A stretch of DNA of 64,000 nucleotides from Acidobacteriota bacterium (GTDB lineage Bacteria > Acidobacteriota > Blastocatellia > UBA7656). The stretch covers positions 62,001-126,000 of the forward strand of contig JACQDB010000138.1 in assembly GCA_016201275.1 (NCBI GenBank), in the 5' to 3' direction. Within the stretch, counting starts at the first letter, position 1, and every line of letters begins with the position of its first letter. Both the position numbers and the translations under genes were made by a program. The notes beneath the pieces are model-generated. The model saw nothing but the letters and a program-made list of their open reading frames with translations, did not search any database and was not told where the DNA came from. This document shows positions 1 through 64,000 of this stretch, piece by piece.

Positions 1-57
1 GAAGAGACGTGCACAAGCCGTTGCACGTTCCGCCCAGATCAATCATCTATCGTCTAA
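1..57 (+). CDS. queD: QueD C-terminal end (6-carboxytetrahydropterin synthase), partial
   Basis: Only the last 18 codons are in the window. In the frame starting at base 1 they read to a TAA at 55-57 and include ETCTSRCTF, which matches the usual QueD ending (an ETCT..C.Y/F pattern). QueD converts dihydroneopterin triphosphate to 6-carboxy-5,6,7,8-tetrahydropterin in preQ0 synthesis. The stop overlaps the ATG of queE by one base (TAATG), so the two genes are probably translationally coupled. The call rests on this short motif and on the queE and folE neighbours. Confidence 0.72.
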   Translation, partial: EETCTSRCTFRPDQSSIV

Positions 58-671
58 TGAGCGAAAAGCAATATTTTGTAAACGAAATCTTCGCATCCAT
101 TCAGGGCGAAGGAGCGAGAGCAGGAACCGCAAATGTCTTCATCAGATTTGCGGCCTGTAATCTGGCCTGCAACGGCGAAGTAATTGACGGCGTATTGCAG
201 CCGGTATGCGATACGCAATTCACCGGAGGCCGCAGGCTCACGGCGCAGCAGATCGTTGCAGAGGCGGCGGAAGTTGGTGGCAAGTGCAATTATGTAATCC
301 TGACCGGCGGCGAACCGGCATTACAGATTGACGAAGAATTGATCGAAGCCCTGCACACCGCCGGATACCAAATCGCCATTGAGACCAACGGCACGAAGCC
401 CCTGCCCAAAGGACTCGATTGGATCTGCGTCAGTCCAAAGACCGCCGACCACACGATTCAGGTTCTCGATTGCGACGAAGTGAAATTCGTTATCGGTGAC
501 CGCCAGGCGCTGCCGAAAACCCAGATCCGCGCCACGCACTATTTCCTGTCGCCCGCCTGGGACGCCGACGGGTTGAAGCGGCAGACGCTCGACTGGTGTA
601 TCGGTCTCGTTCGCCAAAATCCACGCTGGCGCTTGAGTCTGCAAATTCACAAATTGCTCAACGTCAGATGA
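57..671 (+). CDS. queE: 7-carboxy-7-deazaguanine synthase (QueE), radical SAM
   Basis: The protein of 204 aa turns 6-carboxytetrahydropterin into 7-carboxy-7-deazaguanine. The N-terminus carries NEIFASIQGEG, typical of QueE. Three cysteines, C34, C38 and C51, lie where the [4Fe-4S] cluster ligands sit (C-x3-C-x12-C, with the central loop expanded as in many QueE proteins), and TGGEP at 83-87 is the SAM-binding motif. I chose the ATG at 57 because it overlaps the queD stop and the conserved domain starts there. An in-frame GTG at position 9 would only add residues lying inside queD. folE follows after 37 bases. Confidence 0.93.
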   Translation: MSEKQYFVNEIFASIQGEGARAGTANVFIRFAACNLACNGEVIDGVLQPVCDTQFTGGRRLTAQQIVAEAAEVGGKCNYVILTGGEPALQIDEELIEALHTAGYQIAIETNGTKPLPKGLDWICVSPKTADHTIQVLDCDEVKFVIGDRQALPKTQIRATHYFLSPAWDADGLKRQTLDWCIGLVRQNPRWRLSLQIHKLLNVR

Positions 672-708
672 GCAAGCTGCATTCGCGCAAAACCAGGAGA
701 GCCGTAAA

Positions 709-1275
709 GTGGAGGAACTACAACAACGTCTGATCGCCGACTCGGTGAAAACCATTCTCGTCGCCCTCGGCCAGGAGCCAGAACGTGACGATCTCCAGCG
801 CACGCCGGAGCGAGTCGCCAAAGCCCTGGGGGAATTGACTTCAGGTTATGCTCAGGATCCCGCTCTGATTCTCAGCACTACGTTTGAGAGCCGGGATTAT
901 GATGAGATGATTATTGTTAAAGACATCGCCTTCACTTCGCTTTGCGAACATCATCTTCTAGTCTTCGAAGGCACGGCAACCATCGCCTACATTCCATCGC
1001 AGCAGCGTATTGTCGGGCTATCGAAATTCGCCCGCCTCGTCGAGTGTTTTGCCCGTCGGCTCCAAGTGCAGGAACGTCTGACGACCCAGATCGCCCGGGC
1101 CATTCAACAGCATTTGCAGCCGCAGGGCGTTGGGGTACTGCTTAAAGCCAGTCATTCCTGCATGGCGATTCGCGGCATCCGTAAGTCAGGGCTGACTGTA
1201 ACGAACTGCTTGCTTGGCGCAATGCGCGATGACGATAAGACGCGCGCCGAGTTCATGGCGCTGGTTAACCATTGA
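709..1275 (+). CDS. folE: GTP cyclohydrolase I (FolE)
   Basis: At 188 aa this is the usual length for FolE, which opens GTP to dihydroneopterin triphosphate, the first step towards preQ0 (and folate). Seen are CEHH at 79-82 and SHSC with H149 and C151, the zinc and catalytic residues, plus the GLSKFARLV signature. The conserved GxAHxxYIP segment reads GTATIAYIP, so the usual His is Thr. The start is GTG 709, with the Shine-Dalgarno-like AGGAGA at 695-700. Next to queD and queE the likely role is feeding phage 7-deazaguanine synthesis rather than host folate. A tRNA starts 11 bases after the stop. Confidence 0.95.
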   Translation: MEELQQRLIADSVKTILVALGQEPERDDLQRTPERVAKALGELTSGYAQDPALILSTTFESRDYDEMIIVKDIAFTSLCEHHLLVFEGTATIAYIPSQQRIVGLSKFARLVECFARRLQVQERLTTQIARAIQQHLQPQGVGVLLKASHSCMAIRGIRKSGLTVTNCLLGAMRDDDKTRAEFMALVNH

Positions 1276-1285
1276 TTTTTTTTAT

Positions 1286-1361
1286 CGCGGGATAGCTCAG
1301 ATAGTAGAGCGGCGGACTCATAATCCGCAGGCCACAGGTGCAATTCCTGTTCCCGCTACCA
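1286..1361 (+). tRNA. tRNA with CAT anticodon (Met, or Ile2 if lysidine-modified)
   Basis: A 76-nt cloverleaf can be folded by eye. The acceptor 1286-1292 pairs with 1351-1357. The D stem is GCTC/GAGC. The anticodon stem GCGGA/TCCGC holds the loop CTCATAA, and the T stem is ACAGG/CCTGT. CCA is encoded at 1359-1361. Odd points: position 1:72 is C-T, mismatched as in initiator tRNAs, yet the anticodon stem lacks the three consecutive G-C pairs of initiators. The D loop (AGATAGTA) has no G18-G19 pair and the T loop reads TGCAATT, with G at position 55. It is probably an elongator-type phage tRNA. Charging cannot be decided from sequence. Confidence 0.85.
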
Positions 1362-1392
1362 GTTTGGCTGCTGAGGTTGAACTCCTGAATTC

Positions 1393-1428
1393 GGGCAGGT
1401 TGAACCGCTCTTCTCCTGCCCTTTTTTT
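1393..1428 (+). terminator. Rho-independent terminator after queD-queE-folE-tRNA
   Basis: The 7-bp stem GGGCAGG (1393-1399) / CCTGCCC (1415-1421) is followed by seven T (1422-1428). It separates the deazaguanine-tRNA unit from the head genes. Confidence 0.85.
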
Positions 1429-1436
1429 AGAGGTCA

Positions 1437-2282
1437 GTGACAGGATTTTTTGACAACCCCATGCAAAGAGGTCAACCCCATGCGGAGAAAGCAAAATTAA
1501 AAACCGGGAAACCGAAACGCAATCGCTCAAAAGTTGACAAGTACGTCCTCGATGGCAAACTTCGCTGCGGCGCTCGTATACAGACTTGCCGCAATTGCGA
1601 ACATGAATACACCAAAGAAGAATATGAATTGCTTGCCTGTCCGGTCTGCAAAACGGATCGCCGTTGCACAAGCGATAAGTTGATGGCGAACCGGCGCTGC
1701 AACGCGCACGGCGGCGGCACCCCATCGGGAGTCGCCTCGCCGAATTATAAGCACGGGCGCTATGCGACGTTCTTCGAGCAGCTTGGTCTTGGTGATTTGC
1801 ATCAAGCCGCTTTATTAGGTGACCTTCACTCTTCGGACGATGCGTTGGCATCCATGCAGACCCGCGTCTTTTCCTTGATGCGGGGTGGCCAGGGCGTTGA
1901 CTTATTTCGCACGCTGAAAGAAACCTGGTCAAATTTTAAGAAAGCCGGTCGCGATAAAGATGCAGAAGGGCAGAAAACATTCTATATCGCGCTCGACAAT
2001 CTGATCGAGCAAGGCGATGACGAGGCCGACCGATGGGAAGAGATCATTGCAATTGAGGTCAAAATGGATCACATGCGCCAGCGGGCGCATCGTCGGGCGG
2101 TTGATGCGCAGGTTCTCGTCCGACTCGAACAGGCGATTGGGATGATGGCGATGTTCTTATATGCGACCAAGACGATTATCAAGTCCCGATTCGAGCAACT
2201 CGGGATTTCTCAGGAGTCACAAAAAGTTATTACCGACATCGGCAAAGAATTCGACCGAATCACTGAAGGCGGCGATTCGTAG
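1437..2282 (+). CDS. Putative terminase small subunit with N-terminal zinc ribbon
   Basis: The 281-aa protein sits directly before the large terminase, where the small (DNA-recognition) subunit is expected. The basic N-terminus is followed by two CxxC pairs (CRNC and CPVC) and then CNAHGGG...GxxSPNYKHGRY, a pattern often seen in phage terminase small or HGG-containing packaging proteins. The C-terminal half is helical and charged. The listed start is GTG 1437, and ATG 1461 is equally possible because neither has a clear ribosome binding site. The function is inferred from position. Confidence 0.6.
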   Translation: MTGFFDNPMQRGQPHAEKAKLKTGKPKRNRSKVDKYVLDGKLRCGARIQTCRNCEHEYTKEEYELLACPVCKTDRRCTSDKLMANRRCNAHGGGTPSGVASPNYKHGRYATFFEQLGLGDLHQAALLGDLHSSDDALASMQTRVFSLMRGGQGVDLFRTLKETWSNFKKAGRDKDAEGQKTFYIALDNLIEQGDDEADRWEEIIAIEVKMDHMRQRAHRRAVDAQVLVRLEQAIGMMAMFLYATKTIIKSRFEQLGISQESQKVITDIGKEFDRITEGGDS

Positions 2283-3699
2283 CATCTGGCACGAAGACGA
2301 GCCGCAATACAGTACAAAAGACGTTAGGCCGCCGGTCTTTCGTGGTGCGAATTTAATCATTCAATCCACGACCCTGCATGAGTGGATGCTCTCCGGGCCG
2401 TCCGAAACCGGCAAGACCTGGGCGGCGCTCTGGCGGCTCGACTCGCTGATGAGGGCAACGCCTCTGTCGCAGAATGTCCTGGCTCGAAAGCTTCAAGTTT
2501 CTATCTGGGGCACAGTTCTAATCACCTATCAGCGCATACAGGCGCTGCGTACTGATCTTGGTGAAACTCCGGCTGAACCGTTCGGCGGTCAAATGCCGCA
2601 ATGGTATGATTACAGTAATGGCGCTCGCTTATGGATAGGCGGGATGGACAATCCGAACAAAATTCTGTCGGGGGAACGCGATTACATATATATCAACCAG
2701 GCGGAGGAGTTGGAGTTGAACGACTGGGAGACGCTGACGACCCGTGCGACGGGTCGTGGTGCGGTTACGAACACGCCGATGATCTTTGGCGATTGCAATC
2801 CCGGCCCGGAAGACCATTGGATTCTCAAACGTGAAGCCTTGACCGTCTTTCACAGCACCCATCGTGATAACCCTTCGCTCTACGATGAGGATGGCAATAT
2901 AACCGAGCAGGGCGAACGGACAATGAAGACGTTGCACGCTCTGACCGGCGTTCGTAAAGCCCGGCTCTGTGACGGCAAATGGGTTGGCGCGGAAGGGCAA
3001 TTTTTTGAAGTTTTTGATTTTGATCTACACACCTGCGAGCCGTTTGTTATTCCCGCAGACTGGCCGATCTGGGGGGCGCTAGACTATGGCTTTTCGCACC
3101 CGACGGCGTTCGGCTTATTCACGCAAGATAACGACGGTGGCATTTACCTGATTGGCGAGCATATTCAACACAAGTGGTTAGTGCCGCAACATTGTAAAGC
3201 GATTCGCCGCCTAGCCGAGCGCTTGAATATTTCGTGGAGCAGAGTTGAAATCGTAGTCGCCGGTCACGATGTTTTTCAACAACGTGGGGCCAGCGATAGC
3301 CGAACGATTGCCGATCAGTATTGTGATGCGATTGACCCAGAGACAGGAAAAGCAATCGGCATTATCAATCTAAAAAAAGCGACCATTGATCGTATCACCG
3401 GCGCACAAGAGCTTCTCGCCCGGCTCGGCAACCCGGAAGTAAACATCGCGCCGACGCTCAAGTTCTTCAACACTTGCAAGCGGACCATAGCAACGATGAC
3501 CAGAATGGTTCATAACCCAAATGACTCGGAAGATGTGAAGAAAGTTAATGCGGATATGAATGGTGAAGGCGGTGATGACCCCTATGATATGGTGCGCTAC
3601 GGCGTGATGTATAAAAAGCGAGAAGGGGCGGTATTCTCCATGGGAGAAACATCTCCTGTGGCTCAAGTTCAACAATCTGGATTGGGAATGATATTATAA
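2161..3699 (+). CDS. terL: Terminase large subunit (packaging ATPase-nuclease)
   Basis: This motor protein packages DNA into the prohead. Walker A-type SGPSETGKT is at 78-86, a Walker B-like YIYINQAEE at 175-183, GDCNPG at about 208-213, the first nuclease acid in ALDYGFSHP (D306), and a late acidic DDPYDMVRYG motif. Within YIYINQAEE, NQ stands where DE is common. The coordinates use ATG 2161, which would overlap the small subunit by 122 bases. The conserved part starts only near 2275, where no ATG, GTG or TTG is available in frame (an ATT at 2275 follows GAAGG), so the true start is open. The stop overlaps the next ATG (TAATG). Confidence 0.92.
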   Translation: MRPRRLSSPDSSNSGFLRSHKKLLPTSAKNSTESLKAAIRSIWHEDEPQYSTKDVRPPVFRGANLIIQSTTLHEWMLSGPSETGKTWAALWRLDSLMRATPLSQNVLARKLQVSIWGTVLITYQRIQALRTDLGETPAEPFGGQMPQWYDYSNGARLWIGGMDNPNKILSGERDYIYINQAEELELNDWETLTTRATGRGAVTNTPMIFGDCNPGPEDHWILKREALTVFHSTHRDNPSLYDEDGNITEQGERTMKTLHALTGVRKARLCDGKWVGAEGQFFEVFDFDLHTCEPFVIPADWPIWGALDYGFSHPTAFGLFTQDNDGGIYLIGEHIQHKWLVPQHCKAIRRLAERLNISWSRVEIVVAGHDVFQQRGASDSRTIADQYCDAIDPETGKAIGIINLKKATIDRITGAQELLARLGNPEVNIAPTLKFFNTCKRTIATMTRMVHNPNDSEDVKKVNADMNGEGGDDPYDMVRYGVMYKKREGAVFSMGETSPVAQVQQSGLGMIL

Positions 3700-3983
3700 T
3701 GAACATAAGTAGCAACAATGGTTTCGTCGTCAGTAAAGGCGCGCCGCAATCCGATGGTGTAATGGTGGAGTTTGCCGACGGCTGGCACATTATTCCCCAA
3801 TGGCTGGTTGCACACCTGGGCGGCACTGATGCAGTGCTGAAGCCAGAGAGTCAGAGTAAGGCGAAGGCCGTAACTTTTGAGGAGTTCAATCGCCGCTTTC
3901 ACAGCACGGTATCAAGTAGCGCACTCAGGCAGGTGCATAAAACCATCGTCAGCAATCATCTACAGGCTTTTCGCAACAAATGA
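3699..3983 (+). CDS. Small hypothetical protein
   Basis: A 94-aa protein coupled to terL by TAATG and to the next ORF by ATGA. It has a short beta-rich start (VMVEFADGWHIIPQWLV) and a basic helical end. I do not recognise a family. Its position between terminase and portal is common for small accessory phage genes. Confidence 0.6.
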   Translation: MNISSNNGFVVSKGAPQSDGVMVEFADGWHIIPQWLVAHLGGTDAVLKPESQSKAKAVTFEEFNRRFHSTVSSSALRQVHKTIVSNHLQAFRNK

Positions 3984-4135
3984 AACGAATCATCAAAAAC
4001 CTATTTCAACGAATATTTTATTGCCCTTTCGGCATTCACTGGATACCTATAGCTGATATAACCAAGGCATTTCATTGTAATCTCTGCGGCCATACCCGCC
4101 CTGAGATTATTTGGTCTACACCGCCCGAGGGTTAA
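3980..4135 (+). CDS. Very small CxxC protein (51 aa)
   Basis: The ORF begins with ATGA overlapping the previous stop and ends in TAA. The basic N-terminus is followed by a CNLCGH zinc-knuckle-like CxxC with a second Cys upstream (YCPFG). The tight overlap supports it as a real gene. Function unknown. Confidence 0.45.
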   Translation: MKRIIKNLFQRIFYCPFGIHWIPIADITKAFHCNLCGHTRPEIIWSTPPEG

Positions 4136-4137
4136 AA

Positions 4138-4269
4138 ATGTTTGCATTCATCGAATCAGGTTCCCTAGTCTTGTCTGTTGTTTCGATTGTTTTGTCGGTT
4201 ATATCTTTACGTAGGATTAATAGAGCGCGGTTTGATATGAAGCGAAGGTTAGGGAACCACGACCGCTAA
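4138..4269 (+). CDS. Very small single-span membrane protein (43 aa)
   Basis: It starts two bases after the previous stop. A hydrophobic stretch of about 18 residues (SLVLSVVSIVLSVISL) is followed by a strongly basic tail, as in a one-pass membrane peptide. Function unknown. Confidence 0.45.
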   Translation: MFAFIESGSLVLSVVSIVLSVISLRRINRARFDMKRRLGNHDR

Positions 4270-4276
4270 AACTCTT

Positions 4277-4546
4277 ATGTCAATTTTATTCTGGCTCCTG
4301 ATATGTATTGGCTGGTTATGCACCGGCGAGGTACTCGCTTTGTTTACGGCTTTGCTTTTGCCGCAAAGTTTTACCGACAAACAAGGCCGATTTGCCTGGT
4401 ACTGGGTGAGCGCCCGCGTCCTGCTCTGGCCTCTCGTTCTGCTGTTCGGCTTCTTCTATGCTCTATCGTTACCTGTGCGTCTGGTGCTTGAGCGCGTTCG
4501 TTTCGCTCCGAATGTAGCGAATAGCAATCTCAAGGAAGTTGGTTAG
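4277..4546 (+). CDS. Small membrane protein with two predicted helices (89 aa)
   Basis: Two hydrophobic segments are visible, about residues 3-28 and 43-67, separated by a polar loop and followed by a basic tail. It lies between terminase and portal with three other small ORFs. I do not recognise it. Membrane association is read directly from the composition. Confidence 0.55.
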   Translation: MSILFWLLICIGWLCTGEVLALFTALLLPQSFTDKQGRFAWYWVSARVLLWPLVLLFGFFYALSLPVRLVLERVRFAPNVANSNLKEVG

Positions 4547-4600
4547 GCTGGCCTGTTGCGTATAACGCAGAAATGCAACCATTTTGTTTACTGACTATCC

Positions 4601-6010
4601 ATGAAAATACTGGAGCTTGCGAAGGAGGCATTATCCCTCGGCTTTTATTCTGCCGACGAATCGAAAAGCCTGCGTGATATGGCTTTCATTGGCGAGCAAC
4701 TGGAAACTGGTAGCGGCGCGGTCGGTATTGCCCGCACGAACCTGCTGCCAACCAACCGGTTGTTCAACAAGCGCAATGTTCGCACGCTTCGCAATTATGC
4801 TGAGTACAGCATCTGGGTGCGGGCGGCCATAGACATCTACCGCGATGTAGTGGCGCTGGCGCAATATGTGCTGTTGCCCGCCGATGCTCAGAAACCTGTA
4901 AACGAAAAGATCAAGAGCGAGATCGTCGCGCTCCTCAACAAACCTAATGCTCTCGACAAACCGTATTCCGAGATGCTCGAAGAGTTTGCCGAAGACTTTC
5001 TGGTACTCGGGCATGGTGCATTTGAATTGCTGCTCCGCAATGATGCAACGCCTTATGAAATACGGTCGCTGGACGCCGCGCGCTTCGCCTTTCAGCAGGG
5101 TTGGGATGGCAATCCCCGTTCTCCGCGCTACGCCATTCTCGACCCCGGCACAATGCGAACAGAGCGTTATCTCGCGAACCCGATGGCAATGGTGCTGGTT
5201 AATCGCTCTCGCACCTATGACTTGCTCGGCCTGAGTCACGTTGAGGTGCTCGACCTTGCGGTTCGCGCCCTGCTGGAGACCGACGATTACTTTTTGCGTG
5301 AAGCGCAAAACCCCAGCAAAGCAGGGGCGCTCGACCTTGGCACCGGCGTCACCCAGCCACAGGTTGATGAGGTGCGGGCACAGATTGATGGCGTGCGTCG
5401 CCCGTTCATTGTAATGGGTGGGTCGGAAGGCGCGCAGTATATCCCGTTCACCGCATCAGAGCGCGAGTTGCGAATGCTCGACCGGCAGACCTGGTTTGTT
5501 CGTCAGGTGGCAGCCATCTTTCAGGTTTCGATTGCCAAACTCCAGGTCAAAGCAGAGGCGATGAACAGGGCTTCTACGGAAGCGCAGCTTGATGAAATGG
5601 ACGAAGGGCCGGGCGCGCTGCTCTGGCGCATCTGTCAGGCTGAGAACAAGAGCATACTCGGTCGCTTCGGCACAGTTGAAGAGCATAACCTCAAGCTCGA
5701 CTATCCGATTCTGTCGCAAAAGGATGAGAAGCGACAGGCGGAAATCAATAAAGTGAGAACCGGCAATAGCGCCTGGATCACCACAAATGAAGCGCGACGC
5801 GATGAAGGTAAAGAGCCGCTTGATATGGCAGTTGCTGACGATATTTTGATTCCGACATCCAAAGGCCCCGTACCCTTATCAGTTCTGCAACGCGAGTATT
5901 TCGATAACCCGCAGGATGATGAAGCTGATGATGACATTGGCGACAATCAAGCCGATGAGTCAGAAGACAATGCCGATGACAAAGCGCTTCTAAGCCCTCC
6001 CGTTTCATAA
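4601..6010 (+). CDS. Portal protein
   Basis: The 469-aa protein is expected to form the dodecameric DNA entry ring at one capsid vertex. It has the layout of HK97/PBSX-type portals: an N-terminal part with WVRAAIDIYRDVVA, a central segment (FLVLGHGAFELL, then SLDAARF) with the DxxRF-type region, a region ending in VSIAKLQV, and an acidic C-terminal tail (EADDDIGDNQ...). It follows terminase and precedes the protease and capsid genes, the standard order. The 12-base gap to the protease contains an AGAGGAAAG ribosome binding site. Confidence 0.9.
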   Translation: MKILELAKEALSLGFYSADESKSLRDMAFIGEQLETGSGAVGIARTNLLPTNRLFNKRNVRTLRNYAEYSIWVRAAIDIYRDVVALAQYVLLPADAQKPVNEKIKSEIVALLNKPNALDKPYSEMLEEFAEDFLVLGHGAFELLLRNDATPYEIRSLDAARFAFQQGWDGNPRSPRYAILDPGTMRTERYLANPMAMVLVNRSRTYDLLGLSHVEVLDLAVRALLETDDYFLREAQNPSKAGALDLGTGVTQPQVDEVRAQIDGVRRPFIVMGGSEGAQYIPFTASERELRMLDRQTWFVRQVAAIFQVSIAKLQVKAEAMNRASTEAQLDEMDEGPGALLWRICQAENKSILGRFGTVEEHNLKLDYPILSQKDEKRQAEINKVRTGNSAWITTNEARRDEGKEPLDMAVADDILIPTSKGPVPLSVLQREYFDNPQDDEADDDIGDNQADESEDNADDKALLSPPVS

Positions 6011-6022
6011 AGAGGAAAGAGA

Positions 6023-7555
6023 ATGAACGAAGAGCAACTGCAAAATATCCGCACGTCGAGAGATGCGAAGGCCGCGGGCTTACCAGTTTTTAAGGTTCTC
6101 AGCGATGGCGCGATTAAGGCATACAAAGACAGTGATGGCGTGCGCCGGTTCTCCATCACCGCCTCGAGCGATGCCGATGACCTCACTGGCGATTTCTTCA
6201 AAGAGAAGGCGCTCAAGCGGATGGCGAGTACGGCTAAGGGAATAACCATGTTTTTGAATCATTCCTACGACGTGCCGAAGGATGTGTTCGGCGCTGTTGA
6301 AAAGGCAAGTCTTGAACGCAAAAGCGTCTTCAATCGCGTGGAAGGCAAAGAAATGGAATGTCTTTGCCTGACCTATGATGGCGTTGTTACCGAGGTGAAT
6401 CCAGCAGCCGTGCAAACCCATGACATGATGCTGGAAGGCCGCGTGACGCTTGGCGCTTCCGTCTCTGTACTCATTGTCGAAAAGTCAAACACCAAAGACG
6501 GACGGCGTGGCATTGATGATGTTGTGAATCTGGAGTGTAGCATTGTCGGCTTGCCGTGCAACCCGACATCTTGGGTTGAGAGCGCCAGTAAAGCCTTGAA
6601 GCTTTTTGAAGACGACAAGCAACCCGCTCAATCCGTTTATACCAAAGATTGTCCACAGTGCAACAAGTCGGTCGATACCATGCACGACTTCACGCAAGCG
6701 CCCTGCCCGCATTGTAACTGGCGGGCGACCAAAGGCGATATTGCAGCAATGATGCAGGCAGATGCGGCAAAGAGCGCGGTTGCTGATCACCCCGAAGCCC
6801 TTCCCGATACTGAAGCAATTTCTAAGGAGACCGCTATGGAAACCGAAACCCATAATGCTAAAGATACGAAACCTGAATCCACCCGCAAGGGCTTATTCAA
6901 CGATGAATTGCAGCGGCAGGAGTCCAGCATCTGGCACCTGTTGGATATTCTCAGCAACGCGCTTTATGACCTCTATTATGAAGCAGTCTATTACAACACG
7001 GATGTTGATGCTTCTGCTGAACTGACAACGATCTGTTCGGAGTTTACGGCTTGCCTGATGGAGCGTTTCCTTCCGAGACTTCAGAGCGAGGATAAGTCGC
7101 TTGAAGGCACTGGTCTGGCACAGGCGAAATTGGAAAACGCGGCGAAGGTTTTCGCATTTCTTGGCGCTCCTGCTGAATTGGCGCAGAAGATGCAGACCGT
7201 CATTAAGGAAGGTCGTCGCAATAACGCGACCGATCAGAAGATGATCGAAGAGATTCACGGCCTGAGCGTCGAGCTTGGTGCCGCGTGCAAAGCCGTCGAA
7301 GTGGCAACCGAAGAATCGAAAGGAGCGGCTGCGCCTGACGCTGATAACTCAGCTTCGCAGGCTTCCGGCAACGTACAAGAAAACAATCCCGAAGTTGAAA
7401 CCCTCAGCAAATCGCTTGCCGAGACGCAAGAGATTGCCAGCCTTGCGACCACCGCAGCAGAACAAGCAATGAAGCAGCGCAACGAAGCATTGGAGCTTGC
7501 CGACCTCAGCGTGAAGGCACTCGAAGCGTTTGCCAAGAAGCCAATGGCTCGCTAA
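6023..7555 (+). CDS. HK97-type prohead serine protease fused to a probable scaffold
   Basis: The N-terminal 190 residues look like an S78-type capsid maturation protease, with candidate catalytic His80 in MFLNHSYD and Ser145 in GRVTLGASVS, and GLPCNP near 175-180. A zinc knuckle with C209, C212, C227 and C230 follows. The C-terminal half is helical, acidic and coiled-coil-like, as expected of an internal scaffold cleaved during maturation. The length (510 aa) is well above a lone protease, supporting the fusion. It lies between portal and major capsid gene. The zinc knuckle between protease and scaffold is unusual. Confidence 0.82.
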   Translation: MNEEQLQNIRTSRDAKAAGLPVFKVLSDGAIKAYKDSDGVRRFSITASSDADDLTGDFFKEKALKRMASTAKGITMFLNHSYDVPKDVFGAVEKASLERKSVFNRVEGKEMECLCLTYDGVVTEVNPAAVQTHDMMLEGRVTLGASVSVLIVEKSNTKDGRRGIDDVVNLECSIVGLPCNPTSWVESASKALKLFEDDKQPAQSVYTKDCPQCNKSVDTMHDFTQAPCPHCNWRATKGDIAAMMQADAAKSAVADHPEALPDTEAISKETAMETETHNAKDTKPESTRKGLFNDELQRQESSIWHLLDILSNALYDLYYEAVYYNTDVDASAELTTICSEFTACLMERFLPRLQSEDKSLEGTGLAQAKLENAAKVFAFLGAPAELAQKMQTVIKEGRRNNATDQKMIEEIHGLSVELGAACKAVEVATEESKGAAAPDADNSASQASGNVQENNPEVETLSKSLAETQEIASLATTAAEQAMKQRNEALELADLSVKALEAFAKKPMAR

Positions 7556-7692
7556 CCCATTCAATTCTAATTTCCGCTTCCCGGAAAGCCAGTAGCCTCG
7601 TCAGGACGCTCAACAGAGCTTATCCATTGTGGCATCCCTGGCGTCACCCGCGGGCGAATCAATAACCCACAACAGACGAGGAGCTTTTTATC

Positions 7693-9192
7693 ATGGAAAC
7701 TATAGAACAACTGAAGAAACGACTTTTTAACGTCGTTGGCGATTTGGAAAACGGTAAAGACGCGGCAATCGCTGCCGCTGTGCCAGTGGATGACCCGCCG
7801 CCTGTGAGCAAAGACCTGGGCAACGACCCGTTTGAACAGCAATTCAAGCGCTTTGGCGACAACAGTTTGGCGAAGAGCTTTTTGACGCTGGCAAAGGCCG
7901 AAAAGCAGTTTCGTCATCTGGGCGATGACAAGGTGTTGGAAAACCCGCGCCATTATCTACGTAAGAAGCATGGCGAAGATGCGCCCGAAGCCCTGCGCGG
8001 CAAATACCAGGTTCAGGATGATGAAATTGAAGCCATCATCGGCACCCTGCTCCTGAAGGGACAAGGCAAAGAGGGCGTGGGATTGCATGATTGGATGAGC
8101 AACAGTCCGACCGGATACGGCAAAACGGCTATGGGGCTTCAAAAGGCCGCACAGGATAATCTGTTTGGCAGAAACAGTGAAGGTGTGCAGAAGGCGCTTG
8201 ACGCTTCCTCTGGCTCTGTTCTCATTCGCACGGACATTGAGCCGGTGTTATACGAAGTCTTTTTGCGCCGCTTCCCTGCCGCCGAAGTCATTCGTCGCAT
8301 CCCTGCAAATGGCATCGTTCACACCTATAATCGCCGCACGGCGACAGGCGCGGCGGTGACCATCTCCGACTTGGGAGATATGTCGGGTTCGGTCGTCAAC
8401 TCGACCCTTGGTCAATCGCAAAATTCACACATTGCAACCATCATCAGCCCGCGCGCCATCGGCTTGAAGTTGCAATACGCTGTACAGCAGTCCGGCATGA
8501 ATTTTGGCATCGAAGGCAATTCCAATCTTGAGTTGGTTGCCGCGATGTACGCCATAGCCAACAAGCTCCAAACCCTTGTGCTGCAAGGCAATTCCTCAAC
8601 CGGCTCGAAGACGCTCGATGACGAAGATGGGTTGACCGATGCCAACGGCTTCGATGGCCTGCGTACCTTGCTCAAAGGCGGCAGCACCTCAATCAACAAA
8701 GCGACTTCGGATGCCTTTGTTGACACCATCAACAAGGCTGTCGGGCAGATCATGAATGCAGGCGGCGATGTCAATAACCTACTGGTCTTCATGTCCATCG
8801 CCGTGCGCTTTGCGCTCAATCTGGAATTGCAGCAGTTTATGCGCGTGACGAACAAGACGCCAAGTGGCGGCTTCGACACTGGGCTTTCCGCCAATGGCAT
8901 CGTGACGCTTGGCGAATGGCTCACCAAGATCATGAATATCCCGTCGGCATCGCAGTCTGTGGGCATGGGCTATTACACCTATAGCTCGGTCGTAACCGAA
9001 GACATTGATGTGATTGACCCGATGACCCTGGCGCTGGCCTATCTTGGCTCGCCGACGCCCGTGGTGTTGGAGTTGCCGATAGGCTTCAACCATCAGTTGT
9101 CGAATGTCTATTACCCCTTCCTGATGAATGGCCTGGTGTTCTACACGCCGGAGTTTGGACGCAAGGTGAGAGTGCCGCAGCAAAGCTTGTAG
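7693..9192 (+). CDS. Major capsid protein
   Basis: This 499-aa protein is assigned as the main shell subunit, probably HK97-fold, because it is a large, moderately acidic product directly after the protease-scaffold and is followed by a strong terminator, as befits a highly expressed gene. The N-terminal ~120 residues are charged and helical, like a delta domain removed by the protease. The central part is alanine- and glycine-rich with SNLELVAAMYAIANK resembling the HK97 spine helix. The start has an ACGAGGAGC ribosome site. Identity is by position and composition, not a unique motif. Confidence 0.8.
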   Translation: METIEQLKKRLFNVVGDLENGKDAAIAAAVPVDDPPPVSKDLGNDPFEQQFKRFGDNSLAKSFLTLAKAEKQFRHLGDDKVLENPRHYLRKKHGEDAPEALRGKYQVQDDEIEAIIGTLLLKGQGKEGVGLHDWMSNSPTGYGKTAMGLQKAAQDNLFGRNSEGVQKALDASSGSVLIRTDIEPVLYEVFLRRFPAAEVIRRIPANGIVHTYNRRTATGAAVTISDLGDMSGSVVNSTLGQSQNSHIATIISPRAIGLKLQYAVQQSGMNFGIEGNSNLELVAAMYAIANKLQTLVLQGNSSTGSKTLDDEDGLTDANGFDGLRTLLKGGSTSINKATSDAFVDTINKAVGQIMNAGGDVNNLLVFMSIAVRFALNLELQQFMRVTNKTPSGGFDTGLSANGIVTLGEWLTKIMNIPSASQSVGMGYYTYSSVVTEDIDVIDPMTLALAYLGSPTPVVLELPIGFNHQLSNVYYPFLMNGLVFYTPEFGRKVRVPQQSL

Positions 9193-9223
9193 TAGTCTGC
9201 CGGTAGGTGAACAACACAACTCG

Positions 9224-9253
9224 TAGGGCTGCTTCGGTAGCCCTATCTTTTTT
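9224..9253 (+). terminator. Terminator after major capsid gene
   Basis: A 9-bp stem closed by a TTCG tetraloop (TAGGGCTGC/GTAGCCCTA, 9224-9245) is followed by TCTTTTTT. It lies in the 5' part of a longer reading frame, which argues that the next gene starts at 9270 rather than 9207. Confidence 0.88.
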
Positions 9254-9269
9254 GCAAGGAGATTTTGAA

Positions 9270-9806
9270 ATGAAAAATACATTGAAAAGTGGATTGCTAG
9301 GCGCATTTCTTGCGACCATTGTTCTGTCACTGGCCTTCGTACTGCTGCCCTCTCTATCAAGCTCAACGGTAAGCGGAGCCGATGGCTTCACCAACCGCCT
9401 GCGCTCAACTACGCCCGCCGACGCCCTGTCGCCGGTTGCGCCGGTTGAGCATTTCGGTTTCAACTCCCTCTATAACGGAGCAACGTGGGACAGGCAGCGC
9501 ACGCCCAAAGTTTTCAAAGTCGTTGCGCTTGGAGCGGGTACGACAGAGACCACGATCTGGACACCGACAAGCGGCAAGAAATTCCGGTTAATGGGTTTTA
9601 TCTTGAGCGTGGGTGCGGCGTCAACTCTAACCTTTAAGGATGATACCGGTGGAACGAGTATATTTGCAGCGCGGGGGGCTGCCGACGCGCCCATTGTCGT
9701 AAATCTGGGCAATGGTATTTTGTCGGGCGCTGCTAACCGCGTTCTAACTGTGACCAGAGGGACAAGCGCAACGCTCGACGGCACTGTATTTGGCACCGAG
9801 GAGTAA
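9270..9806 (+). CDS. Possible head decoration protein with N-terminal hydrophobic segment
   Basis: A 178-aa protein. ATG 9270 is preceded by AAGGAG at 9256-9261 and lies beyond the terminator, so it is preferred over 9207. Residues 8-28 are hydrophobic (SGLLGAFLATIVLSLAFVLLP), like a signal anchor. The rest is Thr/Gly/Ala-rich beta sequence (about residues 70-178), compatible with a capsid-surface beta domain. Position directly after the capsid gene suggests decoration or a head fibre. The membrane-type N-terminus is odd for a head protein. Confidence 0.5.
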   Translation: MKNTLKSGLLGAFLATIVLSLAFVLLPSLSSSTVSGADGFTNRLRSTTPADALSPVAPVEHFGFNSLYNGATWDRQRTPKVFKVVALGAGTTETTIWTPTSGKKFRLMGFILSVGAASTLTFKDDTGGTSIFAARGAADAPIVVNLGNGILSGAANRVLTVTRGTSATLDGTVFGTEE

Positions 9807-9822
9807 TATCGCATTTTGAACA

Positions 9823-9843
9823 GGCGCGGTTCATTGCCGCGCC
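9823..9843 (+). other. Intergenic hairpin without strong U-tract
   Basis: GGCGCGG (9823-9829) and CCGCGCC (9837-9843) form a perfect 7-bp stem with a 7-nt loop. The bases after it (ACTATTTATT) are only weakly U-rich, so it may attenuate or protect transcript ends rather than fully terminate. Confidence 0.5.
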
Positions 9844-9878
9844 ACTATTTATTAACCACGCATTTTTGAGGAATCGTT

Positions 9879-10136
9879 ATGGCAAAAGAAAACAAGACGA
9901 AAACAAATGAACCGGAGCAACCGCCCGTCGAAGGGGCAGAGGTAAAGCAGGCGGTTATCACATCGGCTGACACTCGCGGCGACAGTCCAAAGAAGCTTCG
10001 CGCACCCGGCTTTCGTGGCAGCTACAAAGGCGTGCAGTTTGACGACGACGGTGTATCGCAAACGCCTGTGAGTTCGGCGATAAGAGCCGAGTTGCAGGCG
10101 CAGTATCCGGCGCTGGTGATTGAAGAAATCGAATAG
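9879..10136 (+). CDS. Small hypothetical protein (85 aa)
   Basis: Lys/Glu/Pro-rich disordered N-terminus, then FRGSYKGVQFDDDG and a C-terminal helix ending in acidic residues. TGAGGAATC precedes the ATG. Such short proteins between capsid and connector genes often act in head completion, but I recognise no family. Confidence 0.6.
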   Translation: MAKENKTKTNEPEQPPVEGAEVKQAVITSADTRGDSPKKLRAPGFRGSYKGVQFDDDGVSQTPVSSAIRAELQAQYPALVIEEIE

Positions 10137-10141
10137 GCCAG

Positions 10142-10435
10142 ATGCCGGTTAAGGGATTGGCGGATTTGGAGCTTATGGGATATACGGTACCGGCAGTGCC
10201 GCCGAAGAAAACGAGTTGGGAATTTCTAACTTGCGAGTATTGCGGCGGCAGAACTCAAGCACGTGTGCGATGCGAAAATTGTGGCGCTTGTTTAAGGCCG
10301 CCGCCCAAACCGCCCACCTATCTTGATCCCGGTACATTCGCTGAAAGTAATCTTGGTATAGGTATCTTTTTGGTTATCGCATTTGCGATAGCGCTTTTCG
10401 CGCTAACCTATTTAGCCTTTGTTCGATTCCGGTAA
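10142..10435 (+). CDS. Zinc-ribbon single-pass membrane protein (97 aa)
   Basis: Two CxxC pairs (CEYC and CENC) form a zinc ribbon at about residues 31-49, followed by a proline-rich linker and one strong hydrophobic helix (about 71-93). It resembles the gene at 20,063-20,320 in layout. Function unknown. It is a probable accessory (moron-like) gene between head genes. Confidence 0.6.
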   Translation: MPVKGLADLELMGYTVPAVPPKKTSWEFLTCEYCGGRTQARVRCENCGACLRPPPKPPTYLDPGTFAESNLGIGIFLVIAFAIALFALTYLAFVRFR

Positions 10436-10441
10436 AAGCTT

Positions 10442-11152
10442 ATGAGTGTACCGCAAGACGACCTGCTTGGCGTCATCTACATTTCACCAGACTATTTCAT
10501 TGAAAATGCACGAATGTTTGGCTGTGCTAAGGCGATACAAGGGCTGGACGCAAACTCCATCACGCCCTTGCTCGCTATAGCCTCAAGGATGATTGATGCT
10601 TATGTCGGGCGCGATTTTGCAGGCGGCGAGATTCACGAGAATCACAAGTTCGATCTCAATTCCCGCCGCATCAAGATCAATCGTCCGCCCTTGCAGACGC
10701 TTATAAGCTACAGGCTACGCACCGCTCCCGGTCTGGTCAGTAGTTTTGCCGTAACGCCTGTGACCGACGACGGCGAAAACAACATCAGCTTTGGCTCCAT
10801 CTATTACAACCGCCAGGAAAACTATCTGGAAGTTGCGTCGCTTGCAATGGCGAGTAGCATGACGGCGCAACTGGTCTCGCTGGGTATCTCTGAGCCGCAG
10901 GTTGAAATCGTCTATACCAGCTATGCCGACGTGCCAAAGGAAGTGATCACCGCAACCGGCTATATGGCTGCCCATTTGATTAACGACTCGGCTGCAAACC
11001 AGGTGATCGCGCCGGGACTTGCCAGCGTCAAGGCTGATGACGTGGAAGTGCGACGCGGCAGTTCGGTTTCAGCAAAAGGCAGTCGTGAGGACTCTATTCC
11101 GCCTATTGTGAAGACCCTGCTGCGTGGGGTCTCGCGCATCGCAATCGGATAG
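10442..11152 (+). CDS. Head-tail connector protein (gp6-like)
   Basis: The 236-aa protein sits in the usual connector slot. The segment SITPLLAIASRMIDAYVGRDF looks like the N-terminal helices of HK97 gp6/SPP1 gp15-type adaptors, and the C-terminal part has the long helices EVITATGYMAAHLIND. It probably binds beneath the portal. Motif support is moderate and gene order is the main evidence. Confidence 0.6.
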   Translation: MSVPQDDLLGVIYISPDYFIENARMFGCAKAIQGLDANSITPLLAIASRMIDAYVGRDFAGGEIHENHKFDLNSRRIKINRPPLQTLISYRLRTAPGLVSSFAVTPVTDDGENNISFGSIYYNRQENYLEVASLAMASSMTAQLVSLGISEPQVEIVYTSYADVPKEVITATGYMAAHLINDSAANQVIAPGLASVKADDVEVRRGSSVSAKGSREDSIPPIVKTLLRGVSRIAIG

Positions 11153-11154
11153 CT

Positions 11155-11889
11155 ATGGATTTAACTGGCATCGTCGCTGGCTTAAAAGAAGTCGCCGAAT
11201 CTATTCAGACTGCACAAGCCCAGCAATATCGGGTGTCCGGCGCGGCGTATGTCACTGTGGGCGATGAGCTTTTGAGTTGTCAAGTTGTTCCACCTGGCTA
11301 CAAACATGGCATTGAGCGCAGTGCTATTCCTAAATATTTACAAGGCGCGCAACTTGCGACCCTGAAGTTTTCCATTGACACAGATATTCGAGCGAAAGAT
11401 CGCTTCATAATCAATGACCGTTGGTTTGAAGCGATCTTTGTCCTGACGGCCAAGACGCTTGAGGTTCGCCGCAAGGTGTTAGCTCGCGAGGTGCAGTTGC
11501 CGGAGCGCGTCTTGTATCTGGCGCTCAAGCCTGATGGCCACGACAGCGCATCAAGCATTGAGCCATTGCCGGAGATTGTACGGATTATGCCCTTTGCCTA
11601 TGTAGTGGACAAACCCGTCGAGACGATAAAAGAAACCGAAGGCGGCGGCATAGAAGCCGCGAACCTGAAACAGATTGCCGTCTGGGAGATTGCGCGCAGT
11701 TTCTTGTCTGCCGCCAATCTTAGCCGGCTGCTCTACTGCCTGATTGTGGATTCCGATGTTGAGGTGACTGCCGAAGGCGCACGGACGCGCCTCTATCCGC
11801 GCTATCGCTTCAACGGCTCGCCGTCAATTGAATCGTATGCGTGGGCGCGAGACTATCCGTACTCAGTAACACTGGTTGAGGAGCGATGA
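11155..11889 (+). CDS. Hypothetical head-tail junction protein (244 aa)
   Basis: Begins two bases after the previous stop. It is mixed alpha/beta, with a basic central region (KTLEVRRKVLAREVQLPERV). The place between connector and tail-completion genes suggests head closure or stopper function. I recognise no specific family. Confidence 0.5.
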   Translation: MDLTGIVAGLKEVAESIQTAQAQQYRVSGAAYVTVGDELLSCQVVPPGYKHGIERSAIPKYLQGAQLATLKFSIDTDIRAKDRFIINDRWFEAIFVLTAKTLEVRRKVLAREVQLPERVLYLALKPDGHDSASSIEPLPEIVRIMPFAYVVDKPVETIKETEGGGIEAANLKQIAVWEIARSFLSAANLSRLLYCLIVDSDVEVTAEGARTRLYPRYRFNGSPSIESYAWARDYPYSVTLVEER

Positions 11890-11923
11890 AAAAGAAAATT
11901 TATCAAAAGGCGAAGGGGTACAA

Positions 11924-12364
11924 ATGCACGTTATACGAATCTTAATTCTTATCGCTACCCAGGCGACGCCCGGGTATTTGCCAAACCCCAAGTTTACACC
12001 TGGCGATACACTACCGGTGACCAAAGATGATATATGCGTTTCGGGATATGCGGGTAAAGTTCGCAATGTCCCGGATTCGGTCAAACGCAAGGTGTATCGC
12101 TTGTACGATATCGCTTCTCATGCGCCCGGACAGTACGAAGTTGATCATCTTGTCTCACTAGAGCTGGGCGGCTCAAACGAAATTAAAAATCTCTGGCCAC
12201 AGAGTTATGCCGGTCAGTGGAACGCGCACAACAAGGATAAGCTGGAGGATTATCTTCACGCGAAAGTTTGCGACGGAACAATTGATTTGCAGACCGCACA
12301 GCACGAAATCGCAACCGACTGGGTTGCGGCCTATCGAAAATACTTTGGCGACACAGCGCATTAA
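11924..12364 (+). CDS. HNH-type nuclease domain protein
   Basis: The 146-aa protein contains YEVDHLVSLELGGS, then IKNLWPQSY and the helix WNAHNKDKLEDYL, the DH...N...H pattern of HNH nucleases. ATG 11924 is chosen for its AAGGGG ribosome site, while an upstream in-frame ATG at 11876 lies inside the previous gene. The first 15 residues (MHVIRILILIATQA) are hydrophobic and signal-peptide-like, so the product may be exported or membrane-bound. HNH proteins assist packaging in some phages, but those usually neighbour terminase. Here it interrupts head-tail genes and could also be an intruder. Confidence 0.75.
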   Translation: MHVIRILILIATQATPGYLPNPKFTPGDTLPVTKDDICVSGYAGKVRNVPDSVKRKVYRLYDIASHAPGQYEVDHLVSLELGGSNEIKNLWPQSYAGQWNAHNKDKLEDYLHAKVCDGTIDLQTAQHEIATDWVAAYRKYFGDTAH

Positions 12365-12862
12365 ATGGAATTTACGGTCAAAGCCTCTGGCGCGCTCAAT
12401 ATGCGCCCGTCGGCCTTCAATCACCTGGTCGGCAAGAACATCTCGACCGCCGAAAACGACACCATGCGACCGGCGCGTGAGATTGTGAAAAAACCCATTC
12501 CCGATGGCGCTTCCGGCATATTGAAGGCGACGAAGTTCGAGCGCGCCACAATCGCCAATCTGGCGTTCAGCATCAGCAATAAACATCCGCTTATCGAGTA
12601 CGTTGAAGAAAAGACCAAACCGCACGTCATCCAGGCGAAGAACAAAAAGTCCCTGGCGTTCAAAGGCAAAGGCGGTATGGTTTTTGCGAAGAAGGTCAAT
12701 CATCCTGGGACGAAGGGCAAGCATTCTTTCCTGCACGCCTGGGAGTTTGTGCAGGCGGTCTTTCAACCGAGCTGCCAGCAGGCCGTTGACGCCGCATTTG
12801 AAGGGCGCGCTTATAATGGCGGCGCTGTCAGCCGCGCGAGTCCGACCGTAATCAAAATCTGA
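12365..12862 (+). CDS. Tail completion protein, HK97 gp10-like (tentative)
   Basis: 165 aa, basic. The C-terminal half has FAKKVNHPGTKGKHSF followed by a helix, resembling the VNHPGT..KPF segment of HK97 gp10/minor tail proteins. It starts immediately after the HNH stop and overlaps the next gene (TGATG). Confidence 0.6.
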   Translation: MEFTVKASGALNMRPSAFNHLVGKNISTAENDTMRPAREIVKKPIPDGASGILKATKFERATIANLAFSISNKHPLIEYVEEKTKPHVIQAKNKKSLAFKGKGGMVFAKKVNHPGTKGKHSFLHAWEFVQAVFQPSCQQAVDAAFEGRAYNGGAVSRASPTVIKI

Positions 12863-13731
12863 TGCTTAGCAACATCTTACTCGGCACACCGAAGCTGACC
12901 GTCGGTAATCTCGCGTTGACGACACGGGCAGCAGGCAAGCGCGGCGAAAGCTGCACGTTTGCTGTTGTCGAAGGGACGCCGCTTGCCGTCACAGTAATCG
13001 CCGATGACAGCGCGCACGGGTTTGGCAAGGCCGACATCGTAGTGACTGCGCCGACGGCAACTACAGAAGCCGAATTGATCGCCCTGCTCAATGCTTCGCT
13101 CGCCTTTCGCAAGGTCGCATCGGTCGAGCAGGCAAGCGGTGATGGCACAGATGAAATCGAATTTCTCGCGCAGCAGAACTTTCCCATCGCAATAGACGGC
13201 CTGATTACCAGGCTGCAAACCAAAGTCAGCATTACCGGCTGGGATGACCGCGATGTGATTGCTACGGGCGCACCGGTTGGCCTGCTGATGCCGATGGAAT
13301 CGCAGCTAGAGCGCGAGAGCCGCGAGACCGGTGGCTTCGACTACTACAAAGGCACGGTGCTCGTTGCCGTCGCCTTTCAGCACGACACTGCATTTCAGGA
13401 GCAGAACGCAACGCTCGACCTGTTTCGACGCGCCGCGTTTCAGGCGATCAAATTTTTCGATCACCCAGACCTTTTCGACAAACAGATCAAAGCCGGTTAC
13501 GGCAATGTTTTACGTGACGAAGCGTCGGGTACGGCGTTCGAGAAAGCCCGGTTGCGAGTCGCTGCTGAACTTGTCCTGCAATGGCAGGAACCGGCCTACG
13601 ATGCCGAAGACCTGACGACCGCGCCGTTTGCTCGCGCCGAGACCGGGCTGTTCAGGGAGCCGCTCGATAGCGACGTAGCCGTTGAGGACGATGGCGAAGT
13701 AAAGGATCAAGACATAATTGTGGAACCCTAA
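12862..13731 (+). CDS. Hypothetical tail terminator-region protein (289 aa)
   Basis: Coupled to the preceding gene by TGATG. The first 130 residues are beta-rich with an Ala-rich repeat-like module (ATTEAELIALLNASLAF), and the remainder is helical with an acidic tail. Its position just ahead of the sheath fits a neck or tail-terminator role, but no diagnostic motif is seen. Confidence 0.5.
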   Translation: MLSNILLGTPKLTVGNLALTTRAAGKRGESCTFAVVEGTPLAVTVIADDSAHGFGKADIVVTAPTATTEAELIALLNASLAFRKVASVEQASGDGTDEIEFLAQQNFPIAIDGLITRLQTKVSITGWDDRDVIATGAPVGLLMPMESQLERESRETGGFDYYKGTVLVAVAFQHDTAFQEQNATLDLFRRAAFQAIKFFDHPDLFDKQIKAGYGNVLRDEASGTAFEKARLRVAAELVLQWQEPAYDAEDLTTAPFARAETGLFREPLDSDVAVEDDGEVKDQDIIVEP

Positions 13732-13748
13732 TTTACGGAGTAATCAAA

Positions 13749-13997
13749 ATGGCAAAGAGAGAGAAAGATTCAAACGACGCGCTCGATCAGACCGGCGTTG
13801 CGGCTGTAGCGACAGTCGAGGCAACGGAAGACGCCAGGCCAACCGCGCCACTGTCGCAAAAAATCCTGGCAATGAACACGTCGCCGACCCTGCTGCACCT
13901 CGACGATGGCTCCCCGTTTCCGTCGCGCACGACCGCCGAACTGACGCCTGCGGAATTCGCGCGCTTCAGTAATTTCAAACTCGTCGCTCCCAAGTAA
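13749..13997 (+). CDS. Small hypothetical protein (82 aa)
   Basis: ACGGAG precedes the ATG. The N-terminus is charged and disordered, the C-terminus PLSQKILAMNTSPTLLHLDDG then a helix. Not recognised. A short hairpin (13,999-14,015) begins right after its stop. Confidence 0.6.
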   Translation: MAKREKDSNDALDQTGVAAVATVEATEDARPTAPLSQKILAMNTSPTLLHLDDGSPFPSRTTAELTPAEFARFSNFKLVAPK

Positions 13998-13998
13998 T

Positions 13999-14015
13999 TG
14001 CCGCAACCTGCGGCA
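13999..14015. repeat. Intergenic hairpin repeat, copy 1
   Basis: TGCCGCA-ACC-TGCGGCA, a perfect 7-bp stem with a 3-nt loop, 55 bases upstream of the sheath start. Near-identical copies occur at 20,378 and 25,858. Confidence 0.7.
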
Positions 14016-14070
14016 TTCCCTCAATCCATTCGCAATTTCCATCAACCGCATAGCGTTCGGAGGTTCTATC

Positions 14071-16062
14071 ATGCTACTGACGTTTCTCAATTCGCTGCAC
14101 TCGGATTCCTATCTGGTGATGCTGCTTTCGCTCGTCGGCCTGTGGCTGATGGGCACGGTCTTCAGCTACCCCGGAGTGGTTGTCACCGAGTCGCAGAAGG
14201 GCGCGATTCCTATCAATCAGATCGGCTTCCAGACCGGCAAGTTTGTCGGTACGGCGCTACGCGGCCCGGTCAATGTGCCGATTCTCATTACCCGCTACAG
14301 CCAGTTCGTCAACATCTTCGGTCCGCGCACTACTACGAGTTATCTGCATGATGCCGTCAGGATGTGGTTTGAAAATGTTGACGCGCCGTGCATGGTAGTG
14401 CGGGCGATCAACAGTGGCGCGGTAAAAGCGACCAAGACGTTGATCAAAGCCGGTGTGGCACAGGTCGAAACCGCGACCGTCGTCGGCACCATTGGCGCGT
14501 CGGGCGCAGGCAACGCCACAGTGATCGTCACCTCTGCCGGAATGAGCGGCTCGCCCATAACCCTAAACGTGGCGGTGGCCAATAACGACACGGCTTCGCA
14601 GGTAGCGACGAAGATTCGCACGGCGCTCAATGCCAATGCGACGATTGCCGCGCGGTTCACGATTGGCGGCAGTGGCGCAGACATCACGCTCACTCGCGTT
14701 GCGGCGGCGGCCAATGACGCGACGCTCAATGTCTCGATTGACAACGGCACCTGTACCGGCCTGACCAGCGCCCCGACTTCGGCCAATACCACGGCAGGGG
14801 TTGCCGATGTGGATGTGCTGCGAATTGACAGCCTGGGGCCGGGAGCCGATTACAACTACGCGGCAAGCCCGCCGCACGGCATCAGCTTCGTCTATGTTGA
14901 CGGCGTGCTGTCGATCTATGACGCGGGGCAGTTGAAGGAGCAGTATCGCAACGTCACCTACAACGCCTATGGCGCAGCGACCAACTTCATCAACGGGCAC
15001 AGCGAGCGCGCGCAGATCACCTGGCTCGACACCACGATGAACCCGGACAACTACAGTTCGGCAACCGGACTGGCAAGCGGCGCAGACGGTACGGCGGTCA
15101 CCGCGACGCAGATCGTCGGCAGTGAAAGCGCCAGCCCGAAGACCGGCATTTACGCGTTCGCCCGCAATGACCTCGGCCTCGGTTTCCTGATGGCTCCGGG
15201 CTACACCACGACCGCCGTCGGCAACGCCCTGATTGACGTGGCCGAGCGTTTCCGCCATCTCGCCTTGGTTGATTCCACGTTCGGTAACTCCACGTCGCAG
15301 GCCATCACCGAGCGCAATAACTACGCCTCGACGCACGGGCGGGCGGTCTATTGCTACGGCTGGGTGCAGGTCGTGGATCAGGATACTGGCGGCTTGAAGT
15401 GGGTGCCGCGCAGTCCGATACGGGCGGCGCACATTGCCCGTTCGCATTCGCAACCCGGCGGCATCGCCAACGTCGGCGCGGGCGTGGACTATACGCTTCG
15501 CAACGTGCCGCTCGATGTGCAAAACGGCGCGGTCGGACTGGAGACCGATGTCAACACAATCCTCGACGACCTGACGCAGGGCGAATTGAATATCAAAGGC
15601 ATTGATGTGGCGCGCAATTTCGCCAGTCAGGGCTACGGTCTGGTGCACTGGGCGGCACGCACCATCAGCCCGGAGGTGCTCTTTCAATTCCTGCACGTGC
15701 CGATCATCCTGTCGGTGATTGCCGAATCGGTTGAGATTGGCTTAAAGCCCTTTGTCTTTCGCGTGGTGGACGGTCAGGGGCGGCTTGCCTCGGAGATTAA
15801 AGGCACGATTGACGGCCTGCTGTGGAATCTCTGGAATGATGATTCGCTGTTTGGCCGCACCTCGAAGGACGCCTTCCACGTCAAACTGCATTCCAGCTTC
15901 ACGGAGCTGGAACAGGGCATCATTAAGGTGGACATCTTCGTCAAGCCCGTGCCGATTGCCGAGCGCATTGATGTGACCTTGTTCCGCGTGGCGCTGGGCT
16001 ACGATTTCAAGACCGGCGAAGTGAAGATCGGCGATGCCGAGTTACTGGCTGCCGCTGCATAA
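14071..16062 (+). CDS. Tail sheath protein
   Basis: The 663-aa contractile sheath subunit. SYPGVVVTES at 32-41 is the classic sheath start, and the C-terminus has the conserved layout ending GQGRLASEIKGTIDGLLW...VPIAERIDVT. A Gly/Ala/Thr-rich insert at about residues 133-245 (VTSAGMSGSPITLNV..., TCTGLTSAPTSANTTAGVA) is a beta module also seen in other phage virion proteins. The ATG at 14071 has GGAGG 7 bases before it. Using it adds a hydrophobic ~27-residue N-terminal extension not normal for sheaths. A later ATG (14152) would remove it but has no ribosome site. Confidence 0.92.
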   Translation: MLLTFLNSLHSDSYLVMLLSLVGLWLMGTVFSYPGVVVTESQKGAIPINQIGFQTGKFVGTALRGPVNVPILITRYSQFVNIFGPRTTTSYLHDAVRMWFENVDAPCMVVRAINSGAVKATKTLIKAGVAQVETATVVGTIGASGAGNATVIVTSAGMSGSPITLNVAVANNDTASQVATKIRTALNANATIAARFTIGGSGADITLTRVAAAANDATLNVSIDNGTCTGLTSAPTSANTTAGVADVDVLRIDSLGPGADYNYAASPPHGISFVYVDGVLSIYDAGQLKEQYRNVTYNAYGAATNFINGHSERAQITWLDTTMNPDNYSSATGLASGADGTAVTATQIVGSESASPKTGIYAFARNDLGLGFLMAPGYTTTAVGNALIDVAERFRHLALVDSTFGNSTSQAITERNNYASTHGRAVYCYGWVQVVDQDTGGLKWVPRSPIRAAHIARSHSQPGGIANVGAGVDYTLRNVPLDVQNGAVGLETDVNTILDDLTQGELNIKGIDVARNFASQGYGLVHWAARTISPEVLFQFLHVPIILSVIAESVEIGLKPFVFRVVDGQGRLASEIKGTIDGLLWNLWNDDSLFGRTSKDAFHVKLHSSFTELEQGIIKVDIFVKPVPIAERIDVTLFRVALGYDFKTGEVKIGDAELLAAAA

Positions 16063-16138
16063 CGCTCATCTGCAAATTACCAATCAATTTTGAATCAGGG
16101 TCTGGTTTTTCCAGACCCATGTCTTCGGAGGGAATGAA

Positions 16139-16576
16139 ATGGCAAAGCCCGTAACCAAAAAACTCGTCACCGTAATTTTTCTGGGCGTGGCGCGCACGAT
16201 TGAAAAATTCACCCAACCGGAAAAGAAAAGGTTGGAAAGCGCCAAGCCTGTGGTCTTTGGCGATGGTTTGAACAAGGTGCATTATATGCACGACCCGGCC
16301 TTTGGCTGTGAGCCGGTGACAGTCACGATGATCGCCAAAGATGATGACCCGTTCGTCCAGCTTGCGGAAGCGGCGCGCCAGCGTCACAAAGACGACCCGA
16401 CTACAGCCGAAAGTGCCATCGTGCGCGTTCACGCCGACAACGGCAACGTAATTAAAACCTTCACCCTGTTTCGCTGCGTCATTCAGTCGCTGAAGGTCAC
16501 AGATGGAGACACCGCTTCACATGATCACGCGATGATGGAGTTGATCTTGCAGCCCGAAGATTTTCAGGTCGGCTAA
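16139..16576 (+). CDS. Tail tube protein (probable)
   Basis: The 145-aa protein follows the sheath gene, where the inner tube subunit is encoded in myoviruses. It is beta-rich, with CEPVTVTMIAKDDDPF and a C-terminal DHAMMELILQPEDF. GGAGGGAATGAA precedes the ATG. Assigned mainly by gene order and size. Confidence 0.65.
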   Translation: MAKPVTKKLVTVIFLGVARTIEKFTQPEKKRLESAKPVVFGDGLNKVHYMHDPAFGCEPVTVTMIAKDDDPFVQLAEAARQRHKDDPTTAESAIVRVHADNGNVIKTFTLFRCVIQSLKVTDGDTASHDHAMMELILQPEDFQVG

Positions 16577-16579
16577 AAG

Positions 16580-16633
16580 CAGATGTCAGATGTCAGATAT
16601 TAGTTTTTACCAGCATCTGACATCTGACATCTG
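16580..16633. repeat. Long perfect hairpin built of GATGTCA repeats
   Basis: A 19-bp perfect inverted repeat (16,580-16,598 with 16,615-16,633) encloses a 16-nt loop. Each arm is itself a tandem repeat of CAGATGT-type 8-mers. It lies between the tube and chaperone genes, just after the tube stop. There is no U-tract after it. It may limit read-through or set the tube:chaperone transcript ratio, or be a mobile REP-like element. Confidence 0.8.
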
Positions 16634-16653
16634 ATCCCCAGCAGGAGAACCCC

Positions 16654-17289
16654 ATGATAAAACGAGTCGAGTCGCGCCCCTTCCGGCTTCATCCCGGCGT
16701 CATTATTGGCGACCGGTTCGTTGATGAGTGCGTCGTTACGATCTTGACACGCGGTGAGAAGAAGGCGCTGGAAAAAGAGCCGGAGGCCGTCCGCGAAGAC
16801 ACCGCCATCGCCTGGTCAATCATACGGCTTGGCGACCTCACCGACCGCACGCTGATTCTTTCGGCTATCAATGACCTTGCCGATGTGGACGTTTCGCGCA
16901 TCACCCAACAGATCGCGAAACTGGAAGCCGATTGCTTCGAGGCGGGTGAAGTTCAGGAACCTGCCATTCGCCGCATCGTCACCACCACAGACATTGTTAG
17001 CCAGCCTTTCGCGCTCAATCCTGGCATCACCGTCAACGGCAAAGAGCAGAAGTCCTGCATTGTGCGCCTGCTGCGTCGCGGCGAAGTCAAACAGATGCAG
17101 GCGCAGAAAGACGAAATGCTTGCCGATGATATGTTCTTCCGGTTTGTCATCGTGCAGATCGGCGAGGTGATAAGCCTCACCAATGACGATATAGACAAGC
17201 TGACCGACGGCGACATCCAGCGTATTCAAGAGGCCTACGCGGAGCTACGGGCGCAATATGCGCCCGAAAGCAAAAGTCTCGACGACTGA
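16654..17289 (+). CDS. Tail assembly chaperone, internally duplicated
   Basis: 211 aa, between the tube and tape-measure genes. The sequence contains two related halves: PFRLHPGVIIGDRFVDECVV...LLTRGE-type (about 7-100) and PFALNPGITVNGKEQKSCIV...LLRRGE-type (about 115-205), the second ending in DIDKLTDGDIQRIQ. This resembles the Mu gp41-like tail assembly protein doubled. It overlaps the next ORF by 32 bases in the +1 frame. Confidence 0.7.
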   Translation: MIKRVESRPFRLHPGVIIGDRFVDECVVTILTRGEKKALEKEPEAVREDTAIAWSIIRLGDLTDRTLILSAINDLADVDVSRITQQIAKLEADCFEAGEVQEPAIRRIVTTTDIVSQPFALNPGITVNGKEQKSCIVRLLRRGEVKQMQAQKDEMLADDMFFRFVIVQIGEVISLTNDDIDKLTDGDIQRIQEAYAELRAQYAPESKSLDD

Positions 17290-17479
17290 TGAGGATGACG
17301 ATCCCGCCGACCGGTTGTTCGCGCAGATCGCCTCGCAGATTATGATCTGCAAATTAGCGGGCGTCTCGCAGGGCGATTATGAAGCGTGGCGCGATTCAAT
17401 GCCCGATGAATATTACACTCTGCTTTGTGAAAAAGTGAGCGAAGAGGATTTCCAGAAAGTCCTGATTCGCATACTCTGA
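17258..17479 (+). CDS. Second tail assembly chaperone ORF, possibly made by frameshift
   Basis: 73 aa with DRLFAQIASQIMICKLAGVSQGDYEAW, the short helical type found between chaperone G and the tape measure. It lies in the +1 frame relative to the upstream ORF and overlaps it. Its only ATG (17,258) has a poor ribosome site (GGAG 13 bases upstream). In the overlap the upstream frame reads GCG CCC GAA, where CCC could allow a +1 slip. Whether it is made alone or as a fusion is not decided. Confidence 0.65.
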   Translation: MRPKAKVSTTDEDDDPADRLFAQIASQIMICKLAGVSQGDYEAWRDSMPDEYYTLLCEKVSEEDFQKVLIRIL

Positions 17480-20055
17480 TGCCGACCAATACTTATGAAA
17501 TCATAGGCCGATTCCGTGCCGATAATATCCTGCTGGGCTTCACGAAAATCAGTGATGCGGCAAAGCGGCTCGAAGACCGCGCCAAAGCCAATCAACGTGC
17601 CTGGCAGAATCAGACGACCGCCTTCAGCCGATTCTATGCCAATTATTCGCGTATGGCTGGTGCCGGGCGCGAGATTTCCGGCATCTGGCAGCACCAGGTT
17701 CACTCGCTCGAAAAGTACCACGAAGCGGCGATGAAGGTGGCCGCCGTGCAGCAACGCCTCTATACGCTCAATCTGAAGCCGGAAGAAAATCAGAAGGCGA
17801 TGAAGGGCATTGAAGACGTGGTAAAGAATCTTCGCGGCATGAGGATTGATGAAGTAACCGAGAATTTCCTTGATCTTCATTCTGCACTCGGCTCTGTGGA
17901 TCACGCACTTGATTTGCTCGGCGATGCCAGCAAATACCGCTTCAATATGAAAGCGCTGTTTGGTGAAAAGTTTTCCTCCGAGCAGATAGATCAACAAATC
18001 CTCAGCTCCTTCAAATTCCTTGAGCAGACCGGCGTGATGCGCGCCACGGGCGCAATGGGAGCCGACGGCAAGAAGCTGTTTACCGAAGCCGACAAACACC
18101 GCGCTCAGGAATACTTTGACGTAATCAGCAAGATTACTGCCGCAACCGCCGGACGCATCACCGGCACAGAGTTGCAGCAACTGGCAGGGCGCGGCGGAAT
18201 GTCTTTGATGGGGCTGACGCCTGAAGGTTTGAAAAACCTCGTCTTCATCATGCAGGAGATGGGCGGCAGTGCGACCGGCACCAGTTTGTCGAGCGCCTTT
18301 CAAAAGTTCGTCGGCGGCACTATGAAGCAGTCGAGCATGAAGGAATTGCAGGCGCTCGGACTGCTTGATTTGAAAAAAGTCGAGTTCAATAAATCAGGGA
18401 TTCCAAAACACATTCAACCCGGCGCGATTCCAATTGCCGACCTCTTGCAGAAAGATCCTTTGGCTTTTGCCGATGCGATGGCGAAAGCCATGAAGGAAAA
18501 GAAGGGCATTGACCCGAATAATGTTGATCAGGTGACTAAAGAGCTTGCCAATATCGTCGGCGGTCAGGGCAAGACGACGGGCAATTTGCTGGCGAAACTT
18601 ATCATCATGCGCGATGTCGTTCGCAAAGACGCCGAGATTGTCAGCAATGCCAAAGGCGTCAACGAGCAGTACGCGCAGTCGCTTACTTCGATTGCCGGAA
18701 AAATTGAAGAACTGAAAGCGGCGCGCGAGAATTTCCGGGCAAGCGTCGGCCAGGGGTTGCTGGGCATTGAAGGCTCATTGATGAGAAACCTTCAGCCGGT
18801 CATTAAGGGATTATCCGACTTCTTTTTACTGCATCCGCAGGCTGCACGAATGGCGGCTGAAATTTTGCTGCTCAGCAAAGGGCTTAGCGCCATGGCCAAA
18901 ACCGCAGCGGTTTTGCGTATGGCTGGAATGTTCGGGAGCGCTGGTAATCGAGGTGCTGCAGGCATAACGGCACTACAGCAAGCCGCCGTTCTTGGCGGCA
19001 ATCCTGCTGCCGTTTCCAGTGCAGCGAGAACAACTGGTATAGGAATCGGCGGTGGCTTAGCTGGCGGCATCGCTGCGGGACTTGGCGCTGGCATCGCTTT
19101 ATTCGCTATCGGTGAAGCCATACAGGTGCATTTGGCATCGGTTGCGGATTTGCAGGATGCAAAGTCCGCAGGGCTGGAACTCGGAAAGTCAATCAAGGAT
19201 GGGCTGCTTGAAGAGCTGAAAGCAGGAACCGAAGAAGCGAAGCGCGAGATTCGCAAAATCAGAGCGCCACAGGAAGCCAAACTTCGCGTTAAGAATCTGC
19301 AAATTGATCGAGGGATTGGCGAACTGGATAATACCCGCGTTCCCGAGTTTATGAGCGCTCTGGCGTCATTAACCTTTGGCGCGGATAAATCTTACGAAAA
19401 AGGTTATGGTTATTCTCCGAAATATGGAGAGGGCGCGACAAGAGCTTTTATTGCTGAAGAGTTAAAAAAGCAGCAATTCAGATCGGCTGAAGACATCGCG
19501 GCCTTCTTGAAGGAAGCGCGAGAATCGCTTACCAAAGGCGGTTCCGGTGAACTGTACGGCACTCTGGAAGAGATGGTTAAGCGACTCTATCCGGGGATGA
19601 CAGAAGTCGCGCAAATGCAGATGCGCGCAGAAGAAAAGCTGGCGGAAGCCGCGCAGGGAGCATCCGGCGCTTTAGATACATTTTCGGGTAAACTTAATTT
19701 GTTCACCCCGTCAACCGGACAACCCGAGAAGCCGGGGCTTTTCCCCAAAAAAGAATTCAACCTAAAGCCCCGGCCATTTGCAACCGGCGGTATCGTTATG
19801 CGCCCGATCAACGCGCTGATCGGCGAACGCGGCCCGGAAGCTGTCATTCCGCTTCACCGAATGCAGGCAATGATGGCAGGTAGGTCATCGGCTGGTGACT
19901 TCCAGCTTCATGTCCACAATCATATCAGCGGCGATGTCAGCGCGGAAACCATTGCGAAAGTGGAAGCAGCAACGCGGCGTGCGGTGCTTGATAGCAAGCG
20001 AGAGATTTTGTCAGCGATCAATGAGGAGTACCGTGACCGACAACTTGCCTCTTAG
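17479..20055 (+). CDS. Tail tape measure protein
   Basis: The 858-aa protein sets tail length. It is largely helical, with a hydrophobic glycine-rich segment at about residues 515-550 (GGLAGGIAAGLGAGIALFAI) and the common tape-measure ending ATGGIV...NALIGERGPEAVIPL near 770-795. It starts with TGATG overlap to the chaperone ORF. If the usual ~1.5 angstrom per residue holds, the tail is about 125 nm. Confidence 0.92.
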   Translation: MPTNTYEIIGRFRADNILLGFTKISDAAKRLEDRAKANQRAWQNQTTAFSRFYANYSRMAGAGREISGIWQHQVHSLEKYHEAAMKVAAVQQRLYTLNLKPEENQKAMKGIEDVVKNLRGMRIDEVTENFLDLHSALGSVDHALDLLGDASKYRFNMKALFGEKFSSEQIDQQILSSFKFLEQTGVMRATGAMGADGKKLFTEADKHRAQEYFDVISKITAATAGRITGTELQQLAGRGGMSLMGLTPEGLKNLVFIMQEMGGSATGTSLSSAFQKFVGGTMKQSSMKELQALGLLDLKKVEFNKSGIPKHIQPGAIPIADLLQKDPLAFADAMAKAMKEKKGIDPNNVDQVTKELANIVGGQGKTTGNLLAKLIIMRDVVRKDAEIVSNAKGVNEQYAQSLTSIAGKIEELKAARENFRASVGQGLLGIEGSLMRNLQPVIKGLSDFFLLHPQAARMAAEILLLSKGLSAMAKTAAVLRMAGMFGSAGNRGAAGITALQQAAVLGGNPAAVSSAARTTGIGIGGGLAGGIAAGLGAGIALFAIGEAIQVHLASVADLQDAKSAGLELGKSIKDGLLEELKAGTEEAKREIRKIRAPQEAKLRVKNLQIDRGIGELDNTRVPEFMSALASLTFGADKSYEKGYGYSPKYGEGATRAFIAEELKKQQFRSAEDIAAFLKEARESLTKGGSGELYGTLEEMVKRLYPGMTEVAQMQMRAEEKLAEAAQGASGALDTFSGKLNLFTPSTGQPEKPGLFPKKEFNLKPRPFATGGIVMRPINALIGERGPEAVIPLHRMQAMMAGRSSAGDFQLHVHNHISGDVSAETIAKVEAATRRAVLDSKREILSAINEEYRDRQLAS

Positions 20056-20062
20056 TTCGGGT

Positions 20063-20320
20063 TTATTTTGCGACCCGAAAAATCACCAGTAGGAGACCAA
20101 GCACGATCAGACCATAACCTAGCGCGCCGATGCCATTAGCTTTAAAAAGAACTGCGATGATAACTCCAGCGACAATGATTAATATTTGCAGCAGACTGAG
20201 GATGCCGGACGATTCGCTTTCATAAGATTGAGGAGGGAGATTCGGTCTCCCGCACGCCGGGCAATTTACGGCTACTGTTGAAATTCGCTGATTGCAATCC
20301 GGGCAAGCGATGAGTGGCAT
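20063..20320 (-). CDS. Zinc-ribbon membrane protein on the opposite strand (moron candidate)
   Basis: 85 aa, encoded leftward inside the rightward tail operon. CPDC and CPAC pairs form an N-terminal zinc ribbon (residues 6-24), followed by two hydrophobic helices (about 43-62 and 65-82). ACAGGAGG lies 6-7 bases before its ATG, so it is a genuine gene and not a shadow. Its own promoter would be needed, in the 20,321-20,409 gap. Role unknown. Lysogenic conversion or superinfection exclusion is possible but only inferred. Confidence 0.75.
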   Translation of the reverse strand: MPLIACPDCNQRISTVAVNCPACGRPNLPPQSYESESSGILSLLQILIIVAGVIIAVLFKANGIGALGYGLIVLGLLLVIFRVAK

Positions 20321-20377
20321 AGCAGCCTCCTGTTAGGTTTTCGGCGCGATTCTATTCTTTTAGCTCATAAAACGCAA

Positions 20378-20394
20378 TGCCGCACGTTGCGGCA
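20378..20394. repeat. Intergenic hairpin repeat, copy 2
   Basis: TGCCGCA-CGT-TGCGGCA, 7-bp perfect stem, ending 15 bases before the ATG at 20,410. It argues against the upstream in-frame ATG at 20,377, which lies inside the hairpin. Confidence 0.75.
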
Positions 20395-20409
20395 AATCTC
20401 CTGACCACC

Positions 20410-20901
20410 ATGGCAGAAGTCACCATCAATCCATCGCCGATTGACCGTTTTCCGAAGGTCACGCCGCCAAAGCATTCAGGCGTCTCAGCGCGATTGACCT
20501 CGCTTGATGGCGGCGGCACGTTCGGGTTCCGTATCCCGCCATCGGAGCAGGATCGCTCAACCGAGGCCGACTGGCAGCGTGCCGGGGTGGCGCAGGCGAG
20601 TTTGCAGTTTGTCGAATACGCCGGCACCTCGAAAACCCGCGTCATCAAGTTTACGCTCGATGCCTACGACCGACCGGGCGGCGAAAGCAATTCGCTCGAA
20701 GCCGAAATCAGGTTGCTGGAATCGTTCGCCGAACGCGCGCCGGGCAAAAAGCGCGCCCACAAATGCCGCTACAGCCAAGGCGAGCAGGCATTCCTGTGCG
20801 TCGTCAAACGGGTGAGCATCCTGCAACGCCGGGTCGGCAAAACCGGCGGCGCGCTTCAGGCAGCCGATTGCTCGATTGAGCTTGAGGTCCTGCCGGGATG
20901 A
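20410..20901 (+). CDS. Tail-tube initiator-type protein next to LysM protein (CIS tube-like)
   Basis: 163 aa from ATG 20,410. The order tape measure - this protein - LysM - hub matches contractile injection systems, where this slot holds the adaptor between tube and hub. PPKHSGVSARLTSLDGGGTFGFRIPP and the C-terminal ADCSIELEVLPG are beta-type. Family assignment is tentative and position is the main argument. ATGA overlap to the next ORF. Confidence 0.5.
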   Translation: MAEVTINPSPIDRFPKVTPPKHSGVSARLTSLDGGGTFGFRIPPSEQDRSTEADWQRAGVAQASLQFVEYAGTSKTRVIKFTLDAYDRPGGESNSLEAEIRLLESFAERAPGKKRAHKCRYSQGEQAFLCVVKRVSILQRRVGKTGGALQAADCSIELEVLPG

Positions 20902-21041
20902 AGCGCCTTGCCTCAATCGTTCTTTTTATTACCCTGATCGCCATTGCGGTTTTCGCGGCATTGGTTGATCACAACTACTGGGCGGCGTTTGTCTTTCTGG
21001 TCGTCGCCATGTTTTTCGCCGATGTGGTTTTCGATGGCTAG
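20898..21041 (+). CDS. Tiny membrane protein (47 aa)
   Basis: Starts with ATGA at the previous stop and ends with ATGGCTAG, overlapping the LysM start. Two hydrophobic helices (about residues 5-22 and 28-45) are joined by DHNYW. The double overlap supports a translated gene. Unusual between baseplate genes. Function unknown. Confidence 0.5.
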   Translation: MKRLASIVLFITLIAIAVFAALVDHNYWAAFVFLVVAMFFADVVFDG

Positions 21042-21297
21042 ACCAAAATCCATTTACGAACGGCTGACCGGTTCAACACTGCCGCCGCCCGATGTGCGCG
21101 AACGCGGCCACGCCGTCATTCAGGGCGAAAGTCTGTTGTCTATCGCCAACCGCGAATACACGCTTGAGGAGTACGATGCGAGCCTGTGGCGCGAAATTGG
21201 TTTGCAAAACCGGATTGAGAATCCGTTTACGCTGGACACTGATTATCGCGGCAAACTGCTTCGCATTCCAGCAAAGCCGCTGCCGGATTTCGTATGA
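21034..21297 (+). CDS. LysM-domain tail protein (gpX / T4 gp53-like)
   Basis: 87 aa from ATG 21,034, which overlaps the previous TAG. HAVIQGESLLSIANREY...LWREIGLQNRI...GKLLRIPAKPLP is a LysM domain with its usual start (xxVxxGDSLxxIA-like) and end. Such proteins sit at the baseplate hub and bind glycan or stabilise the hub. Overlaps the hub gene by ATGA. Confidence 0.85.
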   Translation: MARPKSIYERLTGSTLPPPDVRERGHAVIQGESLLSIANREYTLEEYDASLWREIGLQNRIENPFTLDTDYRGKLLRIPAKPLPDFV

Positions 21298-22358
21298 GCG
21301 ACCGACTGGCCTGCAAGTTTCGCGTCACCATCGGTGGGCGTGTCTATGAAAACGGCGCGGAATCCGCCGCACCAGGGCAACCCATATCCCTGAACATCAC
21401 GCACAGAGATCAGGAAGCCAGCCAGTTGGAGTTGCTGGTCTTTGACAACGTGACGATGGGCGATGTGCCGTTCCCCGAATACAACTCCATTCCCAATCCG
21501 CGCATAAATGAAAACATCCCGATTGAGGCGTGGGCGGGATGGGACGAAGAGGAGTTGGTAAAGGTCTTCGAGGGCATCCTGCTCAAAAAGAGTGCCAATA
21601 TGCTCCAGAGTCAGACGCGCTTTGTCGGAACCCACGAATCCTTCAAGCTCCGCAAGCGCGGCAAGGTTCACGTGCTCAAAAACCTCACGGCCAGAGAGAT
21701 GATCATCCGCAAGGCCAGAGAGGAAGGCATCGAGGTGCAGTTCCACCCGTCTGCGGCCTCTGACCCGGCGCTTAATACCCCGGTCGAGCGCTTCTTTCAA
21801 CTGGGCGAACCGCAGTGGCCGCTGATCCGCCGCTGGCTGGTTGCCAACGGCTTCATCGCCAACACCATAAAGAAAAACGTCATCGTCATTCGACGAGACA
21901 AGACCGGCGGACGCCAGTTCAGTTTCAAACGCGGCGATGAAAACATCATCAGCCTTTCGATCTCTCAGGAGCAGAAGCGCGACGAGCGCTCAGGCCGTCG
22001 CAAAGGCCATACGCACGAGCACAAGCCGGGCAGGCACTGGTCGCGGGAATTTAAGGAGACCGACGACGGCAGTCGCGCGGTCGAGCCGGTGCGCCCACCG
22101 ATTGGCCGCGACACGAAAACCAAAAAGGTGCCGTTTGCGCGCTTCGCCCAGTCCGGCAAGGCCAAACGCCGGAAGGTGGAAGGCGATGAGCTGTCGCTGA
22201 CCGTCAGATTACAGCCCGAAATGCGGAACGAGGAGATTATTCAGATCAGCGGTTTCGGTCCGCAGATTGACGGCCAGTGGCAGACCTCGGAGGTCGTTCA
22301 CCGGCTGGGCTACGGTCCGGCGCAGACCGAAATCAAAGCCTGGAGACCGGCGCAATGA
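21294..22358 (+). CDS. Baseplate hub protein, gpD / gp27-like
   Basis: The 354-aa protein has an N-terminal beta domain (LACKFRVTIGGRVYENG) and a later region LTAREMIIRKAREEGIEVQF with WPLIRRWLVANGFIAN, the pattern of P2 gpD (late control D) hubs where a helix precedes the second barrel. A basic linker (about 225-265) precedes the C-terminal part. It caps the tube and holds the spike encoded next (ATGA overlap). Confidence 0.85.
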   Translation: MSDRLACKFRVTIGGRVYENGAESAAPGQPISLNITHRDQEASQLELLVFDNVTMGDVPFPEYNSIPNPRINENIPIEAWAGWDEEELVKVFEGILLKKSANMLQSQTRFVGTHESFKLRKRGKVHVLKNLTAREMIIRKAREEGIEVQFHPSAASDPALNTPVERFFQLGEPQWPLIRRWLVANGFIANTIKKNVIVIRRDKTGGRQFSFKRGDENIISLSISQEQKRDERSGRRKGHTHEHKPGRHWSREFKETDDGSRAVEPVRPPIGRDTKTKKVPFARFAQSGKAKRRKVEGDELSLTVRLQPEMRNEEIIQISGFGPQIDGQWQTSEVVHRLGYGPAQTEIKAWRPAQ

Positions 22359-23092
22359 AGCCGACGCACAGTTCCAATCGCAACGACTTTATTGGCGCAG
22401 GCGTCAATGCCGCGCAGGGCGAATACCTCGACGGGCGCTTCTTCGGTTTTCAGTGGGGCCGGGTGACCGACAACCAAGACCCGGAGTTTCAGGGGCGGAT
22501 TATCGCCAATCTGGAATGGCTGGAAGAGGAAGGCTCGGAGTTTGAGACCGGCTGGCTCACGCGCATCGTGCCGTGGGCGGGGCCGACGAAGATGGAACGT
22601 GGGCGGCGCTTTGCTTTTGACGGCCCGTTACCCGAAGTCGGCTCCGTGGTCATCGTGGCCTTCATCAACGGCAACCCGGCGGACGGCTGCTACTTCGGCC
22701 AGCCGATGTATTTCGAGAACGACACCGGCGCGCCGGAACTCGAAAAGGATGAGCACCGCGACTGGTCGCTGCGAATCTCGTTGCAGAACGGCTTTGAGTT
22801 GATGGTGGATACCGAGGGCAATGCGGCGTTTGTCATCCCCGGCAATATGATGATCAAGGGCAACGGCAACACCGTGCAGATCAGTTCTCGCGGTGAGGTC
22901 ATCGTGATGGGCACGGATGCGACCATCGAAGGCAAGTCGGTGTTGAAACTCCGGGGCGTGACCATTGACCAGACCAACTATCCGAGGCCGGAGGAAGCCG
23001 AAGAGGTACGCCAGCGCACTATTGAAATGTACAAAGGCCCGCCGGGGCGCAAAGACCCTGGCATCAAAAAAATTCCGAGGCTCGAATCATGA
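22355..23092 (+). CDS. Baseplate spike protein, gpV / gp5 OB-fold type
   Basis: 245 aa from ATG 22,355. WGRVTDNQDPEFQGRI then LTRIVPWAGP and PEVGSVVIVAFINGNPADGCYFG is the OB-fold region of gpV/VgrG-type spikes. The C-terminal half has repeating short beta strands (VQISSRGEVIVMGTDATIEG), suited to a trimeric needle. No enzymatic domain is seen. Confidence 0.9.
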   Translation: MKPTHSSNRNDFIGAGVNAAQGEYLDGRFFGFQWGRVTDNQDPEFQGRIIANLEWLEEEGSEFETGWLTRIVPWAGPTKMERGRRFAFDGPLPEVGSVVIVAFINGNPADGCYFGQPMYFENDTGAPELEKDEHRDWSLRISLQNGFELMVDTEGNAAFVIPGNMMIKGNGNTVQISSRGEVIVMGTDATIEGKSVLKLRGVTIDQTNYPRPEEAEEVRQRTIEMYKGPPGRKDPGIKKIPRLES

Positions 23093-23652
23093 CAAAACTT
23101 TATGACGCCGAGCCGGTGCAGCGGCTGGTTGACGTAGTGCTGCCGCGCACCTCGGCGGCGGTGATGAACAACCCGGTGCTGCAGGCGCTGCGCCAGCTCG
23201 ATGAATTCGGCTGGAAGGGCTGCACGCCCCAGCACCGCAACCTGAAGATGCGCCAGTCGTTTTCGCACCTCAGCAACGCGGCGCTCGTCGAGCATATCGC
23301 GCACGCCAAGCGCTTCATCATGGAGCACGTGCGCGCCTATATTGACGGCTTCCTGCCAACCATTCTTCGCAAGATCAAATACGCGATTGATAAGGTGAAA
23401 ATCATCCGCTACATCATCCGGTTGGTGGCGACCTTAAACTACCTGTCGCAACTGATCGCCCACGAAATCGCCCTGGCCAATCAGTGGGCGCGTGAGAATT
23501 TGCTGAATCTGGAATACGCCATCAATCAGGTGTCGCCCGCCCATCTGCGAACCGCTGCCGAACGCGAACTGGTGTCAACCTTGAATCGCGCCAAGTCAAA
23601 GATTGAGCAGCAGATTGTCGAAAACACCCAGATGCTCACCTGCCTGGTCTAA
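23089..23652 (+). CDS. Hypothetical helical baseplate-region protein (187 aa)
   Basis: ATGA overlap with the spike gene. Mostly helical, basic, with a hydrophobic stretch in the middle (IIRYIIRLVATLNYLSQLIAHEI). No family recognised. It may bridge hub and wedge. Confidence 0.55.
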   Translation: MTKLYDAEPVQRLVDVVLPRTSAAVMNNPVLQALRQLDEFGWKGCTPQHRNLKMRQSFSHLSNAALVEHIAHAKRFIMEHVRAYIDGFLPTILRKIKYAIDKVKIIRYIIRLVATLNYLSQLIAHEIALANQWARENLLNLEYAINQVSPAHLRTAAERELVSTLNRAKSKIEQQIVENTQMLTCLV

Positions 23653-23655
23653 GCG

Positions 23656-24207
23656 ATGACAGAGCAAGAACTCCTAACGGCGTTTGCGGCGCTTGATACC
23701 GCTTCACAGGAAGAGACCGCGCAGTTGCTTGAGCAGATTGACGCGGCGGAATCGTCCATCGCTACGGCGGGCGAGGAACTCAACAGCCAGATTGCGGCGG
23801 CAGAGGCGACGCTGCAACCGGCCATTGATGAGTACAACGCCAATGTCGAGACGGCGCAGACCAGGGCCGACGCGGCGCAGGCGTCGGCAGATCAGGCGCA
23901 GGCGGTTGACGCAACCGATGAAATCGCGGCGATCAGCGCGATCAGCGCGCCGACGGTAACCGGCACGGAGATCGCCGACATCCAGGCGGCCTTTGATGCG
24001 CTGGTATCGGCGGTAAACACGCAGATTACCAACATCAAAGCGGCGCTCACCAGTTTGAACAATCCCGAAGCCATCGGACATCTGAAAGCTGCGGCAGGCG
24101 ATTTGGCCACCTCAAACAACGCCATCATCGCGGCGGCACTGCCACCGGCGGTTGACCCGCAGCCGGAGATGGACGCGGCGTTTGCCCAGATTGAAGGACT
24201 GCTATGA
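23656..24207 (+). CDS. Alanine-rich coiled-coil protein (183 aa)
   Basis: Very rich in Ala, Glu, Gln and Thr with heptad-like spacing over residues 1-90, then a second helical part after ISAISAPTVTG. Starts three bases after the previous stop and overlaps the gp25 gene (ATGA). Low-complexity composition limits any call. A structural baseplate or fibre-base role fits the place. Confidence 0.55.
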   Translation: MTEQELLTAFAALDTASQEETAQLLEQIDAAESSIATAGEELNSQIAAAEATLQPAIDEYNANVETAQTRADAAQASADQAQAVDATDEIAAISAISAPTVTGTEIADIQAAFDALVSAVNTQITNIKAALTSLNNPEAIGHLKAAAGDLATSNNAIIAAALPPAVDPQPEMDAAFAQIEGLL

Positions 24208-24578
24208 AATCGCTTCTCGGCACCTCGGTAGCCTTTCCATTTCGTCCAAATGGCAGGGGCGGTCTCGCGCTCTCCGTCGGCGAAGAGGCCGTCAACGATT
24301 CGATCAAAGCCATTATTGAATCCCTGCGCGGCTCGCACCTGATGGAACCCTGGCTTGGACTGCCGTCCTGGATTTTCAAACCCATCGAAGACGCGCAGGC
24401 GATTGCCTACGTCATCAGGCAGGCGCTGGTTGACGGCGATGATCGTATTGACCCGGCGCGTATCGAAGTCGAGGCCGACATCGGCGACGACGGGTTACTG
24501 AAGGTCGCGGTCACTTATGCGATTCGCGGCGACTTTTCCACCCGCACCTTACAAACCGGATTCCGATTGCTCGGCTGA
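24204..24578 (+). CDS. Baseplate wedge protein, gpW / gp25-like
   Basis: 124 aa. FPFRPNGRGGLALSVGEEAVNDSIKAII matches the start of T4 gp25/P2 gpW, which has lysozyme-like topology without activity, and the C-terminus (ARIEVEADIGDDGLLKVAVTYAI) matches its beta end. It forms part of the inner baseplate wedge with the gpJ-like protein encoded next. Confidence 0.9.
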   Translation: MKSLLGTSVAFPFRPNGRGGLALSVGEEAVNDSIKAIIESLRGSHLMEPWLGLPSWIFKPIEDAQAIAYVIRQALVDGDDRIDPARIEVEADIGDDGLLKVAVTYAIRGDFSTRTLQTGFRLLG

Positions 24579-24601
24579 CACTTCTGACACTTCTGACACT
24601 T
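24575..24601 (+). repeat. Tandem 9-bp repeat x3
   Basis: CTGACACTT is repeated three times without interruption, beginning at the stop codon of the gp25-like gene and ending 8 bases before the gpJ-like start. It occupies most of the short gap. Confidence 0.8.
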
Positions 24602-24608
24602 TCAGGTT

Positions 24609-25856
24609 ATGCCAACAACTGACACATTGATAACCGATCCGCAATTGGATACCCGGCTAGAGGCCGAGCGCGTCGCGCAGCGCATCCATCGCTCTATCGG
24701 TGGACTCACTGCCGACGACGCGCAACTCATCGTTGACTTTGGTGAAGACCTGAAAGCAATGATTGCCTCGACCGGCGCGGTCAGCGACCCGTTGCTGCCG
24801 GAATTGTCTTCGGCGCGACCCGCCGAAGCGCACACCGTTTTGCTGACAGAGATTGAGCGCACCTTTACCGAGACGGTGTACCGTCTGAATCAAGTTCCGA
24901 ATAAAACACGCATCGCCTTACTTCGCCTGCTCGGCGTTGAACTGCGCCCGGCGGTTGCCGCCACAACGACACTGCAATTTACCAAGACCGCTGACTTCTT
25001 AAATATCGAAGTGACTGTTCCGGCAGGCTCTGAGGTGATGACCGAAGACCGGCGGATTCGCGTCGCCACAGTCGAAGACCTGGTGATCGCCGCAGGCGTT
25101 GCCAGTGGCACGGTGCAGGGGCGAGCGACGGACGAAGGCGATATCGGCATCATCAAGCCGAACTCGCTTGGCCTCTTGATTGACAGCATCGCCGGGATAG
25201 CCAGCGTTACCAATACGACGAACCTGACCGGCGGCAGCAATGCCGAGTCGGTTGACCAGGGCAAAATTCGCGCCCGCGAAGAGATGCGGATCGGCGAACA
25301 CCTCGGCTCGGTTGATGACTTTGAAACCTGGCTCTATTTCGAGGTCTTACGGCGCAAGGGGCGCATCACCGGCTTTGAAGGCTATCTGTCGGATTTCTCA
25401 TTGGCGGCGCTGGGCTACACCGTGCTGGTCGTGCAGGGAGCCGACGGGCTTGCGCCGACCGAGCAGACCCTGAGTGATGTTTCAGCCGTCGTCAACCAGC
25501 GCCACGTTGCCGGACTCGTCGTCAGCGTCAGGCCGCCGATCTATAAAGAGTTTTCGATTACTGCGAATGTGAAGATCACGCAGGGGCAATCGCCAACCAC
25601 GCTCATCAACAAAGCGAAGGCGAATCTGGCGGCGTTCTACGACCCGCTGACCTTCCCCTTCGGCCCGGAATGGACAAAGCGCTATTTGTCCGTGAGTGAC
25701 GTAATCGGGCGCATTGAAGCTGCATCACCGCAGGGCATATCAGTGTTGATTGATTCGGTGACTTTCGTGATTGATGGTGAAGATTTCAAGAGCGATGTGT
25801 TTTTGAATATTGGCGAAATGCCGAGTCTGCAAACGGTAACGCTGACGGTCGTGTAG
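24609..25856 (+). CDS. Baseplate assembly protein, gpJ / gp6-like
   Basis: The 415-aa wedge protein. The central part has TVPAGSEVMTEDRRIRVATVEDLVIAAG, then GDIGIIKPNSLGLLIDSIAGI and NTTNLTGGSNAES, the hallmark of the baseplate J-like family. RAREEMRIGEHLGSVDDFE and SVRPPIYKEFSITANVKI also fit. Follows gp25-like and precedes gpI-like, the canonical order. Confidence 0.95.
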   Translation: MPTTDTLITDPQLDTRLEAERVAQRIHRSIGGLTADDAQLIVDFGEDLKAMIASTGAVSDPLLPELSSARPAEAHTVLLTEIERTFTETVYRLNQVPNKTRIALLRLLGVELRPAVAATTTLQFTKTADFLNIEVTVPAGSEVMTEDRRIRVATVEDLVIAAGVASGTVQGRATDEGDIGIIKPNSLGLLIDSIAGIASVTNTTNLTGGSNAESVDQGKIRAREEMRIGEHLGSVDDFETWLYFEVLRRKGRITGFEGYLSDFSLAALGYTVLVVQGADGLAPTEQTLSDVSAVVNQRHVAGLVVSVRPPIYKEFSITANVKITQGQSPTTLINKAKANLAAFYDPLTFPFGPEWTKRYLSVSDVIGRIEAASPQGISVLIDSVTFVIDGEDFKSDVFLNIGEMPSLQTVTLTVV

Positions 25857-25857
25857 T

Positions 25858-25878
25858 TTGCCGCACGTTGCGGCAAAG
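25858..25878. repeat. Intergenic hairpin repeat, copy 3
   Basis: TTTGCCGCA-CGT-TGCGGCAAA, 9-bp perfect stem with a 3-nt loop, just after the gpJ-like stop and 10 bases before the next ATG. Confidence 0.8.
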
Positions 25879-25888
25879 CCTGAAAATC

Positions 25889-26590
25889 ATGCCACTCTAC
25901 GGTGAACTTTTATATTCAGAAGGTGGAGACAACACGGCGTTCTTTCTCAAGCGCCTTGTTGAATCTTTGCCCGCGCCCTATAGACCACCAGAGACCCGCG
26001 ATTTCCTTGAACGCTTCCTGCAACCTTCGGCTGAAGACCTGGCGAGAGTCAATCAGACGATTGACCTGCTCGATGCTTATGTGCTGCCCGAAAGCGCGCC
26101 CGAAGAGTGGGTGAGCTGGATGCTGACGGAGTGGATGGGCTGGACGCTTGTCCCGGACGGCTATCCGCTTTCACGCAAGCGCCGGCTGCTCAGGAATCTC
26201 TATCTGCATTATGAGCGCCGCTACACCGTGCGCGGCGTGCGGGAGCTGCTTCGCGAGTTCGGCATTGTCGCCCAGGTCTATGACCGGCCAATTTACACCG
26301 GCGGCTACTACGGCACGTATGGCAGCCGTGCGCCCCTGCGCGTTCGCGTTCGCGTGCTCTATTACGAGCCGTTTTCTTCGCCGCGTCGTGTCTATACCGG
26401 CGGCTACATCGGCGGGCGCGGCACCTACGCCTACACCACGCCGCAAATTATCACTGATCAATTCGTGATGGATTTAATTCACTGGTCGAGAGCGGCGGGC
26501 GTTGAGTATCTCGTGGAGTTCGTCACCAACTCGCAGCAATTCCTTTTGACCGACACCATCAATGACGATGATGAAATCATTATCAACTGA
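25889..26590 (+). CDS. Tail protein, gpI-like
   Basis: 233 aa from ATG 25,889. An in-frame TTG at 25,868 lies inside the hairpin and is rejected. SLPAPYRPPETRDFLERFLQPSAEDLARVNQTIDLLDAY...WMLTEWMGWTL...LSRKRRLLRNLYLHYERRYTVRGVRELL is the gpI tail-protein pattern; the stretches are separated here by other residues. A Gly/Tyr/Arg-rich strip (about 137-185) follows. It links the baseplate to the fibres. Confidence 0.85.
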   Translation: MPLYGELLYSEGGDNTAFFLKRLVESLPAPYRPPETRDFLERFLQPSAEDLARVNQTIDLLDAYVLPESAPEEWVSWMLTEWMGWTLVPDGYPLSRKRRLLRNLYLHYERRYTVRGVRELLREFGIVAQVYDRPIYTGGYYGTYGSRAPLRVRVRVLYYEPFSSPRRVYTGGYIGGRGTYAYTTPQIITDQFVMDLIHWSRAAGVEYLVEFVTNSQQFLLTDTINDDDEIIIN

Positions 26591-26596
26591 GGCAAC

Positions 26597-29446
26597 ATGG
26601 CAGACCACTATAAAGTAACGCCTAAAGGCACAATTGACGAAGCGAACGATGCGTTCGTCGAGATAAAAGAAACCGACATTGCCGAAGTCGGGCAGGCGGC
26701 AATGGCGGGCGATGCCGCTACCATTGACGATTTCATCATCAAGCCCGGCGGCGAGATTGTCTCGGAAGGCGGTGACTTTCAGCTCGCCGGTGGCCTCAAT
26801 ATCAACATCTACAAGCCGCTGCGCTGCTGGCGCGGCACGGACGGCAAGCAGTTCTCCGACTTCGACCCGGCGGTCAAGACCCTCACGCTTGCGCCCGCCG
26901 ACTCCACCAACCCGCGCATAGACCTGATCTACGCCCTGCTCACGGAAGACGCCGACGCCGGGCAGGAGACCCGCCACGCCAAAAAAGACCCGGCGGATGC
27001 CGATTCCGCCGAAGCCGATGTCTCGGTCTATACCGAAAAGCGCAACACGCTTTCAATCAACAAAGTCACCGGCACGCCCGCGACGAGTCCGGCAGTTCCG
27101 GCGTTACCCGCCAACTCTGCGCCGCTCTATTACGTCATCGTGCCAACCGGCGCAACCGTGCTGACCGGCGACAACATCATTGACGCGCGCCACAACTTCG
27201 ACACGCTCGAAGAGGTCAACGAGCGGCTGGCGATTCTCGAAGGCATCGTCAACACCCTGCAACAGCAGAAGCACCATCATAAGGCCGGTGAGGTGGACAT
27301 CGAAGCGGGCGCCGGGCGGTTTGCCGGACTGACCGAACAGCAGGCGTGGAACCTGCTCGGCAGTCAGTCGGACGGCAAACAGAACGACCCCATCGTTCGC
27401 CCGGAAATTCTGACCCCGGAACTTGCGCCGTACACCTACGTGGGCAGCAACGCCTGCGCGGGCAAGCTGGGGTCTGCCGGTGACACCGAAAGCGGCACGC
27501 CGGTCGTGGATATGCCGGTTGGCCGACAGGTGAGTTTTTTTGGCGGCGCGGTGCAGACGCTGACCCCGAATCTGTTTCCGGCGCAGGTTGCGGGCATCAA
27601 TCTGCTGGCGAGATTTTTTAACAAGAACGTCAATCAGGCGACCAACTCGTTTGCCAATTCCCTCAACCTGTCGCTCGCCTCCATCTCGGCCATTCAATCG
27701 GATGGCGGCGGGGCGTTTGAGTTGCAAGGCTACGCGTTGCCGGTCAATCGCTTCAAGAATTGGGCAGGCCAGGTGTTGACCTGCGCCTTCAGTGCGACAA
27801 AGATCGTCGTCGCCGGCGGCGGCGCGGGACTGGGCGACGCGGCGTTCTACGAAGTGGATACCGTAGGCCAGACCGTGACGCAGCGCGTGTTGTCAGGCGA
27901 CGTGCCAAACGGCTACCTCAAAGCCGTGCTGCCGTGCGGCGATGGCGTCAATGTGATCGTCGCCCAGCGCCCGTCGGCGGTCAATAACAACGGCAAACTC
28001 GAATGGTTCAAGGTGAATATGTCAACGCTTGTGTCAGTGAAATTCACCGGCACGGCTCCAGGCTACACCGCTTCGGCTCCGGGCGACGTCAACAGCGATC
28101 ATGGGGTGATCGGCGATCTGGTGGCTCCGAATCTGCTGCTGATTCTGGTCAATGTCACGGGCGACATCGGCTACAGCGCCAACGCCATTGATAACGTGCT
28201 GTGGTTCTACCATGTGGATACCAACACGTTTGAATCATTTACGCCTGTCGGGCAAAATCCGCTTACCGGATTGAGCGCAACGACGGCGTTGCAGGACGTT
28301 GACCTGTGCTGCCTGGAATCGGGCAAGGCGCTGCTCGTGCGCGGGCGGCAGATTGCCACGCACGTCTTTGACACCGCCTCGCGCACCTGGACGAAGCTCA
28401 ACATCTCGAACCCGACATCCGACCTGTCGGCTGCCAATCCGAACGCCTTGCAAAATCTTTCAGTCTCGAATGTCAACGGGCGCGTGTTGCTGTCCTCGGC
28501 CTATAGCTCAATCTGGGAGTACACGCCGGGCGCGACGCCCAAGTGGGACAACCGCAATCTCAGCGAAGGACTGGGGGCAACCGGGCTGGGGCGCGGGGCG
28601 GCGGGGCTGGTCGGGCTGATCAGCGGCGGGCTGCCGGTTGGCGCGGGCTACCTGCTGGGCGGACTCGTCGGCAGCACCGCGAAAAAAGATATTTGGAAAT
28701 GGGGGCCGGGCGGCATCATTCAAGCGGCCTGTGGGCTGACGCTGGGCGCGGGAACCAATCAGGCGAGTTTCGTCATTGACGACGGCCAGCAACTCGGCTG
28801 GCAGGTGGCCAAGGTGATCGGCAACCCGATTGGCGTGAACCTGATCGCCGGTTCGATCAAGCTTGAAGTGTCGTTTGACAACGGCGCGTGGGCAGAAGTG
28901 ACGCGCGACGTGATCAACAGCATCGTCTCGGCAGGCAGCAATCCGGTCAGGCGCTGGCGCGTGACGCTCTTTGGCAGCGGCAGCAACAAGCCGTGCATCT
29001 CGAAACTCAATGAAAACTTTGAATCGGCAGCCGGTCCGGGATTCACCGAGCTGGTGCTGCGCTTCAACTACAACGCCAGCCTCGGTACGCGCTATCTGTA
29101 TGTTGATCGCACGGGCGTCGTGACGCTTGAAACCACCGCCGCGCCGTCCACGCCGGACAAGTGCCTGTTGATGAAAATCACGCCAAACGGCAGCAGCGCG
29201 CCAACCCCATTTGACTATCTGAATCGGAGATGGTTTCACATCAAGAAGACGACGACCAGGGCAAGCGGTTCAACCCCCGCCATCGCCAATGATCTGGCGG
29301 TGCTGCCGTCGTTCATCCGCGCTTATTTGAAGGAGTCGGACGGCACGCTGAAAGACAAGGCCGACCCGACAATCGCGTTCAACACCGCAATCGCCATCAC
29401 GCTCGCAAGCGACGGGCAGAGCTGCATACTGGAAATGGCTGGTTGA
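26597..29446 (+). CDS. Large tail fibre or receptor-binding protein with propeller-like centre
   Basis: 949 aa, directly after the gpI-like gene, where the main fibre is expected. Residues 1-210 resemble a baseplate attachment region with a predicted coiled coil (VNERLAILEGIVNTLQQQKHHH). From about 380 to 740 there are repeating beta segments with kelch-like spacing (KIVVAGGGAGLGDAAFYEVD, KALLVRGRQIATHVFDTASRTW, VLLSSAYSSIWEYTPG). The C-terminus is beta-rich. The kelch reading is tentative. Confidence 0.65.
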   Translation: MADHYKVTPKGTIDEANDAFVEIKETDIAEVGQAAMAGDAATIDDFIIKPGGEIVSEGGDFQLAGGLNINIYKPLRCWRGTDGKQFSDFDPAVKTLTLAPADSTNPRIDLIYALLTEDADAGQETRHAKKDPADADSAEADVSVYTEKRNTLSINKVTGTPATSPAVPALPANSAPLYYVIVPTGATVLTGDNIIDARHNFDTLEEVNERLAILEGIVNTLQQQKHHHKAGEVDIEAGAGRFAGLTEQQAWNLLGSQSDGKQNDPIVRPEILTPELAPYTYVGSNACAGKLGSAGDTESGTPVVDMPVGRQVSFFGGAVQTLTPNLFPAQVAGINLLARFFNKNVNQATNSFANSLNLSLASISAIQSDGGGAFELQGYALPVNRFKNWAGQVLTCAFSATKIVVAGGGAGLGDAAFYEVDTVGQTVTQRVLSGDVPNGYLKAVLPCGDGVNVIVAQRPSAVNNNGKLEWFKVNMSTLVSVKFTGTAPGYTASAPGDVNSDHGVIGDLVAPNLLLILVNVTGDIGYSANAIDNVLWFYHVDTNTFESFTPVGQNPLTGLSATTALQDVDLCCLESGKALLVRGRQIATHVFDTASRTWTKLNISNPTSDLSAANPNALQNLSVSNVNGRVLLSSAYSSIWEYTPGATPKWDNRNLSEGLGATGLGRGAAGLVGLISGGLPVGAGYLLGGLVGSTAKKDIWKWGPGGIIQAACGLTLGAGTNQASFVIDDGQQLGWQVAKVIGNPIGVNLIAGSIKLEVSFDNGAWAEVTRDVINSIVSAGSNPVRRWRVTLFGSGSNKPCISKLNENFESAAGPGFTELVLRFNYNASLGTRYLYVDRTGVVTLETTAAPSTPDKCLLMKITPNGSSAPTPFDYLNRRWFHIKKTTTRASGSTPAIANDLAVLPSFIRAYLKESDGTLKDKADPTIAFNTAIAITLASDGQSCILEMAG

Positions 29447-29450
29447 CACT

Positions 29451-29645
29451 ATGACACAAGAAGAGAATGAGCGCCGTATTGCTCTCATCTATAAGCGAAT
29501 TGAAGAGGGGCTTACGGACGAGGAAAGCATCGAACTGGAACAGCTTCAGCAAATCGCCGATGAAGCCGTTCATCCAATTCTACAGGCGCAGATTGACGCT
29601 CTTGAAGAGTTTAGAAAAGCGCACGGTATAAGCGACGACCTATAG
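29451..29645 (+). CDS. Small acidic helical protein (64 aa)
   Basis: Charged and helical throughout (ENERRIALIYKRIEEGLTDEES), with no membrane segment. It sits between the large fibre and the collagen-like fibres, where fibre chaperones are often found. That role is only inferred. Confidence 0.55.
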   Translation: MTQEENERRIALIYKRIEEGLTDEESIELEQLQQIADEAVHPILQAQIDALEEFRKAHGISDDL

Positions 29646-29663
29646 TTTCCTATCTAAACAATC

Positions 29664-30593
29664 ATGTCAATTCAACTGATCGAACCCGGCGAAGCGCTCG
29701 CCGTATGGCGCGAAAAGATCAACGCCACCTTTGAATTCCTCGCCGATTTTGCCGATGACCTGGAAGCCGGAGCCATTGGCGCACAGGGGCCACAAGGCTA
29801 TCAGGGGCCGCAGGGTGTCAACGGCGGCGTCCAGGGGCCGCAGGGCACACAGGGAGCGCGGGGTTATCAGGGGTCGCAGGGAGCAACCGGCGCGCAAGGC
29901 GCTCAGGGTACTCAAGGTGTTCAAGGTGTGCAGGGCGCGCAAGGTGTACAGGGCGCGCAAGGCGCATCCGGCGGCCTGCCCGGTCCGCAGGGCGCGCAGG
30001 GCAGTCAAGGCTCTCAAGGCGCACAGGGCAGTCAAGGTGCACAGGGCAGTCAAGGCACGGTCGGCGCACAGGGTAGTCAGGGGTCGCAAGGCCCGCAAGG
30101 GACGACCGGCACCGCGGCAACCGGTTATAAGACGACCTCAAGCGAGCCGTTCTCGCTTCCCGATATCGGGCAGTCGCGGCAGTTTCTTGTCGGCGCGGGC
30201 CTGGCCTACCTGCCCGGGGCGCGTCTTCGCGTGGCGGTCTCGACCGATTCCTCGAAATGGTTTGAAGGTCGCGTGACGGCCTACAACACCGCAACCGGCA
30301 GTATGACCGTTCTCTGCGACCTGTCGAGCGGCGGCGGTCAGAGCGGAACCTTTAATTCGTGGAACCTCAATCTCGCGGGCGAGCGCGGCGCTCAGGGCGC
30401 TCAGGGCGCGCAAGGCACGGTCGGCGCGCAGGGCAGTCAGGGACAACCCGGAGCACAAGGCGTGCAGGGCGCAGCAGGCGCAGCGGGCGCACAGGGCGCG
30501 CAAGGGCCGCAGGGAGCACAGGGCGCACAAGGCGCGCAGGGCAATATGGGATTCCAGGGGCCGCAGGGTGAGCCGGGAGCGCCCTGTCTATGA
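29664..30593 (+). CDS. Collagen-like fibre protein 1
   Basis: 309 aa. A non-collagen head of about 36 residues ([19 protein letters not shown]) is followed by G-X-Y triplets dominated by GAQ, GPQ and GSQ to about residue 150. A beta domain comes next (about 152-240, with [16 protein letters not shown] and [10 protein letters not shown]), then a second G-X-Y run to the end. Such proteins form triple-helical fibre shafts in phages. Paralogous to the next gene, which overlaps by ATGA. Confidence 0.88.
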
Positions 30594-31513
30594 TTTCGAT
30601 AGATAAGCTGCAACCGGGCGATTCGCTGGAGAACCGCCGCCGAAAATTCAACGCCAACGCGCTGCATATCTACGCCGTTTTTCAGCAATTGCAACGCGGC
30701 GTGGACGCCGGGGTGATTCGCGGCCCACAGGGAGCGCGTGGTTATCAAGGTGCACAGGGCAGCAGCGCCGGCGCGCCGGGCAGTCAGGGGGCACAAGGCG
30801 CACAGGGTTTTACCGGCACAGTCGGCGCGCAAGGCAGTCAGGGCGTGCAAGGTGATCAGGGTTCGCAAGGTTCTGTCGGCGTTCAGGGTTCAACCGGCGC
30901 GCAAGGCGATCCGGGCGATCCCGGTCCGCAGGGCGCTCAGGGAGCGCCGGGCAATCCGGGTAACCCGGGAGCCGGCGGCGCAGTGGGCGCACCTGGAGCG
31001 CAGGGCGCACAAGGACAGCAAGGCGCACAAGGCACAGTCGGAGTACAGGGGGCGCAGGGCGGCGACTACGGCGCTACGTCGTCAAGCGCGGTTACGATTG
31101 GCACCGGCGCGAAGTCGTTTGCCGTAGTCAGCGGTCTGGCTTATACGGCGGGCACGCGCCTTCGCATCTCGTCGCTTGCCAACCCGACGACGCAGTATCT
31201 GGCCGGTCAGTTGGCAAGCTACGGCGGCGGCACGCTGAATGTAACCGTTGAGAAGGCTGTCGGCAGTGGCAGTTCCAGCGACTGGCAGATTGCGCTTGAT
31301 GGCGAGATCGGTCGGACTGGCACAACGGGAGTTCCGGGAGTACAGGGCGATGCGGGGCTGGAAGGCGCTCCCGGCGCGGCAGGCGCGCCGGGAGCGCCGG
31401 GCGATAGCCCACCGGGGCCAACCGGCAATTCGGGCGCGCAGGGCAATCCCGGGCCGAAAGGCTTTCGCGGCGTGCAGGGGACGCAAGGCGTTCAAGGAGC
31501 GCCGGGCTTTTAG
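30590..31513 (+). CDS. Collagen-like fibre protein 2
   Basis: 307 aa with the same architecture as its neighbour: a head ([25 protein letters not shown]-type start), a G-X-Y run, the beta domain ([17 protein letters not shown] ... [10 protein letters not shown]) and a terminal G-X-Y run. Tandem duplication is the simplest explanation. The pair could assemble as a heterotrimer or as alternative shaft segments. Confidence 0.88.
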
Positions 31514-31553
31514 CCAAAGGGCATAAGCTTTTTTTAGTTATCCAAATTATCTT

Positions 31554-32801
31554 ATGGCGCGAGTCTCAGTCTTTACCCCGACAAATAATCCAACTCATTT
31601 AGCCGAAGCCTACCAGTCGCTGAAGCAACAGAGTTTCACTGATTGGCAGTGGCTGCTGGTTACCAACGGCGGCCTAAAGCGCAGCGACCTGCCCGCCTTC
31701 AATGATTCGCGCGTGGTGATGTGCGATGCGCCGGAAGAGGCCGAGGGCAGGGTCGGTGCGCTCAAGAAATTCGCCTGCGGTCTGGCGAGTGGAAAATATT
31801 TGGTCGAGCTTGACCACGACGATCAGCTATTGCCCGAGGCGCTGGCAAAGGTCAAAGCGGCGTTCGACGAAAACCCGGATGTCGGCATGGTGTTTTCCAA
31901 CTGCGGCTATGTGCAGCAGGACAACTCCGCCTTCCCCTTTCGCGCCGATTACGGCTGGCAGTATCGCGAGCGCCGGGTCTTCGGCTTCCGCGTGATGGAG
32001 ACGCTGTCGCCTGCGCCGATTCCGCAGCATCTTTGCAAGATTCTGTTTGCGCCCGACCATCTGCGCGCTTATCGCAAATCGGTTTATACCGCGCTCGGTG
32101 GCCACGATGAATCGTTGCAGTTTGCCGACGATCACGATTTGACTTGCAGAATGTACCTGCACTCGAAGATTCATCATATAGACGATCTGCTTTATCTCTA
32201 TCGCGTGCATGGTGAAAACAACTGGCTGAAGAACGGCGAGTTGATCGAACAATTGCAGTGGCAGGTGTACGAGCGCTATGCCGAGCCGATGGCGCGCCGC
32301 TGGGCGTACGAGCTGGGGCTGCTCAAGATTGATCTGTGCAGCGGCGCGAGCCAGCCCGAAGGTTATCTGACGATTGACCGCCACGGCGCGGATATCGAAT
32401 GTGATTTGAACGCCCGCTGGCCTTTCGACGATAACAGTGTCGGCGTGATTCGGGCTGTAGATGCAATTGAGCATCTGTCTGACCCTGTTCACGTCTTCAA
32501 TGAAGCGCATCGAGTTTTAGAACATGGCGGATTTTTCTTGATAGAGGTTCCGTCAACAGATGGTCGTGGCTGGGCACAAGATCCAACCCATCGCAGCTTC
32601 TATAACTCGAACAGCTTTTGGTACTACACAAAACAAAGCCATCAACAATTTGTCCCTGAAATCAAGGCACGGTTTCAGGCATTGCAAATCAAAAACTACT
32701 TCCCGAATCAATTCTGCGAGTTCCACAACATTGTTTATACGAGGGCGCATCTGTTGGCTGTCAAAGACGGCCAGCGCTTTCATGGTGAATACGGCTTCTG
32801 A
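31554..32801 (+). CDS. Family 2 glycosyltransferase fused to a methyltransferase-like domain
   Basis: 415 aa. The N-terminal GT-A domain has VSVFTPTNNPTHLAEAYQSL at the start and DHDD at 87-90 as the metal and sugar-nucleotide site, then FADDHDLTCRM as the acceptor-side acidic motif. From about residue 255 the sequence turns to a class I methyltransferase-like domain (LLKIDLCSGASQPEGYLTID, AIEHLSDPVHVFNEAHRVL, GGFFLIEVPSTDG). It sits right after the two collagen-like fibres, so it may decorate virion fibres or host surface glycans; the target is inference. Confidence 0.88.
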   Translation: MARVSVFTPTNNPTHLAEAYQSLKQQSFTDWQWLLVTNGGLKRSDLPAFNDSRVVMCDAPEEAEGRVGALKKFACGLASGKYLVELDHDDQLLPEALAKVKAAFDENPDVGMVFSNCGYVQQDNSAFPFRADYGWQYRERRVFGFRVMETLSPAPIPQHLCKILFAPDHLRAYRKSVYTALGGHDESLQFADDHDLTCRMYLHSKIHHIDDLLYLYRVHGENNWLKNGELIEQLQWQVYERYAEPMARRWAYELGLLKIDLCSGASQPEGYLTIDRHGADIECDLNARWPFDDNSVGVIRAVDAIEHLSDPVHVFNEAHRVLEHGGFFLIEVPSTDGRGWAQDPTHRSFYNSNSFWYYTKQSHQQFVPEIKARFQALQIKNYFPNQFCEFHNIVYTRAHLLAVKDGQRFHGEYGF

Positions 32802-32802
32802 T

Positions 32803-35574
32803 ATGAAACGAACAATCTTCTTCTCACTGGTTATTTTATTACTGGCTTGGGGACAATCGGCGCAGGCGCAGACGGGCAGCTCGCTGTATCCGACCGCGCC
32901 CAACACTGACTGCTCGCTGTTTCCGGCAAAGGACGGGGCGACGACCACGCTTGCCCTGTCCATCACCTCAACCGCCACAGCCCTCTCGGTCTATAGCACG
33001 GCCTCGTTTCCTGCCTGCGGCGCGCTTAAGATTGATAACCGCGAAGTGGTCTTCTACACCGATAAGACCAGTAATAAATTCCTCAACGTCACGCGCGGGC
33101 GCGAAGGCACGGCGGCGCTCACCTTCGCAGCGGGCGTCAAAGTGGAAATGCCGGTGCTGGCCATACAGCACAACATCCACAGCGCGGCGCTTGAAGCGCT
33201 TGAGGCGAAAGTGGGCTACGTGGTATCAACGCCGGCGCTCGATAAAATCCTCATCGGCACGGCAGCGGGGCAATCCCAGTGGCTTGATCACACGCTCGAC
33301 CGCGTAAAAGATGTTACCATCACTAGCCCCACAAACGGTCACGCGCTGGTTTATCAAAACGGCTTGTGGGTCAACCAGGCAATCGCCAACAGCGGCACAG
33401 TGACGAGTGTTGCGGCAACCGTGCCGTCGGTCTTTGCCGTCTCCGGTTCGCCGATCACCACAAGCGGCACGCTCGCCATTACCTTCGCCGGCGGGCAAAC
33501 GCAAAACCGCGTGCTGGCCTCGCCTGATGGCAGTAGCGGCGCGGTCGCTCTGCGCGCTCTGGTTGCGGCAGACATTCCCAATCTTGCGGCCTCGAAGATC
33601 ACGAGCGGTCAGCTTGCCAACGCACGCGGCGGCACCGGCGTAGATTCCACCGGTGCGGGCAACGGCTATCTGCTGATCGGCAATGGCAGCGGCTTCGCCT
33701 TGAATCCACTGACCGCAGGCAGTGGCATCAGCATTACCAATTCGGCGGGCGGCATCACGGTTGCCTCGAATATCGGCAATGATTCGATGACGCAAAAGGT
33801 TAAGATTTCCAAAGGCGGCAGTCTGATCGGCACGCGCCAGGAAATCAATTTCATAGAGGGTAGTAACGCAACGCTGACGATAGCTGACGATAGCGTCAAC
33901 AATCGCGTCAGTATAACGGTTTCAGCGTCCGGTACGCTGGGAGTCAAGTATAACAATATCACCAACCCGGACGGCAATTTGGCGCTCTCGTTTGGCGCGA
34001 ATCTTTCGACGTTCAACTGGGCAACCGGCACTTCGACCAATAATCTATTCAACCTGACGACCGATGCCAATGCCAATGGTACAGGCTATTTGTTTAATGT
34101 CAACACCGGAAGCGGCGCAACCGTAACGCCGGCGCGCCTTGCCGCCAATGGCAATGGTGTTGAGTTGACAGCCGCAGGTTTGTTGCAGTCCATTGGCAGC
34201 GGCGCGATTGATGCCACAAAATACAAGGGAAATTCTGCGCCTTCGGCAAGCGAATTTTCTTATCTTTCCGGCGTGACCTCAGCGATCCAGACGCAGTTGA
34301 CAGCGCGTGCGCTTGCGGCGACGACCATTACGGCGGGCGCTGGACTGATCGGCACTGGCGACCTGAGCGCCAACCGCACCTTTGACGTAGGCGCGGGCGC
34401 GGGCATCTCGGTTGCCGCCGACAGCGTGGCAATTGATCAGTCGTTCAATCCAACCTGGACGGGCGCGCATACCTTCAACTCCGGCACCACACCCGGCAAC
34501 GTGGTTTCCGTGTTGATAGACCAGCCGGGCAGCGCCGGGCAGCGCGATTCCCACAACATCCTCATGCGCGGCGCGGCCTACGATACGTCGGGTCATAACG
34601 CCGACTGGAAGCAGTTTGTTGACGTGACCTCGAATGCCGCGGCGAGTAGCTGGACATTGCAGAGCCGCGTGGATTCCGGCAGCTTCACGAATCGCTTTTC
34701 GGTAAGTGATGGCGGGGTTGTGGCGGCAACCTCATTCAGCGGTGATGGTTCTCAGCTTACAGCCTTGAACGCCTCGAACCTGGCAAGCGGGGCGGTCGCC
34801 AATTCCCTGCTTGATTCCGACCTTGCGGCACTCGGCAATAACTCGTCGAACGGTCTGTGGTCTCGCACTGGCAGCGGCGCAGGCGCGGCGCGCACCATCA
34901 TCGGCACGACCAATCAAATCGTCGTTACCAACGGCGATGGCGTGGCTGGCGATCCGGTGCTCAACATTGGTGCCAATGTCCTGACCAACAGCAGCACCCA
35001 CACGCTGACCAACAAAACGCTTGATGCCGAAGATACCGGCAACATTATCACCACGCCTGCAAAGGTTTTTCTGGCAGCTGCCGGGTGCAACAACGCGACC
35101 GCCGCGAGCTTCTGGGACCTGCCGACCGCTTCGGCAGCTTCCGCTGCCTGCGTGACCGGCACGAATATCCAAAAGGGCGTGCTGGATTTCGCGGACACAT
35201 CGGGCGGCTTCTCCGCGCAAAACACCATGGTCTTGCCCGCAGACTTCACGGGCAACATTGACGCCAATATCTATTGGACGACAACAGCGACCTCCGGAAA
35301 CGTCAAATGGTCGCTCTCGACCTCCTGCACGGCGACCAACGCCGCGGCCACCGACGATCCGAGTTTCAACACCGCCTCGACTGTAACGACCGCCGCGCCG
35401 GGCACGGCCAACCGCGTACAGACCTCGACAATCACGAACCTGACGATTACCGGCTGTTCGGCTGGCAAGCTTCTTCACCTGAAGATATTCAGAGATGGCA
35501 ATGATGGTTCCGATAGTCTGTCAGCTACAGCCAGACTGCTCGGCATTGAGCTAACGCTCCGCCGTGCCATGTAA
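32803..35574 (+). CDS. Tail-fibre-like protein with Sec signal peptide
   Basis: 923 aa from ATG 32,803, two bases after the glycosyltransferase stop. An in-frame ATG at 32,560 would overlap that gene and is rejected. Residues 1-22 are a textbook signal peptide with an AQA cleavage site. The rest is Thr/Ser/Gly/Ala-rich beta sequence with fibre-like repeats (SPITTSGTLAITFAGG, GVTSAIQTQLTARALAA, SSTHTLTNKTLDAEDTGN), as in long phage tail fibres. A secretion signal on a virion-type fibre is unusual. Confidence 0.75.
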   Translation: MKRTIFFSLVILLLAWGQSAQAQTGSSLYPTAPNTDCSLFPAKDGATTTLALSITSTATALSVYSTASFPACGALKIDNREVVFYTDKTSNKFLNVTRGREGTAALTFAAGVKVEMPVLAIQHNIHSAALEALEAKVGYVVSTPALDKILIGTAAGQSQWLDHTLDRVKDVTITSPTNGHALVYQNGLWVNQAIANSGTVTSVAATVPSVFAVSGSPITTSGTLAITFAGGQTQNRVLASPDGSSGAVALRALVAADIPNLAASKITSGQLANARGGTGVDSTGAGNGYLLIGNGSGFALNPLTAGSGISITNSAGGITVASNIGNDSMTQKVKISKGGSLIGTRQEINFIEGSNATLTIADDSVNNRVSITVSASGTLGVKYNNITNPDGNLALSFGANLSTFNWATGTSTNNLFNLTTDANANGTGYLFNVNTGSGATVTPARLAANGNGVELTAAGLLQSIGSGAIDATKYKGNSAPSASEFSYLSGVTSAIQTQLTARALAATTITAGAGLIGTGDLSANRTFDVGAGAGISVAADSVAIDQSFNPTWTGAHTFNSGTTPGNVVSVLIDQPGSAGQRDSHNILMRGAAYDTSGHNADWKQFVDVTSNAAASSWTLQSRVDSGSFTNRFSVSDGGVVAATSFSGDGSQLTALNASNLASGAVANSLLDSDLAALGNNSSNGLWSRTGSGAGAARTIIGTTNQIVVTNGDGVAGDPVLNIGANVLTNSSTHTLTNKTLDAEDTGNIITTPAKVFLAAAGCNNATAASFWDLPTASAASAACVTGTNIQKGVLDFADTSGGFSAQNTMVLPADFTGNIDANIYWTTTATSGNVKWSLSTSCTATNAAATDDPSFNTASTVTTAAPGTANRVQTSTITNLTITGCSAGKLLHLKIFRDGNDGSDSLSATARLLGIELTLRRAM

Positions 35575-35596
35575 CTGATCTTCCTGTCCAACGCTT

Positions 35597-36622
35597 ATGA
35601 AAAAGTTATTCGCAATTCTATTTTTAATCGCCATGCTCTGCCTTGCGCCCGCGCCGAAGACCAATGCCGAGGTCATAGCGAAATCCTGGAGGCCGCGCGC
35701 CTTCACGTTTGCCGCTGCGGAGATCCGCATCCGACAGATTGGAACAGATAGCGAGGGTCGGCTGTATGTCCGGCTGACGGCTTCGCGTGATGACCAGTTC
35801 CTCGACGAATCACGGTTGTTCGTCTTTCAGAATCCACCGATCCGCACACTCGGCGGCCTCGACCCTGAGCGAGCGCTTGAGGAGATCGTCGGCGAGGCGG
35901 TGCGAGTTGCCTACAATCACCCGGCCTATTTCGCCACCCTGACGGTTTACCCGGATCCCAACAACCCGGCGTCTGTGGCCTGCGACGGCGACATGGGAAC
36001 GAACGGCAACGCCAGTTATGCGACCGCCCATTCAACGGCAGACTGCGCCGATTGTTCCGGCTCTTCGCTCCTGACGGCAGAAAACTCCGGCAGCGATCTG
36101 GGGAGCGGTACGACCTACAGCGTCATCCGTAGCGTCCTGAATTTCGACGCCTCAGCCCTGGGAAGCGGCAGCACCATATCAGCGGCCACGCTTTCGGTTA
36201 AACCGGCGTCACAGCCTTTCGATTACACGGGCGCGGCGACGCTTCAACTTGTCACCAACAGCGTGACCTCCAATGTCGCCTATAACACATCGGACTTTAA
36301 TTCATTTGGCACGACGGATCAGGCGACGGCGATCAGCTGGTCGGCGTTGAGCGCAAATACCTACGCCGATTTCACGCTCAACTCTACGGGACGTGGCAAT
36401 ATCTCGAAGACCGGGGTGTCGCATTTCGGCCTGCGCGCCAGCCAGGATGTGTCGAACACCCAGCCAACTCTTGGGACTGACCCTGGGTTTTCGAATCAAG
36501 GGGGGGAAGTCTGCTATTTCTATGGCTCAGAGACAACCGGAACCACATCCGACCCAAAACTTGTGATCACCTACACGCCTGCCGCTGGAAGTATGGGCAG
36601 GCGCATTTACTGGATTGGCTAA
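35597..36622 (+). CDS. Secreted DNRLRE-like beta-sandwich protein
   Basis: 341 aa with a signal peptide (about 1-24, ending NAE). The domain at about 150-330 has SVIRSVLNFDASALGSGSTI, then ISAATLSVKP and LVITYTP at the end, the pattern of DNRLRE/CBM-like beta sandwiches found in secreted adhesins. An N-terminal part (25-130) resembles a small fibre-attachment domain. Possible adhesin in the fibre cluster. Confidence 0.65.
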   Translation: MKKLFAILFLIAMLCLAPAPKTNAEVIAKSWRPRAFTFAAAEIRIRQIGTDSEGRLYVRLTASRDDQFLDESRLFVFQNPPIRTLGGLDPERALEEIVGEAVRVAYNHPAYFATLTVYPDPNNPASVACDGDMGTNGNASYATAHSTADCADCSGSSLLTAENSGSDLGSGTTYSVIRSVLNFDASALGSGSTISAATLSVKPASQPFDYTGAATLQLVTNSVTSNVAYNTSDFNSFGTTDQATAISWSALSANTYADFTLNSTGRGNISKTGVSHFGLRASQDVSNTQPTLGTDPGFSNQGGEVCYFYGSETTGTTSDPKLVITYTPAAGSMGRRIYWIG

Positions 36623-36643
36623 TCTATTTCGCAGGAGAAAAAC

Positions 36644-37069
36644 ATGAAACTGAAATTGCAACACACCGTTTTATCCATCATCGCCTTCATCTGTATGCTC
36701 GGTATCTGTCTGGCCGACGAACCACAGAAAGCAAAGCTCGCACAACCGGCAGCGCCGTCCGCGCCCGAACGCGTGGCGCTCACCGATGCCGAGCAGAAGC
36801 AACTTGCGCCCGTCGCGCAGGGGTTTCTCGACACTCGATCCGCGTATCAAAAAGCGCTCGGTGACGCCCAGTCGGTTGATGTTGGCGACTGTGCGAAAGT
36901 CACGGCAGCGGTCGCCAAGCTGCAACTGGCGCTTGAAAGATTCATGAACGCCGACGCGGCGCTCACAAATATTCAAGATCGCTTTGCAGAGGCGCATAAG
37001 TGCGAGGGTTGCAAGCTTCACAATGACTTGAAATCACTCGTTAAACCGCCAGCCGCGCCCAAGCCATAG
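36644..37069 (+). CDS. Small secreted helical protein (141 aa)
   Basis: Signal peptide at 1-24 (ending CLA), then a proline/alanine linker, helices with conserved-looking Cys (DCAKVTAAV, HKCEGCKLH) and a PPAAPKP tail. AGGAG precedes the ATG. Family not recognised. The CxxC could bind metal or form a disulphide in the periplasm. Confidence 0.6.
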   Translation: MKLKLQHTVLSIIAFICMLGICLADEPQKAKLAQPAAPSAPERVALTDAEQKQLAPVAQGFLDTRSAYQKALGDAQSVDVGDCAKVTAAVAKLQLALERFMNADAALTNIQDRFAEAHKCEGCKLHNDLKSLVKPPAAPKP

Positions 37070-37145
37070 CCATACTTGATTGACCCAGACAATCGCCTCA
37101 AAATCCGCGGCTACATACCTGACTGACCCAAAATTGAGAATCGCC

Positions 37146-39896
37146 ATGCTGAAGAGAATCATTATTGCCGTCTGCCTGCTTACTGCCTACTGCTTACTGC
37201 CTACTGCTTACTGTTACGCCCAAGACCCTAACTCTTGCACGATCACTGGCAAAATCTGGAAGGCAGACCGTGTACCAGCGGCAAACGTCACCCTGAAGAT
37301 CGTCAAGATCGTTTCGCCTGGCAACGTGGTGTCAACTGAATCTCGCCCTTTTGTGTCAGGCGCAGATGGCACGATCACGATCACGGCGATTCAGGGTGCG
37401 GACATCTGGCTGTACGGGGCGGCGCAGGGCTTCAACCTCGAAGGCGGCAAGCGCATCAGTGTGCCAATATCGGCAACAGCTAATCTCGGCGATTTGATTG
37501 CGCTTACGACAACACCGGCGCAAGGTATCCTCTTCAAAGACGAGGGCGTGGCGCTGGGGTTGATGGGTACGATCAATATCACCGGCGGCGGCGTTACCGC
37601 AACAAGGCCTTCGCCTGGGGTCGTCAATATCACGGTGCCCTCGACCTCCGCAAACGTGCTGACGACGCTTGGTGATATGGCCTACAGAGGCTCGACGGAA
37701 CTTGAAAGGCTGCCCGGCAACACCTCGACGACACGTAAGTTTTTGCGACAGGTAGGTACGGGTTCAGCGAGCGCCGCCCCCGCGTGGGACACCCTTCAGG
37801 CTGGCGATCTGCCCGCAGGGATAGATGCGGCGAAGCTTGGCGCAGGCGCGGTCAGCAATGCAGAGTTCGGCTATCTCGACGGGGTGACCGGGGCGCTGCA
37901 ATCGCAGATAGACGGCAAGGCCGCATCTTCGCACGCCCACACCATCGGCGATACGACAGGCTTGCAGACGGCGCTCGATGCGAAGTTGCCGATTGCCGGT
38001 GGGACGATGACCGGGGCGCTGACGCTTGCGGGCGCGCCGACGGCGAATCTTCATGCGGCGACCAAGCTTTATGTGGACAGTGCGGTTGCCGGTGTCAGTC
38101 CGATCTGGGGCAGCATCGGCGGGACGCTCAGTAATCAAACCGATTTGCAGGCGGCGCTCAATGGCAGGCTGACGCAGGCGGCGGCGGATATGCTCTACGC
38201 CGCCATCGGCCATAATCACAGCGGCGTTTACGAACCGGCCAACGCCAATATTCAAGCGCATATTGCCAGCACCTCGAACCCGCACAGCGTCACGAAGTCG
38301 CAGGTCGGGTTGGGTAACGTCTCCAATGCCTTGCAGTTGATTGCCGCCAATAATCTGTCCGATCTGGTCAGCGCCTCTACGGCGCGAACCAATCTTGGTC
38401 TGGTGATCGGCACAGACGTAGAGGCGCACGACGCCGACCTGACGGCAATCGCTGCGCTTTCCGGCACCTCGGGTTTCCTGAAAAAGACCGCCGCCGATAC
38501 CTGGGCACTTGACACCAACACCTATCTGACCGGCAATCAGAGCATCACGGTATCGGGTGATGCGACGGGCAGCGGCGCAACTTCGATTGCCCTGACACTG
38601 GTGACCGTCAACAGTTCGGCGGGCAGTTTTGGCGGTGCTACCAAATCACTGACCGCAACAGTCAATGGCAAGGGACTGATTACCGCGCTTTCCGAGCAGG
38701 CGATTGCGATTTCCGAATCGCAGGTAACGAATCTGGTGAGCGACCTGGCCGGGAAACAGGCGTCGGATGCAGAGTTGACGGCGCTGGCCGGATTAACCTC
38801 TGCCGCTGACAAATTGCCCTACTTTACCGGCCCAGGTACGGCATCGCTTGCCGATTTTACAACCTTCGGGCGCTCGTTGATTGACGATGCCAGCGCCAGT
38901 GCCGCCCGCACGACTTTGGGGGTAGTAATCGGAACCGATGTGCAGGCGTATTCGGCTCGGCTCGGCGAAGTCGCAAGCATCGGCTCTGCTTTACAACAGC
39001 TTCGCGTCAATGCCGGAGGCACGGCACTCGAATACTTTACGCCATCTTCGGGCGCGACACTCGGCGCGAATACCTTTACAGGCAGGCAGACTATTCAACT
39101 GACCAGTGAGCAACTTCGTCTCGGTTATGATGGCAGCAACTACGCGGCCTTTACGATTGGCTCATCTGGCATATTGGCAATCGCGCCGACCGGCAACACG
39201 ATAGAACAGCGCAATGGTTCAAGCGGTCAGATTTCTTATGTGTACGGCACCTACACCGATTCATCCAATTACGTGCGACTGGCGTTGATGGGCGGCGGTA
39301 ACTACACGGCAATTCAATCGCAGGCCGCAGGCTCCGGCGTTGGTGAAAATGTCTTTTATATCACCAACCAACAAAACGCTGGGATCGAAATGCAGACCAA
39401 CAACACGACGCGCTGGCGGTTTGAAAAGGACGGGCATTTGCTACCCTACGGGCAAGATAATGCCCTCGACGTAGGTTCGGTTTCCAAACAGGTTCGCACC
39501 GGCTATTTCGGTACATCAATCGTCAATGCCGGAACCTTAACGGTTGGCGGTAAGTCCACCTTTAATAGCGCGGTTGTTGAAACCCCTGTCACCCTGACGG
39601 ATGCTGCGACCATCGCGGTTAACGCAAGTTTAGGTAACAATTTTATCTGCACACTGGGCGGCAATCGCACACTTGGCAATCCCACGAACGGCACAAACGG
39701 GCAGCAACTTACCTTTGAACTGGTGCAGGACGCCACCGGCTCACGAACGCTCACACTCGATACCAAGTATGCTTTCGGCACGGATATTACCGGCGTCACC
39801 CTCACAACCACCGCCAACAAACGGGATTTTTTAACCGTAGTGTACAACGCAACCGCCGACAAATGGTTTGTGAGAGGATTTATTAAAGGGTACTGA
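37146..39896 (+). CDS. Long tail-fibre-like protein with signal peptide
   Basis: 916 aa from ATG 37,146 (a TTG at 37,080 is not needed). Residues 1-25 are signal-peptide-like, encoded by near-perfect repeats of CTGCTTACTGCCTA. A CarboxypepD/Ig-like start (ITGKIWKADRVPAANVTLKIV) is followed by classic tail-fibre repeats, including SNPHSVTKSQVGLGNVSNAL and GTMTGALTLAGAPTANLHAATKLYVD. The C-terminal half is beta-rich. The stop overlaps the next ATG (TGATGAAA). Confidence 0.8.
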   Translation: MLKRIIIAVCLLTAYCLLPTAYCYAQDPNSCTITGKIWKADRVPAANVTLKIVKIVSPGNVVSTESRPFVSGADGTITITAIQGADIWLYGAAQGFNLEGGKRISVPISATANLGDLIALTTTPAQGILFKDEGVALGLMGTINITGGGVTATRPSPGVVNITVPSTSANVLTTLGDMAYRGSTELERLPGNTSTTRKFLRQVGTGSASAAPAWDTLQAGDLPAGIDAAKLGAGAVSNAEFGYLDGVTGALQSQIDGKAASSHAHTIGDTTGLQTALDAKLPIAGGTMTGALTLAGAPTANLHAATKLYVDSAVAGVSPIWGSIGGTLSNQTDLQAALNGRLTQAAADMLYAAIGHNHSGVYEPANANIQAHIASTSNPHSVTKSQVGLGNVSNALQLIAANNLSDLVSASTARTNLGLVIGTDVEAHDADLTAIAALSGTSGFLKKTAADTWALDTNTYLTGNQSITVSGDATGSGATSIALTLVTVNSSAGSFGGATKSLTATVNGKGLITALSEQAIAISESQVTNLVSDLAGKQASDAELTALAGLTSAADKLPYFTGPGTASLADFTTFGRSLIDDASASAARTTLGVVIGTDVQAYSARLGEVASIGSALQQLRVNAGGTALEYFTPSSGATLGANTFTGRQTIQLTSEQLRLGYDGSNYAAFTIGSSGILAIAPTGNTIEQRNGSSGQISYVYGTYTDSSNYVRLALMGGGNYTAIQSQAAGSGVGENVFYITNQQNAGIEMQTNNTTRWRFEKDGHLLPYGQDNALDVGSVSKQVRTGYFGTSIVNAGTLTVGGKSTFNSAVVETPVTLTDAATIAVNASLGNNFICTLGGNRTLGNPTNGTNGQQLTFELVQDATGSRTLTLDTKYAFGTDITGVTLTTTANKRDFLTVVYNATADKWFVRGFIKGY

Positions 39897-40516
39897 TGAA
39901 ACAATTACTTTTAACAATACTATTGCTATTTAGTTCATCCGCGTTAGCTGGCGGGATTTTTTTTGATAACTCAGCGGCCACCCTGCCTGGAAGTGGTGCA
40001 AGTGATAACGCGGTGGGCGGCATAACGGCCTGGACGAATCCCGGCAACATTACCGCTAATGACTCGACTTTTGCGACCTATAATAGTAGCACCAACTCCA
40101 ATGATTTATCCCAATACCTCAAAGCTACGAATTTCGGATTTGCCGTAAGTGGCACAATCAACGGCATCGTGGTTGAAATTAGACACGCGAAAAGCCATTC
40201 TGGGGGTGACTACAAAGACTTGGTGGTTAAGTTGGTCATCAACGGCACGGTGTCCGGCAATAACAAGGCCGACACCGCTACCCAGTGGCCGTCATCCGCA
40301 ACCGTGGCTACCTACGGCAGTAGTAGCGATTTGTGGGGGACGACTCCCACCGCCACAGATATTAACGCCTCAAATTTCGGCTGTGTCCTGCAAATACAGG
40401 ATGCGACCAGCGCCGAAACCGGTTTTGCAATGGTGGATTATTTCAAAATCACTGTCTATTACACGCCGGATACGTCGTATTTGCAAAAACAGGCGGGCTT
40501 CTTCATGAAACCCTAG
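39896..40516 (+). CDS. Secreted beta-sandwich protein (206 aa)
   Basis: A short signal peptide (residues 1-19, ending ALA) precedes a beta-rich domain with GGITAWTNPGNITANDSTFATY and FGFAVSGTINGIVVEIRHAK, a pattern seen in phage or bacterial proteins of the same group as the 35,597 protein. Located between fibre genes, so likely a fibre tip, adhesin or secreted coat factor. Confidence 0.6.
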   Translation: MKQLLLTILLLFSSSALAGGIFFDNSAATLPGSGASDNAVGGITAWTNPGNITANDSTFATYNSSTNSNDLSQYLKATNFGFAVSGTINGIVVEIRHAKSHSGGDYKDLVVKLVINGTVSGNNKADTATQWPSSATVATYGSSSDLWGTTPTATDINASNFGCVLQIQDATSAETGFAMVDYFKITVYYTPDTSYLQKQAGFFMKP

Positions 40517-40566
40517 AAGAAGCCCGCGTTCCATTACGCTTATTTTTTGAAAGGACAATTCTACAA

Positions 40567-40863
40567 ATGGCAACTATTCATGCAGGTCAGAAAGTCACGG
40601 TCAATGTTCATTTTACCGATAACTACGGCAATGAAGTGCAGCCGGTTGGCGCGGTCGTCTGGTCGTCAAGCGACGATCTGGCGATTCGCGTCACGCCCAA
40701 CCCGGACGTACCGACTGCTGCCGAAGTGCGCTCACTCGGCAAGGCCGGAACCTTCGGCATCACCGCCACCAACGGCGCGGTTAGTGTGCAGGCTACCGTC
40801 GAAGTGTTGACGAATCAACTGGCTGGCGGATTCATAGATTTCGGCACACCGAGCGAAGCCTAG
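40567..40863 (+). CDS. Small Ig-like (BIG2-type) domain protein
   Basis: 98 aa. VHFTDNYGNEVQPVGAVVWSSSDDLAI...GKAGTFGITATNGAVSVQATVEVL is a single Ig-like fold of the type found on phage virion surfaces and bacterial adhesins. No signal peptide. The stop codon lies inside a terminator-like hairpin. Confidence 0.7.
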   Translation: MATIHAGQKVTVNVHFTDNYGNEVQPVGAVVWSSSDDLAIRVTPNPDVPTAAEVRSLGKAGTFGITATNGAVSVQATVEVLTNQLAGGFIDFGTPSEA

Positions 40864-40888
40864 AGCGGTTTTCACCAAAACCGCTCTA
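40861..40888 (+). terminator. Hairpin at the end of the fibre block
   Basis: TAGAGCGGTTTT (40,861-40,872) and AAAACCGCTCTA (40,877-40,888) form a perfect 12-bp stem with loop CACC. It begins at the stop codon. Only ATTT follows, so termination efficiency is uncertain. The internal T run would serve either strand. Confidence 0.65.
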
Positions 40889-40908
40889 ATTTGGGCAACC
40901 AACTCCTT

Positions 40909-40995
40909 ATGGCGGTTCAGGTTTATCGGGATGTCCCTGCATATCCTAATTTCCATTTCACCACGGATGCTAACGGGCATATCACCAACGGCTAA
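40909..40995 (+). CDS. Possible 28-residue peptide
   Basis: A short ORF beginning MAVQVYRDVPAYPNF, preceded by ACTCCTT rather than a good ribosome site. Similar tiny virion-associated peptides occur in fibre clusters, but support here is weak. Confidence 0.3.
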   Translation: MAVQVYRDVPAYPNFHFTTDANGHITNG

Positions 40996-41070
40996 CCATC
41001 AAATCGGACGAACAAGGAACAGGGCGGCGTATAACATACACTCAAATTCTTACGATAGGATATATGACCA

Positions 41071-41748
41071 TTGCAAAAGCTAACCGAAATTCTGCAAACC
41101 TGGCCATCTATTGTCGCAGGCGCTTTCGCCGCCATCGGCGCGCTACTTGCATCCTACAAGAGACTGAACCGCAGATTTTTACAGCCGTATCTCAACCGGC
41201 GCAAAAACCTGCGCGAGCTCGGCGACCGCAAGGACGCGCTGCTTGACCTCGTCGGGCGAAAGGATGAGATTGTAGCCCTGCTGGGACAAAACCTTGAAGA
41301 ACGGGCGGCGCTGCATCGCATTGAGGCGATGCTCAAACCCAATGGCGGCACCTCGCTGTTTGACGCCATTGCGCGCATCGAACGCCAGATGGCGATCAAT
41401 CAGACGGCGCAGCGCCTGGTCTTAATCGAAGACACGGCAATGATGTTCTGGACCGACGCCGACGGGCGCAACATCCGCGTCAGCAAAGCCTATGCGGAAC
41501 TTGTTGGGCGCTCGCCCGACGAGATGCTGGGCGAAGGCTGGAAGTCGCACGTCGCCGCGCATTGCCGCCGTGCGGTTGCAGAAGAATGGAACTCAGCCGT
41601 CCGCGACCGCCGCGAATACTACCAGCGGCTTGATATGGAGAACCGCACCACGCACAAACTCATCACCGCCGATGTCGCCGCCCTGCCCGCCAAGGTGCAG
41701 GGGCAGGTGGTCGGCTACGTTGGCCGCATCACGCTTGTTGACAACTAG
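41071..41748 (+). CDS. Membrane-anchored PAS-domain protein
   Basis: 225 aa from a TTG start (AGGA 10 bases upstream). One hydrophobic helix (about residues 12-29) is followed by a basic, charged coiled-coil linker and a C-terminal PAS domain: DTAMMFWTDADGRNIRVSKAYAELVGRSPDEMLGEGWKSHV...REYYQRLDMEN, which matches PAS S-box repeats closely. No histidine kinase, GGDEF or methyl-accepting domain is attached. It lies just before a receiver-like gene and the endolysin. A sensor or lysis-timing role is inference. Confidence 0.78.
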   Translation: MQKLTEILQTWPSIVAGAFAAIGALLASYKRLNRRFLQPYLNRRKNLRELGDRKDALLDLVGRKDEIVALLGQNLEERAALHRIEAMLKPNGGTSLFDAIARIERQMAINQTAQRLVLIEDTAMMFWTDADGRNIRVSKAYAELVGRSPDEMLGEGWKSHVAAHCRRAVAEEWNSAVRDRREYYQRLDMENRTTHKLITADVAALPAKVQGQVVGYVGRITLVDN

Positions 41749-41792
41749 GCGAGCCGTCGCTTCGCCTGTTCCCTTACGCAATCTGAATCATC

Positions 41793-42158
41793 ATGCAAGC
41801 ACGCATTCTGGTCGCCGTTTATGGCGCTCACCGGCAGGGCGTTGTCTCTGCCCTGCCCGACTATGAGGTACGTGTGCCAGGCGGTCAGGTTGACGCGCTC
41901 GACGCCATTGCCGCAGCCGAACAGCGCGGCAGGCGCTTTGATCTGCTAGTGCTCGATGCCGGGATGCCGGAGTGTCTGGAAGCGGCGGAGTATGCGAAGG
42001 ATTTGGGCTGGCGTGCGCCGGTGATTTTCGTTTCGACGACGGATGATCTGGAATTGCGCCTGAAGGCGAGCGCGATACGTTGCGACGCGTTCTTGGTGCT
42101 GCCTGATGAGTTGGAGCAATTGCAGCCGCTGGTTGCGGTGCTGATGGAGGAGCAATGA
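41793..42158 (+). CDS. Degenerate response-regulator receiver-like protein
   Basis: 121 aa, the size of a lone REC domain. FDLLVLDAGMPE places an Asp at the phosphorylation position, and APVIFVSTTDD gives the Ser/Thr switch region. The conserved Lys before the last Pro is missing (FLVLPDE instead of LxKP), and the N-terminal acidic pair is not evident (ILVAVYG). It may be a pseudo-receiver working by binding. Follows the PAS gene and overlaps the endolysin (ATGA). Confidence 0.7.
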   Translation: MQARILVAVYGAHRQGVVSALPDYEVRVPGGQVDALDAIAAAEQRGRRFDLLVLDAGMPECLEAAEYAKDLGWRAPVIFVSTTDDLELRLKASAIRCDAFLVLPDELEQLQPLVAVLMEEQ

Positions 42159-42706
42159 TTGCGAAATCAATTTTGGAAAAACAGTTGAAAGAAGCGGAGA
42201 TGCGCGGCTGGCTTGCTCATTTCCAGGAAGCCGCCGGGCAGACCGGCTTGCCCGCCGCGCTCTTGATGGGCATTGGCAGCCGCGAGACCAACCTTAACCC
42301 TAAATACCTGACGGTCGCGGGCGACAATGGCAACGGCTACGGCCTGATGCAGGTGGACAAGCGCAGCGAACCGCAGTGGGTTGCGGCGGGACTGTGGAAG
42401 GATGCGCGAAGTTGCATCCTGAAGGGCGCTCAGATGCTTGCCGCCAAGCGCGACTCAATCATCAGGCAGGCAGGCCAGTCAGTGACGTTGCGAGACAGCA
42501 AAGGCAACCGCGTGAGTTTCATCATGCCGAAGTTTGAAGAACCGACGCTGACGCAGGTTTTCGTCGCGGCTTACAACTGCGGCTTGTGGAGTTGTTATCA
42601 CGCCAGCAAAGGCCGCGACGTGGATTTTGGCACGACGGGCAAAGATTACAGCAAAGATGTGCTGTGTCGCGCTTCGATTTTTGAAGCCTTACTGGCCGCT
42701 CGTTAA
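42155..42706 (+). CDS. Endolysin, lytic transglycosylase / goose-lysozyme type
   Basis: 183 aa. GIGSRETNLN supplies the catalytic Glu, NGYGLMQVD the substrate-cleft motif, and FVAAYNCG the third SLT/lysozyme motif. It cleaves peptidoglycan glycan strands at the end of infection. No signal peptide, so a holin is needed. Co-translated with the receiver-like gene. Confidence 0.88.
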   Translation: MIAKSILEKQLKEAEMRGWLAHFQEAAGQTGLPAALLMGIGSRETNLNPKYLTVAGDNGNGYGLMQVDKRSEPQWVAAGLWKDARSCILKGAQMLAAKRDSIIRQAGQSVTLRDSKGNRVSFIMPKFEEPTLTQVFVAAYNCGLWSCYHASKGRDVDFGTTGKDYSKDVLCRASIFEALLAAR

Positions 42707-42755
42707 TCTCTCCTTTGCCGAATTTTCAAGCTCAAACGAGACCGCAAATCAAGCA

Positions 42756-42941
42756 ATGAAATGTCCGAATTGTGGTGTAAGGATGGAGTCGGAATCTTCC
42801 TATCGTATGCACCACGACCTTGGCAAGCTTGTTGATCTAACGCCATCTTGCGAGTACCTGTGTCCTGAATGCGGTAGTGAGTATCGGTGGGTAAAAGGCG
42901 AGAAACTGATAACGATTTTCGATTCAATTAAGAGGGACTGA
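42756..42941 (+). CDS. Small zinc-ribbon protein (61 aa)
   Basis: ATG 42,756 starts MKCPNCGVRM, with a second CPECGSEY pair about 35 residues later, forming a zinc ribbon. The 129 in-frame bases upstream lie in the endolysin gene. Function unknown. Confidence 0.6.
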   Translation: MKCPNCGVRMESESSYRMHHDLGKLVDLTPSCEYLCPECGSEYRWVKGEKLITIFDSIKRD

Positions 42942-42945
42942 TTCG

Positions 42946-43578
42946 ATGAGCAGAGTGAAATGCTTCTGGCTAGAACCCGCCGGGAAGATTCAGCGTGAAC
43001 TTCGTCGCTACCGATCAAGCGACAAGGGCAACTGCACGGACGGCGAATACAGCTATCACAACGCCTCTGTTTTGCTTGATGTCGTTGCCGACCTGAATCC
43101 GAATGGTGTGGTTGATGCCGACATTAACGCCGATCAATTCAAAGGCGATCCGCGCTGGCCGCTGAAGTGTGAGCGCTGCGATTACCGGTTCACAGACGAA
43201 GATAATTTTCAGATCTTCACCCAACGCATCTACAGGCGCACGGACACGGGCGAAGAGGTGATGCTACGCCTCGCTGCGCCAGGCGCGATGTATGACGCAC
43301 ACTGGTATGGCGACGTTGCACAATGGCGCGGGGCTGACGGGAGAGCATTGATTGTGGTGTTGCCAAACGGTCACCCCTGGCACGTTGATGGCAGGGCGAG
43401 TAACTGCACGTTGCCCGATGACAAGATTCACAAGTGCTGGGTTCGTGAGGGTGATCCGACAAAGCCGGAGACGCTGACGGTTGGTAAGAACGGCGTAACG
43501 TGCAGCGCAGGAGCCGGTTCGATTCAATCGGGAAACTATCATGGGTTTTTGAGGGCGGGACAGCTGGAGGAGTGTTGA
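42946..43578 (+). CDS. Hypothetical phage protein (210 aa)
   Basis: The N-terminal part has a CERCDYRF pair after PRWPLKCE, then a beta-rich core (IVVLPNGHPWHVDGRASNC) with several His and Cys that could bind metal. I believe relatives are seen in many phages as proteins of unknown function, but cannot name the family. Located in the lysis region. Confidence 0.6.
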   Translation: MSRVKCFWLEPAGKIQRELRRYRSSDKGNCTDGEYSYHNASVLLDVVADLNPNGVVDADINADQFKGDPRWPLKCERCDYRFTDEDNFQIFTQRIYRRTDTGEEVMLRLAAPGAMYDAHWYGDVAQWRGADGRALIVVLPNGHPWHVDGRASNCTLPDDKIHKCWVREGDPTKPETLTVGKNGVTCSAGAGSIQSGNYHGFLRAGQLEEC

Positions 43579-43624
43579 ATGGAGCGAGTGTCTTTGAACA
43601 TTTCGGAATGCCAAAGTAATTGAC

Positions 43625-43707
43625 TTTCGGCAGTCGCTTAGTGCAACAGCAAAACGGAGGCTTTTCTGCAAATATACCCCACCGTTTTCTGTAGGTGGCT
43701 GCCGAAA
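43625..43707 (+). promoter_or_regulatory. Structured 5' region ahead of the holin candidate
   Basis: Nested inverted repeats: TTTCGGCAG (43,625-43,633) with CTGCCGAAA (43,699-43,707), and inside them AAAACGG with CCGTTTT. The region lies in the 151-base gap before the gene at 43,730. Such a folded leader could delay translation of a lysis protein. It could also be a small RNA or a terminator-antiterminator pair. Confidence 0.45.
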
Positions 43708-43729
43708 TATTTAACTCAGGAGTCGCACG

Positions 43730-44233
43730 ATGAAACAAAAAATTGAGCAAATTGTTGTTTATGTTCGCACCGTCGCACAGCACAATCCGAAGACCACCAA
43801 GACGGTTTTACTTGGCGCGACGGCCTATCTCATCGCCCGCTTCGGCCTGCACCTGTCGGCTGACGTGCAGACCATGATTGTGATGGCGATTTTAACCTGG
43901 CTCGGCATCAACGCAGGCGACGCCAAGCCAAATACGCAGGAAGCGCTCTCGGTAACGACGACGACCACACAGCAGGTGGCACCGGCGACGCTCGCAGAGG
44001 CGATTACGGCGCTCAAGGAAAGTGCTGTTTCAGAACCCAATGGCGCAGAAGCAATTAATAAATACTTCCGCATCTATACGGGCAGCCGGGTTGAGATTCT
44101 GGCGCTACTGCCGTCCAGGAAAGGCGAGAGAGTCGGGTGGTGCTGGCAGGAAAACGGTGAGTGGAAATTTCAACCGAATCATTGCGACGAGGTATTTACG
44201 GTTCGAGAAGATGAACTTCGGGAGATGTGCTGA
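43730..44233 (+). CDS. Holin candidate with C-terminal SH3-like domain
   Basis: 167 aa. Two hydrophobic helices (about residues 25-41 and 47-64) separated by a short polar turn suit a holin; a Thr-rich linker (VTTTTTQQV) follows. The C-terminal part (YTGSRVEILALLPSRKGERVGWCWQENGEWKF) is SH3-like. CAGGAGTC precedes the ATG. TGATG overlap with the next gene. Location after the endolysin supports the holin reading. Confidence 0.55.
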   Translation: MKQKIEQIVVYVRTVAQHNPKTTKTVLLGATAYLIARFGLHLSADVQTMIVMAILTWLGINAGDAKPNTQEALSVTTTTTQQVAPATLAEAITALKESAVSEPNGAEAINKYFRIYTGSRVEILALLPSRKGERVGWCWQENGEWKFQPNHCDEVFTVREDELREMC

Positions 44234-45039
44234 TGAAAAACTTTCTACCCAAAACCTTAAAAGAGATTCTTGCCTGTCTGTTGACCGTCACCCTGATCGT
44301 CGCCGTGATTCCGTTCGCCATTGTTGGCTACCGCCTCAAAGAAGAAATCACGCCAGTCAAGATTCGAAATCTCATCAACAGCGCGCAAAACATCGGAGAT
44401 TCGGCAACCCTGAACGCCAACGCCTATGGGTTGGTCGCCGATACCACCAGCGACCTGATGAAGCGCAACATCGCGCCGGCGGTTGACCGGATTGCGTCGA
44501 GAGTGGATTCGACGATGGTTCGTTTTGAGCGAAAGCTTGATCTGATTGAGCCGTTGCTCATCGCCTTGACCAACAACTCCAACAATCTTTCAATCCTGAT
44601 GCTCGATACCAATCGCAATCTCAATAGCGAAGCCGGATGGTTTGCCGCATTGACCGACACCACAAAGCGCGGCGGCACCATGATCAGCAATCAGGATCAG
44701 GCGTTGCAGGGGCTGGCATCGGAGGGCAAAGCGACGCTGGCGGAACTGCGCGAGATCGTAACATCGGATGAATGGAAGCAGCTACGCGGTGAACTGCTTG
44801 CCTCAATGAAAAATATTACCTCGTTGAGTCATCACGCGGACGGCATCGCCACGCATACGGATGAAACCATAATCGAAGGGCGCGATATCCTGAAACGCGT
44901 CAAAGGGTATCTCGAAACTTATGCGCCGGGCATTCTGGCCTCACTGGAGAAAATTTCCAAAGCCACCAGTAAATATCAGAAGGCGACATTACTCGCCAAT
45001 ATCTTTCGACTGATTGCCATTGGGATTGGGGCGTTATAG
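44233..45039 (+). CDS. Membrane-anchored coiled-coil protein (268 aa)
   Basis: Starts in TGATG overlap with the holin candidate. One N-terminal membrane helix (about 13-33) is followed by long helices rich in Asn/Thr/Leu (VDRIASRVDSTMVRFERKL), and a C-terminal hydrophobic end (LLANIFRLIAIGIGAL). The outline resembles an i-spanin-like or MCE-type tether, reaching from inner membrane into the periplasm. The function is inferred. Confidence 0.5.
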   Translation: MKNFLPKTLKEILACLLTVTLIVAVIPFAIVGYRLKEEITPVKIRNLINSAQNIGDSATLNANAYGLVADTTSDLMKRNIAPAVDRIASRVDSTMVRFERKLDLIEPLLIALTNNSNNLSILMLDTNRNLNSEAGWFAALTDTTKRGGTMISNQDQALQGLASEGKATLAELREIVTSDEWKQLRGELLASMKNITSLSHHADGIATHTDETIIEGRDILKRVKGYLETYAPGILASLEKISKATSKYQKATLLANIFRLIAIGIGAL

Positions 45040-45045
45040 ACAAAC

Positions 45046-45092
45046 AAAGGGCGCTCTACTTGGTCGGGTGTCCAAAGTGAAGCGCCTTTTTG
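45046..45092 (+). terminator. Intrinsic terminator
   Basis: AAAGGGCGCT (45,046-45,055) pairs with AGCGCCTTTT (45,081-45,090), with one G-T wobble, around a 25-nt loop and ending in T5. It closes the holin-coiled-coil transcript. Confidence 0.75.
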
Positions 45093-45186
45093 TCCTATGT
45101 ATTGCCGGATACTCTATCACAGATTCCCGGTTTGTAAAATCGGCTAACGAAGCCCTATGTCACCTGTCAAACAAAAGGAGAATACG

Positions 45187-45648
45187 ATGAAAAGGAAACA
45201 TTATCTGCCGGTGTTGTTATCGGTCTGTCTGCTTGCTACAAGCCTGAGCTTCACGGCTTGCTCTGATTCTGACCTAAAAAAAGCCGCGCAGGCGTCGGAC
45301 GACATGGCGCGGGGAATAAGCGTTGCGCTTGATCTGGACGCGGCACTCATTGAGCAAAAGTTGTTAAGCAGCGGCGAGGCGCTCACCGTTACCTCGGCCT
45401 TGCTCGACCTGAACCGACTGGTCAGGCAGTTCAATGACACGGCGCAGACATATAAGAGCTTCGACATTTCAGCACGCACAGCTCTTGGAAAAATTCTTGC
45501 CGACATCACCACCACTCTCGATAAGCTAAATAATCAGGGCGTGCTGAAGATCAAGAATCCGGACGCACAACTCAAATTCCGCTCTGCGCTTGCAGTAATG
45601 AGCAGCGCGGTCAATGTGCTGGCAGCGTTGCTCATTCGTAATCATTAG
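45187..45648 (+). CDS. Lipoprotein (possible spanin or lysogenic factor)
   Basis: 153 aa from ATG 45,187 with AAAGGAG 7 bases upstream. A basic N-terminus and hydrophobic core end in SLSFTAC, a lipobox-like cleavage site with Cys26. The mature part is helical, without a proline-rich linker, so it is longer and different from a typical o-spanin. Being in the lysis region next to a coiled-coil membrane protein, it may join envelopes during lysis. Confidence 0.65.
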   Translation: MKRKHYLPVLLSVCLLATSLSFTACSDSDLKKAAQASDDMARGISVALDLDAALIEQKLLSSGEALTVTSALLDLNRLVRQFNDTAQTYKSFDISARTALGKILADITTTLDKLNNQGVLKIKNPDAQLKFRSALAVMSSAVNVLAALLIRNH

Positions 45649-45713
45649 TTCATTACTCAGTACGCAGTCAGGTTCACAAACTTATTAATTTGCTAATTTG
45701 AGAGGAGAAAGAC

Positions 45714-45962
45714 ATGGATCAAAATACCGTCAATCTGCTTTTACAGTTGATCGCGCTCGCTTCGCAGCTTGCGCCGGTGATTATTAACCAAGTGGAAGCA
45801 ATCAAATCGCAGGAAGGGAAATCAGCCGAAGAGATATTCGCTGAGGCGGGGGTTGTCATAGATCAAAACAACGCGAAGGCGTTTGCCATTCTCGCCGAGA
45901 TCATGCCGAAGCCGGAAACCGGTACTACGACCGCGCCACTCGCGTCAGTCGAAACGTCGTAG
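45714..45962 (+). CDS. Small hypothetical protein, last rightward gene (82 aa)
   Basis: GAGAGGAG precedes the ATG. The N-terminal helix is hydrophobic/amphipathic (NLLLQLIALASQLAPVIINQV), and the C-terminus polar. No match recognised. It might be a membrane-associated antiholin or lysis helper. Confidence 0.55.
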   Translation: MDQNTVNLLLQLIALASQLAPVIINQVEAIKSQEGKSAEEIFAEAGVVIDQNNAKAFAILAEIMPKPETGTTTAPLASVETS

Positions 45963-45980
45963 CAGAGTTTTCGAGATTCT

Positions 45981-46097
45981 CGCGCTGGTGCGGAACATTC
46001 AGAAAGGGGCTACTGAATGTTCAAGGGACTTGTCGATTCGACGACCAGCGCGGGATAGCCGGTCAGTGCCGCATTCCTGCTGCGCGTACTGACCGGC
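45981..46097. other. Highly structured intergenic element at the convergence point
   Basis: An outer 9-bp stem CGCGCTGGT (45,981-45,989)/ACCAGCGCG (46,044-46,052) encloses a 10-bp hairpin GAACATTCAG (45,993-46,002)/CTGAATGTTC (46,013-46,022) and a small palindrome GTCGATTCGAC (about 46,032-46,042), giving a three-way junction. Five bases later a second hairpin, GCCGGTCAGT (46,058-46,067)/ACTGACCGGC (46,088-46,097), follows. It lies between the last rightward gene and the HerA stop. It lacks T-runs and does not fold as a tRNA (no D arm). It may be an ncRNA, a bidirectional end barrier or a recombination site. Confidence 0.7.
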
Positions 46098-46102
46098 GTG
46101 TT

Positions 46103-47884
46103 CTATCGCAGACCTGTCGGAAATAATAGATACCCATTTGCCTGCACCATATTCGATGCCGGATAAACGACAAGCTGCAACCCGGACAGGGTCGAGACAT
46201 TAGCGCGAAAGCCACTGCTGAGTGATGAAACGCCTGCCTTCGCCGCCAGGTCCTCTCGTGATATTGATCGCGGATAGATTTGTAGCAGGATTTGCAGTAG
46301 GAGCTTTTGCGGTTGCGATAGCGCCCGCGAATTCATCCATGCCTGGTGAAGCTCTGCCAATCCCGCCGGCGCATTCGCCTGATTGGCCGTCGCTCTCCCC
46401 TTCTCCGTCAATCCCAGACAATCAGCCTGCGGATAGTACACCAATTCCATTCCGCTCAATGTGGAAACGTTGGCTCGGTAGCCTGAAGAACGAGGAGAGA
46501 CGCCCGCGATTGCAGCGACGTTTGAGCGCGAAGGCGAATCTATTCCCACCGCTTCAAACCAGGCGAGCGCGTCCAGAATGGCCTGCTGTGGCCTGCTGAT
46601 GCCGTCTGCGCTTTTCGGCTGTGCTATCGGTTTTGGTTTCTCAACGCCTCGGTTGAAAGTTTTATGGCTTCGCTCTATTGGGTGAGCAGGTTGGTTTTGA
46701 ACCGTCGTATTCACAAACTTCGCCACTTCATCCCATAATAGAGCGCTGTTGGTAAATACGCAGCTCCTTGCCTCGACCACCTGATGACCTAATTCCTCAG
46801 TCTTTCTTTGAACTCCTTCCAGTAACCTCTCCGCTTCCTGCTTGAACTCGCCGATTAAGTAAACCAATCGCCTCTCTGCTTCTTCTGAAATCGCAGTCTG
46901 GTTGCCAGCTTCGGGGCATTGGTGCGCCCGAAGCTGCGTTACTTCCCTTTCAAGCTGAACAATCTTTTGACGCAGAGCTTTAGGATCGTCCGCCTTCTGC
47001 TTCTCAACAACCGCCTGCATCGCTTCGTTGATCTGCGCGATGTCCACCGGACTAAGCTCTTTCACCTCAACCGGCTTTGCGCCAACAACAGGCGTGCTAC
47101 TCGCGTCATAGGTTTTCTTTTCGGCGATTCTGATGGTCTCCGAGAACTTCAACCACTGTGGAGACCAGGCGCGAGGCGTGCCGATTTCTAGCCCCGGCAA
47201 CAGGTTGAAGATGTCTTCATTCACGCCTTTATCGGCAATCCAGCCTTCGATGGCTTTGCGCTCCTGCGGCCCGGTCATTTGAAAGGCGAACAGGCATTCA
47301 GCCTGATTCAAAACCTTCTTATTGACCTCCTGCGGGCGCTGGCTGATGAGCGACGCACCGATGCCGAAGTTGCGACCAAGCTTAATCAGGCGCTCAAATG
47401 CATGAAGCTTTTTGGTTTCGTCCTTCTGCGGATTTTGCGGCGCAACCTCCTGGCACTCTTCTAAAAACAGATGTATCGCAGACGGTCTGGCTTTCTTGCG
47501 CTCAAACAGGCGCGTGATAAATTCGTATGCAAAGCGCGTCTGCTCGCTGGCAATCATCTGCGAAATATCAATCACGGCGGAATACTCGCGGTCAACAACG
47601 AGGTCGGCAACAAGCGCTCCTGTATGCGAATCAATCGGCACATCACCGTGCAGGCCGCCAAACACAGGGATTGGAAAACCTGGGCTTCGACCGTCCTTCG
47701 CCAGCCGTAAGCCATACCAAACACCTACAACGTCGAGTGCCACAATCTGGGCTTTGGCTTCGAGCATCAGTTCCGCCAGCTTTGAAGCTCCGTAGGTTTT
47801 GCCGCTAGAACGCCGTCCGAGGAAAGCAAAGACCTGGGTTACGGCATCAAGCGGTAAAGATAATTTATTGGATATTTTCAGCAT
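46103..47884 (-). CDS. HerA-like P-loop ATPase with tandem winged helices
   Basis: 593 aa from ATG 47,884 (GAGGAG upstream; an in-frame ATG 60 bases earlier lies in the preceding gene). Walker A GRRSSGKT is at about 23-30, Walker B-type HLFLEECQE near 137-146, and ISQRPQEVNKKVLNQAE forms the sensor and Arg region of DUF87/HerA ATPases. A coiled coil (about 310-400) follows. The C-terminus holds two copies of a winged-helix-like unit, each with SGxRANVSTLSGxxLVxYP. HerA hexamers translocate DNA. Such a gene in a phage accessory arm suggests defence, counter-defence or DNA processing. Confidence 0.85.
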   Translation of the reverse strand: MLKISNKLSLPLDAVTQVFAFLGRRSSGKTYGASKLAELMLEAKAQIVALDVVGVWYGLRLAKDGRSPGFPIPVFGGLHGDVPIDSHTGALVADLVVDREYSAVIDISQMIASEQTRFAYEFITRLFERKKARPSAIHLFLEECQEVAPQNPQKDETKKLHAFERLIKLGRNFGIGASLISQRPQEVNKKVLNQAECLFAFQMTGPQERKAIEGWIADKGVNEDIFNLLPGLEIGTPRAWSPQWLKFSETIRIAEKKTYDASSTPVVGAKPVEVKELSPVDIAQINEAMQAVVEKQKADDPKALRQKIVQLEREVTQLRAHQCPEAGNQTAISEEAERRLVYLIGEFKQEAERLLEGVQRKTEELGHQVVEARSCVFTNSALLWDEVAKFVNTTVQNQPAHPIERSHKTFNRGVEKPKPIAQPKSADGISRPQQAILDALAWFEAVGIDSPSRSNVAAIAGVSPRSSGYRANVSTLSGMELVYYPQADCLGLTEKGRATANQANAPAGLAELHQAWMNSRALSQPQKLLLQILLQIYPRSISREDLAAKAGVSSLSSGFRANVSTLSGLQLVVYPASNMVQANGYLLFPTGLR

Positions 47885-47894
47885 TCGTTTCTCC

Positions 47895-48896
47895 TCAGAC
47901 CTGCACAACTTCCTTCTTCTTGCCCCTGCCTCTTGAAACCTCAAGAAACAGGCAGCTCTCGCGGCCTTTTAATTCGATTTTGCCGCCTTTGGCTTTGGCT
48001 TCGAGCGCCGCTGTTTTGATCGCTTCAAGGCGATCTCCATCGCGCCACATGAGCGCCTTGATCATCGCGTCTTTGAAGTCCGGCAACACATCCTGCTCAA
48101 CGATTTCCGCAATCTCTGTGGCGAGTTGCTTTTTCAGCCGAATGATTCCTTCGTCGGGAAGCAACTTGAAGGCGCTCCCGTAGAACTCTAATGAGCGCCA
48201 AACAAAATACGGCACAGATTGATCTTCTTTGAGAGCGGCCATAAGCAAATCGAAAAACTCCCGCACTTCCTTTGTCCTCGCTGTGAGTAACGGCGTCAGC
48301 AGGTCATTGACCTGTGCCTCAAAAGCATCCTCTTCATCTTTATCGTGAGCGGTTGCCAGCCCCACGATGACACTTTTCCATTTTTCTAAAAGCGCGTTCA
48401 TATCTTTTATCGGCATACAGTTTTTTCTCCTCATTCCAAATGCTGCTCCATAGGCAAGCGATAGAAAGCTGTGTTGCAAAATTTCAAGAACACTATCCTT
48501 CAAGACATTTTTGCCAAGGTGGTAGCTGTTGATGATCGCCGTGCGAATACCCACCGGTTCGCCGGCTATCTCCTTTTCTGAGAGATAGCTTTCGACGAGT
48601 TCAAAGCGAAAACACCAAACGGGTTGATATACCGCATCGCGTCCAAACCTGGCAGCATAGGCGTCCTCGAAAGATTTTTTGCTTTTGAATCCTTCCTGCA
48701 AAATATCCTCATCAGAAATCCGGCCAGCAGAGCGTTTGGTAAAAATCTCAGTGATGCGAATCCGACCAATGGGTTTACCGCAGCGCTCTTTCCGAATCGC
48801 GTAGGTTCGGTTTGTAACGTAGCAGCCGCGAACCGGGCGCGTCGTCAAGGTCTGCTTCCCTTGAAGAACTTTTTGCCAACTGTGCATAAACAGCAT
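47895..48896 (-). CDS. ASCH-domain protein with helical C-terminus
   Basis: 333 aa. The N-terminal ~105 residues look like an ASCH domain (MHSWQKVLQGKQTLTTRPV...IGRIRITEIF...VYQPVWCFRFELVE); ASCH folds bind RNA or modified nucleotides. The larger C-terminal part (about 110-333) is helical, with no family recognised. AAGGAG sits 6 bases before the ATG. It lies 10 bases before the HerA gene, so the two are likely co-expressed. Confidence 0.7.
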   Translation of the reverse strand: MLFMHSWQKVLQGKQTLTTRPVRGCYVTNRTYAIRKERCGKPIGRIRITEIFTKRSAGRISDEDILQEGFKSKKSFEDAYAARFGRDAVYQPVWCFRFELVESYLSEKEIAGEPVGIRTAIINSYHLGKNVLKDSVLEILQHSFLSLAYGAAFGMRRKNCMPIKDMNALLEKWKSVIVGLATAHDKDEEDAFEAQVNDLLTPLLTARTKEVREFFDLLMAALKEDQSVPYFVWRSLEFYGSAFKLLPDEGIIRLKKQLATEIAEIVEQDVLPDFKDAMIKALMWRDGDRLEAIKTAALEAKAKGGKIELKGRESCLFLEVSRGRGKKKEVVQV

Positions 48897-48909
48897 CCTT
48901 TACTCCTTA

Positions 48910-49903
48910 TTATCGAATTTCAAATAATGCGCCCTGCTCAAACCTCGCCTGTTTACTTGTCTGTGCGGCCTCTACGAACTTCTCTTTATCACCGTTTGCC
49001 TGAGCCGCAATGGCTTCTTCAAATTTTGGCTTCAGCTCTTCCGATTCGATCACCCGTTGCGTCATTGCTTCGCTGGTTATGGGCTCGAGCTTCACCGGCG
49101 TTATGCCGTATAAACGCATATTGAGCCGAGTCATCTCCACGCACAGCGCGTCAATATCCTGCCCGTAATATTGGATGAAACCGATTTGCGAGAGCCAAAG
49201 CGGATGACAGGCGGCAAACGCCAGAAGCATGATGCCGCTGCCGACACAACAATCCTGCACCGTGATCGGCCTAAGCTTCGGCTGTATCAGCGGCCAGGCG
49301 CGCTCAATGAAAAACCGGAGCGCCTGTCCGTTGCCTTCGGGGGTTTGGTCGCCCATTCCACAGGCGAAGGCCAGCGCCTGCAACACCGGGTTTTCGTTAA
49401 CAACCTTTCGCACTTGTGCGTGGAATTCCTGTTCGATGTCGCGATCAGCAACCTGCATCTTCGCCATCATCAACGCCACCGGCCAGGGCGTAAAATACTG
49501 GGCGTTGTAGTTCCATTTGCTGGAGCGGCCGGAGAGCATTTCCATATAGGCGCTGCCAATGATGTCGGGGCCGTAGAGCGAATCATGCATGGCAAATTCG
49601 TTTAACGGCTCTGTACCGAGCAGCAGTGCGCCGAAGGCCTCGGCAAAGCAGGAGAGGGTGCGGTCGCTGTAGCGGTTGCCAATCTCGCGCTCCCAGACCG
49701 CTTTCGATTCCGGCTTGGCTATAGACTGTCCGGTCAGCTGATAGTGAAAATGCGCCGGCAGATCATCGAGGCAGAGGATGCAGGCTTTTACAAAGCCGCG
49801 AAAGGCATCGAGATAGTTTACGTCGTTGGCTCTTTGCAGGATTGAAACGATTCTCTCAACCGTTTGTCTTGGTGAGAGTGTGCTGAGTTTTTTTTAGGCT
49901 CAT
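48910..49903 (-). CDS. N6-adenine-methylase-like gene with frame break at an A8 run
   Basis: The clear ATG with GGAG 7 bases upstream is at 49,903, but after five codons the reading frame shifts at eight A (T8 at 49,888-49,895 on the plus strand). With one A fewer, the frame is open for 330 codons to 48,910. The region from 49,590 down has its own ATG (226 aa). Motifs: YNAQYFTPWPVA, QDCCVGSGIML (motif I) and YYGQDIDALCVEMTRLNM, as in HsdM-type methylases. No NPPY/F motif IV is visible, so catalysis on adenine is doubtful. Confidence 0.65.
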
Positions 49904-49910
49904 ACTGGTT

Positions 49911-49924
49911 CTCCATATCTTGAA
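49911..49924 (-). promoter_or_regulatory. Shared 5' leader segment, copy 1
   Basis: On the minus strand the leader TTCAAGATATGGAG supplies the ribosome site before the methylase-like gene. The same 14 bases occur before the gene at 61,816, and 13 of them again at 61,951-61,963. Confidence 0.6.
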
Positions 49925-49938
49925 ATCTTCCTTTCTTT

Positions 49939-50046
49939 TCAAATTGTTTTGTCTTCTGAGGTATCACTGAATTCTGCGTACTCTACGACAGCAGACAGGT
50001 GACACAATAAAATTTCTCGCTCTTCTGCCGAAAACCCAATTTTCAT
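49939..50046 (-). CDS. Possible 35-residue peptide
   Basis: Begins MKIGFSAEEREILLC and ends ...DTSEDKTI. The amphipathic helix and acidic end are protein-like. The ribosome site is weak (CACGGAATTA). Other frames across this stretch code for basic, Ser-rich peptides that look like shadows. Confidence 0.4.
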   Translation of the reverse strand: MKIGFSAEEREILLCHLSAVVEYAEFSDTSEDKTI

Positions 50047-50091
50047 TAATTCCGTGAAAGAGGTGGCAAACTGCAACCTCGTCCATTCTCG

Positions 50092-50379
50092 TCAGGCACG
50101 GCGTGGTCGGCAGTACCCAAAATCCAGCCGCATGTACAAGCCGCTGTAGAGGCGGAATACGCCAAGCCAGTCCTTCTCCATATCGTAACCCGATTGGAGA
50201 ACGATGATTTGCTGTATCCATTCGCGCGGAAACCGCACGTAAGCATCGGAAAACTTCTCGGCACCGACAATTTTTGAGCGCGTGTACTCGAAGGCGGCAC
50301 GCCAGTCCTGCTCAAGTAAATCAATCGGAATAATAGGAAGGAAAACACCGGTATTTTCAATAGGCTTTAGTTTGCTCAT
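50092..50379 (-). CDS. Hypothetical protein (95 aa)
   Basis: Balanced composition with FPREWIQQIIVLQSGYDMEKDWLGVFRLYSGLYM, a globular alpha/beta pattern. No ribosome site is evident before the ATG (AAAAAAAGT). Family not recognised. It starts the HerA/ASCH/methylase group after a 176-base gap. Confidence 0.5.
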   Translation of the reverse strand: MSKLKPIENTGVFLPIIPIDLLEQDWRAAFEYTRSKIVGAEKFSDAYVRFPREWIQQIIVLQSGYDMEKDWLGVFRLYSGLYMRLDFGYCRPRRA

Positions 50380-50555
50380 ACTTTTTTTATTTGTCCAGAT
50401 AGGGTTTTCGGGATCAAAGTCAGCGCGAATTACGACTCTGATTTAAGTGAAATCAAATGGGCATCTTGATCTAAGTGTGAATTGATGCCGCGATCAGTAG
50501 CGGATTGAAACAGCAAAGTGACAGTAGATTTCTTTTGATGCGCTCACTACCGCAC
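50380..50555. other. Intergenic gap without a clear feature
   Basis: A 176-base space between two leftward genes. I see AT-richer sequence and an imperfect 8-bp palindrome near 50,452-50,474, but no convincing promoter, terminator or ORF. A promoter for the downstream group could lie here. Confidence 0.4.
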
Positions 50556-51743
50556 CTATTTGATCAAAAGCGGGGCAACACTGCCATCATTATACACCTT
50601 GTCGTGTGGTACATCGGCTCGTGGCTCGGTGCCTGACCAGCCATCTGGCCAGGTGTTTTCGGCAATCAAAAACTCTATGCGCGTTCGCTCCTCGTCAGTG
50701 ATCAAACGGATTTCCGGGCGACTCGATAGCCGCGCTTCGTTGTTGACCTGCTGTTGAATATCAAGAACGACAGACAAGCCGTAGCGTCTGGCATCGAACG
50801 TCAGCGGTCCCATGCGTTGCTGCTTGCTGGCGAGCGTTCCATCTTTGCGCTTATCGCCTCCGGGTTTGCGTAACCGATTGCCCGGCTTCTTCAATTCAGC
50901 ATAAAGCTGGCGCAGTCCGCGAAGCGGCGCAAGGTATGACCAGCCGGGTTGCTTCAAAACCACTTCAAGCGCACGGTCTTCTGTTACCAGATTGCATCCG
51001 ATGCAGCCGGTTCGGGTATTGATGTTTTCCGCTTCAAGCCCGCCGTAGGCTTCGCAGATCAGGCGGGTAGAGAAGCCGAGCGCTGGCGCTTGCGTCTGTA
51101 GCCACGCCCATACATTGCACGGTCGCCAATGAAGAATGGGTGCGAGGATATCGGTTGCCGATGCGGGCAACGATTCCTGATACCAGCCCTGCCCACATTC
51201 ACCACCGTCGCGTGTGCAACTCGTTATGATTCGTAGATCGCGTTGCGCGCTTTCGCCGAGTCGGACGCCGGTCAGCGTCAACACCTTCTCGCCCTTCTCA
51301 CGCGCAATTTCTTCGACCGGCAATTTCATGGGCAACACCTTGAGTTTTTCCGTACACCAGCGAAAGCGATTTGATGGAGGTGGCACGCCACGCCCAAACA
51401 TATAGACGAAGAACCGATGATCTAAGGCGGGCTTCACGATCCGCACATCGAAGCCCAGTTCGCGCATTTCGTTCATGATCTGTTTGGCGCAGGCAAAAAG
51501 CGCAGGGTTTTCGAGCAACGTATCGGCAAGCAGGATGGTAAAGCTTTGTGGTGCGGGGATGCGACCTTCACTGATTAAATGCGCGGCGACGGTAATCATT
51601 GTCGTCGAATCCTTGCCCATCGAATAGGCGGCGCACCAATGGCGATACCTGGAGCCGTAGGCGGTGAGCGACTCGGCGGTTAGCTCAATTGCTTCGCGCA
51701 AAGTCAATTTCAACTCTTCAAACAGACTGGGATGATTGGTCAT
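50556..51743 (-). CDS. DndC-like PAPS-reductase-family sulfurtransferase (PP-loop)
   Basis: 395 aa. The PP-loop SMGKDST at 41-47 activates with ATP. ADTLLENP (73-80), FGRGVPPPSNRFRWCTEKL (about 116-133), TGVRLGES (158-165) and TGCIGC (245-250) match the order of conserved blocks in DndC, which puts sulfur into the DNA backbone. C130 and the CxxC at 247/250, with C176 and C183, could bind an Fe-S cluster. No dndB, D or E partner is seen in the window. It overlaps the upstream PP-loop gene by ATGA. The exact substrate is unknown. Confidence 0.82.
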   Translation of the reverse strand: MTNHPSLFEELKLTLREAIELTAESLTAYGSRYRHWCAAYSMGKDSTTMITVAAHLISEGRIPAPQSFTILLADTLLENPALFACAKQIMNEMRELGFDVRIVKPALDHRFFVYMFGRGVPPPSNRFRWCTEKLKVLPMKLPVEEIAREKGEKVLTLTGVRLGESAQRDLRIITSCTRDGGECGQGWYQESLPASATDILAPILHWRPCNVWAWLQTQAPALGFSTRLICEAYGGLEAENINTRTGCIGCNLVTEDRALEVVLKQPGWSYLAPLRGLRQLYAELKKPGNRLRKPGGDKRKDGTLASKQQRMGPLTFDARRYGLSVVLDIQQQVNNEARLSSRPEIRLITDEERTRIEFLIAENTWPDGWSGTEPRADVPHDKVYNDGSVAPLLIK

Positions 51744-52852
51744 GGTTTAGATTCCCACCGAGCGTTTATGAGTTCCTGGTATCTGGCGATGATTGAATCC
51801 GGCTCAGTGAATCCGGTTGCAATTCCCACGGCTTGCGAAACACTGTGCCGAACTTCTGAGAGCATCACTGCCTCATCAAAGGTCGGCACAGCAACCGGCC
51901 AACCTTTAACATAGAGCATGGATTTCGGAATATGCGCTTCTGCCGCTTCCCGTTGTCTCGCTCTCTGTTTGGCTTCAAGTAGTAAATCCAGCGTACCCAC
52001 AGGCAAAAGATGAGGCGCAATATCACCGAGCCATTGACCGGATTGGAAGCTGAAGGTTGTTTCAATTTCGAGCGCCACCATCTCGCGGTACAGCTCTGCG
52101 TTATCCTCGCACTTGCTGGCGGCGCGCAGATCATTCTGCGAACCCAAGATGCAAAAGCAACAACTGACACGGGATGAACCAAAAACGGTATAGGCTTCAT
52201 GCAGAGGAAAGTTCTTTGCTTTAAGCAATGGAAAAACATGAGCCTCCATCTTGAAATCAAGAATCGGATGCCAGTCAATGATGGTCATCATTGAAGAGAT
52301 CGCGCGCTCTTTACAAACAGGTTTCTTTGCGCGAGCCGGGCTTTCCTCCCGTCGAATGCCCGTAACTGAAATAACCGTCTGGCCTTTGAATCGCTTTGCC
52401 AGATAGCGCGAGATGATCGCGGTCTTCAACTCGGAAGTACAAAAGCGCATCGAAGGCGTTGACCAGGGCAAGATGAGTTTTACGCATTCAAGAGCGGCAT
52501 ATCGCGCGACGTTGTTACGCCAGCGCTGTTGCCAGCGCGCCAGCATATCGCCCGATTCTCGCCGCACTACTATCAATTCAAGCCCTAATACTTTTGCGAG
52601 GCGTTCACAGGTTGGAAGTGAGTCTTTCCATTCAGTACGCCCGAGGTCACTGTGGATCAAGATGCGTTCGCCTGCGTGGCCAACCGAATCAAGATAATCA
52701 GATAACGCGAAGGCAACCGCGCAGGAATCCTTCCCGCCTGAAACACCGATGGCGATGGGCGCGCCATCGGCAATTTGCTGAGAGATTTCTGGAGTTATAC
52801 AAATTTCGAGCGTCTTATTCGGCAAGCCTTCGAGAGCAATCCGGTTATTCAT
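51740..52852 (-). CDS. Second PAPS-reductase-family PP-loop protein
   Basis: 370 aa. VSGGKDS at 37-43, MRFCTSELK (135-143, C138), TGIRREES (164-171) and a CCxC at 231-234 in SRVSCCFCILG make it a PP-loop ATPase of the phosphoadenosine phosphosulfate reductase family, of the type common in phages. Fused or adjacent partners in such families transfer sulfur or modify nucleotides; here it is coupled by ATGA to the DndC-like gene downstream. Confidence 0.82.
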   Translation of the reverse strand: MNNRIALEGLPNKTLEICITPEISQQIADGAPIAIGVSGGKDSCAVAFALSDYLDSVGHAGERILIHSDLGRTEWKDSLPTCERLAKVLGLELIVVRRESGDMLARWQQRWRNNVARYAALECVKLILPWSTPSMRFCTSELKTAIISRYLAKRFKGQTVISVTGIRREESPARAKKPVCKERAISSMMTIIDWHPILDFKMEAHVFPLLKAKNFPLHEAYTVFGSSRVSCCFCILGSQNDLRAASKCEDNAELYREMVALEIETTFSFQSGQWLGDIAPHLLPVGTLDLLLEAKQRARQREAAEAHIPKSMLYVKGWPVAVPTFDEAVMLSEVRHSVSQAVGIATGFTEPDSIIARYQELINARWESKP

Positions 52853-52956
52853 TTTCCATTACTCGCTTTTTGAACTGGATGGACGGCGCGATCAATAACA
52901 GCGCCACAATAAAGGTCAATGCAAGTAAGTTTCTTCTTCTGCTTATGAGCGTTCAT
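52849..52956 (-). CDS. 35-residue ORF coupled at both ends, frame uncertain
   Basis: Begins with ATGA at the stop of the ASCH gene and ends with ATGA at the next start, a tight arrangement. The encoded peptide has KKLTCIDLYCGA, which faintly recalls the first motif of C5-cytosine methylases but stops there. A competing frame across the same bases encodes RRRN, a 17-residue hydrophobic stretch and KKR, a better membrane-peptide profile, but without a usual start codon. Confidence 0.35.
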   Translation of the reverse strand: MNAHKQKKKLTCIDLYCGAVIDRAVHPVQKASNGK

Positions 52957-53423
52957 GATGTTTTTAGCTGCTCCCGTATTTGTTGTTCGATCTCTGGCGG
53001 TACTTGCCACAGGCCGAGCGCGCCACGACAGGAAATCGGTTTTGCTACTCGCACCGGATCGCATAGCTCTATGGCTATACGACCTGAAGAATAATCGCCA
53101 AAGGCGAGTTCCTGACTTGATAAGGTTTGCCGGATGTTTTGCGTTTGCCAGGTCTGCGCGATGCGGGCGCATCCGACGATTTCACCGAGTGGCAGTTGCG
53201 CCCAGTCGGTGAAATTGTGTGCAGCAAGAACCGACCTGAAAGGTTCGGTCTTGCATAAATCCTTTGCCCACTTCGGGAAGGTCTTTGCCGCGTGGATGGC
53301 GACAATTTGTTGGCGTGGTGTCCATTGCCAGCTGCGAGTCTCATATTGCTTTTCAGCCTGCCCTTTTGCGTTAATTAAAACGACGAGTGTCGCCCAAGGT
53401 TGAGTTAGTGAAAGAGCTTTCAA
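52953..53423 (-). CDS. ASCH-domain protein (156 aa)
   Basis: TTG 53,423 is preferred because AAGGAGG lies 5 bases upstream and the conserved ASCH start LSLTQPWATLVV follows directly. The upstream ATG at 53,492 has no such site. YETRSWQW, IVAIHAAKTF, LPLGEIVGCARI and RGALGLW are the usual ASCH blocks. A role in RNA or modified-base recognition is likely from the family; no partner is evident beyond the PP-loop genes that follow. Confidence 0.8.
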   Translation of the reverse strand: MKALSLTQPWATLVVLINAKGQAEKQYETRSWQWTPRQQIVAIHAAKTFPKWAKDLCKTEPFRSVLAAHNFTDWAQLPLGEIVGCARIAQTWQTQNIRQTLSSQELAFGDYSSGRIAIELCDPVRVAKPISCRGALGLWQVPPEIEQQIREQLKTS

Positions 53424-53500
53424 ATTGCCTCCTTGTTTGATCACTGCCGCGATTCGATGCGACAGAGTACGCCGTGAAATAGACAACGCCAAATGCTTGT

Positions 53501-56500
53501 TCAGGTAAAATCAAAAAGCCCGACGGCTTCATGCTGAGTAGGCGTCGTCAGCTCGGACAGTTGTTCGTATTGCTCTTTGTCGAGTGTGTTCAGTTTTGTT
53601 TTGTCGCCGTCTGCGCCTTGGTTGAGCGCCCGGTCAATGATCTCCAGCTTCTCCACCAGCGTGACCGCCATCTTCGCGTCGAGCGAGCCTTCCAGCACCA
53701 GATGCTGAACCAAGACGGAATCGCGTTGACCGATGCGATGAACGCGATCTTCGGCCTGGGCTAAATTCGCTGGCGTCCAATCAAGTTCCGCAAAGACAAT
53801 ATGCGAAGATGCAGTAAGCGTCAGGCCGACGCCGGCGGCGCGAATGTTGCCAACGAAGACCTGACAACTGGGGTCGGTTTGAAAGCGGTCAACCGCCTGC
53901 TGGCGGTCGCTGGTTTCCAGACCGTTGATGGTTTTCAGATTCGCTGAAACTTCGCCGGTGACGATGACCGCGCGATTACCGAAGGGCGCAGCAATCTGCT
54001 TGATCACCTCAGTATGCCAGGCCATGACAACAACCTTATAGGTCGAGTCGTCTTCGACGAGCGAACGGATGTGATTGATCACGTATGGAACTTTGGCGAT
54101 TGCCGTGTCGTGGCGAAGTTTTGCCATCTCCTCAAAGGCGGCTGACATGCCTTTTTTCAGGCTGGCAACAGCGACTTTGTATTCGGCATCGTTATCGCCT
54201 GCCTTCGCCTGTTGAACCGCGGCCTTCAGTTTTTCAAGCTCACGCTCGCGCTCGTTCCAAGCATTGATCTCGGCGCGCAAAATACTGGAAGCCCTGGAGT
54301 CGTCGAGCGCAAATTCAATAATCTGGCGACGCTTGGGCGGAAGCTCCGTCAATACCTCTGATTTGAGTCGCCGGCACATGATTGTGGCGCGCAACTTATC
54401 CTGCAATTCGGCAAGCCGACGCTCTCGCTGCGTGTAGGAGATGGCGCAGTAGCGTTGAGTAAATTTCAGGCGGCTGTCCCACGTCAGGGGGTCGAGCGTC
54501 TGCAGGAGGTCGAAGACCTCCTCTACGCGATTCAGGAGCGGCGTCCCGGTGATCGCGCCCTTGCGGCGGGCGGCGCGCAACAGCGCCTGAGCGCAAGCCC
54601 CTCGCTGAGAATCGCGATTTAAAATCATGTGGCTTTCATCGGCAAATACCGCATCCCATTCAAACCCCAGAGAGCCGAGACCATCCACAACCATGCTCTG
54701 TTTCTTCTGGCCTTCGCGCTTCGACTCCTTATGCCAGTCGAGATGTTTGGGCAGAATGTCATAGTTGGCGATAACAATATCGGCTGCCTGGAATTTCCAT
54801 ACCGAGGTTCGAGAATCAGCGATCAGAATGCGGCGGCGGATGACCAGCCATTTATTGAGTTCCCGATACCAAACCAATTTCAAACTCGCTGGACATAGGA
54901 TTAATATTTTCTTCATTGAAGAAATCATGTTCATGATCCCGATTGCCTGAATCGTGTTGTGAGTTACAACGAAATCATCGGTAACATAAAGTTTTTTGAT
55001 CGAGTCTATTGCAATACACTTGGTCTGACATTTCCCGGCGTAAGAGATGTTTGTTATTTTCCTTTTAATTGGTTTATTTGTTCGCGGAGATAGATTCGCT
55101 CTCTTGCGAGATAATCGAAAGACCCATGAGGGATCGCTCAACCCCACCGAGACCGCATAGGTAATTCGGTAGTTTTTACCCTTGAATTTTGATTGGTAAC
55201 TGCATATCCCAGCAATGCCACCCAAAGACCTAATAAGGTGACTGACATCCTCAGCCAAACGATTACTACTCGTATAAAACACAGCACCATTTTTCCCTTT
55301 AGCCGCCGTTCCATCCGTATCCATTAAACCTTGAAGTAGGGCAATCCTTTGTTCAACAGAGGCAAATAGATAGATATTAGGAATGAACTTTTCCCATGCC
55401 CTTAGCTTGTAGAGTCCTAAATTTCGATATGCAACTTTAATTTTGTTTCTGTTCCACGTATGTCCGGGCTGAGAGATCATGTAGGCATAATCCGCTACCT
55501 GGCGAACGCGAAGTCCGTTAGGAAGCACTTTGGACACATTATCAAGTATCTCTTGATCGGTAGTTGCGAATATTACATTGTCTCCTGTTGTGCTTCCGTC
55601 TCCAATAAGGACTCCGAGTAAATAGGGATCCAAGGGCAATTCTGCTTTTTCAAATTGTATCGGGTTAGCGATTGGAATGGTAAACCTGTATTTTCCATCT
55701 GATTCCTTAAGCCCTTTATTTAGAATTTCTTTTGTCGTGAGAACGGCAATTTTATTTTCTATCGGGCGGCGACGCCTGATTTCAACTTCCCACAAATGTT
55801 CTAAAGTTGCATGAGATTTTACCCCGTCGCTGAAGGTAAATTCATAAACATCTTGTTCCCCTTGCGGATAAACTCCTACCACCTTCGTAGGCAAGCCATC
55901 TACGCCAATAACAGAATCGCCTTTCTGTATATCATTCATTGTCACCCAGCCCGAAGGGGTTAGCAATTTGGAGTATAAAGGCTGCGCTTTACCTAAACCC
56001 ATTTCGTCAGCAAGTAAAACTCCCCTTGAATTTTCAAAACACTTCAAGCCAAAAGCTACCCCCGCGCGTTGGTACGGCAGATAATCGTCCCGGAGATTGG
56101 CGGGCCTAGGAATCGCAATCGCGGCATCTATGGCGCGACTGGCGGCCTTTGCCTCTTCCATCTCCCGGCGCACGCGTTGCAGATACTCGCCGCACGAAGC
56201 ATTGGCGTATTGCACAAGCAATGACGCGCGTTCGGCGTCGGTCGTCCACCAGTGCCCGGCTTTATGGTCCCAGGTGAAACCCGCGTCTTTGGCCAACGCC
56301 TTGTGTTCCTTCTCGGAGAGAAAGACAAACCCGTCGCCCTGGCATTTGAGCACCGTCGGTTGTTTCGGCCTGGCGACGATCTGCATCAGCCGTTCGCGCA
56401 ATTCTCCTTCGGCATAGTGGCGAAGGCGGGCGGCGATCAAAATGTCTTCGGTAAACCAGTAGCGGTCTTGCGGAAGGGGCGCTTTGTAATTGAATTGAAA

Positions 56501-56599
56501 GCCTGCCCGTTTCGGTATCTCTTTCTCGGCAAACGTACAGCAACAGATGAACCGCTCAACGCCCTGAATCCGGCGGGCGATCAACTTGATTGGTGACAT
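53501..56599 (-). CDS. SNF2-family helicase interrupted by an intein
   Basis: The precursor is 1032 aa; removal of the 344-aa intein leaves 688. The N-terminal region (1-170) has HARP-like GFxW repeats (AGFTWDHKAGHWWTTD). Walker A GLGK|T is split at K204 by the intein. The helicase continues with DAVFADESH (649-657), TGTPLLNR, and EDRVHRIGQRDSV. SNF2/SMARCAL1-like enzymes remodel replication forks or DNA-protein complexes; related genes occur in phage replication and restriction islands. ATG 56,599 follows a terminator region. Confidence 0.92.
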   Translation of the reverse strand: MSPIKLIARRIQGVERFICCCTFAEKEIPKRAGFQFNYKAPLPQDRYWFTEDILIAARLRHYAEGELRERLMQIVARPKQPTVLKCQGDGFVFLSEKEHKALAKDAGFTWDHKAGHWWTTDAERASLLVQYANASCGEYLQRVRREMEEAKAASRAIDAAIAIPRPANLRDDYLPYQRAGVAFGLKCFENSRGVLLADEMGLGKAQPLYSKLLTPSGWVTMNDIQKGDSVIGVDGLPTKVVGVYPQGEQDVYEFTFSDGVKSHATLEHLWEVEIRRRRPIENKIAVLTTKEILNKGLKESDGKYRFTIPIANPIQFEKAELPLDPYLLGVLIGDGSTTGDNVIFATTDQEILDNVSKVLPNGLRVRQVADYAYMISQPGHTWNRNKIKVAYRNLGLYKLRAWEKFIPNIYLFASVEQRIALLQGLMDTDGTAAKGKNGAVFYTSSNRLAEDVSHLIRSLGGIAGICSYQSKFKGKNYRITYAVSVGLSDPSWVFRLSRKRANLSPRTNKPIKRKITNISYAGKCQTKCIAIDSIKKLYVTDDFVVTHNTIQAIGIMNMISSMKKILILCPASLKLVWYRELNKWLVIRRRILIADSRTSVWKFQAADIVIANYDILPKHLDWHKESKREGQKKQSMVVDGLGSLGFEWDAVFADESHMILNRDSQRGACAQALLRAARRKGAITGTPLLNRVEEVFDLLQTLDPLTWDSRLKFTQRYCAISYTQRERRLAELQDKLRATIMCRRLKSEVLTELPPKRRQIIEFALDDSRASSILRAEINAWNERERELEKLKAAVQQAKAGDNDAEYKVAVASLKKGMSAAFEEMAKLRHDTAIAKVPYVINHIRSLVEDDSTYKVVVMAWHTEVIKQIAAPFGNRAVIVTGEVSANLKTINGLETSDRQQAVDRFQTDPSCQVFVGNIRAAGVGLTLTASSHIVFAELDWTPANLAQAEDRVHRIGQRDSVLVQHLVLEGSLDAKMAVTLVEKLEIIDRALNQGADGDKTKLNTLDKEQYEQLSELTTPTQHEAVGLFDFT
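54956..55987 (-). mobile_element. Probable class 3 intein with LAGLIDADG homing endonuclease
   Basis: 344 aa, inserted between the Lys and Thr of the helicase Walker A motif (GLGK|A...HN|TIQA). It starts with Ala1 instead of Cys/Ser. Block B has HLWEVE (Trp66), block F KCIAIDS (Cys324), and the end VTHN has Thr342, His343, Asn344: together the Trp-Cys-Thr triplet known from class 3 inteins. The two LAGLIDADG motifs are LLGVLIGDG (123-131) and LQGLMDTDG (218-226). The extein +1 residue is Thr. Splicing is predicted, not shown. Confidence 0.85.
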
Positions 56600-56612
56600 A
56601 CTGAAATTGCTC

Positions 56613-56641
56613 CAAAAAAAAGGCGAGTCCAGTGACTCGCC
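56613..56641 (-). terminator. Minus-strand intrinsic terminator
   Basis: GGCGAGTC (56,622-56,629) and GACTCGCC (56,634-56,641) with a 4-nt loop; on the minus strand the stem is followed by eight or more T. It ends transcripts from the zinc-finger gene and separates them from the helicase gene. Confidence 0.88.
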
Positions 56642-56642
56642 T

Positions 56643-57068
56643 TCAGGCTAAAGGTTGATTTTCGGGTTTCTTTCTTCGAAGTTTCAATGGGTAGGTTGCA
56701 GACGATTTGACGCGCCGATTCTGCTCTATCCGATGAATCCGACAATACACAAAACGGGTAATCGGCCTGCCGCAATCCGGGCATAGATTGGCTGCCCGTC
56801 GTTTTTCGCGCAAGTGCCGCACGCTCCGATTTCTCCGCTTTTTGCAGGCACCGCACAGGAGGTTGTTCTCGATCTTCGTTCCGCACTCATAGCAGAGATG
56901 TGCGCTTTTGCGCGCCTCGATTAGCGCCAGTCGGCTTCGCTTCATCTTATTGCGGCAGCGATTGCAACGCCTCAGGTCCTCCCGTTCTCGCGGATTCCCG
57001 CATTGCAGGCAGCAACCCAGACGAATTCTTGCGGCTTGGGTTTTGGTCAACGGTTTGCCCCCTCCCAT
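56643..57068 (-). CDS. Cysteine-rich zinc-knuckle protein (141 aa)
   Basis: Very basic, with repeated CxxC pairs: CCLQCG, CNRC, CYECG, CGAC, CPDCG, and a C-x-x-H (CRIHR). This suggests several zinc knuckles binding DNA or RNA. The start overlaps the end of the next upstream gene (57,047). Family not recognised; HNH-endonuclease remnants or ribosomal-like zinc proteins share this look. Confidence 0.65.
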   Translation of the reverse strand: MGGGKPLTKTQAARIRLGCCLQCGNPREREDLRRCNRCRNKMKRSRLALIEARKSAHLCYECGTKIENNLLCGACKKRRNRSVRHLREKRRAANLCPDCGRPITRFVYCRIHRIEQNRRVKSSATYPLKLRRKKPENQPLA

Positions 57069-57997
57069 TTTTCTAATAATTCGAGCGGCAACGTGCGGTG
57101 AAGACGTGGAAGTTGCCCTTCTCTTTTAAATTCAACTCGCGCCATCCAGCCAGGTTCGGCCTTCTGCTTCGCCGTGTTTTTCATTTTTCGCGAATAGATC
57201 ACGGTGAGAATTTCACCGATTCGTCCGGCGCATTGTGGATCCTCTGACTTGCAAATCACCAGGTCGTTAGTGACCAGGTTAAGGGGGCGAGGCGGAGCTT
57301 GAAACTTTGCTACGCCCCAGCGCTTGCCGGTTTTGCGGATGTTGACCGCCTGATAAATGCTTCCGGATCGCCAATCCTGTCGGAGGATGATTTTCATCAG
57401 TCGAAGCATGAGGCTGCGGCGAACCTCGCGTTCCAATTCCGGTGGTGGGTTATTCCAGTCTATCTGTTTGATCACCAGCAGGTCAGCCGGGTCGGTGTAG
57501 ATCAAATGGCAGCCGCGAAAAAACGGCAGCTCCCCGCGTTTCATATAACTTTGAATCGTGTGGACGGGAATGCCGGTTACGCGCTCAATCCGATGAATCG
57601 TCCAGCCCCAGCGCTTCCGTGTGTTCAGTCCCAGGTCGTAGAGCCGGCGCTTGACGGCATTAACGCCGCGCCGTAAGTCGTGAGCAATCTGGTGGCGCGG
57701 CAGAACGCCACAGGCTTCTTTCAAATACCAGTCTTCGAGTTCTGACCACGGCAGCCAGTCGCGGTTGATGAATACGCCAGCCGCCTCCCAGGCTTCGACG
57801 AAAGAGGGAAAGACATTCAGAATCCCCGACCACGAAGGATAAACCCTGTCCCACATCTTACGGCCTTCATCTTCGAGCGTTGCCAGCCGCCAGGCCTCGG
57901 TGCTGCATGGCGCGTGTCGGTGATGCAGGAAAAAGAGGCGTAGTCCTTCGATAATGCGTTCCCTTGTCCAGTAGACTCGACTTCTTCGTTTACGCAT
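57047..57997 (-). CDS. HTH DNA-binding protein of phage accessory type (316 aa)
   Basis: ATG 57,997 overlaps the ParB-like stop by 8 bases; an earlier in-frame ATG lies inside that gene. The N-terminus (VYWTRERIIEGLRLFFLHH...PSWSGILNVFPSFVEAWEAAG) resembles repeats associated with homing endonucleases. A middle HTH of MerR/excisionase type (TIHRIERVTGIPVHTIQSYMKRGELPFF) follows. The C-terminal half is beta-rich. Regulation or DNA binding is likely; target unknown. Confidence 0.6.
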   Translation of the reverse strand: MRKRRSRVYWTRERIIEGLRLFFLHHRHAPCSTEAWRLATLEDEGRKMWDRVYPSWSGILNVFPSFVEAWEAAGVFINRDWLPWSELEDWYLKEACGVLPRHQIAHDLRRGVNAVKRRLYDLGLNTRKRWGWTIHRIERVTGIPVHTIQSYMKRGELPFFRGCHLIYTDPADLLVIKQIDWNNPPPELEREVRRSLMLRLMKIILRQDWRSGSIYQAVNIRKTGKRWGVAKFQAPPRPLNLVTNDLVICKSEDPQCAGRIGEILTVIYSRKMKNTAKQKAEPGWMARVEFKREGQLPRLHRTLPLELLEKWEGANR

Positions 57998-58874
57998 GAT
58001 GCTCCGTGATGGCTTTAATGAGTTGGGGCAGCGGGCAGGACGCGCAAATATTATTTTCGGTCGTCGCCGAATAGTCGCGCAATCCACAGGCGCAGCATTG
58101 GGTTTCCAGCACCGCGTAAAGCTCGGCATAGGTGATAGCCCGATCAGGCTCTCGTCTCAGCAGGGCAACCGCATCCTTGCGCTGCACACCCGCGAGAATC
58201 GGTTCATGGGTTTTTCGCTGGTATTTTTCCTGCGCCTCTCCTTCGCTCGCTTCGATCAACTTCTGGAGCCGGGCAATCGGCAAAGCCCTCCTTGATGCCA
58301 TGACTGCATAGCGGCGCTGGCGCTCACCATCCTGCACCCGTGCAAGATAGGGAATAATGGCGGTCGGCATATCGCGCGACCGGTAGAGCGCCTGCACCTC
58401 CGGCTGTAGTTTGAGAATCGTTCGGCGTCCCTGAATGTGAGCCGGAACCACGCCCGTCGCGCGGGCGATGGCCATTTGCGACATCCCCGAATCCAGGAGC
58501 CGTTGATAGGCAACGGCCTCTTCATAAGGCGAGAGGTCCTGCCGCTGAACATTTTCAACAACCATGATTTCGAGTTGCTGCTGCTCCGTCAGATTCTGCA
58601 CGATGACGCGGACGCGCCCGACTTCGGCGACGATACAGGCCAGTCGGCGGCGATGCCCGGCGACGACCCAACCCTGCGGGGTGACGGTCAGGGGTGAAAT
58701 CAGTCCTTGCGCGCGAATGGAATTTGCGAGATTGATGATCTCCGGGTCATTTGCTTGCAGCTCCAGGCGAGGGTTGAGCGGATTCGGTTTCAGACGCTCA
58801 ACATCCCAAACTTCAACAACGCCTGTAACGCCCTGTTTATTCTTATCCGGGAAGGGATTGTAGTGTGCGACCAT
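57990..58874 (-). CDS. ParB-like protein 1
   Basis: 294 aa from ATG 58,874, with AAGGAGG upstream; the ORF upstream of it crosses a terminator. ParB N-terminal features: LKPNPLNPR, AQGLISPLTV, VVAGHRRRLA (GHRRR at 73-77), ENVQRQDLSPYEEAVAYQRL, then an HTH (MSQMAIARATGVVPAHIQGR). The C-terminus has a Cys cluster (QCCACG, CASC). ParB/Srx-type proteins bind CTP and DNA sites; in phages they serve partition, replication or modification. Confidence 0.88.
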   Translation of the reverse strand: MVAHYNPFPDKNKQGVTGVVEVWDVERLKPNPLNPRLELQANDPEIINLANSIRAQGLISPLTVTPQGWVVAGHRRRLACIVAEVGRVRVIVQNLTEQQQLEIMVVENVQRQDLSPYEEAVAYQRLLDSGMSQMAIARATGVVPAHIQGRRTILKLQPEVQALYRSRDMPTAIIPYLARVQDGERQRRYAVMASRRALPIARLQKLIEASEGEAQEKYQRKTHEPILAGVQRKDAVALLRREPDRAITYAELYAVLETQCCACGLRDYSATTENNICASCPLPQLIKAITEHHA

Positions 58875-58887
58875 GTTTGCCTCCTTG

Positions 58888-58916
58888 AAAAACAGGGAGG
58901 CCGTTTGGCCTCCCTG
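58888..58916 (-). terminator. Minus-strand intrinsic terminator
   Basis: CAGGGAGGCC (58,893-58,902) with GGCCTCCCTG (58,907-58,916), loop of 4; on the minus strand it is followed by TTTTTC. Separates the small gene at 59,121 from ParB-like 1. Confidence 0.85.
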
Positions 58917-58935
58917 CGGTGGTTGGTGATTGTGT

Positions 58936-59121
58936 TTACCGCTCTTCGAGCGCCAGCGTCGCGCCGGCTCCGGGCGACAGCCCTTCGCGGTACCAGTCCG
59001 CCCAACGCAGTTCGGGCAGGTCTTCGATTGACAGAGAGGCATTCAGCTTTATCGCCTCATCTGCCAGTCGCATCCATTCATCGAAACTCAATGCTTCAAG
59101 CTTTGGTTTGGCTCTGCTCAT
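58936..59121 (-). CDS. Small acidic protein (61 aa)
   Basis: AAGGAG lies 7 bases before the ATG at 59,121. It overlaps the 3' end of ParB-like 2 by 26 bases. LSFDEWMRLADEAIKLNASLSIEDLPELRWADWYREG looks folded and helical. Function unknown, possibly a partner or inhibitor of the ParB-like protein. Confidence 0.6.
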   Translation of the reverse strand: MSRAKPKLEALSFDEWMRLADEAIKLNASLSIEDLPELRWADWYREGLSPGAGATLALEER

Positions 59122-60841
59122 CAACTTTCTCCTTTTTGTTCTTTCTGCCCTTCTGCTTTTCCGCCTGCTTCAGGCTGGCGAGAATTTCCTTGCGCTTCGC
59201 CTCCAGATTAACGCCGAATTCACCGGCGGCGGCTTTCAAGGCTTTCGGCAGATCGTCACTGTAGGTGACTTCGGTTGCGGCTTTGGCGAGGATGATTTCA
59301 CCAAGCAGGCGCATTAAAGCCGCAACATCTTCTTCCGCCGCCGCCTTATCAAGCAGATGTTGAACCAGAATGTCCTGATGTTCATACCGTGGTCTTGCCC
59401 GCTCCTTCTCGCTGAGATCCAGCCCCCTCTGTCTGGCAATCAGCGTGAAGGGATCACGAAAATAGTAATTATTGAGGGCGCGAAGCAGCAGCAGCAGATA
59501 TTGTTTCAATCCCGTTACCTGCTCAGCCGTGAGCCCCACCTGCCCGACCAAGGGCGTCGGCATATTGAGGACCGCCGCTCGGGCGATCTCCTGTACGCCC
59601 CATTCCACGGCTTCTTTTTTGGCCTGCTGCTCACGCTTCTGCTTACGGCGTTCGGCCAGCTCGCGCTCGGATTGCAGCCTCTTCTGCTCGCCTTCTTCGG
59701 GGTTCAACCGCGCCTTGATCTTCTTGATCGAGGCCTCCGCTTCGTCTTCCCGGACCAGTTGATAGATGCGGCTGTTATAGGGATTGAGAATGAAATGCGG
59801 GCGCGGCATATATTCGCCGTCAAATTTCCGCAACCAGGTGCGCCAGCTCTTTGTCTGTCCCGGTTCACGATAATCATTTCGCGTGTCATCCAGATTGACG
59901 TACCCGCAATTGTACGCCAGTTTCTCCGGGCTATAGGAGGCGAAGATCGTTTTTGCCTTCTTCGCCTCAATAAAAACTGCCTCCGGGTTCTCGTCGCGAA
60001 GTTTCGTAAACTGTCGCTGCTGCTTCTCCCGAAAGCAGGCGATATTGGTGCAGACCTCTTTCTTTGCAAATGCCTCGCGCGGCAGGTTCGTCGTATTGTA
60101 GGGGCATTGCGTACAGGCTCCGACCTCCGGGTAAAGCGATTGATCGGCGGTCTTGAACTGCGCGGAGCCAAGCGCCACCTGATAATTTTCGACCAGCTTC
60201 TCCGCCTTCGACAGCGGCAACAGCCCTTCGTTGTGCGGCGTGTGCAGAATCTGCTTCAGAACTTCCAGCTGTAAATCATCATTGCGAATCCGCGCCAGGA
60301 GGAAGAGATAGCCGACGGCGAGTTCCGCCTTCAGCGAAAGAATCGTCTCCTTCACCTTCTCGCCCAGCGCCACGAGTTGCAGGCGGCTGATGATGAATTT
60401 CGGATGCTTTCCGGTGCGCGCCGCAATCTCCTTAATGCTCATGCCATGATCGCGTTGCAGGCGCTCGAAGCCCTCCGCCTCTTCAATCGGATGAAGATTG
60501 ACACGGGTGAGATTTTCGCTTACCGTCTGCTCGAAGGCGTTGCGGGTATCGAGCTGCTTGATGTTGACCGGCACGTGAGTGAGGCCAAGCAGTTTGGCTG
60601 CCCGCAAACGGCGCTCTCCGGCCACCAGTTGATACTTGCCGTTTTCCAGCGGCGTAACAACCGGCGGCTGTATGAAGCCGTGCGCCTGAATATCGGCGGC
60701 CAGTTCTGCCAACCCGTCGCCGGCAAACTGGCTGCGCGGGTTCCAGCCCGCGGCGACAACGATGCTGGCAATGGCCACCTCTTTCAACTCTCCGATGGCC
60801 GGAATACCGGTTGCTGCTCTCTTTATTTTTACGCTTGCCAT
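59096..60841 (-). CDS. ParB/RepB/Spo0J-like protein 2 with long C-terminal extension
   Basis: 581 aa from ATG 60,841 (AAGGAGA upstream). WNPRSQFAGDGLAELAADIQAHGFIQPPVVT, VAGERRLRAAKLL (GERRLRA at 75-81), ENLTRVNLHPIEEAEGFERL and an HTH with MSIKEIAARTGKHPKFIISRL are the standard ParB-CTPase and DNA-binding blocks. A Cys cluster (CTQCPYN, CTNIACF) and a long charged helical extension follow, twice the usual length. The second ParB in the arm suggests different targets. Confidence 0.9.
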   Translation of the reverse strand: MASVKIKRAATGIPAIGELKEVAIASIVVAAGWNPRSQFAGDGLAELAADIQAHGFIQPPVVTPLENGKYQLVAGERRLRAAKLLGLTHVPVNIKQLDTRNAFEQTVSENLTRVNLHPIEEAEGFERLQRDHGMSIKEIAARTGKHPKFIISRLQLVALGEKVKETILSLKAELAVGYLFLLARIRNDDLQLEVLKQILHTPHNEGLLPLSKAEKLVENYQVALGSAQFKTADQSLYPEVGACTQCPYNTTNLPREAFAKKEVCTNIACFREKQQRQFTKLRDENPEAVFIEAKKAKTIFASYSPEKLAYNCGYVNLDDTRNDYREPGQTKSWRTWLRKFDGEYMPRPHFILNPYNSRIYQLVREDEAEASIKKIKARLNPEEGEQKRLQSERELAERRKQKREQQAKKEAVEWGVQEIARAAVLNMPTPLVGQVGLTAEQVTGLKQYLLLLLRALNNYYFRDPFTLIARQRGLDLSEKERARPRYEHQDILVQHLLDKAAAEEDVAALMRLLGEIILAKAATEVTYSDDLPKALKAAAGEFGVNLEAKRKEILASLKQAEKQKGRKNKKEKVDEQSQTKA

Positions 60842-60864
60842 AGTTTCTCCTTGGATAAAGTGGT

Positions 60865-61236
60865 TCAGGTTGATTGGTGGAGTTCGACAATCTCCTCCGG
60901 TGTGAAGACCAGATGGCGGATTGCCCACGCCGCGGCGATGGATTCACGCCTTCTGCGGTAAGCGGTGATCGCCCATTTTTCAGCCAGCCCGGCATTGCCG
61001 ATATTGGCAAATGCCCGGGCAAAGATGGCCGCCGCATCCGCCTTGCGCGCCATATCGGCAACTGCCTTGATGCGCTCCCGTTTGTCCCGTTCGCACTGCG
61101 CGTCAAATTCTTGCTGCTCCCGCTCTTGCTGCTCCTGAATAGCCTTCAACTGCTCTCGGCCTGGCTCCCTGCCCTGGCGAATCAGGCCGACGACGTTGTG
61201 GGCGTCCTGATCAAAGCTCCGATGACGATTGGTCAT
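60865..61236 (-). CDS. Hypothetical coiled-coil protein (123 aa)
   Basis: Highly charged helical middle (EQLKAIQEQQEREQQEFDAQCERDKRERIKAV) and a helical C-terminus. 23 bases before the ParB-like 2 start. No family recognised. Confidence 0.6.
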   Translation of the reverse strand: MTNRHRSFDQDAHNVVGLIRQGREPGREQLKAIQEQQEREQQEFDAQCERDKRERIKAVADMARKADAAAIFARAFANIGNAGLAEKWAITAYRRRRESIAAAWAIRHLVFTPEEIVELHQST

Positions 61237-61247
61237 AAATCCTCCTC

Positions 61248-61592
61248 TCAGGTTACGTCCTTGTATATCTGCTGAACGATGGCCGGAGCGCGTTTCCTCA
61301 GTGCCGCAGCGACATTGAAATCGCCCGCCGCTTCATATTGCTTCGCCCGGGCTTCGAGATAGGCGAGCGCCCCTTCGGTCTTCGCCTCCAGAGGCGAAGG
61401 CCGCAAAGCCTTCGCCTTGGCCGTCTTATCACTGATCGGACGGTCGGTCTTCAAAGCGACTTTCACTTCATGCTCATCGCCGCAGGAATAACAACTCATC
61501 ACCAGCCGATTATCGCTTTCACGGCGATGCGGCACGCCCCAGTGGTGGTCCCGGCAAGGCGGGGAAAAGAGAAATTTCAGAAATCGTGTCAT
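61248..61592 (-). CDS. Hypothetical CxxC protein (114 aa)
   Basis: A lone CYSCG and an earlier CRDHH..H cluster could form a zinc site (about residues 12-38); the rest is helical (ALAYLEARAKQYEAAGDFNVAAALRK). It overlaps the preceding gene by ATGA. Function unknown. Confidence 0.6.
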   Translation of the reverse strand: MTRFLKFLFSPPCRDHHWGVPHRRESDNRLVMSCYSCGDEHEVKVALKTDRPISDKTAKAKALRPSPLEAKTEGALAYLEARAKQYEAAGDFNVAAALRKRAPAIVQQIYKDVT

Positions 61593-61816
61593 GCCTTTTT
61601 CCTCTTGGGCGGTCGGAGCGCAATGGTTATCACCACGCTTTCCGACCCGATTTCCTCATCATCGAAAAGATGCTGAATCTGATGCTCCGAAGTTGAGGAG
61701 AGGTTTTTGATATCGTACGCGAACACCGGCTGGGTTTGCGTGACGACGCGAAGAACAGAGGTGTTTTTGTAGCGGGCGAGCTGCTTCCGCAAATCGCCCA
61801 CGGTTTGTATTGGCAT
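61589..61816 (-). CDS. Small hypothetical protein (75 aa)
   Basis: Uses the TTCAAGATATGGAG leader for its ribosome site. Mixed alpha/beta: VGDLRKQLARYKNTSVLRVV then acidic DDEEIGSESVVITIALRPP. No family recognised. Confidence 0.6.
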   Translation of the reverse strand: MPIQTVGDLRKQLARYKNTSVLRVVTQTQPVFAYDIKNLSSTSEHQIQHLFDDEEIGSESVVITIALRPPKRKKA

Positions 61817-61823
61817 TCTTATT

Positions 61824-61837
61824 CTCCATATCTTGAA
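61824..61837 (-). promoter_or_regulatory. Shared 5' leader segment, copy 2
   Basis: Same 14 bases as copy 1; the GGAG end forms the ribosome site 8 bases before ATG 61,816. A third, 13-base copy sits at 61,951-61,963 without a clear downstream gene. Confidence 0.6.
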
Positions 61838-61861
61838 TTGGTTTTGACAGGAATTGAAAAC

Positions 61862-61995
61862 GCCCGGTCTGCGCCGGGCTTAGGCCATTGATTTTTTTCA
61901 ACTGCGCGTTGTACACTGGCAATGCTTCGGTGATTGGCTTCACTGAAGCATCCATATCTTGAAGGCGTGGCGAGAAGTTCGCCACGCCTTTTTTT
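61862..61995 (+). ncRNA. Three consecutive hairpins, last one a plus-strand terminator (possible small RNA)
   Basis: GCCCGG/CCGGGC (61,862-61,879), TGCTTCGGTGA/TCACTGAAGCA (61,923-61,950) and GGCGTGGCGA/TCGCCACGCC (61,964-61,988) followed by TTTTTTT (61,989-61,995). The last is an intrinsic terminator only in the plus direction, against the surrounding genes. A plus-strand small RNA is one reading. A TTGACA occurs at 61,843-61,848, but with no good -10. Alternatively the stems act on the minus-strand messages. Confidence 0.4.
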
Positions 61996-62006
61996 AGAGT
62001 GAGAAA

Positions 62007-62141
62007 TCACTTTGTATTCGCGCTTTTCAACAATCGCGCTTTACAGTTCAGGCAGATGCCATGGCTTGGCGGCAGGTGTGGATTGCCAAGGTAAATCAGA
62101 ATGCAGCACCAGGCGCAATAGATTGTCGGATTCTCGCTCAC
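62007..62141 (-). CDS. Small zinc-ribbon protein (44 aa)
   Basis: GTG 62,141 follows GAGGAGGAGC, so it is chosen over longer frames. CAWC and CLNC, spaced 19 residues apart, form a minimal zinc ribbon. Similar tiny ribbons are frequent in phage early regions. Function unknown. Confidence 0.55.
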   Translation of the reverse strand: MSENPTIYCAWCCILIYLGNPHLPPSHGICLNCKARLLKSANTK

Positions 62142-62157
62142 TGCTCCTCCTCTACAC

Positions 62158-62862
62158 TTACCATTCAACTCCATGATAGGTGCCGTTTGTCTTGCCTTGC
62201 GGTTTTCGCAAAACCGCTGTCTCTTCCTGCCAGCGCTGCCAGAGTTGCTGCGCCTCGTAATAGGCGCGGTTGGCCAGCTCGTGCAACCCTTGATGTTTCG
62301 CATGAACGGCCTCGGTGAATTTTTTTAAGACTTCTACCGCTCTCCCATCTTCCGGTTGATGACGGTCTCTGGCCTCCAGGTGCTCTATAAACCGGCTGGC
62401 GGTTTTGCGATTGAGGTCTTCGATCCTGCAATTCATCACCGCCTGGCATTCCTCATCGGGATTGATCTTCAGTGAATTGGCGATGGCGCGAATGGTGCCA
62501 AGCTGACGCGGAGTCACCGGCTGCAAGACCTGACGCATCGTCGGCTTTGCTGCTTCAATGGGACGGCAGACGAAGGATGCGATTGCTGCAAGCCGCTTAC
62601 TGGCATCAGCCCCTTCTGTTTCCAGATAAAACTTTACCGCCAGCAAATGTTCGCAACGAAAATCAGGAACGCTGGCCCTGCGTTCATCATAGGTCGCGCA
62701 ACTGCATCGAACGCGCCCTTCTTGGTCCTGAAAGACGCGAAAGACCTCCTTCCGAAATCCCGCCGAATGAACGTCGAAACCTTCCCGGTCTTCGGCGACC
62801 AGACCGAGCGCGGCGATGGTTTTGGCGTGGTTAATGATATGTTGCTCAACAGCTTGACTCAT
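62158..62862 (-). CDS. SWIM-type zinc-finger protein (234 aa)
   Basis: The motif CSC...CEHLLAV at about residues 53-74 (C-x-C-x14-C-x-H) fits a SWIM zinc finger, a DNA- and protein-binding module. The C-terminal part is helical. GGAGG precedes the ATG. Its place among replication or DNA-binding genes fits recombination or regulation. Confidence 0.75.
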   Translation of the reverse strand: MSQAVEQHIINHAKTIAALGLVAEDREGFDVHSAGFRKEVFRVFQDQEGRVRCSCATYDERRASVPDFRCEHLLAVKFYLETEGADASKRLAAIASFVCRPIEAAKPTMRQVLQPVTPRQLGTIRAIANSLKINPDEECQAVMNCRIEDLNRKTASRFIEHLEARDRHQPEDGRAVEVLKKFTEAVHAKHQGLHELANRAYYEAQQLWQRWQEETAVLRKPQGKTNGTYHGVEW

Positions 62863-62883
62863 TTTCTTGCCCTCCGCTTTTAG

Positions 62884-62914
62884 ATAAAAATAAAGGGAGC
62901 GACTCCGCTCCCTT
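62884..62914 (-). terminator. Minus-strand intrinsic terminator
   Basis: AAGGGAGCG (62,893-62,901)/CGCTCCCTT (62,906-62,914); the minus strand then reads TATTTTTA. Follows the DUF932 gene and precedes the SWIM gene. Confidence 0.82.
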
Positions 62915-62927
62915 ACTCGCCGGTTGA

Positions 62928-63974
62928 TTAATAAGCAGCTTCGGCGATTACGCGCCAGTCGTTTGGTGAGAGAGTTATCACCTGTCCGCCGTAGGCTTCC
63001 ATCTCGGTTGCGCGGTCATAGGATTCAACATCCTGAGCCGCTCTCGTGACCGCGTTCATGAGGCCGTAGGCGCTGAGGCTGCTGCCTTCAATCAAATGCT
63101 GTAGCACACTGGATTGCTCGTCCTTATTGAGGCGAAAACGATTTGCCAGCACCTCAACCGATTTCACCGGGTTGCCGGTAATGCGCTGCTCGGTTGCCTC
63201 GCGTAGGCGTTCAACAATTCGCCTGAATCCGTCGGCGCTCAAGGCCGCACGAATCGTATCCACAACCTTCATCCAGAAAGCGCGGTCATCGGCGGCCAAC
63301 GTCTCATCGCGGAAAAGTTCGGTAGCTTCCTCATCGTTGGCTCTGCCGACGTGGTATTTGCGCTGCGCGAAATCCGAAGCGATCATGCCGTTGGTGCAGA
63401 CCAAGCGATAAATCAGCGGCTCTACTTTTACAGCGCCTAAGCCGACTTCGCTGTTGGAGATCACCAGCCCGGCCTGCACCGGGTCACCAATCTTGACCTC
63501 TAATTCGGTGCGCGGCGAAATCACCTTGAGGTATATCTTGCGGTCGGTGATTTCACACGATTCAAAATGAAGCTGCTTTTCGACCAGCTCCGGCAACACG
63601 GCTTCTGCCAGATCGAAGTTATCGAGGCGGCGATAGCGGTCGGAGAGGAAGGCGCGGGCTTTGCCGTCGAGCGTGCGAACCATGCGGCGATCCGTACCCG
63701 CCTGAAACAGGGTATTGACGTTGGTATCCAAGAGCGCCGGTTGCTCTTTTTGCAACCGGTTGTAATATTTCTGCGGAATCGCCAGACGATCAGCGATTTG
63801 CTGATGTGCTAGGTCGGTGACGGCAAATGAAGATTCAACGCCATCAATTTTCATCTCGGAGTGGCCGTTGCTGTGAAGCGTAAGAGCCGTAGTTGACGCC
63901 ACGAAATCGCGCTTGGATTCCGTTTGTCTCTGGATCTCCGCTGTTAACTCAACAAGAGATTTTCCGGTTTTCAT
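62928..63974 (-). CDS. DUF932 (phage/plasmid-like TIGR03299) protein
   Basis: 348 aa. SSFAVTDLAHQQIADRLAIPQKYYNRL, RTLDGKARAFLSDRYRRLDNFDLAEAVLP, ISNSEVGLGAVKVEPLIYRLVCTNGMI match the DUF932 pattern, found next to replication and ParB-like genes in phages and plasmids. Biochemical role unknown. AAAGGA lies upstream of the ATG. It is the most upstream gene of the leftward arm in this window. Confidence 0.9.
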   Translation of the reverse strand: MKTGKSLVELTAEIQRQTESKRDFVASTTALTLHSNGHSEMKIDGVESSFAVTDLAHQQIADRLAIPQKYYNRLQKEQPALLDTNVNTLFQAGTDRRMVRTLDGKARAFLSDRYRRLDNFDLAEAVLPELVEKQLHFESCEITDRKIYLKVISPRTELEVKIGDPVQAGLVISNSEVGLGAVKVEPLIYRLVCTNGMIASDFAQRKYHVGRANDEEATELFRDETLAADDRAFWMKVVDTIRAALSADGFRRIVERLREATEQRITGNPVKSVEVLANRFRLNKDEQSSVLQHLIEGSSLSAYGLMNAVTRAAQDVESYDRATEMEAYGGQVITLSPNDWRVIAEAAY

Positions 63975-64000
63975 AATGTAGGTTCCTTTTTACTCTCAGG

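Follow-up and report, generated by a model that had tools for sequence, protein, structure and literature searches.

The genes studied here lie within a 64,000-nucleotide stretch of DNA (the window) and belong to a temperate myophage resident in a 6.84-Mb bacterial genome. The terminase, portal, capsid, sheath, and baseplate genes of this prophage are located on its plus strand, and the genes in question form its early minus-strand region. A sequence-only reading of the window had described an accessory island holding a HerA ATPase, two ASCH proteins, a methylase-like protein, and two PP-loop enzymes. All of these genes are indeed present, between positions 53,423 and 46,103, but as the early region of a prophage rather than as a free-standing island. 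The same prophage carries a cluster of deazaguanine genes. Searches of 124 kb of the prophage region with the profiles at hand gave no C5 methyltransferase or Dam-type match. The immediate upstream neighbor of the gene set, overlooked in the sequence-only reading, is a minus-strand gene (53,501-56,599) for an SNF2-type helicase (SNF2-rel_dom, 4.3e-34) that contains a LAGLIDADG intein (LAGLIDADG_3, 5e-12).

The genes are arranged in two minus-strand sub-operons separated by a 176-bp non-coding gap (50,380-50,555), in which no promoter or terminator scored above shuffle background. The first sub-operon encodes a small ASCH-like protein (52,953-53,423; phrog_3193, 6e-25) with a TTG start and an AGGAGG motif, followed by two PP-loop ATP pyrophosphatases, PAPSR-A (51,740-52,852) and PAPSR-B (50,556-51,743). 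The second comprises a frame-disrupted small ORF (49,940-50,379), an N6-methyltransferase-like gene (48,910-49,893), a longer ASCH gene (ASCH-long; 47,895-48,896), and a HerA/FtsK-type ATPase gene (46,103-47,884). The tight coupling previously proposed within both sub-operons holds for PAPSR-A and PAPSR-B (4-bp overlap), for the N6-like gene and ASCH-long (13 bp), and for ASCH-long and HerA (10 bp), but not for the small ASCH gene and PAPSR-A, which are about 100 bp apart. ASCH-long has its ASCH domain at residues 8-102 (Pfam ASCH, 24.6 bits against a cut-off of 21.2) together with about 230 residues of no recognized type, and as a single query it returned no relatives from phages, viral contigs, plasmids, or same-class genomes. 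The small protein is not recognized by Pfam itself and can be called ASCH only through its relatives in phage loci, Pfam-ASCH proteins with which it shares 38-39% identity (39% with the one in L045). Both ASCH proteins resemble readers of modified bases in type.

Both PP-loop assignments were borne out by Pfam (PAPS_reduct, 6e-9 for PAPSR-A and 1e-8 for PAPSR-B) and by structure prediction, with PAPSR-A (AlphaFold2, pLDDT 84) and PAPSR-B (pLDDT 80) each modeled as a PP-loop fold. PAPSR-A is placed in the PAPS-reductase/DndC superfamily by Pfam and PHROGs (phrog_424), and PAPSR-B matches phrog_12882 at 2e-139. The SxGKDS loop is invariant in alignments of both enzymes, as expected of N-type ATP pyrophosphatases, and both have conserved cysteines; in PAPSR-A the motifs SGGKDS, FCTSELK, RREES, and CxxC are kept across 12 relatives. 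The models are HUP-like and match GMP synthetase, LarE, TilS, APS reductase, and the tRNA thiolase NcsA. Phage "PAPS reductase" genes are routinely classed as auxiliary metabolic genes for sulfate assimilation (cysH), and the names given to these families in PHROGs and GenBank, as well as the Pfam PAPS_reduct match, would suit a CysH-type PAPS reductase. However, the catalytic ECG[LI]H motif found near the C terminus of CysH is absent from both enzymes, the best curated match of PAPSR-B is DndC rather than CysH, and the gene context is one of DNA modification. Sulfate assimilation was rejected on motif and context; we graded it unlikely and give it very little credence.

The description of one enzyme as DndC-like stood in part. 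PAPSR-B is a DndC homologue; its best PADLOC matches are DndC models (1e-39), and it carries the PP-loop signature and the RWCT..K and GCxxC motifs of that family. It is nevertheless no DndC by the curated cut-off of TIGR03183 (290.4 bits), below which both PAPSR-B (129.6 bits) and PAPSR-A (18.8 bits) fall. PAPSR-B is 25% identical to a genuine DndC from Salmonella. DndC is characterized by three [4Fe-4S] cysteines and a cysteine dyad; C130, C247, and C250 of PAPSR-B align with C146, C280, and C283 of DndC, whereas other DndC cysteines, including the ECP and SCGN sites, are missing and C176, C183, and C209 are invariant instead. PADLOC also returned weak SspD/BrxP matches for the PP-loop proteins. 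Known DndC requires DndD and DndE, neither of which was found in the prophage, and the only convincing matches in the genome are on another contig (C59). There, a separate host dnd locus encodes DndC, DndD, and a DndE-HerA/DndH-like fusion, with a DpdB-like gene in the place of DndB. This locus raises the possibility that the phage proteins act on host phosphorothioation by poisoning, competing with, or borrowing DndD/DndE. Considering that relatives of PAPSR-A and PAPSR-B are spread over hundreds of phages and plasmids with varied hosts, and that PAPSR-B is so distant from genuine DndC, two cysteine sites of the latter being missing, we regard such interference as improbable.

The methylase-like protein likewise kept part of its description. 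It matches Pfam N6_Mtase at 1.8e-9 (37.8 bits against a cut-off of 20.4) and phrog_5696 at 2.4e-16, but catalytic motif IV, (N/D)PP(Y/F), is absent from it and from three relatives, that is, from four phrog_5696 members in all, and its frame is broken at the start. As a single query the protein found no relatives in viral contigs, phages, plasmids, or same-class genomes; a profile of relatives matched it at 4.8e-10. It shares the N-terminal region and the SAM-site half with the short N-6 DNA methylases of phrog_5696 in plasmids and phages. Identity to the plasmid members is about 21-30%, and the disruption at its 5' end sets it apart from them. The ATG-initiated ORF spans 49,590-48,910, but the coding frame continues upstream to 49,893 without a start codon and has an A8 run at its 5' end. 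The preceding small ORF, which has no Pfam or PHROG match, also appears interrupted; its first piece spans 50,379-50,092, and beyond a stop the first frame again looks coding. A programmed frameshift at A_AAA_AAC (49,895) is possible. Since the RNA that follows is not unusually structured (z = -0.8) and the neighboring ORF is broken too, decay or an assembly error is just as likely. With both frames broken, this copy of the gene set may therefore be decaying.

HerA was confirmed as an ATPase of that type (PADLOC HerA, 2.3e-18), with Walker A (GRRSSGKT) at residue 23, Walker B (LFLEE), and C-terminal winged-helix-like repeats. No N-terminal HAS-barrel was detected, as HerA profiles and PDB HerA chains align only over their own C-terminal half, the PDB chains over the ATPase core. 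The core is common to this protein and the HerA of antiphage or repair systems, whereas the N-terminal domain of the latter has no match here and the neighbors differ. A match to phrog_2666 suggested a terminase, which was rejected because a separate TerL-like gene is present at 2161-3699. A direct ASCH-HerA link, hinted at by L003 and L120, was likewise rejected (1 of 47 loci against 1.0 expected).

Random assortment in relatives, which the sequence-only reading had named as evidence against a common function, was observed for HerA but not for the PAPSR genes. The 49 viral HerA relatives occur in unrelated contexts with freely varying neighbors. At a distance of no more than two genes, a DNA methyltransferase accompanies PAPSR-A in 12 of 25 loci (2.7 expected from the remaining genes in those loci) and PAPSR-B in 21 of 71 (8.6 expected), compared with 4 of 47 (1.9 expected) for HerA. 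Methyltransferases anywhere in the locus were found in 20/26, 43/80, and 11/49 loci, respectively, and the differences of PAPSR-A and PAPSR-B from HerA (Fisher p = 7e-6 and 5e-4) are optimistic because the counted loci are partly related. SNF2 helicases occur near PAPSR-B in 16 of 80 viral loci.

The Pseudomonas plasmids pF023 and pNY5530-NR1 share a collinear locus, 93-98% identical, in which a phrog_5696 gene is followed by a PAPSR gene, a C5 methyltransferase, and, downstream of the latter, an ASCH gene. Homology is interrupted solely inside the PAPSR gene, where A is exchanged for B (B at 681 bits in one plasmid, A at 492 bits in the other by profile). The phrog_5696 proteins of the two plasmids are 98% identical, and the plasmid partner matches that family at 1e-77. 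Direct coupling of PAPSR to phrog_5696 was also seen at a spacing of 15 bp in L170 and with a 4-bp overlap in L028, the latter being the one direct case among 109 PAPSR loci of phages and viral contigs, most of which have no adjoining phrog_5696 gene. In viral relatives, the place of PAPSR beside phrog_5696 is taken by a DpdA-family protein (phrog_887) in L232; a Dam-type methyltransferase stands beside it in L231, and an N4/N6 methyltransferase with another PAPS-reductase-like gene in L230. Antirestriction genes are found in the same surroundings: ArdC lies immediately upstream of PAPSR-A in L174, an ArdC-type zincin and ASCH accompany phrog_5696 on a Skermanella plasmid, and antirestriction, ParB, and DUF932 genes neighbor PAPSR-A on an Agrobacterium plasmid.

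These neighborhoods bear on two further explanations. The early region could be a mosaic of independently gained accessory genes (helicase, readers, PP-loop enzymes, and HerA) without common function, their adjacency reflecting the modular build of phages. Consistent with this, the full gene set was found in no other locus among those examined, PAPSR-A and PAPSR-B occur together in 0 of 110 loci of relatives (the tandem pair was seen in this prophage alone), the neighbors of HerA vary freely, and two genes have broken frames. A PAPSR-methyltransferase linkage well over the within-locus expectation and a clean A/B exchange inside a conserved modification locus of plasmids speak against a mosaic, and we consider it rather unlikely. 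Alternatively, the PP-loop enzymes might thiolate tRNA, with ASCH binding RNA. Relatives of NcsA, TtuA, and TilS act on tRNA, the ASCH superfamily is often linked to RNA, and NcsA, TilS, and LarE are among the best fold matches; the neighbors, however, are DNA methyltransferases, DpdA, and ArdC, and RNA modification appears still more improbable than interference with host Dnd.

The reading we favor, at a little short of even confidence, is that 53,423-48,910 is the phage copy of an exchangeable, putative DNA-modification (anti-restriction) cassette carried by temperate phages as well as by plasmids. The nucleic-acid modification or anti-restriction role proposed earlier would accordingly be retained for the PP-loop enzymes and the methylase-like protein, and more weakly for the small ASCH protein, in view of methyltransferase linkage, A/B swap, slot exchange, and ArdC neighbors. 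It does not extend to HerA, whose neighborhoods indicate that 47,884-46,103 is probably an adjoining early gene that assorts separately. The cassette core would consist of at least one orphan DndC-like PP-loop enzyme (PAPSR-A or PAPSR-B), a methyltransferase-like partner in which the SAM-site half of an N6-methyltransferase is retained but the catalytic NPPY strand has been lost, and an ASCH domain. The PP-loop enzyme, perhaps positioned on DNA by the methylase-like protein, would adenylate a DNA oxygen at the expense of ATP; this oxygen would then be replaced, probably by sulfur handed over the conserved cysteines of the enzyme, and the altered DNA might evade host nucleases. The cassette and the deazaguanine genes may form a layered system, a DpdA-family protein filling the same slot in L232. 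Bolder, and in our estimation doubtful, is the proposal that orphan DndC-like enzymes of phages and plasmids constitute a DNA-modification pathway that needs neither DndD nor DndE and in which a catalytically truncated N6-methyltransferase-like partner acts as the guide. This prophage would run two such enzymes in tandem beside a deazaguanine pathway.

Because PAPSR genes are swapped within the cassette and occupy a slot that can also hold methyltransferases or a DpdA-family protein, we argue that the PAPSR families are putative DNA-modification enzymes, a claim directly testable by two-gene expression. If true, a DndC-like modification that dispenses with DndD/DndE would give mobile DNA a new route past restriction. 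Our literature search found no description of PAPSR cassettes with ASCH or N-6 methylase. In prophages resembling Sinorhizobium phiLM21, PADLOC has been reported to detect orphan DndC/SspD genes, whose affiliation was left open (PMC12429752); there, too, PP-loop genes of this type and type II methyltransferases occur in temperate phages. Unlike those prophages, the present one has two families in tandem, and the methylase-like partner is defined and a swap of the cassette enzyme is documented. The orphan methyltransferases and anti-defense genes of phage and plasmid leading regions are similar in that DNA-modifying genes stand beside ArdC/antirestriction genes, although the main text of that study (PMC11541004) makes no mention of PAPSR or ASCH. 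Finally, phage 7-deazaguanine (DpdA) modification resembles the cassette in that phrog_887 can occupy the place of PAPSR and that a deazaguanine cluster is present in this prophage, but PAPSR proteins are PP-loop enzymes and not transglycosylases.

The genes at window positions 46103-53423 had been described in the sequence-only reading as an accessory island of possible DNA-modification or anti-restriction function. The contig that carries them is 204 kb long, in a genome of 6.84 Mb, and the window covers its bases 62,001-126,000; between ~2 and 46 kb, the plus strand of the window encodes a terminase, portal, prohead protease, capsid and sheath (recognized by eye from translations through to the sheath) and a baseplate and tail-fibre set (assigned by PHROG), and helicase, ParB, and DUF932 genes lie on the minus strand. 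Therefore, the gene group is the distal part of a prophage early region and not a bacterial island. In transcription order, all on the minus strand, the region comprises an SNF2 helicase gene (56599-53501), a small ASCH gene (53423-52953), the PP-loop ATP pyrophosphatase genes PAPSR-A (52852-51740; PAPS-reductase/DndC superfamily) and PAPSR-B (51743-50556; DndC-like), and, after a gap of 176 bp, an ORF whose frame is disrupted (from 50379), a gene resembling N6-methyltransferases (open at 49893-48910, with an ATG ORF from 49590), a gene for an ASCH protein extended by 230 residues (48896-47895), and the gene of a HerA-type ATPase (47884-46103). The helicase gene contains a LAGLIDADG intein (~54,930-56,000, bounds approximate, from profile matches; LAGLIDADG_3, 5e-12). 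Sites resembling promoters or terminators were no more numerous in this region than expected from the shuffle background.

Elsewhere in the prophage region, a tRNA-Met (CAT) gene (1286-1361) adjoins the FolE gene, and a deazaguanine cluster (L009 17644-19674 plus window 57-1275) encodes ParB, a DpdA-family protein (phrog_887), QueC, a QueE-like radical-SAM protein, and GTP cyclohydrolase I. A second PP-loop cluster (L009 8067-10420; window -11933 to -9577) holds an IbrA-like PAPS_reduct+DUF3440 gene, a gene judged by eye to encode a ParB-like protein, and a weak match to N6_N4 methylases.

Neighborhoods were counted on viral contigs at 26 PAPSR-A and 80 PAPSR-B loci, with 49 HerA loci for comparison. 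Results showed a DNA methyltransferase within 20/26 PAPSR-A and 43/80 PAPSR-B loci vs. 11/49 HerA loci (P = 7e-6 and 5e-4, optimistic values since the loci are partly related). Within two genes, a methyltransferase occurred at 12 of 25 PAPSR-A loci (2.7 expected from other genes of the same loci) and 21 of 71 PAPSR-B loci (8.6 expected, likewise). SNF2 helicases neighbored PAPSR-B at 16/80 loci vs. 0/49 for HerA; ASCH genes were near PAPSR-B at 22/80 loci and near HerA at 7/49, which is not a significant difference (P = 0.09). At HerA loci, the corresponding counts were 4/47 for methyltransferases (1.9 expected) and 1/47 for ASCH (1.0 expected), and the 49 viral relatives occupied unrelated early-gene contexts. 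The protein itself begins at the HerA ATPase core (Walker A at residue 23), and solved HerA chains match it only across their C-terminal half. Random assortment is thus not seen for the PAPSR genes but does describe HerA, which had been counted in the module and is best treated as a neighbor gene. Among the loci compared, only the window carries both PAPSR-A and PAPSR-B.

The Pseudomonas plasmids pF023 and pNY5530-NR1 share a collinear locus: a gene of phrog_5696 (N6-methyltransferase-like proteins), PAPSR, C5 methyltransferase, hypothetical, ASCH, hypothetical, and Gp37/Gp68. Their DNA is 97.5% identical as far as the PAPSR start and 93.4% from its end onward, with no DNA homology across the PAPSR gene itself; at this place one plasmid carries PAPSR-B and the other PAPSR-A. 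In viral relatives, the gene after the pF023-type methylase-like gene encodes a Dam-type methyltransferase (L231) or a DpdA-family protein (L232); in L228 and L229 a small protein of phrog_5928 (resembling a nuclease by eye) and an SNF2 helicase follow, and in L230 an N4/N6 methyltransferase and then a third PAPS-reductase-like type (8984-9958; phrog_424, 3e-66), flanked on its other side by a C5-type methylase. In L170 and L028, PAPSR-A and a phrog_5696 gene are directly coupled (15 bp and a 4-bp overlap, respectively); such coupling recurs, yet most PAPSR loci have no adjoining phrog_5696 gene. In Acidiphilium, PAPSR-A adjoins ArdC; in Agrobacterium, its surroundings include antirestriction, ParB, and DUF932 genes; on a Gloeobacter plasmid, it is flanked by C5 and site-specific DNA methyltransferases; on a Piscinibacter plasmid (L220 5929-10016) it is followed two genes on by a second, DndC-like PAPS-reductase-like protein (A4 profile, 4.9e-15). 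A Deinococcus plasmid has a C5 methyltransferase directly followed by PAPSR-B, and on a Skermanella plasmid ASCH, zincin, and phrog_5696-type genes adjoin a relaxase. The PAPSR genes of L022, L030, and L048 each lie in two ORFs, as if frame-disrupted.

The window methylase-like protein belongs to phrog_5696 (2.4e-16), and a profile built from three plasmid and genome relatives matches it at 4.8e-10. The catalytic NPPY/F motif was absent from all four sequences compared (the window protein and these relatives), and the relatives terminate shortly past the strand that would precede it. The family is very frequent on plasmids, with 2,126 records matching the pF023 member, although these may include full methyltransferases. 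An A8 run with the heptamer A_AAA_AAC lies at 49,888-49,916, a few codons past an ATG (49,916). Judging from this heptamer, expression of the N6-like gene could require a -1 frameshift; the RNA downstream showed no unusual structure. The window copy of the cassette may be partly decayed.

The proposed role in DNA modification or anti-restriction is supported for both PP-loop enzymes and for the methylase-like protein, considering the methyltransferase linkage, the A/B swap, and the exchanged neighbors, and probably does not extend to HerA: the former act like interchangeable parts of a DNA-modification/anti-restriction repertoire found on mobile elements. Fold, motifs, linkage, and swap are observed results; in the model inferred from them, the PP-loop enzymes would act on DNA, possibly installing sulfur; the methylase-like protein might guide them, ASCH could read or handle the product, and the outcome would be protection. 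Plasmid leading regions are known to carry orphan methyltransferases (PMC11541004); we found no published description of a PAPSR/phrog_5696 cassette in the literature searched.

In both PAPSR proteins, the PP-loop motif and conserved cysteines are retained among relatives; both lack the CysH ECG[LI]H motif and are modeled with a PP-loop fold (pLDDT 84 and 80 for A and B). Orphan DndC/SspD genes have been seen in temperate phages by PADLOC, without assigned function (PMC12429752), and DndC features and the dnd core have been reviewed (PMC10853773). In this genome, DndD and DndE occur only on another contig, within the host's own dnd locus (contig C59, L216 8531-17297), which has genes for DndC (511 bits), DndD, a DpdB-like protein, and a fusion of DndE with an ATPase of HerA/DndH type. 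PAPSR-B is nearest to DndC (PADLOC, 1e-39) and 25% identical to a Salmonella DndC; its TIGR03183 score of 129.6 bits is far under the curated cut-off of 290.4. Three invariant cysteines of PAPSR-B align with DndC cysteines; two DndC cysteine sites are absent from it, and it has another three cysteines that are invariant.
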